39,328 nucleotides of DNA from Kiritimatiellia bacterium (GTDB lineage: Bacteria; Verrucomicrobiota; Kiritimatiellia; RFP12; UBA1067), in contig JAFSTA010000127.1 in NCBI GenBank assembly GCA_017450695.1, forward strand, positions 1 through 39,328, written 5' to 3'. How positions within the stretch are numbered: the stretch's first letter is position 1; each line of letters opens with the position of its first letter. Below the pieces are notes generated by a model. That model worked only from the letters and a program-made list of their open reading frames with translations. It had not been told where the DNA came from and did not search any database. Below are positions 1 through 39,328 of the stretch, one piece after another. The translations under genes and the position numbers were made by a program.

Positions 1-2
1 CC

Positions 3-1226
3 TGGCTGGCGGCGCAGAACACGACGAACATCGTCGTCGCGGGCGGCGCCACCGCCACCTATCCCGACCCGTCGCTCCGCACGGCGAGCGGCACGGAACT
101 GAGCCGCACGCTCTACGGCCGCGTCACCTTCACGAACGACTGGGAGGTGACGACCATCAGCACGGCGACGGGGCACCCCTGGATCCTTGCCGCCGGCTCG
201 TCCGCGGATGGGCGGCATCTCACCGGACAGCAAGGGAATTCCAAGTGGCTCCTGCAGATTGAGGAGGGTGCGTACGCTCGGTTCACGTCCGCCCTGCTGG
301 ACTCGGCGCGCGGCAACGTGCAGGTGGCCGGCGTCCTGGAGGTGACGGGCACGATCGAATTCGACTCCGAGTCCACGGGGAAGTCCTGGCTCGGCGACGA
401 AGGCTACGAAGGGGTCATCAAGGCGAACCGGATTCTCAAGAAAGGAAACTACGAAGTCAACATCCGGCAGACCCGCCTGATCGTCGGGGCGGGCGGGTTC
501 GGCTGCGCGCCGGAGGTGACGGGGCTCTATTTCCGGAATGCAACGAACCTGACGCTGACGGCCGAAGCGGACATGGAGATCTTCTCGCCGTTTAGCAGCG
601 CGAGCAAATACGACTGGGGCGTCTACATCAGCCCGGACACGGCGTTCACCATCGACACCGGCACGAACACCGTGACGTGGGGCGGCGCCGTCCGCGGCTC
701 CACGCGGTCCACGATCATCAAGACCGGCACGGGTACGCTCGTATTCACGAACGGCTGCGTCACGACCGGCGCCTCCGGCATGACGAAAAACCACATCGAC
801 ACCATCGTATCGAACGGTACGTTGCGCGTGGAAGCCCCCGCCAGCTGCGGCCTTGCCTCCGGCACGATCACGGTGGAGGGCGGCGCGACGCTCGCGATCG
901 GCGACGGCGTGACGGTGCTGCCGTCCATGGTGCTGGAGAGCGGCTCGACGATCGTGTTCGGGCGGGACGCCGCCGTGAACGAATCCAAGACGATCGCGCT
1001 CGGCGGCGCGGTGACGATGAAGCTGACCGGCGACTACACGGGCGTCCGTGCGGATACGGATGTCGTGCTCGGCACGCTGGCGGAGGGCGCGGACCTCTCG
1101 CTCGTGACGGCCGACCTGACGGAGCTGAAACCGAATCCCGGATGGAGGTCGGAGCTGGCGGTGGAGGATTCCCGGCTGATTCTGCGCCTGATCCAACGCA
1201 AGGGACTCGTGCTCCAAATCCGGTAG
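3..1226 (+). CDS. Autotransporter-type beta-strand repeat protein, 3' end only
   Basis: The reading frame is open from the left edge of the window, so the gene begins upstream; the GTG at 147 is internal. The visible 407 codons are rich in Thr, Gly, Val and Asn and alternate short strands with glycine turns. One stretch, roughly 710-900, has the signature of passenger-associated beta-strand repeats: a KTGTGTLVFTN-like segment, then NGTLRV and a GGATLAIG turn. Such repeats form beta-helix passengers of secreted or surface proteins and are abundant in Kiritimatiellota and Verrucomicrobia (family knowledge). The end shows no beta-barrel translocator and no PEP-CTERM anchor; it simply stops after LVLQIR. 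Role inferred as a secreted surface or adhesin-like protein; substrate unknown. An inverted repeat lies 21 bp after the stop. Confidence 0.75.
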   Translation, partial: WLAAQNTTNIVVAGGATATYPDPSLRTASGTELSRTLYGRVTFTNDWEVTTISTATGHPWILAAGSSADGRHLTGQQGNSKWLLQIEEGAYARFTSALLDSARGNVQVAGVLEVTGTIEFDSESTGKSWLGDEGYEGVIKANRILKKGNYEVNIRQTRLIVGAGGFGCAPEVTGLYFRNATNLTLTAEADMEIFSPFSSASKYDWGVYISPDTAFTIDTGTNTVTWGGAVRGSTRSTIIKTGTGTLVFTNGCVTTGASGMTKNHIDTIVSNGTLRVEAPASCGLASGTITVEGGATLAIGDGVTVLPSMVLESGSTIVFGRDAAVNESKTIALGGAVTMKLTGDYTGVRADTDVVLGTLAEGADLSLVTADLTELKPNPGWRSELAVEDSRLILRLIQRKGLVLQIR

Positions 1227-1246
1227 CGGGGATACCGTCCCGCTTG

Positions 1247-1273
1247 CCTGCCGGGCGTTTTGCGCCCGGCAGG
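1247..1273 (+). terminator. Stem-loop after the beta-strand repeat gene
   Basis: Perfect 11-bp inverted repeat (CCTGCCGGGCG and its complement) with a 5-nt loop, 21 bp after the stop at 1226. It lacks a clear T-run, so it may end transcription weakly or only protect the mRNA 3' end. Confidence 0.5.
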
Positions 1274-1356
1274 ATTGTTGGGACTGTGGAATGATTCGAG
1301 ATTCACGCTTCGTCGGCTTTCTCGCAGTGCCATGCGGGAGCGCGTGGCGTCCGCGC

Positions 1357-1418
1357 CTAGAGAATCCAGGACTCTAGAAGTCTAGAAACCTAGGAACCTG
1401 GAAATTCTAGACAGCTAG
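1357..1418. repeat. CTAG-rich intergenic cluster
   Basis: Six CTAG tetranucleotides occur in 62 bp (starting at 1357, 1374, 1382, 1390, 1407 and 1415), mostly in a CTAGAA or CTAGGA context, forming an irregular degenerate repeat. A smaller cluster lies at 19223-19252. CTAG is generally under-represented in bacterial genomes, so the clustering is unlikely to be simple composition. No function is visible. The rest of 1274-1590 holds no gene I can support. Confidence 0.5.
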
Positions 1419-1590
1419 AACTCGGAACGCCCCGGCTGTCTGCCGGCCGCCCGCTCCACTGCCTTCCGCGTTTCGGCCTCTCTCGGCCTTTCAGCTGGTG
1501 CGCAGCGCCTCCGCGGCTTCTTGTTTTGTGTCGCGCCGGGAAGGGCTCGGATACATTTTCTCCTGCCCGAAAATTTTTTATTGTCTGGTA

Positions 1591-1619
1591 TTGACTTTTT
1601 CCCGATTTTTCGGTAAAGT
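1591..1619 (+). promoter_or_regulatory. Sigma-70 promoter of the tRNA-Thr/tuf unit
   Basis: TTGACT at 1591-1596, a 17-bp spacer, then TAAAGT at 1614-1619. An A/T-rich run at about 1570-1583 sits where an UP element would be. The tRNA begins 60 bp downstream. This is the expected strong promoter for a translation operon. Confidence 0.75.
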
Positions 1620-1678
1620 GTTCCCGCTTTCTTTTTCTGCGGAAGAGGTTTCGCGGGAAAAGGACGTGAAAATGATAG

Positions 1679-1754
<76 letters not shown>

Positions 1755-1801
1755 TTTTCTGTATTTGGTATGTTTCATCACTCACAGGATGGAGATTCAA
1801 A

Positions 1802-3010
1802 ATGGCAAAAGAAGCATTCAATCGCGATAAACCGCACGTAAACGTCGGTACGATTGGTCACGTTGACCACGGCAAGACGACCTTGACCGCCGCGATCACT
1901 CACGTTCAGTCCCTCAAGGGCCTGGCTAACGATATCCCTTACGACACCGTTGCGAAAGCTTCCGAGTCCGCCGGTCGTCGTGACGCTACCAAGATTTTGA
2001 CGATTGCAACCTCCCACGTGGAGTACAGCTCGCCCAACCGTCACTATGCGCACGTGGACTGCCCGGGACACGCGGACTATGTGACGAACATGATCACCGG
2101 CGCGGCGCAGATGGACGGCGCGATCCTCGTCGTTTCGGCGGCTGACGGCCCGATGCCCCAGACCAACGAGCACGTGCTGCTCGCCCGTCAGGTCGGCGTG
2201 CCGAAGATCGTCGTGTTCCTGAACAAGTGCGACCTCGTGGACGATCCGGAACTGCTCGACCTCGTCGAGGAAGAGATCCGCGACCTTCTCAAGAAGTACA
2301 ACTTTGACGGCGACAACGCGCCCGTGATCCGTGGCAACGCCCTTGCGGCGACCAAGGCCGCCAGCGCGGACGATCCCGCCTGCGAGTGCATCGGCAAGTT
2401 GCTGGACGCTCTGGACACCTACGTTCCGGAACCGGCCCGCGTGCTGGACAAGCCCTTCCTGATGCCGATCGAAGACATCTTCTCGATCGAAGGCCGTGGC
2501 ACGGTGGTGACCGGCCGTGTCGAGCGTGGTGTTGTGAAAGTCGGTGACCCCGTCGAAATCGTCGGTCTCCGTCCGACGCAGAACACGACCGTCACGGGCG
2601 TCGAGATGTTCCGCAAGCTCCTGGAACAGGGGCAGGCCGGCGACAACATCGGTGCGCTGCTCCGCGGCACGAAGAAGGACGACGTCGAGCGCGGCCAGGT
2701 TCTGGCGGCTCCGAAGTCCATCACTCCGCACACCGAGTTCAAGGGGCAGATCTACGTGCTGACCAAGGAAGAGGGTGGCCGTCATACCGCGTTCTTCAAG
2801 GGTTACCGCCCGCAGTTCTACATCCGCACGACGGACGTGACCGGCGACATCACCCTCCCCGAGGGCGTCGAGATGGTCATGCCGGGCGACCACGTGACGA
2901 TCACCGTCAAGCTGATCTCCCCTGTCGCGTTGGAGAACAACATGACGTTCGCTATCCGCGAAGGCGGCCGTACGGTCGGCGCGGGTCAGGTCGAATCGAT
3001 CATCAAGTAA
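1802..3010 (+). CDS. tuf: Elongation factor Tu
   Basis: GTPase that brings aminoacyl-tRNA to the ribosome. The 402-residue product starts at the ATG at 1802, preceded by an AGGATGGAG Shine-Dalgarno region; a longer open frame runs back through the tRNA and is not used. G1 is GHVDHGKT (19-26), G3 is DCPGHADY and G4 is NKCD; domains II and III are canonical, including [12 protein letters not shown] and the [13 protein letters not shown] ending. The oddity is switch I, where the usual RGITIN is replaced by KILTIA: the Mg-contacting Thr is kept, but the preceding Arg-Gly is lost and the upstream helix is remodelled. This may be a lineage signature. It is cotranscribed with the upstream tRNA and probably with rpmG-secE-nusG. 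Confidence 0.98.
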
Positions 3011-3034
3011 AGTCTTCGTCTCCTGTGAGTGCGT

Positions 3035-3062
3035 CCCGTCCGGGACGTCCGTTCTGGACGGG
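3035..3062 (+). terminator. Possible attenuating stem-loop between tuf and rpmG
   Basis: CCCGTCC (3035-3041) pairs with GGACGGG (3056-3062) around a 14-nt loop that can itself fold. It is followed by a mixed T-rich stretch rather than a clean T-run. It could cause partial termination, keeping tuf expression above that of the downstream genes; equally it may be an mRNA processing site. Confidence 0.4.
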
Positions 3063-3095
3063 ATGTTCTTTTCACAGGGTGCCGGAGGGTTGAGT

Positions 3096-3248
3096 ATGCC
3101 CAGAGACTTAGCGATTTTGGCTTGTACCGAGTGCAAGCGTAAGAATTATACTACGACGCGGAACAAGAAGACGATGACCGAGCGTGTCGAGCTGAAAAAG
3201 TATTGCCCGCATGATCGTCGTCACACGGTACACCGCGAAGTGAAGTAG
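3096..3248 (+). CDS. rpmG: 50S ribosomal protein L33
   Basis: A 50-residue basic protein starting at the ATG at 3096 after a GGAGGG Shine-Dalgarno; the in-frame ATG at 3063 would add 11 unrelated residues. The sequence matches L33: an N-terminal CTEC pair, [23 protein letters not shown] and a basic tail. Zinc-binding L33 proteins carry four cysteines in two CxxC pairs. Here the second pair is reduced to one cysteine (CPHD), so classic four-Cys zinc binding is doubtful unless His or Asp substitutes. It lies between tuf and tRNA-Trp, the usual position in tuf-secE-nusG clusters. Confidence 0.95.
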
Positions 3249-3256
3249 TTGCGTGT

Positions 3257-3332
3257 AGGCCAGTAGCTCAATTGGCAGAGTACCGGTCTCCAAAACCGGT
3301 TGTTGGGGGTTCGAGGCCCTCCTGGCCTGCCA
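3257..3332 (+). tRNA. tRNA-Trp (anticodon CCA)
   Basis: 76-nt cloverleaf with encoded CCA at 3330-3332. The acceptor stem pairs AGGCCAG with CTGGCCT, the discriminator is G, the anticodon stem is CCGGT/ACCGG, and loop CTCCAAA places CCA at 3290-3292. A tRNA-Trp directly before secE is a widespread bacterial arrangement. Confidence 0.97.
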
Positions 3333-3348
3333 TTTTTTGGACGTAAAA

Positions 3349-3549
3349 ATGGCTATTGAAAAGAAAGCAAATCCGGTCGCCGCTTATCTGAGCGGGGTCG
3401 GGGACGAGTTCAAGAAAATCACGTGGCCCGGCAAGGACGAGTTGGTTGATTCGTCCATTGTCGTGATTACGTTTATCGTGATTCTCGCCATTGTCGTTTT
3501 TTGTTTCGACAAGTTCATCATGTTCTTCCTGGACTTGATCTTGCGGTAG
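3349..3549 (+). CDS. secE: Preprotein translocase subunit SecE
   Basis: A 66-residue protein with the short single-helix SecE architecture: an amphipathic segment with the hallmark EFKKITWP (about residues 20-27), then one hydrophobic helix of roughly 25 residues near the C terminus. It clamps SecY in the SecYEG channel. I chose the ATG at 3349, 17 nt after the tRNA-Trp CCA end; an in-frame TTG at 3337 lies too close to the tRNA and adds nothing conserved. The Shine-Dalgarno is poor, so translation may depend on processing of the tRNA-mRNA transcript. nusG follows after 26 nt. Confidence 0.96.
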   Translation: MAIEKKANPVAAYLSGVGDEFKKITWPGKDELVDSSIVVITFIVILAIVVFCFDKFIMFFLDLILR

Positions 3550-3575
3550 TTCAGGCACGGGATTGAGGGTTCGCT

Positions 3576-4190
3576 ATGGATGACACGGTCAAAAACAAAC
3601 CTACCGATTGGTATGTGCTGCATACTCTGACCGGTCAGGAACAGAAAGTCGAGAAGTCTATCAGGGCTCGTAAGAGCACGGAGGAAATGGGCGACTATAT
3701 CGGCGATGTGTTCATTCCTACCGAAAAGATCACGGATGTCAAGGACAAGAAAAAACGGACGATTACGAAAAAGGCTTTCCCCGGATACGTCTTTGTCCAG
3801 CTGAACCTCTACGACAAGCGGCATGAATTCTTGGAACCGACGTGGCGCTTCCTTCGCGAGACGCCCGGCGTTATCGGCTTCATCGGGGGCGATAAACCCG
3901 CCCCGCTGACGGAAGAGGAAATGGAGAACATCCGTCACGTCGCCGACGAGGAAGAGCAGGGCAAGCCCGCCGCGAAGCCGCGCGTCAGTTACGAGCCGGG
4001 CGAAATGATCAAGATTATCGACGGCGCGTTCATGTCGCTCACCGGTACGGTCGATGAGGTGGATCCGGAGCATGGCAAGCTGAAAGTTTCCGTTCAGATC
4101 TTCGGCCGTTCCGCTCCTGTCGATCTGGAATACTGGCAGGTTGAACGTTACGTGGAAGAGCCGACACTCTCTTCCGACACTCCCCAGTGA
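3576..4190 (+). CDS. nusG: Transcription termination/antitermination factor NusG
   Basis: A 204-residue NusG. The N-terminal NGN domain has WYVLHTLTGQEQKVE (about 8-22), a lysine-rich loop and KKAFPGYVFVQ. A linker leads to the C-terminal KOW domain (YEPGEMIKIIDGAFMSLTGT, about 134-153), ending with the conserved VDLEYWQVE-like strand. It binds RNA polymerase and links it to Rho or the ribosome. A strong intrinsic terminator follows 21 bp after the stop, so unlike the common layout the L11-L1-L10-L7/L12-rpoBC genes are not downstream here. Confidence 0.97.
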   Translation: MDDTVKNKPTDWYVLHTLTGQEQKVEKSIRARKSTEEMGDYIGDVFIPTEKITDVKDKKKRTITKKAFPGYVFVQLNLYDKRHEFLEPTWRFLRETPGVIGFIGGDKPAPLTEEEMENIRHVADEEEQGKPAAKPRVSYEPGEMIKIIDGAFMSLTGTVDEVDPEHGKLKVSVQIFGRSAPVDLEYWQVERYVEEPTLSSDTPQ

Positions 4191-4211
4191 TGGAGAGACC
4201 GATTTTCACAA

Positions 4212-4237
4212 GGCCATCGTTTCGATGGCCTTTTTTT
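4212..4237 (+). terminator. Intrinsic terminator of the tuf-nusG unit
   Basis: Perfect 8-bp stem GGCCATCG / CGATGGCC (4212-4219 with 4223-4230), a 3-nt loop, then seven T residues (4231-4237). Textbook Rho-independent terminator, 21 bp after nusG. Confidence 0.95.
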
Positions 4238-4411
4238 ATCGGTGCAACCGGTTTTCAAATCGTCCAACTGAGGAATTGAACCAGCCGCCCGCTTTTCGTG
4301 CGGGAATGGAAATGAGGGCAAGTTTTGCCTCATGCGATGGGAGGGACGCACTTCGCCCGTCCTCCGTAGCATTGCGTAGGATGGGTCGCGTCCGCATCAT
4401 GCTTACCCGGC

Positions 4412-4440
4412 TTACCACGCTTCCCCGCCTAACTTATAGA
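4412..4440 (+). promoter_or_regulatory. Candidate promoter for the small lipoprotein gene
   Basis: TTACCA (4412-4417), a 17-bp spacer and TATAGA (4435-4440), 46 bp upstream of the start at 4487. A near-identical AACTTATAGGCAAGG string occurs at about 5661, so this could instead be part of a dispersed repeat. Confidence 0.4.
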
Positions 4441-4486
4441 CAAGGTCCATTCGTCTCGCATGTGACTCTGATGAAAGGAATCCGAC

Positions 4487-4858
4487 TTGAATAAGAATCA
4501 TCTCCTGTTATCCTACGCGATTGCGTTTCTCGCCGTTCTTCTGACCGGATGCGGGAAGCAGGAAGCCGAAACGATGTCGCCTGAAGCCGTCGCGGAGAGG
4601 TTTGTTTCTTCCTTGACCCGAAAAGACTGGGATTCCGCCTTTTCGGTAACGCTTCCCGCGTTTCGCGAAGCGATAGAGACAAATCGCGAAGCCTACTCTC
4701 CCGTTACGTCCGTCGATCTTCCCGTTCGCGTCGGCAAAACCAGACGGAGCGGAAACCATGCGACAGTCCAAGTCCAACTCGTATTCCCATCCCGTGTCAA
4801 TACGGCGGAACTTGCCCTGGTGCGAACGAATGGCCAGTGGCTTGTGGAAAGCCTGTAG
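4487..4858 (+). CDS. Small lipoprotein, possibly DUF4878/NTF2-like
   Basis: A 123-residue protein beginning at TTG 4487 with AAAGGA 7 nt upstream; no ATG in this frame gives the signal sequence. Residues 1-22 form a lipoprotein signal (KNH charge, hydrophobic core, lipobox LLTGC with Cys22), so it should be lipidated at the membrane. The mature part begins with a helix-like PEAVAERFVSSLTRKDWDSAF and ends with VRTNGQWLVESL. This outline (AVxxFxxALxxKDxxxA, then a beta sheet ending in GxWxV) resembles the NTF2/lumazine-binding DUF4878 family of small lipoproteins. Resemblance only; no function can be assigned. Monocistronic, right after the nusG terminator. Confidence 0.7.
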   Translation: MNKNHLLLSYAIAFLAVLLTGCGKQEAETMSPEAVAERFVSSLTRKDWDSAFSVTLPAFREAIETNREAYSPVTSVDLPVRVGKTRRSGNHATVQVQLVFPSRVNTAELALVRTNGQWLVESL

Positions 4859-4883
4859 GCGCTTCGCGCCATAGGAAGGGATT

Positions 4884-5010
4884 AGGGAAACAACAGAGGC
4901 AACTTGAAACAACTTGAGAAGGGAGACGGTTCGCAACCGCGAGCCGGATGAGAAACGTTACGAGGTTACGCGACGACCACCAGCCGGTTGTCTAGTCGTT
5001 GTCCGAGTTG
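4884..5010 (+). repeat. Interspersed repeat family I, copy 1
   Basis: About 125 bp recognisably homologous to the reverse complement of 28873-28998. Shared blocks include GGGAAACAACAG, TCGCAACCGCG, GGTTACGCGACGAC and GTTGTCCGAGTT. Copies lie 24 kb apart in opposite orientation. The surrounding gene-free stretch 4859-5642 consists largely of repeats and shows no credible coding region. Confidence 0.7.
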
Positions 5011-5154
5011 TTTCCTAATTCAAGCGGCAAACAAAGTCGGAATATCGCCCCCGCATGTCGCGTGTTGCGTGTCGCTTGTCTTTTCCCTCACGCAGATGGG
5101 GAGGGGCGCGCCCACCGGAGGATTGCCTCGCGCGAGAACGGGCTGTGGCAATCG

Positions 5155-5456
5155 GGGAAGCGACACTCTTTTGCAAAGAACGGGAGGGGCAACGTCCTCG
5201 TTGCCCGAATCGGGAGGGCCGCGCCCCGTCGCGACCGTACCGCGTGAAGCGACAAGAGTGCCGCCTCCCCAAATTTCCCGCGCAGAACCGCGGCGTGACA
5301 AACGCCGACAACGACACGAATCACCATTCCTTTCGGTACCGGGAGTTTTTTTGGGGGGGGAGGAGAGCGGCCCCCTGTCTCCAAAACTCCGAGACTCCCC
5401 GGAACGAAAGTGATTTCTGCACGGTCTAAGCGGTCGCGACGGGGCGCGCCCCTCCC
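5155..5456 (-). repeat. Composite palindromic repeat block (families A, B, C and a long stem)
   Basis: Read on the minus strand, this roughly 300-bp block has the same order of modules as 28255-28560. Hairpin C is GGGCAACG-TCCT-CGTTGCCC at 5187-5206. Hairpin A is at 5217-5236 (GGCCGCG/CGCGACC with loop CCCCGT), and a half of the AAGCGACA module lies at 5158-5168. A decayed form of the long GGGAGTCTTGGAG stem is near 5360-5400, and another A module is at 5432-5456. It resembles clustered REP/BIME elements. No gene inside. Confidence 0.65.
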
Positions 5457-5518
5457 ATTCTCCGCCTCTCAGCGACTCTGCGTGAGAATCCCTGGGCAGG
5501 TTAGTGTGTTCAGCATTC

Positions 5519-5546
5519 CGGTCGCGACGGGGCGCGCCCCTCCCGG
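5519..5546 (+). repeat. Hairpin family A copy
   Basis: CGGTCGCGACGGGGCGCG followed by CCCCTCCCGG, 88 bp after the A module at 5432. The interval (about 5457-5518) contains a CTCTGCGTGAGAATC module and a weakly conserved CTGCC...GTTCAGCATTCC spacer, the same composite seen at 20620-20790 and 28160-28260. Confidence 0.65.
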
Positions 5547-5572
5547 TCCAGCATGGAAATAACGCTCCGCAA

Positions 5573-5614
5573 AAGCGACAGGAGTGTCGCTTCCCCGAAT
5601 GTCGCCGCTTCTCA
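5573..5614 (+). repeat. Hairpin family B, copy 1
   Basis: Perfect hairpin AAGCGACA-GGAG-TGTCGCTT (5573-5592) followed by a conserved CCCCGAATG tail and CGCCGCTTCTCA. Matches 7701-7742 with one difference in 42 bp, and the reverse complement of 8915-8957. It lies 28 bp beyond the stop of the AAA-ATPase gene. Confidence 0.8.
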
Positions 5615-5642
5615 GCCGGTGCGAAGCACCCAAGAAAACCAC

Positions 5643-7265
5643 CTAACCACCCAACCTCGAACTTATAGGCAAGGACAACGGCTCAATGAGCGGTTCGTCG
5701 ATGTTGCGCTTCTTCGCGCTGAAGTTGATGCCGACGAGCGTAACGGGGCGGGCGTCCGCCTTGTAGGCGTCTGCGTACCCCTTCTCGCGTATCTGGCGCA
5801 CCGCGGCACGTGCCGTACGGTTGAACTTGAACTCGAACACGTACACGCCCTTCTTCGTCTCGACGATCGCGTCGGCGTTGCCGAACGCAGACACCTCCTC
5901 CGCCTGGACGTTTGCGCCGAGCATCCTCATAAAAAGCAGGAAATACCGCTTGGCGTCGGCCTCGTCTTTCACGCGCCATGTCGGCGAGAGTGCGGCGTAG
6001 AGCGAGAAGAGCGTCTTCCCGACGAGCATCCGCACGTCCCCGTCCGCCAGCTGTCCCTTCGCGACATCGACGAGCGCGGTGAAGTCCTTCTCCTCGATCT
6101 TCATCAGCTGTTTCCACCAGAGCGACTTGAGGGATGCGCGTACTTCAAGGTTCGGCACGCCCAGCACGAGTTCCGTCACGCGCCGCCCGTCCGCATCGTC
6201 TGTCCAGACGACGTCCTTGATCGTGAGGTACCCGCTCTGGTAGAGGAGCGACACCCACGGCAGCTCCTCCGCGTCGCACACGTCGAGGTCCTCGAACGTC
6301 GCCGTCACGCCGTCGATATTGTCTGGGCGCTTGCCGCATACCTGGAGTCGTTCGAGGATGAGCGTGGGCATACCGGTCTTGGACCAGTAGTTCATCAGGA
6401 TCCCAGTCGTAAGCGCCCTGCCCACCGCCACCGGGTTGAGGACACGCGCGCCGGAGTACGGGCAGAACCGGTAGGAGTCGTACCACGCGCGGAGCAACCG
6501 GATCGCCTTCTCCTGCGGGACGCGTTGCTTGCGGGCGAACGACTTCAGGTGTGGCGCGAGGACGGTCTCGATCTCCTTCACCGTGTAGCCGAGGAGTGCC
6601 GCGTAAGCCGGTACCCCGATCGTGAGGTCGGTGAGATTGTTCAGTCCCGAGAAGACCGAGAGCTTCGTGAACTTGGAGACGCCTGTCATCATCAGGAATC
6701 GGATCACGCCTACGTTGTTTTTGAGTGTGGAGTAAAAGCCGTGCATCTCGCGCCGCATCGAGCGGAGCGCCTTGGGGGCGTCGAGCAGCCCGCCGAGCGG
6801 ATGGTCGTACTCATCGACCAGCACGACCACCTTCCCCTCCGGACTCGCCGCCGCAAGACCCTTAACGAGACGATCAAAGAGCATGGCGGGCGTGTCGGAA
6901 TCTCTGTACGAGATGGCGGCCCGCTCAAGACGCTCCTGCAGTTCTGTCCCAAGCGAATGCCTGAACCCTTCTCTCGTTCCCTCCTTGTCGAAATCGGACA
7001 TGTTTAGGTCGATGACGGGGTAGGTCTTCGACCAGTCCCATTTCTTCTCGATCTTCAGTCCCTTAAACAGCTTCTTCTTTCCCTCGAAGAGACACTTCAG
7101 CGTCGAGAGCATGAGCGACTTACCGAAACGGCGCGGACGCGAGATGAAGTAGATGGAGTCCTTCGAGGAGGCTAGACGGTATAGCATATCCGTCTTGTCG
7201 ATGTACACGCATCCGTCGGTTATGAGGCGTTCAAAGTCATAGTTAGCTGTCGCGAGCGGTTTCAT
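5643..7265 (-). CDS. AAA-ATPase with C-terminal PD-(D/E)XK nuclease-like domain
   Basis: 540 residues from the ATG at 7265. Residues 8-24 (YDFERLITDGCVYIDKT) and the Walker A SRPRRFGKS (42-50) are hallmarks of the predicted AAA-ATPase family AAA_9, and VVVLVDEYDHPL supplies the Walker B. The C-terminal domain has the PD-(D/E)XK pattern: NADAIVE (Asp465) then VFEFKF (Glu478, Lys480), as in PDDEXK_9/DUF1703 proteins. Such genes occur in large paralogous sets in gut and anaerobic bacteria; their role is unsettled, with defence or mobile-element links proposed. The frame extends upstream to 7424, but a promoter-like element sits exactly before 7265, predicting a leaderless mRNA. Direct copies of family B repeats lie on both sides. 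Confidence 0.9.
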   Translation of the reverse strand: MKPLATANYDFERLITDGCVYIDKTDMLYRLASSKDSIYFISRPRRFGKSLMLSTLKCLFEGKKKLFKGLKIEKKWDWSKTYPVIDLNMSDFDKEGTREGFRHSLGTELQERLERAAISYRDSDTPAMLFDRLVKGLAAASPEGKVVVLVDEYDHPLGGLLDAPKALRSMRREMHGFYSTLKNNVGVIRFLMMTGVSKFTKLSVFSGLNNLTDLTIGVPAYAALLGYTVKEIETVLAPHLKSFARKQRVPQEKAIRLLRAWYDSYRFCPYSGARVLNPVAVGRALTTGILMNYWSKTGMPTLILERLQVCGKRPDNIDGVTATFEDLDVCDAEELPWVSLLYQSGYLTIKDVVWTDDADGRRVTELVLGVPNLEVRASLKSLWWKQLMKIEEKDFTALVDVAKGQLADGDVRMLVGKTLFSLYAALSPTWRVKDEADAKRYFLLFMRMLGANVQAEEVSAFGNADAIVETKKGVYVFEFKFNRTARAAVRQIREKGYADAYKADARPVTLVGINFSAKKRNIDEPLIEPLSLPISSRLGG

Positions 7266-7272
7266 GCGAATC

Positions 7273-7302
7273 ATTTTACCATACGCCATCGTTCTCGTGC
7301 AA
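7273..7302 (-). promoter_or_regulatory. Promoter giving a predicted leaderless mRNA (AAA-ATPase)
   Basis: On the minus strand: TTGCAC (7302-7297), an 18-bp spacer, TAAAAT (7278-7273), then 7 nt to the ATG at 7265. With the usual 6-8 nt from the -10 box to the transcription start, the transcript would begin at or next to the start codon. No Shine-Dalgarno precedes that ATG. Confidence 0.6.
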
Positions 7303-7525
7303 ACGCAAATTCCAGATGGGGATTCGGGTCGCGTTCTATCGCGACAGTACAGCCTTTCCTTGCTGTGGCGGAAAGAACACTTTGGGAAAGGGCAACAACT
7401 GGAACAACGTGTTAGGCCGGGCAAGCGAGTCAGGTCGGGTAAGCCGGATAATCCGGATATTCCGGGAAAGCAATGCGGTCGCGAACCATCCTACGCACGG
7501 TTACGGAGGACTGACAAGCGCGATC

Positions 7526-7640
7526 CCGCGAGGGAAAAATTAAATCGCTTCGCTTTGAAATGGTGAAATGGTTAAATGGACGAGGCACCGAAAAGCGGGG
7601 CGGATCAGGCTGATTTAAAGCCGCGTTAGCGGCGATTGAA
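7526..7640 (+). repeat. MITE-like element E, copy 1
   Basis: Pairs with 11949-12057. TTAAATCGC at 7540-7548 is matched by an imperfect inverted GCGATTGAA at 7632-7640. The interior has TGGTTAAATGG and a right-hand hairpin GCCGC-GTTA-GCGGC flanked by GATTTAAA. No open frame inside. The rest of the gap 7303-7782 contains no gene I can support. Confidence 0.65.
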
Positions 7641-7700
7641 TCTTTTCACTTTCTCCTGGCGCGTCTCCCGATTCCGCGTGGGGAAAAACCAGGCCCGCAG

Positions 7701-7742
7701 AAGCGACAGGAGTGTCGCTTCCCCGAATGCCGCCGCTTCTCA
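7701..7742 (+). repeat. Hairpin family B, copy 2
   Basis: AAGCGACA-GGAG-TGTCGCTT at 7701-7720 followed by the CCCCGAATG tail. Same orientation as copy 1 at 5573; together they bracket the AAA-ATPase gene. Confidence 0.8.
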
Positions 7743-7782
7743 ATATCTCAGCTTACCCAGCTTACCCGGTCGTCTGTCGCGC

Positions 7783-7811
7783 TTGTCGCGACTGTAGCGG
7801 TTTGCTATACT
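7783..7811 (+). promoter_or_regulatory. Promoter of the aldo/keto reductase gene
   Basis: TTGTCG (7783-7788), a 17-bp spacer, TATACT (7806-7811), with the start codon 27 bp further on. Confidence 0.65.
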
Positions 7812-7837
7812 GATTGGCTTTGGAAGGAATGATTGTC

Positions 7838-8869
7838 ATGAATACTGTTTCGTTGGGGAAAACGGGGTTCTCTGTCCTGCAGAACGCTTTCGGCGCACTG
7901 CCGATTCAACGCGTCTCACAGGAAACCGCCGTGCATCTGCTCCGCAAGGCATACGATGGCGGGATGCGTTACTTTGATACCGCGCGCGCCTACAGCGACA
8001 GTGAGATCAAGGTTGGCGCGGCTTTCGCGGGGATGCGTGACCGGATCATCCTCGCCACGAAAACGGGTGCAAAAACACCGGCCGATTTCTGGAAAGATCT
8101 CGAAACCTCGTTGCGAAACCTGCGGACGGAGACCATCGACATCTACCAGTTCCACATGGTTAACCAGTGTTGGCGTCCCGATGACGGTTCCGGCATGTAC
8201 GAGTGTATGTTGGAGGCGAAACGGCAGGGTAAAATCCGTCACATCTGCGTCACGGCGCACAAGATCGGCGTGGCAGAGGAATGTGTGGAGTCCGGATTGT
8301 ACGAGACGTTACAGTTCCCGTTCAGTTACCTCTCATCCGAAAAGGAACTCGCGTTGGTCCGGAAGTGTCGAGAACGCCAGGTCGGATTCATCGCCATGAA
8401 GGGACTGGCGGGGGGGCTCATCACGCGATCCGACGCGGCGATGGCGTTTCTCGCGCAGTACGACAACGTGCTCCCGATCTGGGGTGTCCAGCGGGAGAAG
8501 GAGTTGGACGAATGGCTCTCGTACATGGATCGTACCCCGGTAATGACAGATGAAATCCGCGCATTCATCGAAAAGGAACGAAGCGAACTTTCCGGTTCTT
8601 TCTGTCGCGGGTGCGGATACTGTCTGCCCTGTCCCGCCGGGATCGAGATCAACAACTGCGCACGGATGTCGCTCATGCTGCGCCGCGCCCCTTCACAGAG
8701 CTGGCTTTCGGAACACTGGCAGATAGAGATGGAAAAGATTGAGAATTGCAAGCACTGCCGCGCATGCGCCTCACGCTGTCCGTACGAACTAGACACGCCA
8801 GAACTTCTCCGCGCCAATTACGAAGACTACCGTCGCGTCCTGGCCGGCGAAGCCTACGTCGGCGTGTGA
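7838..8869 (+). CDS. Iron-sulfur aldo/keto reductase
   Basis: 343 residues from the ATG at 7838, chosen because GGAAGGA lies 9 nt upstream; the frame opens at TTG 7814. Residues 1-240 are an aldo/keto reductase TIM barrel with the catalytic set in place: Asp47 and Tyr52 (FDTARAYSDSE), Lys75 (LATKTG) and His106 (YQFHMV). The C-terminal part holds two cysteine clusters, Cys256/259/262/265 and Cys304/307/310/314-Pro, typical of 4Fe-4S ferredoxin domains in the subfamily found mainly in anaerobes. It probably couples a carbonyl/alcohol conversion to electron carriers; the substrate cannot be told from sequence. It has its own promoter and no clear terminator after it. Confidence 0.92.
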   Translation: MNTVSLGKTGFSVLQNAFGALPIQRVSQETAVHLLRKAYDGGMRYFDTARAYSDSEIKVGAAFAGMRDRIILATKTGAKTPADFWKDLETSLRNLRTETIDIYQFHMVNQCWRPDDGSGMYECMLEAKRQGKIRHICVTAHKIGVAEECVESGLYETLQFPFSYLSSEKELALVRKCRERQVGFIAMKGLAGGLITRSDAAMAFLAQYDNVLPIWGVQREKELDEWLSYMDRTPVMTDEIRAFIEKERSELSGSFCRGCGYCLPCPAGIEINNCARMSLMLRRAPSQSWLSEHWQIEMEKIENCKHCRACASRCPYELDTPELLRANYEDYRRVLAGEAYVGV

Positions 8870-8914
8870 AGCGGGGTGTAGGGAGGACGCAAAGAACTGT
8901 GGAAGCTGAGAGAC

Positions 8915-8957
8915 TGAGAAGCGGTGTCATTCGGGGAAGCGGCACTCCTGCCGCTTC
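8915..8957 (-). repeat. Hairpin family B, copy 3 (inverted)
   Basis: Reverse complement of the 5573 and 7701 copies: TGAGAAGCGGTGTCATTCGG, then GGAAGCGGCACTCCTGCCGC. The stem has changed to AAGCGGCA/TGCCGCTT, so pairing is preserved. Confidence 0.75.
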
Positions 8958-9012
8958 ATCCCGTTGCTGCGTGAAACGAGAGTGTCGCTTCTCCGAACAA
9001 CCGGTACCCCTA

Positions 9013-9070
9013 GATTCCTCGTTTTGAGGTCTCAAGCAGATCCGCAGATGGCGCAGAGTACGCTAAGAAA
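9013..9070 (-). repeat. Degenerate partial copy of repeat family F
   Basis: GATTCCTCGTTTTGAGGTCT then CAAGCAGATCCGCAGATGGC and GCAGAGTACGCTAAGAAA resemble 39271-39318 (GATTCCTCGTTTGGGTTCTC, ACGCAGAGCCGCTGAGG, CGGAGTACGCAGAG). Diverged, and covers only part of the family F element. Confidence 0.5.
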
Positions 9071-9098
9071 GTACCACCAACTTTCCCAAAAAATCCTA

Positions 9099-9127
9099 TT
9101 GGCAGACGCCTGAGAATATGGTATAAT
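9099..9127 (+). promoter_or_regulatory. Strong promoter of the small basic protein gene
   Basis: TTGGCA (9099-9104), an exact 17-bp spacer, consensus TATAAT (9122-9127), 36 bp before the start codon. One of the best sigma-70 matches in the window, suggesting high expression. Confidence 0.85.
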
Positions 9128-9163
9128 GAACTTTTCTGTTGATTACGAGAAGGAGATTTGGAA

Positions 9164-9319
9164 ATGAGCCAACACAGCAGTTTGAAAGGTTCGGGGAAAA
9201 TCACCGCGAAACGGAATGTCCTGAAGCGTTTTGAACGTATTGACCTGTTGAAGAAACGCGGTCAGTGGAAGGACGGCGACCGCGGTCTCGGTCTTCGCAA
9301 GACCAAGCCGGAAGCCTAG
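9164..9319 (+). CDS. PVC-type small basic protein
   Basis: 51 residues, starting at the ATG at 9164 with GAAGGAGA 7 nt upstream. Sequence features: MSQHSSLKGSGKI, KRNVLKRFERIDLLKKRGQW, and a basic ending with KTKPEA. This matches my memory of a short, highly basic protein family described from Chlamydiae, Verrucomicrobia and Planctomycetes (TIGR04137 small basic protein). Molecular role unknown; a nucleic-acid or ribosome association is plausible from charge. A near-consensus promoter before it and an 18-bp terminator stem after it make it a stand-alone, probably strongly expressed gene. It is the best phylum-level marker in the window. Confidence 0.85.
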   Translation: MSQHSSLKGSGKITAKRNVLKRFERIDLLKKRGQWKDGDRGLGLRKTKPEA

Positions 9320-9340
9320 TTGTCCCTTTTGCACCCTTTG

Positions 9341-9380
9341 AAAAAACACACGGGAGGCTAGCGCCTCTTGTGTGTTTTTT
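9341..9380 (+). terminator. Strong, probably bidirectional terminator
   Basis: AAAAAACACAC on the left pairs with GTGTGTTTTTT on the right. The stem continues inward for about 18 bp in all, including two G-T pairs, around the loop TAGC. The T-run on the top strand and A-run opposite allow termination either way. It ends the small basic protein gene 22 bp before the next start. Confidence 0.93.
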
Positions 9381-9402
9381 CGTTTAAGACGGGAGATTTC
9401 CG

Positions 9403-10707
9403 ATGAAACGAATGGTTGCCTGCTTGTGCCTGTTGGCGTGTTGTCTCGTTTCCGTCCGTGCCGATCCCCCGCCGGAAATCGGGCGACTGAACGAGGGGTA
9501 TCAGAAGGGGCTGGCGAAGATTGCCGATGAGTACAACGCGGGACTGACGACGGTCGCCGAAGATTATCTGATCGAGCTGAAAAAACTCTCCGCCCGCCTC
9601 AAGACGCAGAAGGACAAGGCGGGGATGGCCGCAGTCCGTCAAGAAGTGAACCGGTATCTCTCCGCGCTCCGTGCCGAACCGGATCCCTTCGAGACCGTAC
9701 CGGAATTGACAGACGAGAATCTGGTCAAGGAGCCACTCGCCCTGCGCGAACTGCAACGTTCCTATGTGGCGGCGCGTACCGCGAAAGAACTGCAACGTAA
9801 CGAGGATGTCGGGACTCTGACGGGAAAACTGCTGGGTGGCCTGGACAAACTGCGCGAGAAGAACGCGGAGAACGAGGAGGTTGCCGCCGCGTTCAAGAAG
9901 GAGGCGAACCGAATCCGCGTCGCGATGCAGCGGAAGGACTTCGCCCCTCGCACGTTGAAGGAGAACAACATCGTCTGCCGCGTCCTGCCTCCGGAACCGG
10001 ATGTGAGCCGACTGAAGGAACGGATGGACACCGCCCTTTCCCGTTCCAGTACCTCGTCAATCTCCGGGCTGAACATGACCGAGCTGCCGCCGCACGTCCA
10101 GACGTTCCTGTTGAAGCCGATGGACTACGATCCGAAATGGCCGCCGGAGATCACCAAGTGGAAATTCGAAGGGACGGGAAACTACTCGCACGACTACTAC
10201 CTGTACAACCAGCACGGTATCCCCGCCGAGTTCGGCATCTTCCCCCACGCGAAGACGATGCGGGCGTACATCCGGGGAACGAAACAGAACGACGCCACCC
10301 CCCTCGGTAGCCGAACGATACGCTGGACGGGCAAGGCGATGTCGTGGTTGCTCAAGGACAGCCGCGACCTGGTTTGCACGATTCTCTTCCGTACCCAGCG
10401 TCCCTCGCTGAGTGAGACGGAGGGGCCGGCCGCCTGTGTGGCGGTGTACAGCGTCAATGAAGGGGACAAGCTGATCGCCTCGTACTCGATTCCCATGACG
10501 CAGAAGACGACGGAGCTGTATGTCGCCAAGCATTACTCTTACAACCGCATGAACATCAAGTGGGTCGGCACGAAACGGAAGCGCGGATTCACGATTCCCG
10601 ACCACATGCCGATGCGCGTGGTGATCGGTGTGGTCGGATTCGCGAAGGGGGAAGAGATCGACGCGACGATCGAAATTCTGCCTGCCCGCCAGAATGAGGA
10701 GATGTGA
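9403..10707 (+). CDS. Exported protein with N-terminal helical/coiled-coil region, unknown function
   Basis: 434 residues; ATG at 9403 with GGGAGA 6 nt upstream. Residues 1-20 form a signal peptide (KRMVACLCLLACCLVSVRA, probable cleavage before DPPPE). Residues 21-215 are charged and helical, with repeated spacing such as LNEGYQKGLAKIADEYNAGL and KTLKEN-like segments, suggesting a coiled coil. Residues 240-430 look like a beta-rich domain (KWKFEGTGNYSHDYYLY, FPHAKTMRAYIRG, PMRVVIGVVGF). I do not recognise a named family, though proteins built like this (helical repeat plus C-terminal beta domain) are common in Verrucomicrobia and Planctomycetes. The LptF/G-type permease starts 2 nt after the stop, so the two are probably cotranscribed and may act together at the envelope. 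Confidence 0.8.
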   Translation: MKRMVACLCLLACCLVSVRADPPPEIGRLNEGYQKGLAKIADEYNAGLTTVAEDYLIELKKLSARLKTQKDKAGMAAVRQEVNRYLSALRAEPDPFETVPELTDENLVKEPLALRELQRSYVAARTAKELQRNEDVGTLTGKLLGGLDKLREKNAENEEVAAAFKKEANRIRVAMQRKDFAPRTLKENNIVCRVLPPEPDVSRLKERMDTALSRSSTSSISGLNMTELPPHVQTFLLKPMDYDPKWPPEITKWKFEGTGNYSHDYYLYNQHGIPAEFGIFPHAKTMRAYIRGTKQNDATPLGSRTIRWTGKAMSWLLKDSRDLVCTILFRTQRPSLSETEGPAACVAVYSVNEGDKLIASYSIPMTQKTTELYVAKHYSYNRMNIKWVGTKRKRGFTIPDHMPMRVVIGVVGFAKGEEIDATIEILPARQNEEM

Positions 10708-10709
10708 CC

Positions 10710-11801
10710 ATGCGAATCCTGTTCCGATATGTCCTGCGCGAATTCCTCGTTCCATTCTGCTACTGCCTGATCGGATTTATCGGGATTTATGTGATGTTCG
10801 AGTTGTTCAACTCGTTCTCGCGTCTGATGGAGGCGAAGCCGGGCACCTGGACGGTGGTGGCGTTCTTTGCGGGTTATCTCAGCCCCTACCTGAAATGGCT
10901 GATTCCGGCGGCGCTGTTGCTGGCTACGCTTTATACGATGTGGAATTTCTGCCGTCACAGTGAAATCACCGCCATGCGGGCCAGCGGGATCGGATTTTCC
11001 GCGATTGTCTCCCCGTTGCTTTTCATGGCGTTTCTGATGGCGTTCGGCGTGGCGGCGCTCGACGAGTTTTATGTGCCGGATGCGGCGGAGTGGGCGAAGG
11101 ACTTCCGTCAGGCGCGATTCCGCCATGTCGATGCGAACGTCTATTCCAACATTCCCTACTACAACCAGCAGCAGCGGCGCATCTGGCGTGTCGATAAGCT
11201 CGACGGGCGTAACCCGCATGTGTTGGAGGGCGTGACAATTTCTGTTGATCGTCCCGACGGTAGCCGCGAAGTTGATATCGCTAGTAAGAAGGCGGAGTTT
11301 CTGGACGGGGAATGGTGGCTGCACTATCCGCAATACCAGTACTTCGACGAGATCGGCAATCCGATACCGAACCCGATGCCGGCGATCACGAACCTGGTCT
11401 TCCGTGCCTTTCCCGATTTCAATGAGTCCCCTCGCGACTTCCTGCTGATGAACAAGCCGTGGGAATACTACTCGACGCGCGACCAGATCCAGTACCTCCG
11501 ACAGAACCCGAACGTCTCCGATTATTCCTCCAAGATCTTCGATGTCCACGCGAAGCTAGCCATGCCGTTTTCCTGTCTCATCATCACGCTGTTCGCAATC
11601 CCGTTTGGCGTCGCCACGGGCAGGCAGAGCGTGTTTAAGGGCGTGATCTGGGCAGTTGGACTCTTCTTCGCGTTCTACGCCGTCCATATCCTGTGCATGA
11701 TTTTGGCGAAGAACGGTCATATTCCGCCAGCCCCTGCTGCCTGGACAGCCAACGCCGTCTTCCTCGTGGTCGGCCTCTGCCTCTTCTGGCGTCAGCGCTA
11801 G
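10710..11801 (+). CDS. LptF/LptG-type permease (YjgP/YjgQ family)
   Basis: 363 residues from the ATG at 10710 (GAGGAG 8 nt upstream; GTG 10704 is an alternative overlapping the previous stop). N-terminal LFRYVLREFLVPFCYCLIGF is the typical first helix of YjgP/YjgQ proteins. Helices 2-3 and the coupling-helix region EITAMRASGIGFSAI (about 90-104) follow. A periplasmic beta-jellyroll-like region spans about 130-285, and three more helices complete the C terminus (MPFSCLIITLFAIPFG onward). These subunits pair with the LptB ATPase to extract lipopolysaccharide from the inner membrane. Whether this is F or G, or a relative serving another lipid, is not decidable here. Confidence 0.9.
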   Translation: MRILFRYVLREFLVPFCYCLIGFIGIYVMFELFNSFSRLMEAKPGTWTVVAFFAGYLSPYLKWLIPAALLLATLYTMWNFCRHSEITAMRASGIGFSAIVSPLLFMAFLMAFGVAALDEFYVPDAAEWAKDFRQARFRHVDANVYSNIPYYNQQQRRIWRVDKLDGRNPHVLEGVTISVDRPDGSREVDIASKKAEFLDGEWWLHYPQYQYFDEIGNPIPNPMPAITNLVFRAFPDFNESPRDFLLMNKPWEYYSTRDQIQYLRQNPNVSDYSSKIFDVHAKLAMPFSCLIITLFAIPFGVATGRQSVFKGVIWAVGLFFAFYAVHILCMILAKNGHIPPAPAAWTANAVFLVVGLCLFWRQR

Positions 11802-11948
11802 CCCGCCGCGTAAAACGCGGGCATTCCTGCCCTCGCGCAGAACAGAACGCGTACCTGCGGCAAGATATAAGAGACTCAGCCGCCCCGCATGTCGCGTGTC
11901 GCATATCCTTTACCCAACCGTAGCCGCAGAGAAGGGGAGGGACGCGCC

Positions 11949-12057
11949 CCGCGAGGAAAAGTTAAATCGCTTCGCTTGAAATGGTTAAATGGTTAAATTG
12001 AAGAGCCGCCGAAAGGCGTCCCCCGCCGATTTAAAGCCTCCGAAGGAGGCGATTTAA
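11949..12057 (+). repeat. MITE-like element E, copy 2
   Basis: Begins CCCCGCGAGGAAAAG. TTAAATCGC at 11962-11970 is perfectly inverted as GCGATTTAA at 12049-12057. The interior hairpin is GCCTCC-GAA-GGAGGC, where copy 1 has GCCGC/GCGGC, so the stem is kept although its bases differ. The rest of 11802-12473 is other repeats: a TCTCACGCAGAGACGCAGAG tract at about 12107-12138 and family F at 12283. No gene. Confidence 0.7.
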
Positions 12058-12282
12058 TCAGTTAAACCTAAAGTCCTCTGTTAGCTTTCCCAAACAACGG
12101 TGTTTATCTCACGCAGAGACGCAGAGACGCGGAGATTCGGCAAATATGTGGCGGTTTGCCGTGCGGTTTTCGCTTCATCCATTTGGTGAAGAATCGATCC
12201 TTTCTTTTCGCTTCCCAAACTTCGCTCGAACCTGCAAAATGCCCCTGTTTTCGGGCCTTTCTCTGCGTTCTCTGCGCCCTCC

Positions 12283-12380
12283 GCGGCTCTGCGTGAGAAC
12301 CCAAACGAGGAATCCAGGTAAAATCTTCGCGTTTCGGTATCGCAGGCATCTACCTAGATCACGGTGAAAAACGCAGATGC
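12283..12380 (+). repeat. Family F repeat, copy 1 (98 bp, perfect)
   Basis: Identical over all 98 bp to the reverse complement of 39196-39293. Begins GCGGCTCTGCGTGAGAACCC and ends GTGAAAAACGCAGATGC. It contains the palindrome-like CATCTACCTAGATCACGG. No open frame. It sits 32 bp upstream of the promoter-like element of the M24 peptidase gene. Confidence 0.95.
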
Positions 12381-12411
12381 GCCCCAGAGGAATTTCGGTC
12401 CAAACTTGGGC

Positions 12412-12440
12412 TTGCTTGTTCCCGATAAAAAGGGCAGAAT
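12412..12440 (+). promoter_or_regulatory. Candidate promoter of the M24 peptidase operon
   Basis: TTGCTT (12412-12417), 17 bp, CAGAAT (12435-12440). An overlapping alternative is TTGTTC (12416-12421), 17 bp, ATAAAT (12439-12444). Confidence 0.45.
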
Positions 12441-12473
12441 AAATTTTTTATTCAATGGAAGGGTGGTGCGGAT

Positions 12474-13676
12474 ATGTTTTCAGGATACGAGCCTGAATTA
12501 CTGGCTGATTTGACAGGGCGCTGGCAACGCATCCAACGCGACTTGGCACAGGCGGATGCCGACGCGATTTTGCTGGCGACGAATATGAATCTCTTCTATG
12601 TCTCCGGTCGCGTGTACAGCGGTTTCGCGTATGTGGCCCGCGACGAGGTTCCGGTCTTTTTCGTGCGCCGTCCCGTCGGACTTTCGGGTACCCGTACCCA
12701 TTCTATCCGCCGGATGGAGGAGATTCCGGAATTGCTCGCCTCGCACGGCATTCCCTCTCCTCGTCGCCTGATGCTGGAGGACGGCGAAATCCCGTACACG
12801 GAATGGCTACGTTTTTCCCAAGCTTTCCCCGGCGTGGAAACCGTGGCGGGCGGTTCCCATCTGATGCGGATGCGACGCGCCGTGAAAACGCCGTGGGAAA
12901 TCCGGCAGGTAGAAGCGGGTGGTTCCCTGCAGGGGGCCGCGTTCGCGGATTTTCCCTCGATCTTCCGCCCCGGCATGACCGACCAGGAGTTCAACATCGC
13001 GATCTTCGCGGAGATGTTGCGGCGAGGCAACCTCGGCGTCATTCGCGCGTCTGGATACACGATGGAGAACTTTGTCGGCTCGGTACTCGCGGGTGAGAAC
13101 GGTGGCGGCGTTTCCCCGTTCGACTTCGCACTGGGCGGTGCGGGCTGGTGCCGCGCCCTGCCGGTCGGGCAATGCGGCGCGGTGATCCGTCGCGGCGACG
13201 CGGTGATGTGCGACATTCCGGGCAACCTCAACGGTTATATGTCGGACTGCACGCGTACCTTCTCGTATGGTCCGCTCGTCCCTCGCGCCTACGAGGCTCA
13301 CCAGTGCTCGATTGAAATCGAATCGGCCATCGCGGCGGCGGGCGTTCCCGGCGCGTCCTGCGAAGCGCTTTACCTGATGAGCCTGGAGATGGCTGAGAAG
13401 GCGGGGTTCGCCGACTGTTTTATGGGGTTGAAGCAGAAGGCGAAATTCGTCGGCCACGGAACGGGACTGTATGTGAACGAGCTGCCGGTACTCTGCAAGC
13501 GTTCTCCGGATGTACTGGAAGAAGGCATGGTGATTGCCGTGGAACCCAAATTCGTCATCGAGGGTGCGGGCGCGGTCGGCGTAGAGGATACGTATGTGGT
13601 GACGCCGAACGGACTCCGTTGCCTGAGTGAATCTCCGCGCGGTATCGTGGATCTCGAAACCGGGAAGCGCACATGA
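12474..13676 (+). CDS. M24 metallopeptidase (Xaa-Pro aminopeptidase-like)
   Basis: 400 residues; ATG at 12474 with GGAAGG upstream. An N-terminal creatinase-like domain (about 10-140, ADAILLATNMNLFYVSGRVYS) precedes a pita-bread catalytic domain. All five metal ligands are visible: Asp247 (CDIPG), Asp258 (SDCTR), His328 (GHGTG), Glu357 (VEPKF) and Glu371 (VEDTY). This supports an active two-metal aminopeptidase, by family most likely removing N-terminal residues before proline (PepP/PepQ type). Exact specificity cannot be read from sequence, since creatinase and related hydrolases share the fold. The last bases overlap the next start as ATGA, so the two genes are translationally coupled. Confidence 0.92.
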   Translation: MFSGYEPELLADLTGRWQRIQRDLAQADADAILLATNMNLFYVSGRVYSGFAYVARDEVPVFFVRRPVGLSGTRTHSIRRMEEIPELLASHGIPSPRRLMLEDGEIPYTEWLRFSQAFPGVETVAGGSHLMRMRRAVKTPWEIRQVEAGGSLQGAAFADFPSIFRPGMTDQEFNIAIFAEMLRRGNLGVIRASGYTMENFVGSVLAGENGGGVSPFDFALGGAGWCRALPVGQCGAVIRRGDAVMCDIPGNLNGYMSDCTRTFSYGPLVPRAYEAHQCSIEIESAIAAAGVPGASCEALYLMSLEMAEKAGFADCFMGLKQKAKFVGHGTGLYVNELPVLCKRSPDVLEEGMVIAVEPKFVIEGAGAVGVEDTYVVTPNGLRCLSESPRGIVDLETGKRT

Positions 13677-15850
13677 TCATCCCCCTCACGATATTTCTCG
13701 GCTCGTTCCTGCTCTTCCTCGTTCAGCCGCTGGTTGGACGAACCATCCTGCCGTTCTTCGGTGGTAGCGCGGCGGTGTGGGGCGTCTGCCTTGCCGTGTA
13801 CCAGACCCTGCTGGTGGGCGGTTATCTCTACGCCCACGCGCTCGCGCGTGGCAACGCGAGACCGCGCCTGAAGATTCATGCGGGGCTTCTCTTTGCGGCC
13901 GCTCTTTGGCTCTTCCTCTTCACGACATTTCGCCAGGACGCGCTGGCGCGTTGCGGCAACTCCGCCTTCCCGTGGTTGGAGGCACTCGGATGTGTTGTCG
14001 CGCTGGTCGGTATCCCCTACGTCTTGCTTTCTGCCGGAAGCACACTCGTGCAGGCGACGGCGAATGCGATTCTGCCGCAACGCGACCGGTCCGTCTATCG
14101 TCTCTACGCCGTCTCGAACGCGGGGTCGTTTCTCGCGCTCCTCCTCTATCCTTTTCTGCTGGAACCCTATCTCTCGCTCACGGTCCAGTGGTGGGCTTTC
14201 GGGATCGCCGTTCTGGTTTACGCGGTGTTGGTCTGCCATCTGGCGTTCCTCCGTCCTGCGACGGACACGGCGGTGCCGTCCCTGCCGAATGAAATCGAAG
14301 CGCAACCTCTTTGCGGGGATTCGGCGACACGTCTTCATCCGCTCTGGTTCTGGTTGCCGGGACTCTTCTCCTTCCAGCTCAATGCGGTTGTGACGCATCT
14401 GTTCATCGACGTGACCCCGTTGCCTCTCGTCTGGGTCTCGATGCTCGCCATCTTTCTGCTGGGATACATGGTCGGTTTCTCCAAGGCGGGTGGCTTTCTG
14501 CCTCGCGTATGGAACCTGCTGGCGCTGTTCGCGGTCCTTGCCGCGTTTTCGGCGCGTCGCGAGTGGGGTACGGGTTCTTTCCTCCCGAACGCAATCGCCG
14601 CCGGATCCGTCCTCTTCTTTGGCGGTTCCGCGATGATCCGCTGGCTTTACGAGACGCGCCCGGCTCCCGCGTTCCTCTCGCGCTTCTACCTCTGCACGGC
14701 AATCGGAGGCGCGGCGGGCGGACTGCTCGCGACCTTCGTCTCTCCGCTGTTATTCACGCAGGTATGGGAGTACCCGCTGGCGCTGATTGCGGTTGCCGCC
14801 TGTTGCGGGCATCGGCTCTTCTTTGCTGGAAAACGTACTCTCACTGTTCCGCGTCCGATCCCCGCCTTGCTCTTCGGAGCTGCCGCCACCGCTTGTTCGG
14901 TCTGGATGTCGCACCCCTCCAACGCGATCGAACTCTACAGCAAGCGCAATTTCTACGGCAGCATCCGCGTCACGAAGACGCTGGAGCAAATCGACCGGGT
15001 GCCGATGTTTGTCTCGTATATGTGGGACGGCCAGACGACGCACGGTATCCAAATCCGCCACGACGCGCACCGCGCCGATCCGCTGGCGTACTATATGCCA
15101 TACAGCGCGGGAACCGCGCTGCTCTCGCATGAAAAGTACCGGAGCGACAAACCGATGAAGGTCGGCATGGTCGGACTCGGCGCGGGTATCATGGCGGTGT
15201 ACGGACGCAAGAACGACCTTTACCGTTTCTACGAACTGAACCCGCAAGTCATCGATGTCGCGAAGAACATCCAATACTTCTCCTTCCTCCACGACGCGGA
15301 GTGCCTGATCGACCTCGTGCCGGGCGACGCGCGCCGGATGCTCACGCGTGAGCAACAGGAAATGTCGCCGCGCTACGACGTACTCTATATCGACGCCTAC
15401 AGCGGTGACGCGATTCCCTACCACCTCGCCACGAAGGAAGCGTTCCAGCTCTACCTCGACCGCCTGGAACCGGACGGCATTCTCGCCGTACACGTCAGCA
15501 ACTGGCACATCAACCTGCTGCCCCTCTGCAAGTCTGTCGCGAAGGAACTGGGTTTGTACCCCTACGGGATCGTGACGGCGGCGGATGCCTCTTCCCAGCT
15601 CGTCTCTTCTTCGATCTGGGTCTTCCTCTCGCGTACCCCCCGAAGTTACATCGCGCCGGAACCCAAGCGCGTCTTCCCCGTCCGCTGGGACCGCGTTCCA
15701 GTCGCCGTCCTTCCGACGGACGAGAAGGGAAGCCTCATGCCCTTCCTCTCCCTGCGAGGGAATAGCAGGCAGTTGAGGGGTGGCGGGCTAACCGATAGTT
15801 CTAAGCCGTTCCACGTCAGGTCGGAACATGCATCGCGAACGTTTCCGTAG
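13673..15850 (+). CDS. Membrane protein fused to a spermidine-synthase-like domain
   Basis: 725 residues starting in a 4-nt ATGA overlap with the peptidase gene. The first 420 or so residues hold about 10-12 hydrophobic segments, beginning IPLTIFLGSFLLFLVQPLVG. The C-terminal region is a Rossmann aminopropyltransferase/methyltransferase fold: GLGAG (501-505), the acidic YELNP strand, and YIDAYSGDAIPYHL with Asp574. Such fused proteins are common in Proteobacteria and PVC bacteria and usually lack experimental assignment; spermidine synthesis is only the domain name. After PTDEKGSLMPF the last 35 or so residues look unconserved. The pairing with a peptidase is unexplained. Confidence 0.85.
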   Translation: MIIPLTIFLGSFLLFLVQPLVGRTILPFFGGSAAVWGVCLAVYQTLLVGGYLYAHALARGNARPRLKIHAGLLFAAALWLFLFTTFRQDALARCGNSAFPWLEALGCVVALVGIPYVLLSAGSTLVQATANAILPQRDRSVYRLYAVSNAGSFLALLLYPFLLEPYLSLTVQWWAFGIAVLVYAVLVCHLAFLRPATDTAVPSLPNEIEAQPLCGDSATRLHPLWFWLPGLFSFQLNAVVTHLFIDVTPLPLVWVSMLAIFLLGYMVGFSKAGGFLPRVWNLLALFAVLAAFSARREWGTGSFLPNAIAAGSVLFFGGSAMIRWLYETRPAPAFLSRFYLCTAIGGAAGGLLATFVSPLLFTQVWEYPLALIAVAACCGHRLFFAGKRTLTVPRPIPALLFGAAATACSVWMSHPSNAIELYSKRNFYGSIRVTKTLEQIDRVPMFVSYMWDGQTTHGIQIRHDAHRADPLAYYMPYSAGTALLSHEKYRSDKPMKVGMVGLGAGIMAVYGRKNDLYRFYELNPQVIDVAKNIQYFSFLHDAECLIDLVPGDARRMLTREQQEMSPRYDVLYIDAYSGDAIPYHLATKEAFQLYLDRLEPDGILAVHVSNWHINLLPLCKSVAKELGLYPYGIVTAADASSQLVSSSIWVFLSRTPRSYIAPEPKRVFPVRWDRVPVAVLPTDEKGSLMPFLSLRGNSRQLRGGGLTDSSKPFHVRSEHASRTFP

Positions 15851-15897
15851 TTCCAGCACGAATTTTGGATCCGCTCGAAAAAAGTGAAAAATTCAGC

Positions 15898-16128
15898 TTG
15901 ACAAAACACCTGTCGTATGCTTGGATGGAATCCTCTTTTGGACATCAGTCCTGTTTCTGATATAGGTACTATCTTCCGTCTTTTCTGATATTATCTGTTC
16001 TCGTTTGTTATTCTTTTCCGTGTCATGTTATTCTGTGATTTCAGGTACACCGTATAGACGAGGCTACGGTGAATCTTACTGATTTTTATTTGCGGTGCCT
16101 CAAAGAAAAAACTCTTAGGAGAACAATT
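15898..16128 (+). promoter_or_regulatory. Promoter and long A/T-rich leader of the S1-NYN gene
   Basis: TTGACA at 15898-15903, a 17-bp spacer and a poor -10 (TTGGAT, 15921-15926), followed by about 200 nt that is much more A/T-rich than its surroundings. Within it CACCGTA (16048-16054) pairs perfectly with TACGGTG (16065-16071). AGGAG at 16117-16121 is the ribosome binding site for the ATG at 16129. A structured 5' leader is possible; the product binds RNA, so autoregulation can be imagined but is not shown. Confidence 0.4.
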
Positions 16129-17235
16129 ATGATCAAGAGATCCAGTTGGAATGTGATCCAGACCAACTATTCTTGCGGCCAACGCCGCAATCGCCGCATA
16201 CGCGGTTTTAAGCCCGGTGAGGGTGTCGTTATCCAACTTGAGCCGGACGTGGATGGACTTGCCCGCATAGACCACCTCTACGGTCTTGCCGGGCGCAATC
16301 CCGAAGATTGCTTACATCCCGGGCAATTGGTATCAGTTACGATTCTTTCGATTGATCCCGTGCGGCAATGCGTGGAGGTGTCGGCGGTCGTCCCGAAGGA
16401 TGATTCGAACGGCGATTCGATGGCTGACTGGATGACGGAACATCCAGGCGAGACGGCAGCCGCGGTTGAGTGGTTGCGGCATTGCTTGCAGAACGGTCCG
16501 CTTCACGGTGCGTTACTGGGCGAACTGACGAAACGCTGGGGGGTGCCGCGACCGGTATCCTCCTTTGTGACCGCTCAAGGATTCGCCTACTTTCGGTCGG
16601 GAACAGACCATCCGTTTTCGCAACATCCGCTTGTCGCGCTTCGCGAGCGGGTTCACGATTCCACGTATTGGTCGTCTTTCCAGTCGCATCTCCCTGCCGA
16701 TGTGAACGCTCGTCAGATCGCGGAAGACCGTTCAGGGACCGAACGGACTGTTACGCCCGATACATCGAACAAGTCTGTGGAAAGAAGGATTCTGCTGGAC
16801 GGATCGAATCTTGTCGGGCTGGCGCCGTTTGGGTATGGCGGGAGGCTTCTGGTGATCCTCTGGAAGGAACTCCAGATGCACGGATTTTCGCCTTATCTGG
16901 TACTCGATGGGAAGGAGACGCATTATCTGAATCGGATTCAGGACAAAGTGGCGCTTCGTTTTCTGGAGCAGCTGAAACGCGAGTCTCCCGACCGACTTCT
17001 CGTCACAACGGCGAGAAAGCAGGCTGACCCCTATTTGCTAGCGATGTCGCAGAAATGGGATTGTCCGATTCTTTCCGGCGATGCCTTCCGTGATTTCGAT
17101 GAACAGTACCCGTGGTTACGGGACAAGGACCATCCTCGTGTTTACGCGCCGGGCGTTGTCGGCAGGACGGTCTTCATCCCCGAGATTGGGTTGGCTTGTG
17201 ACATTGGCGCGCCCGTCATGGGACACACCAAATAA
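16129..17235 (+). CDS. S1-domain plus NYN/PIN-like (Zc3h12a-type) predicted endoribonuclease
   Basis: 368 residues from the ATG at 16129, set by AGGAG 7 nt upstream (the frame opens earlier, at 16069). Residues about 24-90 resemble an S1 RNA-binding barrel (GFKPGEGVVIQLEPDVDGLA then PGQLVSVTILSIDPVRQCVEV). The C-terminal 150 residues look like the NYN/PIN-like domain of Zc3h12a RNases: ILLDGSNLVG (Asp224), a beta strand with LDGKE (Asp260), ADPYLLAMSQ (Asp300), and the ending LSGDAFRDF (Asp318, Asp322). These acids match the metal-binding set of that fold. Predicted role: an S1-guided RNA-cutting enzyme in RNA turnover, toxin action or defence. The next gene follows after 120 bp and may be a partner. 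Confidence 0.7.
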   Translation: MIKRSSWNVIQTNYSCGQRRNRRIRGFKPGEGVVIQLEPDVDGLARIDHLYGLAGRNPEDCLHPGQLVSVTILSIDPVRQCVEVSAVVPKDDSNGDSMADWMTEHPGETAAAVEWLRHCLQNGPLHGALLGELTKRWGVPRPVSSFVTAQGFAYFRSGTDHPFSQHPLVALRERVHDSTYWSSFQSHLPADVNARQIAEDRSGTERTVTPDTSNKSVERRILLDGSNLVGLAPFGYGGRLLVILWKELQMHGFSPYLVLDGKETHYLNRIQDKVALRFLEQLKRESPDRLLVTTARKQADPYLLAMSQKWDCPILSGDAFRDFDEQYPWLRDKDHPRVYAPGVVGRTVFIPEIGLACDIGAPVMGHTK

Positions 17236-17250
17236 CGAACTGCAAACGTC

Positions 17251-17284
17251 ACTCCCCCCGCCACCGGGTGGAGGTGAGGGGAGT
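17251..17284. repeat. Intergenic palindrome (ACTCCCC/GGGGAGT)
   Basis: ACTCCCC and its complement flank an inner CCACC-GGG-TGG hairpin, 15 bp after the S1-NYN stop. No T-run follows. Similar CACCGGGTGGAGGTG palindromes are, to my recollection, widespread in environmental genomes. It may limit read-through into the next gene. Confidence 0.5.
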
Positions 17285-17355
17285 GGATGTTGGCTCACGA
17301 ACAGATTCAGAAACAAAACGAACAGGACACTTTTGGGTCGGAAAGGACAATTACA

Positions 17356-17715
17356 ATGAAAGTCGGTTGGAATTATTGGTTTCATTTTACTGAGGAATGG
17401 ATTGCGGACGAGACTTGGGTCAAAGTCCGCTGTTCGCTATGGCTGAAACGCCGTTCTGGAGAGGAAATACCCCTCGTTCGCGGTGGTTATCTCTATGGGT
17501 ATGGCGATGATTACTTTGACCGTGTCACGGATGAGGTTCAGGCAGTTTCAAATGCGGTGTATCGCGAACTCGATACCGACGGTGCCGATTACCGAATCAC
17601 CGGATCGGAGACGGTCATCAAAGGCCTTTCCGTGAATGACGGGATCATCCGTGACTACGCCTCAGAGCTGGGTGCGATCAATCGGGTTACGGTAAGCCTC
17701 CCCGCCGGGTGGTAG
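17356..17715 (+). CDS. Hypothetical protein, 119 residues
   Basis: Starts at the ATG at 17356, with GGAAAGGA about 7 nt upstream; the frame reaches back to 17287 without a better site. The product begins MKVGWNYWFHFTEEWIADE, is rich in Trp and Tyr, strongly acidic in its middle (DDYFDRVTDEVQAVSNAVYREL) and ends in a short beta segment (RVTVSLPAGW). No signal peptide or membrane segment. The family is not recognised. Size, acidity and position after a predicted RNase would suit an inhibitor or immunity protein, but this is speculation. Confidence 0.6.
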   Translation: MKVGWNYWFHFTEEWIADETWVKVRCSLWLKRRSGEEIPLVRGGYLYGYGDDYFDRVTDEVQAVSNAVYRELDTDGADYRITGSETVIKGLSVNDGIIRDYASELGAINRVTVSLPAGW

Positions 17716-17819
17716 AATACTCCTCATGCTTGTCTATCAGTTCAAAGTTAGGTGGTGGTTAGCTCGTGCAGAACTCAGAACTTGGAACTGGTGCGTAGCG
17801 TCACGCGTATCCGCCAGCG

Positions 17820-19118
17820 CTACTGTCGCTTCAGCTTTTCGGCTACGCTTTCTGCGAGTTCCAGCAGGGATGTGTGGTCGAACGAGGTCGTGGAGAGGAA
17901 GGCGGCTGCACGTGCGTCTCCATCCGCCCGTCCATGAGAACCGCGCACCTTACTCGTATCGATCGAAACTTGGAATGGATTCCAACCCCCGAAGAAGAGT
18001 TCGCAAGGATCGAATCCTGGCTTGTTGTGGATATCGACATGCGTGGCGAAATCCGGCGCCTCTTTCGGGGAGTCCCACCACGGATATGCCAGCCAGGATC
18101 CAGGCTCTGCCACCACCACGAGTGCCCCCGCGTTCGGATGCGCCACGCCTGTTTCGCGTTGGCGCGTCGTGTCCATCACCTCTTCCACGCCCGGCAATTC
18201 TCGCAGAAACGTCGCTACCTGCGGAACCAGAGCGGAATCGGGACAATACACGGTTCCCACCTGATGGTCGCACACGACGAACGCTTGGCTCTGGTAGAAA
18301 TCGGGATAGGCGCGTCCAGCCACGTCGCGTGTACGAAAGAGACCCGCTTTCCGTAGAGCGCGGTTCGGAAGAACAGGAGGATGCGTCACCGACTCGATGG
18401 CGTAGTCTCCGAAACAAACAACCTCGTATCCTTTGCCTGTCGCGACACGAAGCAGTTTTCCAATCTCCGCCTGAACCGCCCGGAGTGCCGTCGCGCTTTT
18501 AGGGTGATCCGGACCCACACGCTGCAGATCGTAATCCAGCGCGGGCAGATAGGTGTAGAGGAGATCCGGCGCATCGGGCGAATCCAGCAAGGCGCAGATC
18601 GCATCGGCGATCCACTCCGAACCGCGCGGTCCGGAGAGCGGTCCCCAGTAGTCCATCAGACGGAACCGCCGTCCGACCACAGCCGTCATGCGTTCCACCA
18701 CACCTGCGGGCTTGCTGTAGCATCCCATAATCATCCCTCCGCCGTGCTTGTGGATCGGTGCGGGTGAGATGACGAGATCGGCATCCTCGCCTAGGCTCTG
18801 CTGGATGAATGCGAGACCGACCTTACCGCCCGCCGTACGGTACCCATCCCAAATCCGGCGGCCTTCGACAAGGCGGCTCGACTGTTCCCAGAACAACGGC
18901 TTTTGCAGCTGGTCGAACCAGATGCCGTTCCCGACCATGCCGTGCACAGCGGGGAGTGTTGCAGTACGGAACGTGGCCTGTGCGGTACAAGTGACAGCGG
19001 GGAAGACCGGTTTGATCGGTTGCACGGGACACCCACCGATCTGCTCTACGCCGTGCTTGTGGGAAAACTCGTACCCCCAGGCGGCAACTTGGACAAACAG
19101 GTATTTCTTGATGCTCAT
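17820..19118 (-). CDS. Type I phosphodiesterase/nucleotide pyrophosphatase-like protein
   Basis: 432 residues from the ATG at 19118. The sequence fits the alkaline phosphatase superfamily branch of type I phosphodiesterases. Near the N terminus FPAVTCTAQATFRTATLPAV then HGMVGNG carries the probable nucleophile Thr and the conserved TxxxPxxHGxxGN. Metal-site-like motifs follow: LLYTYLPALDYDLQRVG (Asp), CFGDYAIESVTH (Asp and His) and ATHVDIHNK. There is no signal peptide, so it is probably cytoplasmic. Relatives hydrolyse phosphodiester or pyrophosphate bonds; one relative occurs in eustigmatophyte/bacterial ebo gene clusters, but no ebo genes are next to this copy. It has its own promoter with a predicted leaderless start, and converges on the hypothetical gene at 17715. 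Confidence 0.8.
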   Translation of the reverse strand: MSIKKYLFVQVAAWGYEFSHKHGVEQIGGCPVQPIKPVFPAVTCTAQATFRTATLPAVHGMVGNGIWFDQLQKPLFWEQSSRLVEGRRIWDGYRTAGGKVGLAFIQQSLGEDADLVISPAPIHKHGGGMIMGCYSKPAGVVERMTAVVGRRFRLMDYWGPLSGPRGSEWIADAICALLDSPDAPDLLYTYLPALDYDLQRVGPDHPKSATALRAVQAEIGKLLRVATGKGYEVVCFGDYAIESVTHPPVLPNRALRKAGLFRTRDVAGRAYPDFYQSQAFVVCDHQVGTVYCPDSALVPQVATFLRELPGVEEVMDTTRQRETGVAHPNAGALVVVAEPGSWLAYPWWDSPKEAPDFATHVDIHNKPGFDPCELFFGGWNPFQVSIDTSKVRGSHGRADGDARAAAFLSTTSFDHTSLLELAESVAEKLKRQ

Positions 19119-19125
19119 GCAACGT

Positions 19126-19154
19126 ATTATAACCCTTCACCCATTTCGATGCAA
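19126..19154 (-). promoter_or_regulatory. Promoter giving a predicted leaderless mRNA (phosphodiesterase-like gene)
   Basis: Minus strand: TTGCAT (19154-19149), a 17-bp spacer, consensus TATAAT (19131-19126), then exactly 7 nt to the ATG at 19118. Transcription should begin at or next to the A of the start codon. No Shine-Dalgarno. Confidence 0.75.
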
Positions 19155-19222
19155 GCCCGATTCCTGCGGGCGCTTCGCGCCAGATTATTGGTTATGCCGT
19201 AAAGTGGCGGACGGTTGGTAGG

Positions 19223-19296
19223 CTAGAGGTTCTAGGACTTTTAGTCATTCTAGACACGCAGGCGGCGACGTTCCAACCACCCAACCACCTAACCTT
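19223..19296. repeat. CTAG cluster and GGTGG-type repeat G
   Basis: CTAG occurs at 19223, 19231 and 19249. At 19273-19296 CCAACCACCCAACCACCTAA is the reverse complement of the GTTGGGTGGTTAGGTGGTTG seen at 20581-20600; related strings lie at 5639-5656 and 17735-17762. Function unknown. Confidence 0.5.
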
Positions 19297-19322
19297 GATT
19301 TGAACCCACAGCCACTCCCTGC

Positions 19323-19351
19323 TTTCGTTTCTGGGGAATTGATGGTATCAT
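19323..19351 (+). promoter_or_regulatory. Candidate promoter of the PatB gene
   Basis: TATCAT at 19346-19351 with a weak -35 (TTTCGT, 19323-19328) at 17 bp. Only 9 nt separate the -10 from the ATG at 19361, so the leader would be about 3 nt. No Shine-Dalgarno is present, which supports near-leaderless translation. Confidence 0.45.
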
Positions 19352-19360
19352 GGTCTCGTT

Positions 19361-20560
19361 ATGAAATATGATTTTGATACCTTCGTTTCTCGTCGCGGGA
19401 CGGATTGTGTGAAGTGGGATGTTCTCGCGGACAATGACATTCTGCCTCTCTGGGTGGCGGATATGGATTTCCGCTCCGCGCCCGCGATTCTCGAAACCTT
19501 GAGACGGCGTGTCGAGCATGGATTTTTCGGCTATGCTCTGCCGCCCGCCGCGTGGCGCGAGAGTCTTGCGCACTGGCTTGCGCGACGTCATGGATGGAAG
19601 ATCGCCCCGTCTTCAATTCTTGATTCCGTGAGCGTGATCCCCGCCATCTCCGCCGTCGTCCGCACCTTCTGCAAGCCCGGAGAGAAGGTGATTATTCAGA
19701 CGCCCGTTTACAACGCCTTCTTCCCAACCATCCGCAACCAGGGGTGCGAGATTCTGGAGAATCCCCTTCGGTGCATTCCCGTGCATCCCGGCGCCAAGGG
19801 CGACTTCACCTACGAGATGGATTTTGAGGACTTGGAAAGAAAGGCGTCGGATCCCGCCGCGAAACTTTTCCTCATCAGCAATCCGCACAATCCTGCGGGA
19901 CGTGCCTGGTCGGAAGAGGAACTGCGAACCGTCGGCGAAATTTGTCTGCGCCACGGCGTGTTTCTGGCGAGCGATGAGATACACGCCGATCTGCAGTTGC
20001 CCGGTTCGCGGCACGTGCCGCTCGCCTCGCTCTCGGACGCATTCCGCGACGCCTCCGTCACCTTTTGGTCGGCATCCAAGGCGTTCAACCTTGCCGGACT
20101 GCAAACGGCCGCGATCATCTGCGCCGATCCGGCAATCCGTTCGCGGATCCACCACACGCAAGTGATACACGGAACCGAACATCTCAACCCGTTCGGCTTC
20201 CTCGCCGCAATGACGGCGTGGGAACAGTGCGAGGATTGGCTGGACGAACTCTGCCCGTATCTGTGCGACAACTATGACGCATTTCTTGAATTCGTCCACG
20301 AACGGATTCCGGGTCTTCGCGTCGCGACGTTGGAGGCAACCTACCTGACATGGGTCGATGCCAGCGCATGGGGCATTCCTTCCGAAGAGCTGGCGCGGAG
20401 GCTGGAAGAGAAAGCGAAAGTCAAGTTCTCCCCGGGGGCGATTTACGGCGAACCGAAAGGCACGACGTTCCTGCGCGTCAACCTCGCCACACCCCGTTCG
20501 CTTCTTCTCGCCGCGCTCGAACGCGTGGAACGTTTCGCGGAAGCTGAAAGGCGGCAGTAA
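19361..20560 (+). CDS. patB: PatB/MalY-type pyridoxal-phosphate C-S lyase
   Basis: 399 residues, the usual length for this aminotransferase-fold family. The N terminus has DTFVSRRGTDCVKWD and LPLWVADMDFRSAP, the strongly conserved opening of PatB/MalY proteins. The cofactor site reads WSASKAFNLAGL with Lys240 as the Schiff-base lysine. ISNPHNPAGRAW and SDEIHADL give the Asn and Asp contacts, and GEPKGTTFLRVNLATPRS near the end supplies the carboxylate-binding Arg. Members cleave cystathionine or cysteine C-S bonds; some act in regulation (MalY). It is monocistronic and divergent from the phosphodiesterase-like gene. The symbol reflects the family rather than proven function. Confidence 0.92.
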   Translation: MKYDFDTFVSRRGTDCVKWDVLADNDILPLWVADMDFRSAPAILETLRRRVEHGFFGYALPPAAWRESLAHWLARRHGWKIAPSSILDSVSVIPAISAVVRTFCKPGEKVIIQTPVYNAFFPTIRNQGCEILENPLRCIPVHPGAKGDFTYEMDFEDLERKASDPAAKLFLISNPHNPAGRAWSEEELRTVGEICLRHGVFLASDEIHADLQLPGSRHVPLASLSDAFRDASVTFWSASKAFNLAGLQTAAIICADPAIRSRIHHTQVIHGTEHLNPFGFLAAMTAWEQCEDWLDELCPYLCDNYDAFLEFVHERIPGLRVATLEATYLTWVDASAWGIPSEELARRLEEKAKVKFSPGAIYGEPKGTTFLRVNLATPRSLLLAALERVERFAEAERRQ

Positions 20561-20569
20561 ACCTTGCCG

Positions 20570-20790
20570 ATCAGTTCAAAGTTGGGTGGTTAGGTGGTTG
20601 GCGTGTTCCGTATTGCGGGCGCGACCCTCCCGATTCAATCCTCCCGTTCTCCGCGTCTCCGCGTCTCTGCGTGAGAATCGTTGGCAGATTCGTATGTCCA
20701 GCCGTGCGGTCGCGACGGGGCGCGACCCTCCCGATTCGGGCACTCCTCCCGTTCTCCGCGTCTCCGCATCTCTGCGTGAGAATCAGAGGC
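20570..20790 (-). repeat. Two composite A-D repeat units between patB and the GH2 gene
   Basis: After a G module (GTTGGGTGGTTAGGTGGTTG, 20581-20600) come a decayed A module, a TCTCCGCGTCTCTGCGTGAG module with a CAGATTCGTATGTCCAGCC spacer, a perfect A hairpin GGTCGCG-ACGGGG-CGCGACC at 20708-20727, then another TCTCCGC...CTGCGTGAGAATC module. The order matches 5432-5546 and 28160-28260 inverted. It lies between convergent genes. Confidence 0.75.
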
Positions 20791-20825
20791 GCACTTACCA
20801 ACGTAGGCGTGTAGCGCCGCGCCTA

Positions 20826-25450
<4,625 letters not shown>

Positions 25451-25485
25451 TCGTTCCATCCTTCCTTTCGTTTGTTCGTGTCCAA

Positions 25486-27840
25486 TCACTCCGTCCGCCA
25501 ACCGTCCGGCAACTTACAGTGGACGGAAATCCCGCCTTCCTGTTTCCGCCGCCATGACACCTCTGCCACCGCGTCTTCCGAAAGCGGGACCGATCCCTCG
25601 CACCACTCCAACGGAATGTCCTTGGCAGGGGCGATCCGAATGCGCTTGCCCTTGCGGTCGATCAGGCGTACGCCCAGAATGTCGCGGTACAGGTATTCCG
25701 CCGCGATCGCCGCGAACCCGTGGCAGCAACTCGCGTGCGGCGTGGAGTTCTCCCACAGCGATCCGGTCTTCTCGGCCATGCGCAGGAAATAGTCGCGGGT
25801 CTCCTCGTAAATCTGTTTCGAGCGTCCTTCGCGGGAAAGCAGCTCCATCCGCAGCAGCGTACCGAAGAGGAAATTCGCGGGGGCGACTTCGCGGTGAAGT
25901 CCCCGCTGGACCCGATTGGGGCCGAACTCGTCCAACAGTGTCCGGTACAGCTCCGGATGCGTCTGCGGCGTCGCGGTCCCGGTGAAGAACGCGAAATACT
26001 GGCAGACTTCCGTCTGGCGTCCGGAGAGTTTCGCGGCGCCGTCCTGCCCGGAAAGCACGGCATTGTCACAGAACCACTTTCCCGTAAAGCTCTGCTCGCG
26101 GACCTTCTCGCGAATCCGCTTCGCGTCTTCGGCCAAGTCGCGGCGATCGTACAGTCGCGCCGTCACATCCAGCGCCCAGGCGTAGAGCATGTTCGCCGGA
26201 TAGTTGATATCCTGCACCAGACTGTTCGCTTCGCTCCATTCGATGAACACCCAGGCAGGAAGTTTCTGCAGCAGTCCGTCCGCATTCCGGTAGCGGGCCA
26301 GGCAGTTCAGGATGCCCTCCACCTTCGGACGGAACTCGCGCACCAGTTCATCCGCCTCTCCCCGCTTCGCGCATTCCTCCAGTTCACCGATCAACCACAT
26401 GTCGTAGGTTGTGATGAAGCAGGCCATCGTCATCAGGTCACACGGCCAGACCGCCGGAACCAGCCCCTTGCACGATTCGGGGGAATGAAAGGATTCCGGC
26501 ATGACGAAGTTCTTCAGGAAGAGCTGTTCGTTGCGTCCGCTTCCGGTCAACCAAGCGCTCGCGCGCCCGGTGAAGAACGTGTCGCCGAGCCAGCCCCCGC
26601 GCTCGCGGGTCGGACAGTCATTCAGGCAATCGACGGCATTCGCGACATAACTTGCCCGGGCGGCCTCGAAGATTTTCTCCAGCGCGGGATCGGAACTCCT
26701 GAACTTGGCGTGCGCGGTAGACGGTGACTCGTATGTCCGCACGAACGGCGGCATGACGCGCGCCTCGCCACCCACCGACAGCACGCGCATATACTTGCAG
26801 CCGTTTGGCTCGAACGCCTCCAGCGCGTATTCTCCCGGCGCGTCGAGATGCCAGGTCAACGTGCCGACGGTGTCCGTTCTGATGAAACCGACATCTCCGT
26901 TCTCCTGCAGAATCTCGTCAAACACCAGGTAGATGCTCGTGGGAGCCTTCGCCTCCACGCGAAGCCCGAAGAATCCGCCCCGTACGCGATCGAGCGCATA
27001 CACCACGCCCTCGCAGTTGCCGAGACGGCAGGCGCCGTCCGCCTCCGCCGCCGGTTCGCCATGTTCGACAACCTTCTGCCGCTGCATCTCGAAATACGGA
27101 TTGTCCTCCAGTTCGGCGAGGGGGAAACACTGGAAGTTCGCCGGGCCGTTGGCGATGAAGCGGGGCGTCAGCGGTTTCGTTTCCGGGTCGCGCCGCGTCC
27201 GTACCCGCGACAGGGGAACGGAGTTGACAACGTGGAAATCGGGATAGGCCCACTCGCGCGGGAGAAGCCGGACGGGGGGCAGTCGATCCAAAGGCAACTC
27301 CGCACCCTTCTTGTGCGGCAGGCGATAGACCTCGCAGTAGGTCCGCTGATAGGAGAAACGGGGAACCTTGCGAAGCCTCGGTGTGGTGAACGCCTGGAAG
27401 CCGTCCGTACCCGTCGCCGCCACGACTTTCCCGCCGACCAACACTTCAGCCTGCAGGAACGGACGTTGGGACGGCAAATAGAAATTCTCGCAGTTGTAAC
27501 CGGCGACCTGGATTTCCAGGACGTTCTCGCCCTCCTTCGGCGAGAGCGTCCATTCATCGACGCGGAAGAATCCGGGCGCGGCCCGCGCCGGACCGAATGC
27601 CGCGAACGCGCCGTTCAGGCTGGCCTTGTAGTCATATCCTGCGGTAGCGCGGAGTTTCACCGCCTCGCCCTGACGCGCGTGAAACACGCATGTGAACGAG
27701 AAGAACGAATTGGCGGTTTGGGACTCGCCCACCGGCCAGACCGGCAACGCCGCCTGAAAACCGGCCGCGCCGACGGATGTCGCAAGCGTCGCCCAAAATG
27801 ACAAACCCGCGAAAAACATTCCGAAACGTAACCCTCTCAT
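25486..27840 (-). CDS. GH78 alpha-L-rhamnosidase-like secreted enzyme
   Basis: 784 residues; ATG at 27840 with AAGGGGG 9 nt upstream. Residues 1-26 are a signal peptide ending SVGAAG. An N-terminal beta-sandwich region (about 30-350) has ASLNGAFAAFGPARAAPGFF and FDEILQENGDVGF segments typical of the accessory domains of rhamnosidases. The six-hairpin barrel follows, with the diagnostic DCPTRERGGWLGD (Glu413) used in catalysis by GH78 enzymes. The C terminus ends in a beta domain (GKRIRIAPAKDIPLEW, AEVSWRR). It should release rhamnose from plant or bacterial glycans outside the cytoplasm. First gene of the three-gene sugar operon. Confidence 0.88.
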   Translation of the reverse strand: MRGLRFGMFFAGLSFWATLATSVGAAGFQAALPVWPVGESQTANSFFSFTCVFHARQGEAVKLRATAGYDYKASLNGAFAAFGPARAAPGFFRVDEWTLSPKEGENVLEIQVAGYNCENFYLPSQRPFLQAEVLVGGKVVAATGTDGFQAFTTPRLRKVPRFSYQRTYCEVYRLPHKKGAELPLDRLPPVRLLPREWAYPDFHVVNSVPLSRVRTRRDPETKPLTPRFIANGPANFQCFPLAELEDNPYFEMQRQKVVEHGEPAAEADGACRLGNCEGVVYALDRVRGGFFGLRVEAKAPTSIYLVFDEILQENGDVGFIRTDTVGTLTWHLDAPGEYALEAFEPNGCKYMRVLSVGGEARVMPPFVRTYESPSTAHAKFRSSDPALEKIFEAARASYVANAVDCLNDCPTRERGGWLGDTFFTGRASAWLTGSGRNEQLFLKNFVMPESFHSPESCKGLVPAVWPCDLMTMACFITTYDMWLIGELEECAKRGEADELVREFRPKVEGILNCLARYRNADGLLQKLPAWVFIEWSEANSLVQDINYPANMLYAWALDVTARLYDRRDLAEDAKRIREKVREQSFTGKWFCDNAVLSGQDGAAKLSGRQTEVCQYFAFFTGTATPQTHPELYRTLLDEFGPNRVQRGLHREVAPANFLFGTLLRMELLSREGRSKQIYEETRDYFLRMAEKTGSLWENSTPHASCCHGFAAIAAEYLYRDILGVRLIDRKGKRIRIAPAKDIPLEWCEGSVPLSEDAVAEVSWRRKQEGGISVHCKLPDGWRTE

Positions 27841-27878
27841 CCCGATAAGCCCCCTTTTTCAGGGAAACACAATCCCCG

Positions 27879-27903
27879 TGCGTACCCTGTACCATGCGTA
27901 CCC
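27879..27903 (-). promoter_or_regulatory. Candidate operator: direct repeat TGCGTACCC
   Basis: TGCGTACCC occurs at 27879-27887 and again at 27895-27903, exactly 16 bp apart, just downstream of the -10 box of the GH78 operon. A transcription factor bound here would block initiation or early elongation. Spacing near 1.5 helical turns is unusual for a tandem operator; no cognate regulator is in the window. Confidence 0.45.
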
Positions 27904-27915
27904 AAGTCGAATTTA

Positions 27916-27945
27916 ATTATAGCAAGAAAACAGTCTGCCGCGCAA
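27916..27945 (-). promoter_or_regulatory. Promoter of the GH78-RpiB-GH2 operon
   Basis: Minus strand: TTGCGC (27945-27940), an 18-bp spacer, consensus TATAAT (27921-27916), 75 bp before the ATG at 27840. Confidence 0.65.
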
Positions 27946-28030
27946 GGTAAACCTCAATTCCACCCTGGGATGAAAAATCAGCGTGTGCGAAGCATAAACC
28001 CCCTGTACTCGCGCGTGAAATCCCAAACAT

Positions 28031-28073
28031 AACAGTCATACTTTACGGCGTTTCACAGTCACGTTTTACGAAA
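28031..28073 (+). repeat. 43-bp repeat H, left copy
   Basis: Identical to 30627-30669. It is made of two 23-bp units starting CAGTCATACTTTACGG and CAGTCACGTTTTACGA. It lies 86 bp upstream of the -35 box of the GH78 operon. The two identical copies bracket the DUF4143 ATPase gene. Confidence 0.9.
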
Positions 28074-28112
28074 AGGGGCTTGCCGATAATCAGAGGCGAA
28101 CAAGTTACCAAA

Positions 28113-28850
28113 TCAGGGAAGCAACACTCCTGTCGCTTTTGAGAGGGATAGTTTTTCCCACGCTGAATCGGGAGGGTCGCGCCCCGTCGCGACCGTAATG
28201 CTGAACACGCGAACCTGCCAACTGATTCTCGCGCAGAGCCGCGAGACGCGGAGAACGGGAGGGGCAACGTCCTCGTTGCCAGAACCGGGGGGGCGCGCTT
28301 GCCTGTCCTCCGTAGCCGTGCGCAGGATGGATCGCGACCGTTTCAGCAGGGCGGAAATTGCTTTCGCTTCCGGGAGTCTTGGAGTTTCGGAGACAGTGCG
28401 GTTCTTCTCCAAGTCTCCCAACCCCCCGGTTCCGAAAGGAACGTGGAATTGTGGCGTTGCCGACATTTGTCACGCCACAGTTCTGCCGGGAAATTCGGGG
28501 AAGCGACACTCTAGTCGCTTCACGCGGTGCAGACGCGACGGGGCTCGTCCCTCCCTTTCTGCGTGGTGGACACGCGACATGCACCACGCGTGTCTTTTCC
28601 CTCACGCGGAGTCGGTGAGACGCGGAGAAGGGGAGGGGCAACGTCCTCGTTGCCCGAACCGGGAGGGTCGCGCCCCGTCGCGACCGTTTCGGCAGGGCGG
28701 AACTTGTTTTCGCTGCAGGGAGTCTTGGAGTTTCGGAGACAGTACGGTTCTTCTCCAAGTCTCCCAAACTCCCCCGGTGCCGAAAGGGACGTGGAATTGT
28801 GTCGGCATTTTCACGCCGCAGTTCTGTGGTGGCACTCGGGGGACCATTTC
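28113..28850 (+). repeat. Large composite repeat block
   Basis: A gene-free array of modules. B-like hairpins lie at 28113-28138 and 28498-28518; A hairpins are at 28173-28192 and 28666-28685; C hairpins are at 28262-28281 and 28636-28655. Two copies of a longer stem GGGAGTCTTGGAG / CTCCAAGTCTCCC (one mismatch in 13) lie at 28372-28419 and 28718-28765. The segments 28259-28490 and 28632-28830 are direct duplicates of each other, and a third, inverted, decayed copy is at 5155-5456. No coding region in 27946-29250 is credible. Confidence 0.75.
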
Positions 28851-28872
28851 GCAAATGGGCTTGCGAGGACGA

Positions 28873-28998
28873 AAACTCGGACAACGGATCAACAACACGC
28901 TGGCGTCGTCGCGTAACCGCGCGACGGTTCGTTTCCGGCCCGCGGTTGCGAGCCGTCCATCCTGAAGTTGTTTTTTAAGTTGTCCCTGTTGTTTCCCA
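28873..28998 (-). repeat. Interspersed repeat family I, copy 2
   Basis: Reverse complement shares GTTGTCCGAGTT, GGTTACGCGACGAC, TCGCAACCGCGG and GGGAAACAACAG, in order, with 4884-5010. A short related piece, GGGCTTGTGGGGACGACAGC then TTGGACAACGGG, follows the H repeats at 30671-30702. Confidence 0.7.
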
Positions 28999-29250
28999 AT
29001 TTCAACCCGACCTCCCGCTATGGAAGACAAAAGACAACGATACGACGCGAAGCGAGTGTCGCTTTGCGGTTGAGTGTGGAGCAAAAGGAAGCCAAGCGAT
29101 AGACGGGATACTTAGCTGTCTCGCGTGTCGCATGTTGCGTGTCCGCCACGCAGAGAACAGGGGTGCGACAAAGCGCCCCTCCCATTCTTCGCGGACTTTG
29201 CGCACGACAAACTTACCCTCCTGTTCATTCCCGTGCGATGAGCAGGCTAA

Positions 29251-30519
29251 TTAGGCACACAAGGCTGTCAAAGGCAGAACATACACGCCGTCATCCCTGC
29301 GGTGCGCGATGCCATATACGCCGACCACGACGGCAAGGGAACGCGGCGGGGTACGGACAAACTTCGCCGCGAGTTTCTTCAGGCGGAGAGCCGCCTCATC
29401 CGCGTCTGCCGGATTGAGCTTGATCTCAAACCCGCTCCACGATCCGTCTGGGAACTGGATCACGGCGTCAATCTCGCCTCCGTCATAGTCCTGATAATGG
29501 CGTAACTTCGCGTCCATGCTCTCGGCATAGATCTCCAGATCCCGGATCGCCATCGACTCGAAAAGGAAGCCGAACGTCCGCATATCCTTTGCAAGCGATT
29601 TGGGGGATGCGTCCAAAAGCGCGGCAGCAAGCGACGGATCGCAAAACCGGTGTTTCGGAACTTGCTTGATTCGTTGGGGCGATCTGAGGAACGTGGAGAA
29701 CGGCTCCGTGTCATTCGTCAGGAACATCCTTCTGAATGCGTCCAGATAAGCGGCGACAGTGTGTATGCCCAATGACGAATCGTCCATCTCCGCAATGTCA
29801 TTCCGAATTGTCGAAGTCGATGCGGTCGTCGATTCGTTACGGGCAAGGGATCGAAGGCACTTGCGCACCTTTCCCGAATCACGCTCGATGCCGTCTAGGC
29901 GGTTGATGTCTATCCGCATGATGTTGTCCAGATATTCACGCGGGACGGCTATCGCCTGTTCAATGGGTAGCCCGATCGAGCCTGGCCAACCGCCGCGAAC
30001 GACAAGGTTGACCAGCCTTTCAATCGATGGTGTCGGAACGGTGACAATACCGATGTCGTTCCCCTCGCAAACATCGCGGACGGAAACAGCGCAGTCGGAA
30101 TCTCCGCTTTCCTGAAGGGACATGGGATGCATGGCAAGGGAGGCGATTCTCCCGGTACCAGAATGCACAACGCCTTTCAGTTGCGGAGTCGATGACCCGG
30201 TCAGAATGAACCTCCCTTTCTCGCGACTCTCGTCCGCCTGGTATCGAACCGCATCCCAGATTGCCGGAACTTCCTGCCACTCGTCAATCAGGTGGGGGGG
30301 CGCCCCCTCCAACGACTTGTTGACATCCAACCGCGCAATCTCGCGGTTTGAGAAATTGTTGGCTGGGTCGGCCAGCATGAACGCGCTCTTTGCGTGCATT
30401 GTACTCGTCCACGTCTTTCCGCACCATTTTGGCCCCTCTACAACAACGGCAGGGAACGTGGCCAGATAGAAGTCTAGCCGCTTGTCTATGAGTCGAGGTC
30501 TGTATTGTGACTTATCCAC
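29251..30519 (-). CDS. AAA ATPase of the AAA_14/DUF4143 type
   Basis: 422 residues from the GTG at 30519, chosen because GGAGG lies 6 nt upstream; an ATG at 30552 overlaps the promoter -10 and is unlikely. RPRLIDKRLDFYLATFPAVV (about 6-25) leads into the degenerate Walker A EGPKWCGKTWT. HLIDEWQEVPAIWDAVRY supplies Walker B, and ILTGSS gives the sensor. The C-terminal half matches DUF4143: a helical linker, then a restriction-like fold ending DYDGGEIDAVIQFPDGSWSG with FEIKLNP (D...E-x-K pattern). Families like this are widespread, highly duplicated and functionally obscure. It is single-gene, with tandem repeats directly upstream of its promoter. Confidence 0.88.
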   Translation of the reverse strand: MDKSQYRPRLIDKRLDFYLATFPAVVVEGPKWCGKTWTSTMHAKSAFMLADPANNFSNREIARLDVNKSLEGAPPHLIDEWQEVPAIWDAVRYQADESREKGRFILTGSSTPQLKGVVHSGTGRIASLAMHPMSLQESGDSDCAVSVRDVCEGNDIGIVTVPTPSIERLVNLVVRGGWPGSIGLPIEQAIAVPREYLDNIMRIDINRLDGIERDSGKVRKCLRSLARNESTTASTSTIRNDIAEMDDSSLGIHTVAAYLDAFRRMFLTNDTEPFSTFLRSPQRIKQVPKHRFCDPSLAAALLDASPKSLAKDMRTFGFLFESMAIRDLEIYAESMDAKLRHYQDYDGGEIDAVIQFPDGSWSGFEIKLNPADADEAALRLKKLAAKFVRTPPRSLAVVVGVYGIAHRRDDGVYVLPLTALCA

Positions 30520-30550
30520 CGCAATCCTCCAAATTGGTGAAGTGGTGTGC

Positions 30551-30579
30551 ATTGTATCAAAAAAAACGCGTGAACGCAA
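30551..30579 (-). promoter_or_regulatory. Promoter of the DUF4143 ATPase gene
   Basis: Minus strand: TTGCGT (30579-30574), 17 bp, TACAAT (30556-30551), 32 bp before the GTG at 30519. The tandem repeat array starts 3 bp upstream of the -35 box. Confidence 0.7.
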
Positions 30580-30582
30580 TAG

Positions 30583-30674
30583 CAGTCACGTTTTACGGCG
30601 TTTCACAGTCACGTTTTACGAAATTTAACAGTCATACTTTACGGCGTTTCACAGTCACGTTTTACGAAATGGGC
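30583..30674 (+). repeat. Four 23-bp tandem repeats upstream of the ATPase promoter
   Basis: Units start at 30583, 30606, 30629 and 30652 with an exact 23-bp period. Each opens CAGTCACGTTTTACG or CAGTCATACTTTACG; the variable tail alternates between GCGTTTCA and AAATTTAA or AAATGGGC. Units 3-4 form the 43-bp copy also present at 28031. With about two turns of DNA per unit the array suits cooperative protein binding or recombination. Confidence 0.85.
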
Positions 30675-30716
30675 TTGTGGGGACGACAGCTTGGACAACG
30701 GGTAAACCGAAGTAAA

Positions 30717-30786
30717 ACCACGAAATACACGGAAGATTATCAGTTTTTGGGGACGGCGATTCCGTGAGTTCCGTGTACTCCGTGGT
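30717..30786. repeat. Imperfect long palindrome
   Basis: ACCACGAAATACACGGAA (30717-30734) pairs at 16 of 18 positions with TTCCGTGTACTCCGTGGT (30769-30786), with a 34-nt loop. The flanking gap 30675-30954 also holds TCTGCGTACTCTGCG repeat text near 30895 and no gene. It may terminate or stabilise transcripts of the minus-strand lipid operon, but no T-run is evident. Confidence 0.5.
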
Positions 30787-30954
30787 GAATCATGGCACTT
30801 GGGAATTATGCGGACTTTCACCATTTGGGTGAATTGCTTTTCTGTCGCCATGCGTGCATTTGGAATCGAAAAGCCTCTGTTCCCGACTCTTTTTCTGCGT
30901 ACTCTGCGTTTTCAGTGGCTCTGTGTCCGGAACGATAATCCTCCCGCCGGGACA

Positions 30955-32469
30955 TCAGACCTCCAGCGCACCGTAGTCGATCTTCGAGGCATGACGGGGA
31001 TCTCGCGGAATGCGGGCGACCACCCGGACCTCGTCATGCGGCACGCGTACGGGATCCAGACGGGCGGCTTCGGCTGCGGCCGCTGCGGGGGCGTCGCTCT
31101 CCAGCACCAGCACCGCCCGCCCGTCTGCCGCCCGCACCACCGTCCCCGCCGTGCTCGATGCCAGACCCTCCAGCGCTTGTTCCACGAGCGCCGGATAGCA
31201 CCAGACGCCCGAAGCCGTCCGAAAGACGCGGCTCGCTCGTCCGAGCAGGAAGAGCTTCCCGTCCACCAGTCGCCCCGCATCGCCCGTGCGGTGGTAGATG
31301 CGTCCGCCAACGCGGATCTTGTTCGCCCGCACCGCCTCGGGATTGCGGTAATAGGTCGTAAGCACATGGTCTCCCGCCACGCAGATTTCGCCCGCCGCAC
31401 CCGGAGCCGCCTGAGCCGCCTGCCAAGCCGCCTCGGACATCTCGTGCCCGAGTTCCGCGTCAAGCCGCACGATGGCGAGGTCGAGAAAACGGTTCACTGT
31501 TCCGGCGGGAATTCCCGGTGCCAGGTCAGTCGCCGCCGCGAGTTCCTCAGCCGCAATCGCCGCAATCGGCTCGACCTCCGTGGACCCGTACACGGCGCTC
31601 ACGCGCGTACCGGGAAATGCCGCGGAAAGTTCCGCCGCGAACGCGGGGAAGACCGCCGCCCCGCCCACGTGGAGCGCGCGCAGGGTCGGAATCGGATTCG
31701 TCCCGTGAGACGCCTCTGCGAGCCGACGGTAGAACGCCGGCGAACCGGCAGTGGTCGTCACCCCGGCCCGCCGCGCCTCGGCGGCAATCCGCTCGGGGTC
31801 GATCTCGGCCGGCTTGGCGGGATTGAAGTCGGGGATCAGCGTTGACACGCCGCAGGCGAGGTTGTTGAGCGCGAAGATCGGCAGCGTCGCCAGGTCCACA
31901 TCGCCCGCCTGCACGTCGAGGGACGCCGTGAGCGCCACATGCTGCGCCCAAAGGAAGCCACAGGTCCTGAGCGCCGCCTTTGGAACGCCCGTCGAGCCCG
32001 TGGTGAAGGTAATCAGCGCCGGATCCTCGGGGCGGCATTCCGCCGGTTCAAAGTCCGCGACCGCCCGCTTCAGGCCGAAACCCGGCAGGCACCGAACGGG
32101 AATCCGCCGCAGCGCCCGCGACTTCAGGAGAAGGAGATACGCCTTTGGAATCGCGATGAATGCCTTCGCCTCCGCAAGCTCCGCGGCGTAGTCCAGCCGT
32201 TTCGGATCCGCCCATGCATCCAGGAACACCGCGACCGCGCCGATGGCGAAGACCGCGAGCAGAATCTCGTAAAGCGCAATCCCCATCGGCACGAAGAGGA
32301 CAACCCGGTCCCCCTTCCCGACCCCGCGCCGGCGCAGCTCCGCCGCCCGCCGCTCGACATGCTTGCGGAAGTCTCCGTACGTCAGCGTCTTCCCGCGATG
32401 AAGGAGGGCTGGACGCTCAGGTGCCTCGTCCGCGAAGCGACGGAGGCTTTCAAAGAGATTGGCGTTCAT
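30955..32469 (-). CDS. Acyl-adenylating ligase (AMP-binding enzyme, OleC/fatty-acid ligase-like)
   Basis: 504 residues; the ATG at 32469 overlaps the previous stop as ATGA. An ANL-superfamily enzyme: the P-loop TFTTGSTGVPKAA (154-166), YGSTEVEP (294-301), HRTGDAG (393-399), and a C-terminal subdomain ending SKIDYGALEV with Lys496 as the likely catalytic lysine. The general layout (TGDxGxL...GRxSRV...YPxxVE) resembles fatty-acid ligases related to OleC. It activates a carboxylic acid with ATP, then forms a thioester, amide or beta-lactone; the acid and acceptor are unknown. No acyl-carrier protein is visible nearby, so CoA is the likelier acceptor. Last gene of the six-gene operon. Confidence 0.9.
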   Translation of the reverse strand: MNANLFESLRRFADEAPERPALLHRGKTLTYGDFRKHVERRAAELRRRGVGKGDRVVLFVPMGIALYEILLAVFAIGAVAVFLDAWADPKRLDYAAELAEAKAFIAIPKAYLLLLKSRALRRIPVRCLPGFGLKRAVADFEPAECRPEDPALITFTTGSTGVPKAALRTCGFLWAQHVALTASLDVQAGDVDLATLPIFALNNLACGVSTLIPDFNPAKPAEIDPERIAAEARRAGVTTTAGSPAFYRRLAEASHGTNPIPTLRALHVGGAAVFPAFAAELSAAFPGTRVSAVYGSTEVEPIAAIAAEELAAATDLAPGIPAGTVNRFLDLAIVRLDAELGHEMSEAAWQAAQAAPGAAGEICVAGDHVLTTYYRNPEAVRANKIRVGGRIYHRTGDAGRLVDGKLFLLGRASRVFRTASGVWCYPALVEQALEGLASSTAGTVVRAADGRAVLVLESDAPAAAAAEAARLDPVRVPHDEVRVVARIPRDPRHASKIDYGALEV

Positions 32470-33464
32470 CCGAGTTCCTTTGCATAGAGGCGGTAGCGGC
32501 GGCAGACCTCCGCATGCGCGTGGTTTCCGATGTTGGAGGAGATGTTGTCCTCGTGCATCAACGCATGGTATGCGAGCTTGAACCCGTCCTCGTACGCCAT
32601 CTTCGCCATCCGCTCGACGAGAAGTCCGCCCAGACCGCGGCAATCCGAATCGGGAAGTACCGCGATCGTCTTGATGACGTACTCCTCCCCTGCAGGGGCG
32701 TAGGCGTTCGGGAAGCCGAAGACGAATCCGACGGGCGTCCCGTCCGCGCGCCGCGCGATCGCCGCATCGTGCGGACGCAACCGTCCGACGAGGGGTAGGT
32801 ACTGCGCGAGGAAGGCCTCGCGGGTGATCGGCGCATAGACGAAGTTGTGGCGGAAGCTCACGACCGACACGTCGTAAATGGCGTTCAGCTCCTCCTCCAA
32901 GCGGTCGGGACGGAAGTCGTAGACGGTCACCCCGCGCTTTTCCAAGATCCGCGTCGCCTTCTCGACCCGGGGGAATGAATCGGGGCCAAGCGGGAAACAC
33001 GACGAGGTGTAGTTCGCGATGATTTCGTAACCGAGCGCTTCCCATAGTCCACAGTAGTAGGCGGGATTCATTGGCTCCAGCGGGAAGCGGCACGGCGCAC
33101 CTTCGGGAAGCGCGAGACGGTACGGCGCCCAGGTCGTGCCGTTCATCGGTCCCACCACGCGATGGAAACCCGCCGCACGGATGCTCGCCTCCGCCGTTCC
33201 GAGGACGGCGGCCGCGCATGCCGCATCGTCAACGCATTCAAACGACCCGATGAGTCCCGGCGTCTCATCACGGAAAGAGACATCGGGATTCGTCCAAATG
33301 CCCGCGCGGGCCAGGACATCGCCTTCGTCGCTGCGAACGACGAAGAACGGCAGGCCATCAGGCGCCAATTCACGGCGGTACAACGGACCGTACAAGCGAT
33401 GCGGAAGTTCCTCGAAGAGCGTACGTGTCTCTTCGGAAAGGAGGAAGGATTCAGCGTTTTTCAT
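32466..33464 (-). CDS. GNAT-like acyltransferase protein
   Basis: 332 residues; ATG at 33464, overlapping the upstream gene by 14 nt, with no good Shine-Dalgarno, implying translational coupling. Length and sequence suggest two GNAT-like halves. The first (about 60-170) contains GLIGSFECVDD and the segment VVGPMNGTTWAPYRL, found in large uncharacterised GNAT proteins. The second (about 200-325) has the acetyl-CoA-loop-like VIKTIAVLPDSDCRGLGGLL. It likely transfers an acyl group to an amine. In this operon a plausible acceptor is the amino group made by the BtaA-like enzyme, with the acyl donor coming from the downstream ligase. That link is inference. Confidence 0.75.
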   Translation of the reverse strand: MKNAESFLLSEETRTLFEELPHRLYGPLYRRELAPDGLPFFVVRSDEGDVLARAGIWTNPDVSFRDETPGLIGSFECVDDAACAAAVLGTAEASIRAAGFHRVVGPMNGTTWAPYRLALPEGAPCRFPLEPMNPAYYCGLWEALGYEIIANYTSSCFPLGPDSFPRVEKATRILEKRGVTVYDFRPDRLEEELNAIYDVSVVSFRHNFVYAPITREAFLAQYLPLVGRLRPHDAAIARRADGTPVGFVFGFPNAYAPAGEEYVIKTIAVLPDSDCRGLGGLLVERMAKMAYEDGFKLAYHALMHEDNISSNIGNHAHAEVCRRYRLYAKELG

Positions 33465-34515
33465 AGGCGCTCACGGAAATGAAAGAGACGACTAGGGACA
33501 GGACGTAAACGGGCGTCGACACCCAGAGGTTGGCCCAACCGCCGAGCTTCTCGGCGAGATTGAAACCCATCACCACTAGGAACGGCAGGGCGGCCAGGGC
33601 AAAGACAGTGCGGACCTCGGCTAGGCGAAGCGTCTTGCTGTGGTGGATGGCAACGGCGCCCGCCACCGTCATCACGCCCCACCACGGCGAGTGGAGTCCG
33701 CTTGCCAGATAGACGAGTAGAGCCGTCACCACGCGTCCCGAACCCTGCATGACGCGCAGGAGGCGCATCGGGATGCAGACGGCCACGAATGCCGTCGCCA
33801 GGCAGACGATCTGGTACGTCATCGCACACAGATCGGGATGCGCGTTCTTGATGAGGATCGCCATCACGCCAATGGGTATCGCCACGTTGTCCGACCCGCC
33901 AAGGGAGACGCTTTCGAAGAGCGTGACAAGGACTCCAATCATGAAGGCGAGGACGGACGCCTCGAGCGGCGCTATGCCGACGACGAGAAGCAGGATGTGA
34001 TGTACCAGCGCGTAGGTCACGAGGAAAAAGAAGAAGGAGCCTTCAAGCGAACGGTAGTCCTCGCCGTCCACCCGATAGCGGAAGCGTCCGTATCGTTCGC
34101 CGACGAGCGCCGCCGCCGTATCGGACAATGCCAGAACCAGGATCGCGATCTCGTAGAACGCGAAACACCGGTAGAACGTCGCCAACAGGAAGCAGAGGTA
34201 GAGCGCGAGCGGGTGCAGGATGCCCCCGTGCGAACGGCGCTTCACGTCGTTGACCGCATGGAGCTGTCCGCGTCGGCTGAGGCAGAAGATGAGCACGAAG
34301 AAACCTCCGCAAATCACCAGCACCGACCAGTGCGAACGGAAGAGGACCGGAAACAGCAACGCCGACCCGCAACCGCCGATGTGCAGAAGCTTGCGCGACT
34401 GCTCCGGGGAGAGGATCCCGCGCCGTCGCAGAAACTCGCCGATGCCGAAAATCGCACCGGTCAACAGCGTCAGCCCCAGGGCGCCGCAACACTCACGAAC
34501 GAAGGACATCCACAT
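33451..34515 (-). CDS. DGK1/dolichol-kinase/phytol-kinase-type CTP-dependent lipid kinase
   Basis: 354 residues from the ATG at 34515 (GGAG 6 nt upstream), overlapping the previous gene by 23 nt. Integral membrane protein with about 9-10 hydrophobic helices. Family signatures are visible: RKLLHIGG (41-48), the nucleotide-binding SDTAAALVGERYG (131-143) and RSLEGS (155-160), as in yeast Dgk1, Sec59 and plant VTE5 farnesol/phytol kinases. These phosphorylate diacylglycerol or long isoprenoid alcohols with CTP. The C-terminal 130 residues extend beyond the minimal domain with more membrane segments. Whether the substrate is diacylglycerol or a prenol is open; both fit the operon. Confidence 0.85.
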   Translation of the reverse strand: MWMSFVRECCGALGLTLLTGAIFGIGEFLRRRGILSPEQSRKLLHIGGCGSALLFPVLFRSHWSVLVICGGFFVLIFCLSRRGQLHAVNDVKRRSHGGILHPLALYLCFLLATFYRCFAFYEIAILVLALSDTAAALVGERYGRFRYRVDGEDYRSLEGSFFFFLVTYALVHHILLLVVGIAPLEASVLAFMIGVLVTLFESVSLGGSDNVAIPIGVMAILIKNAHPDLCAMTYQIVCLATAFVAVCIPMRLLRVMQGSGRVVTALLVYLASGLHSPWWGVMTVAGAVAIHHSKTLRLAEVRTVFALAALPFLVVMGFNLAEKLGGWANLWVSTPVYVLSLVVSFISVSAYEKR

Positions 34516-35599
34516 GGTAGGCTCCGTAGAAGAACGCCTGGTTGTTCGCAAACAACCGGTCGGCCAGTTCCGTCTGCCGCGCAAAGGCCTCAGGCAACGC
34601 GTCCGTCAGCTTGCGCGGCAGCATCATGTTGTAGTAGGCGTACACGGCGCCCGGCGCGGACCGGGACACCAGCTCCTCCGCCATCGCGCGGAAGAGATCC
34701 GGCCCCATGTACTCGAAGATGTCCGAGAGATTGAAGAAACTATACCCCTCCGGTTCCCGCGCAAGGTCGCCCGGCGCACCCTGGACGAACTTCAGCCGGT
34801 CGAGCCGCGAACGGATCGTCTCGAAGTTCTCCGCCCGCGCATAGTGCGGGAGCACGCCATCGAAGGTGCCGAAGATCGTGTAGCGGAGATAGGGGTTGTC
34901 GTCTGTCGGCAATTCGGACATCGCCCGCTCGGCGCGTTTCCAGATCTCGCCGGAGATTGCGACCGTGCGGACGTAGCGGAAGAACTCCGGGTCGCGCCCC
35001 AAGCGCCCCATCACCCACCTGTTGAAGAAGAGCTTGAAGAGCAGGCGGTAGCGGAGATTTGCCCACGTCTTGCGGAAGAACGCCCGGCGCTCCTCCAATC
35101 CCTTCGCCCGCAGCAATTCCTGCCGTTCGCGCCGCGTGTGCGTCAGCGGCAGGATACGTCGGGCGAAGATGCGGAAATACGACTCGAACTTACCGGCATC
35201 AATGACACCGCCTTCGAGCAGGTCCTGCCGGGAGTCATAGCGTTCGCGGGGCGGCTCCTCCAGCGCCGCGCGCACCTTCTCGCGGTAGAGCGCCGACCGT
35301 TCGCCTGGCTCTGCCGCGGCGAAGCCAAGAAAACGCAGGAACGCCCCGTGTTCGAGCGTGCGGAATGCCGCGGCCTTGAGGGCACAGAGGTCGAGTTGCG
35401 CACGGTTGAGATCGAAGGCCGTCACCGACACGGGATCACCGCAGAGAAGCGAGAACGAGTTGTCTCCCGCCGATGCGATCGAAAGGCAGCGCGCCCGCGC
35501 CGGCAGCGCACCGAGCAACAGCAGCGGGTCTTCCCAGCAGTTGGCGTAACGGACGAAGTCGAACTTCGCGCGATCCTGAATCGCCTGGCCCTTGCTCAC
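34493..35599 (-). CDS. DUF3419 / BtaA-like SAM-dependent aminocarboxypropyl transferase
   Basis: 368 residues from the GTG at 35599, in a GTGA overlap with the previous gene and with AAGGAG 5 nt upstream. The N-terminal YANCWEDPLLLLGAL (18-32) and the SAM pocket SIASAGDNSFSLL (40-52) plus FDLNRAQLDLCALKAAAF (62-79) match BtaA, which moves the 3-amino-3-carboxypropyl group of SAM onto diacylglycerol to give diacylglyceryl-homoserine, the precursor of betaine lipids. No BtaB N-methyltransferase is in the operon. If it is a true BtaA, the product would stay a free amine or be modified otherwise, for instance by the GNAT-like enzyme. An acceptor other than diacylglycerol is possible. Confidence 0.88.
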   Translation of the reverse strand: MSKGQAIQDRAKFDFVRYANCWEDPLLLLGALPARARCLSIASAGDNSFSLLCGDPVSVTAFDLNRAQLDLCALKAAAFRTLEHGAFLRFLGFAAAEPGERSALYREKVRAALEEPPRERYDSRQDLLEGGVIDAGKFESYFRIFARRILPLTHTRRERQELLRAKGLEERRAFFRKTWANLRYRLLFKLFFNRWVMGRLGRDPEFFRYVRTVAISGEIWKRAERAMSELPTDDNPYLRYTIFGTFDGVLPHYARAENFETIRSRLDRLKFVQGAPGDLAREPEGYSFFNLSDIFEYMGPDLFRAMAEELVSRSAPGAVYAYYNMMLPRKLTDALPEAFARQTELADRLFANNQAFFYGAYHVDVLRS

Positions 35600-38049
35600 A
35601 CCTGCTCCTTTCCAATGACGCGCACCGTGCCGGCCGCGCCGTCCAGTTCGACCTCTTCGCCGTCCTTCACTGCGGCGAGGAGTCCCTTCACCCCAACGAC
35701 ACACGGGATGCCGAGTTCACGCGTGAGGATCGCGGCGTGCGAGAGGACGCTCCCGCGCTCGACCAGCACGCCCTTCGCAAGCGGGAAGAGCGGACCCCAC
35801 CCCGGATCCGTCCGTTCCGCCACAAGGATACACCCCGTGACATCCGCCGCCTTCGAGAGGTCGCGGATGACGCGCACCCAGCCCCGGACCGTCCCTCGGC
35901 AGCAGCCGATGCCCGAGAGACAGCCCGCCGGTGCTTCCTCCCCTGCGGACTGTGCCGCCCCGACGCTCACGGGTACACCCCCGCGTGTCTCGAACCGCTC
36001 GGGCAGGGGCGGCATCTCCGCGTATGCGTCGAACTGCGCGCGACGCGCTGCCACGACTTCCCGGAAACCCTGGGCGTCCGCACACCCGCCGGCGTAGCCC
36101 AGTACTTCGGGGAAGGTAAGGTAGAAGACGTCACGCCGCGCATCGAGGAATCCGCTCGCGACGAGACGGTCCCCGAAGGCCAGCATGAGCCTGCGGACAA
36201 CCGCAAACAGCCGCGTCCGTTCGAAGCGCAGGTTCTCGCGGTTCGACACGTAGCGTCTTGCCGCCGCGCGCAGGCGGTTGAAGAGGAATCGGCGCAACGG
36301 ATGCCCCTTGAGGGCGGAGAGATCCGGACTCGGCGGCTTTGATGGCTGCGGCGGAGGGACGGAGAGATAGCCGCGCAGCATTCCGAGAAGCGGTGTCGGA
36401 TCCATGTCGTAGGTCACGGTCTCAAGTTTCAGCTCGCCCATACACCGGCTTCCGAATTTCTTGAGATACGTCCGCCACGCGGCCGCGAAAGCCGGATTCC
36501 CATCAAGCGCGGCGAGGAATTCCGCATCCGACGAACCTTCAAGTCGTGCGCGGAGCGCGGAATCACCTCGGACGATCTCCGCGAGTTCCGCAAGGCGGCG
36601 CATCGGTTCTGCGGAGATGATGTTCCCGACGCCGACGAGGATGTCGTTCTGCATCGTCCCCGCAGAATCTACGCCCCACTGGACGAGTTTCTTCTTGAGC
36701 AGTCCGTACGCAATCATGGCGAAAAAGTCGTTCACAAGCGGTGTCCGCCAGCCGACGATGAACTCGCGTTCGAGTCCGTCGTAGATCCGCGCGAGCTCAG
36801 CCGTGGAACAGGCGGAGAAATCGTCCGCCTCAAGAGGCGCGATGACGGCGTCGAAACGCGCACGGAACTTCCGGACACGGCGCGGTAGCGTAAAGGCATA
36901 CCCGAGGATGCCACCGAGCGTGGCGAGGACGCGCAGGAATTCGGGACGGCGCGAGGGGCGGATCGTGGGCTTGTCCTTCAACGGCTCCTTGACGCCCATC
37001 ATCGTCTCCATGAACGGCGCGTTGATCCGGTATCCAGGCAGCATCATCAGCACACGGTACCAGTTGCGGAGATTGTAGTAGAAGCGTCCGTGCCAGTGGC
37101 CGAGCATTTCAAAGGCGTCCGGGTTCGCCGCGATGAGCGACGGTTCCACGCCGAGCGCGCGGCAGAACTGGCGATAGACCGCCGAATAGACGCCGCGCGC
37201 GAAAGAGAACGTGAGCGGCAGCGTGATGCCGGGATAGCTCTCGACGATGTTCGAGTTGTCCCAGAGGATCGCCTCCTCGTCCGGATCAGGCAAGGAACCG
37301 AGCGTCGTGATGGGGCGCGTCTGCAGAATACGCAGGTCGCCCTTCCCGGTATAGGCCCACTCGACGTCCTGGGGACTGCCGAAGGCCTTGGAGATCGCCT
37401 GTACGACCGTGGCGATCTCCTTCACCTGGTTTTCGGTCAGCACGGGATCCGTCCGCTCGGCGTCGTTCAGCGTCATCCGGATCGTTCCGCCGTCCGCCGC
37501 GTAGCGGACGGCATATTCCTTCTCCGTCACCGTCGCATCGATCGTCTCGCCGTGAACAACGAATGTGTCAGCCTCGGCGAGTTCGGAGACGAGTCCCTCG
37601 CCGAGGCCGCGCACGGCCGATACGGTCACGGCGCGGCGCGACCCCGTCTTGAAATCAACGGCGAAGGCAACACCCGCCGTTTCGGACTCCACCATCTCCT
37701 GGACGATGACGTTCATCCGAAGATCGGCCGGATCGACGCCGTGTTCCCGGCAATAGGCGCGAACCACGTCAGAGGTGCAGGAGGCGCGGACCTCCCGCAC
37801 GGCATCCGCCAGGCTCTCCTGCGGCACGGCCAGCCGCGTGGCGAACTGCCCCGCAAACGAACACGCGCCGCCATCCTCGGCCGAAGCCGAGGAACGGACC
37901 GCAAACCGCGCGACGCTGTCAAGCCCCGCCTCGCGCAACAGCATCGGAAGATCCTCGGGCTTGGACTCGGGACCAAGGACGATCCAGGCCGGCACGGGGA
38001 AGCCGAGTTGCCGGAGGCGTGTGAGGTTGTCCGCCTTGCCTCCGTTCAT
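35596..38049 (-). CDS. PEP-synthase-like dikinase without PEP/pyruvate barrel
   Basis: 817 residues; ATG at 38049 overlaps the previous stop as ATGA. The first 270 residues are the ATP-grasp part of PEP synthase/PPDK (GGKADNLTRLRQLGFPVPAW, RSSASAEDG, VQEMVESETAGVAF, LQTRPITTLG). About 270-700 is a helical middle region with no known match. The C terminus is the swivelling phosphohistidine domain ERGSVLSHAAILTRELGIP with His771. The C-terminal PEP/pyruvate TIM barrel is absent, the same three-part layout as rifampin phosphotransferase. So it probably splits ATP to AMP and Pi and phosphorylates an unknown acceptor held by the middle domain. In this operon a lipid or prenyl alcohol is a reasonable guess. 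Confidence 0.88.
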   Translation of the reverse strand: MNGGKADNLTRLRQLGFPVPAWIVLGPESKPEDLPMLLREAGLDSVARFAVRSSASAEDGGACSFAGQFATRLAVPQESLADAVREVRASCTSDVVRAYCREHGVDPADLRMNVIVQEMVESETAGVAFAVDFKTGSRRAVTVSAVRGLGEGLVSELAEADTFVVHGETIDATVTEKEYAVRYAADGGTIRMTLNDAERTDPVLTENQVKEIATVVQAISKAFGSPQDVEWAYTGKGDLRILQTRPITTLGSLPDPDEEAILWDNSNIVESYPGITLPLTFSFARGVYSAVYRQFCRALGVEPSLIAANPDAFEMLGHWHGRFYYNLRNWYRVLMMLPGYRINAPFMETMMGVKEPLKDKPTIRPSRRPEFLRVLATLGGILGYAFTLPRRVRKFRARFDAVIAPLEADDFSACSTAELARIYDGLEREFIVGWRTPLVNDFFAMIAYGLLKKKLVQWGVDSAGTMQNDILVGVGNIISAEPMRRLAELAEIVRGDSALRARLEGSSDAEFLAALDGNPAFAAAWRTYLKKFGSRCMGELKLETVTYDMDPTPLLGMLRGYLSVPPPQPSKPPSPDLSALKGHPLRRFLFNRLRAAARRYVSNRENLRFERTRLFAVVRRLMLAFGDRLVASGFLDARRDVFYLTFPEVLGYAGGCADAQGFREVVAARRAQFDAYAEMPPLPERFETRGGVPVSVGAAQSAGEEAPAGCLSGIGCCRGTVRGWVRVIRDLSKAADVTGCILVAERTDPGWGPLFPLAKGVLVERGSVLSHAAILTRELGIPCVVGVKGLLAAVKDGEEVELDGAAGTVRVIGKEQV

Positions 38050-39002
38050 CGCGTCCCCCAGCCGAGCAGATGCGGCACGGCACCCACGAGCACATACATG
38101 GCGACGGTCCAGAGCCCCGAGGCGAGTTCGATGGCGTGACCGGTCTTACGTCCGAACAGAAAGGCAACCGCCGGGGCAACACACAAGAGGAACGACAGCG
38201 TCAGCCAAATTCCTCCGCGCAACAGATAGCCACGCGCCCAGCAACAACCGAGGGACAGCCCCCAGGTCAGCGTCAGGAGGACGATCCAGACGGCCGCGGC
38301 ACGGAACCGTCCCCACAACGCGGAATAGGTCTCGACGCCCGGCTCCTCGTCTTCGGGCACACGGATCTTGCGTCCAATCTCAATGACACAACCGTTGGTG
38401 AAGGTAAGCGCCAGGAAGAGGAACATCCCCGACGGCAACCGCACACCCTTGACAATCCAATCCAGTCCCGAGGTGTAGAAGTCGATGAGCGGCATGACCA
38501 TCATGTGCGTGAGCATATAGGTAACGGGATGGCGGCGCAGCCATGCGGGAACGAAGAACTCCTTCCACATCAGCAGGAGATAGCCGAGCGACAGCGCGAG
38601 GGGCGCGAGTAACCAGGACGCGACGCATGCGTTCGCAACGAAAAGGAAGGCGATGATGCCGAGGATGAGGCCGCGGAGTTCGCCGAAGGTGACGAGCCCG
38701 CGCGGGACGGCGCGGTAAGGGCGGTATTTTGCATCGTCCTCGGCATCCTTGAACTCGTCGAACAGCCGCAGGAGAAAGAAGAGCCCGAACGAGGTGGCGA
38801 CACCGACGGCCATCACCAGTCCGTTGATCAAACCGGAGCGCCCTCCGCTCAACACCGAATAACCCGAAGCCGAAAAGGTGAAAGCCGCGACAAGCGGCAG
38901 ATACTGCTGCAACGGAAAACGCTCTTTCTGGTAAATCCAGAAACGGACGGGGAGCGCCCGTTCGTTATCCCTCAAATCAATCTGTCTGTCTTGTTCGCGC
39001 AC
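38046..39002 (-). CDS. UbiA-family membrane prenyltransferase
   Basis: 318 residues with about 8-9 membrane helices. Two Asp-rich motifs are recognisable: RLFDEFKDAEDDAKYRPYRA (79-98), equivalent to NDxxDxxxD with the RxxRP extension, and IEIGRKIRVPEDEEPGVETY (207-226), corresponding to the second acidic motif. UbiA enzymes attach a prenyl diphosphate to an aromatic ring, heme, tocopherol precursor or glycerol-phosphate; the acceptor here is unknown. The start is uncertain: GTG 39002 gives an N-terminal charged extension without a Shine-Dalgarno, and TTG near 38975 is an alternative. First gene of the six-gene operon; its own promoter is not obvious in 39003-39060. Confidence 0.87.
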   Translation of the reverse strand: MREQDRQIDLRDNERALPVRFWIYQKERFPLQQYLPLVAAFTFSASGYSVLSGGRSGLINGLVMAVGVATSFGLFFLLRLFDEFKDAEDDAKYRPYRAVPRGLVTFGELRGLILGIIAFLFVANACVASWLLAPLALSLGYLLLMWKEFFVPAWLRRHPVTYMLTHMMVMPLIDFYTSGLDWIVKGVRLPSGMFLFLALTFTNGCVIEIGRKIRVPEDEEPGVETYSALWGRFRAAAVWIVLLTLTWGLSLGCCWARGYLLRGGIWLTLSFLLCVAPAVAFLFGRKTGHAIELASGLWTVAMYVLVGAVPHLLGWGTR

Positions 39003-39079
39003 CAGTGTTACCGCATTCTTTCATTCGCGTCCCACTCATCCATCGAATGTGACGAAAATGGTGTTACAATGGAGGGTTT

Positions 39080-39217
39080 GTGGGCAACCTTGCCACCGTC
39101 CGAAAAAACGTACCGCTCTCAAAAACAACGAAGACAGTTTACACTATCATCAGCCAGATCGCAACGCTAATTCTGTACGGGGTTCACGGCGGGGTGCATC
39201 TGCGTTTTTCACCGTGA
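39080..39217 (+). CDS. Possible small ORF ending inside a family F repeat
   Basis: 45 codons from GTG 39080, with GGAGGG at 39071-39076 and TACAAT at 39065-39070 upstream. The translation has a basic start (VRKNVPLSKTTK) and a hydrophobic TVYTIISQIATLILYG. The frame enters the 98-bp repeat at 39196 and stops there. It may be a tiny membrane peptide, a gene truncated by the repeat, or noise. It would be transcribed away from the UbiA operon. Confidence 0.25.
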   Translation: MGNLATVRKNVPLSKTTKTVYTIISQIATLILYGVHGGVHLRFSP

Positions 39218-39293
39218 TCTAGGTAGATGCCTGCGATACCGAAACGCGAAGATTTTACCTGGATTCCTCGTTTGGGTTCTCACGCAGAGCCGC
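39196..39293 (-). repeat. Family F repeat, copy 2 (98 bp, perfect, inverted)
   Basis: Exact reverse complement of 12283-12380. The similarity continues weakly leftward (GGGG before the boundary, one mismatch) and rightward into CGCAGAG-type repeat text up to the window edge. Confidence 0.95.
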
Positions 39294-39328
39294 TGAGGTC
39301 GCGGAGTACGCAGAGAAATTGCCGGAAA

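Follow-up and report, generated by a model that had tools for sequence, protein, structure and literature searches.

What do six overlapping genes at 30955-39002 of a Kiritimatiellia contig make, and do they make it together? The window analysed here is the whole contig (1-39328, 39,328 nucleotides), with sequence past 39328, upstream of the UbiA-type gene, lying outside view. All six reading frames are uninterrupted and sit on the minus strand, and an exact recount reproduced the overlaps that the first-pass annotation had reported at all five junctions (4, 4, 23, 14 and 4 nt, in operon order). Its six family assignments were likewise correct, as Pfam, motifs, profiles and fold concur: within the window PPDK_N plus PEP-utilizers, DUF3419, GNAT and AMP-binding all score well above their Pfam cut-offs. 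The window's own UbiA-like and CTP-kinase-like proteins match no Pfam family; among the operon homologues UbiA is above cut-off in several and CTP_transf_1 (PF01148) barely so in one.

The operon begins with a UbiA-superfamily prenyltransferase-like membrane protein (38046..39002, minus strand; 318 aa, GTG start), whose first Asp-rich motif, RxxDExKDxxxD, is invariant among homologues. The superfamily's second motif, DxxxD, is not present in the operon protein and is replaced by ExGRKxR...E, in which E208, R211, K212 and E219 are invariant; the best PDB match to its profile is the DGGGP synthase 6m31 (E 3.9e-5). The adjoining gene (35596..38049, minus strand; 817 aa) encodes a dikinase of rifampin-phosphotransferase architecture, with an ATP-grasp domain (PPDK_N, residues 46-252), a middle substrate domain and a C-terminal swivelling His domain (PEP-utilizers, 739-807), where H771 lines up with the swivel histidine and is kept in relatives. 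No PEP/pyruvate-binding C-terminal domain was detected in this protein; its best PDB matches are the RPH-type proteins 5hv2/5fbs (E 3e-69), and it scores 308 bits against the RIF_Ptrans model (cut-off 999) and 248 and 288 bits against those of PigC and RedH, respectively. The third protein, a DUF3419/BtaA-like SAM 3-amino-3-carboxypropyl transferase (34493..35599, minus strand; 368 aa, GTG start; PF11899, E 2e-51), has an invariant core of W29-E30-D31, G52, N54, D70, N242, P258 and Y365 that is the same in a canonical Rhizobium BtaA.

The fourth gene (33451..34515, minus strand; 354 aa) encodes a CTP-dependent lipid kinase or CTP-transferase-like membrane protein with Dgk1/VTE5 motifs. Its invariant residues (E35, RK38-39, H42, R90xSxG94, D129..AA..G136, E198, GxDN206-207 and P211) resemble the Dgk1 family, and it may be a kinase rather than a cytidylyltransferase. 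The AlphaFold2 model (pLDDT 92) predicts a CTP-transferase fold: the top matches are to CdsA, at Z 9.3 (4q2g, over residues 44-223) and 8.5, with the next at 6.3. The tandem GNAT acyltransferase that follows (32466..33464, minus strand; 332 aa; Acetyltransf_1/Acetyltransf_6) was modelled with a pLDDT of 91.6 and is closest to MAB_4324 (Z 22.1) and mycothiol synthase (Z 20.9), PDB fold searches returning generic tandem GNATs only, with no hint of a substrate. The last gene (30955..32469, minus strand; 504 aa) encodes an AMP-forming acyl/carboxylate ligase (PF00501, E 7e-51), the motifs TFTTGSTGxPK, YGSTE, GxHV and PxDxRHxxK of which are kept in relatives. Its nearest curated model is PRK09274, from the OleC-like region of the family, at 322 bits (below the cut-off of 478); against models of the OleC β-lactone synthetases it reaches 199 bits (cut-off 900) and 148 bits (cut-off 850), and with these scores under the family cut-offs the OleC olefin pathway was rejected.

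That these genes work together is borne out by their distribution. All six occur in 47 of the 70 DUF3419 loci examined, mostly in the same order, and six-gene loci are found in Verrucomicrobiota (including Kiritimatiellae and Lentisphaeria), Gastranaerophilales, Bacteroidota and Pseudomonadota, one of them on a plasmid; cultured genera that carry the operon include Sphingobacterium, Parapedobacter, Halomonas and Roseinatronobacter. Twenty-five loci share the order HMGR-UbiA-PPS-BtaA-CTPk-GNAT-AMPL, where the first gene encodes a class I HMG-CoA reductase, and 13 the six-gene order; in eight more two blocks are swapped, with or without the reductase, and in rearranged loci the CTP-dependent kinase stays beside the BtaA-like gene and UbiA beside the dikinase. 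In three loci from Verrucomicrobiota no GNAT could be detected. Among 95 relatives the operon types of UbiA and BtaA are confined to one and the same set of seven genomes, and pairwise distance correlations among the seven families, reductase included, range from 0.49 to 0.90. Chance is excluded because the same gene order recurs across at least four bacterial phyla and co-occurrence in relatives is all-or-none, and the same two observations rule out both a row of unrelated genes and an ordinary menaquinone UbiA. The first-pass annotation had read the overlaps as coordinated production and had named missing synteny in relatives as one finding that would count against it; with synteny present, occurrence all-or-none and trees correlated, that the six genes form one conserved pathway is as good as certain. 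The operon itself is best read as accessory and horizontally spread. A literature search on family names, betaine lipids, mevalonyl ligases and HMG-CoA reductase in MEP-pathway bacteria, covering open-access work but few subscription papers or preprints, found no description of the gene set; the Lipocone paper mentions UbiA and HMG-CoA reductase neighborhoods, but in other gene contexts.

The reductase, carried by most relatives and invisible to a reading of this window alone, alters the chemistry to be considered. It lies alongside 39 of the 70 DUF3419 loci and, in the host phylum, is present in 15 of 23 genomes with the operon vs. none of 33 without it; on the Roseinatronobacter plasmid it was predicted and then found, spanning the start of the record. 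Its catalytic and HMG-binding residues (E559, K691, D767, H866, R590 and N755) are kept in all operon copies whose sequence extends over the site. Hosts that use the MEP pathway have no other such enzyme; they have IspG, no HMG-CoA synthase was detected in them and no mevalonate kinase scored over cut-off, which disfavors ordinary membership of a mevalonate pathway. Four hosts lacking IspG have two copies each; the role of the second, HMG-CoA reductase-like copies of Saprospiraceae and Cryomorphaceae is unsure because they do not align at the catalytic lysine. It is also important to note that no reductase was found in the present window or genome assembly, nor in several other operon lineages, so that mevalonate is not universally required. 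A search of the six enzymes for specificity residues linked to the reductase gave no clear signal, with weak, clade-confounded columns in GNAT (6/310) and the BtaA-like protein (4/360) and none in the ligase.

From this observed gene set we infer the chemistry. A lipid-like product with an aminocarboxypropyl group is an evenly balanced proposition; and we propose, tentatively and with slightly less assurance, that the operon makes a single membrane-embedded amphiphile joining a prenyl or other lipid part to a SAM-derived homoserine-type group. In the likeliest scheme the BtaA-like enzyme would move 3-amino-3-carboxypropyl from SAM to a lipid hydroxyl; the ligase would activate a carboxylic acid for the tandem GNAT to load onto the free amine; and UbiA would pass a prenyl group from its diphosphate to an acceptor, and the CTP-dependent kinase and the dikinase would add phosphate to the lipid alcohol or to a precursor of it. 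This exact order of steps is improbable as written. In reductase-bearing lineages mevalonate itself may be a building block, possibly the acid that the ligase activates, whereas gut lineages without the enzyme, including the present host, would replace it with another acid or draw on an external source. The donor branch of kinase and dikinase and the acylation branch of ligase and GNAT, both part of the first-pass scheme, are likewise what we infer; the families do not fix substrates, as dikinase relatives include prodigiosin ligases and the GNAT may merely acetylate. The broader first-pass suggestion of a lipid or prenyl-lipid pathway is plausible, with indirect support from the DGGGP-synthase-like UbiA, the CdsA-like kinase fold, the CdsA and CDP-alcohol phosphatidyltransferase genes within the Sphingobacterium operon and an Aminicenantes run of diacylglycerol kinase, DUF3419 (fused to PEMT) and GNAT; in Acidobacteria, too, DUF3419 adjoins GNAT.

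It seems unlikely, if still a serious contender, that the product is instead a diffusible specialised metabolite such as a signal, a siderophore or an antibiotic-like compound. In the fungal fusarinine branch SidI is a mevalonate-activating ligase and SidF a GNAT-type transacylase; similarly, the operon ligase would activate mevalonate or another acid and the GNAT load it onto the aminocarboxypropyl amine, UbiA would prenylate the core, and the dikinase would activate a hydroxyl or condense two halves in the manner of PigC/RedH. Reductase, ligase and GNAT would fit that logic by analogy of known function, the dikinase scores on PigC and RedH are in keeping with it, and a patchy, plasmid-borne spread suits an accessory metabolite; yet two membrane enzymes come from lipid families, some operons include CdsA and a CDP-alcohol transferase, neither a transporter nor a regulator is conserved with the gene set, and several lineages lack the reductase.

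The kinase motifs of Dgk1/VTE5 type, together with the co-travel of kinase, dikinase and UbiA in nearly all loci on sufficiently long contigs, would also agree with prenol salvage modelled on the recycling of phytol by plant VTE5/VTE6, in which the kinase makes a prenyl phosphate, the dikinase a prenyl diphosphate and UbiA transfers the prenyl group to an acceptor built by the remaining genes. We regard this as doubtful, in that bacteria of soil, saline settings and alkaline springs are among the hosts and no phytol supply is obvious for them, in rearranged loci kinase and BtaA remain one pair and dikinase and UbiA another, and VTE6 belongs to a different protein family. Least probable is a modified form of DGTS (betaine-lipid) synthesis: the DUF3419 domain has the BtaA core, but no BtaB-type SAM N-methyltransferase, adjacent or fused, is conserved across the operon loci, while Rhizobium BtaA, to which the operon protein is ~25% identical, adjoins a methyltransferase gene. 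The operon proteins moreover form a clade of their own apart from canonical BtaA (support 95/95, with long branches), and DUF3419 scores in the host phylum are bimodal; the missing methyltransferase and the separate clade rule out the BtaA/BtaB pathway proper.

The six- to seven-gene pathway, an orphan kept in at least four phyla and present in cultured genera, explains the lone intact HMG-CoA reductase of MEP-route bacteria, where the enzyme has no evident use. Should the product of the proposed membrane pathway be a lipid, its headgroup or backbone would be of a chemistry new to bacterial membranes, among them the membranes of species from the rumen and gut. More speculatively, and with only a modest likelihood, the operon may build bacterial membrane lipids of a new class and have passed between phyla on mobile DNA; such lipids would be made with prenyl transfer, a homoserine headgroup derived from SAM, and mevalonate serving as an acyl or alcohol component of the structure rather than feeding isoprenoid synthesis.

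Each of the known systems closest to the operon shares part of its makeup. The window's UbiA-like protein weakly matches the EboC model, but no other ebo gene was recognized among the neighbors. The SidI/SidF pair offers the ligase and GNAT logic, a likeness of known function rather than of compared homology, whereas the operon is without hydroxyornithine and adds prenyl and lipid enzymes. The BtaA/BtaB pathway shares a DUF3419 protein with the same core residues and the expected 3-amino-3-carboxypropyl transfer from SAM; the operon counterpart, in its separate clade and without a methyltransferase partner, stands alongside five or six further enzymes. Rifampin phosphotransferase is built of ATP-grasp, middle and C-terminal swivel His domains in that order (PMC4844700), as is the operon dikinase, but the match is ~240 bits only, the middle domain is divergent and the setting is a biosynthetic operon. 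Finally, the archaeal ether-lipid pathway resembles the operon in HMG-CoA reductase, in a UbiA whose sequence lies nearest to that of DGGGP synthase, in a CTP-transferase-fold enzyme and, in Sphingobacterium, in CdsA and a CDP-alcohol transferase; it differs in that GGGP synthase is found among neither the conserved operon genes nor the conserved neighbors, that the reductase-bearing hosts mostly use the MEP route with HMG-CoA synthase not detected, and that the operon adds DUF3419, GNAT, ligase and dikinase.

The six overlapping genes at 30955-39002 of the window are intact on the minus strand and encode, in order of transcription, a UbiA-family protein (38046-39002), a rifampin-phosphotransferase-type dikinase (35596-38049), a BtaA-like DUF3419 protein (34493-35599), a CTP-kinase-like membrane protein (CTPk, 33451-34515), a GNAT protein (32466-33464) and, last, an AMP-forming ligase (30955-32469). 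On re-check, the five overlaps of 4, 4, 23, 14 and 4 nt match exactly those of the first-pass annotation, whose calls of UbiA, dikinase, BtaA-like enzyme, CTP-dependent kinase, GNAT and ligase also agree with Pfam, homologue matches, motifs and fold. Pfam directly identifies four of the six proteins (dikinase, DUF3419, GNAT and ligase); the window's UbiA and CTPk fall under its detection, and their same-operon homologues in other bacteria do match it.

The window is one entire contig of a 5.0-Mb assembly; by sequence it is closest to Kiritimatiellae genomes from the gut of goats and sheep and to further assemblies of rumen type. Elsewhere on it, large beta-galactosidase-like and alpha-rhamnosidase-like proteins (20826-24824 and 25486-27840, both minus strand, by eye) would be fitting for a gut glycan degrader, and tRNA-Thr, an EF-Tu-like gene (by eye) and tRNA-Trp follow one another at 1679-3332 (tRNAs from tRNA prediction), the usual tufB neighbourhood. 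Both inverted repeats and imperfect direct ones (96 nt at 92%, 53 nt in three copies, and 51 nt) occur in the intergenic sequence at 28025-30707, and two of these repeat families flank the gene at 29251-30579 on both sides, as if it had been placed between copies of a repeat element. Its product and that of 5643-7424, both on the minus strand, have by eye an ATPase-plus-nuclease look (DUF4143-type and AAA-ATPase-like/PD-(D/E)XK-type).

Using the DUF3419 protein as query against about 85,000 species genomes, we retrieved 50 loci, which with loci from Verrucomicrobiota, one relative and one plasmid make a set of 70. With gene content called by family profiles built from the operon loci themselves, 47 of the 70 carry the complete six-gene set, many incomplete loci stop at a contig edge, and GNAT went undetected in three Verrucomicrobiota loci. 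Gene order, for which the first-pass annotation had proposed a synteny check, recurs across phyla: 25 loci share the exact order HMG-CoA reductase (HMGR)-UbiA-dikinase-BtaA-CTPk-GNAT-ligase, 13 show the six-gene order without HMGR, and 8 the swapped-block order BtaA-CTPk-GNAT-ligase-UbiA-dikinase. The hosts, named as deposited, come from Bacteroidota, Gastranaerophilales (Cyanobacteriota), Verrucomicrobiota (with Kiritimatiellae and Lentisphaeria among them) and Pseudomonadota, the last represented by Halomonas and by a plasmid of Roseinatronobacter sp. S2. Beyond close relatives, the operon proteins share about 25-55% identity with those of the window, and recent contamination or transfer therefore cannot account for the synteny. 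Operon-type BtaA and UbiA occur in the identical seven of 95 related genomes and in no other (about 1e-10 by chance, in a simple count that ignores kinship), DUF3419 scores are bimodal in 388 genomes of the phylum (operon-type 438-520 bits, others 154-190 bits), and pairwise tree distances among the seven families, HMGR included, correlate at 0.49-0.90 over 33 loci. Together, these data argue that the operon is an old unit, inherited and transferred jointly, and an accessory trait absent from most close relatives; synteny, all-or-none occurrence and correlated distances likewise strongly support the single coordinated unit originally proposed. A reduced relative in Ruminococcus assemblies (loci L045 and L049, ~3000-12900) combines an APH-type kinase, GNAT, a WbuX-like amidotransferase, a short ORF whose motif looks UbiA-like by eye, dikinase, DUF3419 and two AMP ligases.

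Neighbour clustering yields one recurrent additional gene, a class I HMGR (340-395 bits to PF00368), present in 39 of the 70 loci immediately ahead of UbiA or of BtaA; it was forecast on the Roseinatronobacter plasmid and then located spanning the record start, and in one genome from the window's own family it likewise stands first in the operon. The enzyme retains both its HMG-binding residues and the catalytic Glu, Lys, Asp and His. Hosts that use the MEP pathway (IspG present), among them Sphingobacterium, Parapedobacter and Halomonas, have the operon copy as their sole HMGR; in these hosts HMG-CoA synthase was undetected and no mevalonate kinase scored above cut-off. Two HMGR matches each occur in four hosts where IspG was not detected. 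Within the phylum, HMGR occurs in 15 of 23 operon genomes vs. 0 of 33 non-operon genomes, a distribution which, with its being the sole copy in MEP hosts, points to a reductase that is part of the operon pathway rather than of general isoprenoid synthesis. It is absent from the window's genome and the other six-gene-form Kiritimatiellae, Lentisphaeria and Gastranaerophilales searched, so the reductase step can be missing. A search for residues switching with HMGR presence gave no clear signal. Branches are long in the trees of HMGR and BtaA, where some forks lack resolution.

As for the individual enzymes, the UbiA profile is nearest to digeranylgeranylglyceryl phosphate synthase, with the second metal motif altered in the operon protein. 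Among dikinase relatives, PigC and RedH employ a related architecture to carry out condensation. The operon dikinase shares its order of domains with rifampin phosphotransferase (PMC4844700), carries the swivel histidine H771, and should thus transfer phosphate from ATP to a substrate bound by its middle domain. A related dikinase (29% identity) on a Streptomyces durmitorensis plasmid (L072:4669-14991) neighbours AfsA-type, nitroreductase, P450 and ketosynthase III genes. The operon DUF3419 proteins form a clade of their own, and the residues they retain in common with canonical BtaA support a predicted SAM-dependent aminocarboxypropyl transfer. The confident CTPk model (pLDDT 92) best matches CdsA (Z 9.3 over residues 44-223), and the protein's invariant residues resemble those of the Dgk1/VTE5 family. 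The GNAT is a tandem one, and the ligase keeps every adenylation motif, scoring under the cut-off of each curated family listed. A large Aas-type protein with MFS, acyltransferase and AMP-binding Pfam domains (L016:13647-17117, minus strand; similar by length and eye, L105:2116-5472) adjoins the operon in Gastranaerophilales and likewise in a single genome of Verrucomicrobiota.

The product is most likely an amphiphile in which a prenyl or other lipid part is combined with a homoserine-type group, which the BtaA-like enzyme would supply via aminocarboxypropyl from SAM and whose amine the ligase and GNAT would acylate. The lipid reading is helped by the CdsA and CDP-alcohol phosphatidyltransferase genes that sit between HMGR and UbiA inside the Sphingobacterium operon, and by two contexts outside the operon, a DUF3419-GNAT pair in Acidobacteria and an Aminicenantes run of diacylglycerol-kinase, DUF3419 and GNAT genes, in which a lipid kinase accompanies the other two. 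The lipid or prenyl-lipid pathway of the first-pass annotation is plausible and has this indirect support; gene set, order, co-occurrence, domain architecture and active-site conservation are directly observed, whereas all substrates and the order of steps are inferred.

In the Aminicenantes and Acidobacteria clusters (L052:7289-12616 and L053:8305-12663), an ornithine/DAP-type decarboxylase follows DUF3419 and GNAT, and in L052 the diacylglycerol-kinase-like gene lies immediately upstream and DUF3419 carries a fused PEMT domain; these clusters possibly represent a separate lipid headgroup pathway. A Rhizobium plasmid provides a further orphan DUF3419 context (L079:751-5071), adjoining a gene annotated as CoF synthetase, a metallo-beta-lactamase-fold gene and a 368-aa hypothetical.

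No description of the gene set was found in the open-access papers searched, and we rate it an orphan biosynthetic operon whose enzymes all belong to known families. Unlike Rhizobium BtaA, which has a methyltransferase partner in the BtaA/BtaB betaine-lipid system, the operon DUF3419 comes without one. In loci with HMGR, mevalonate probably serves as a structural unit of the product; fungal fusarinine synthesis, with its mevalonate-activating ligase and GNAT-type transacylase, would offer a precedent for a ligase and a GNAT acting on mevalonate.
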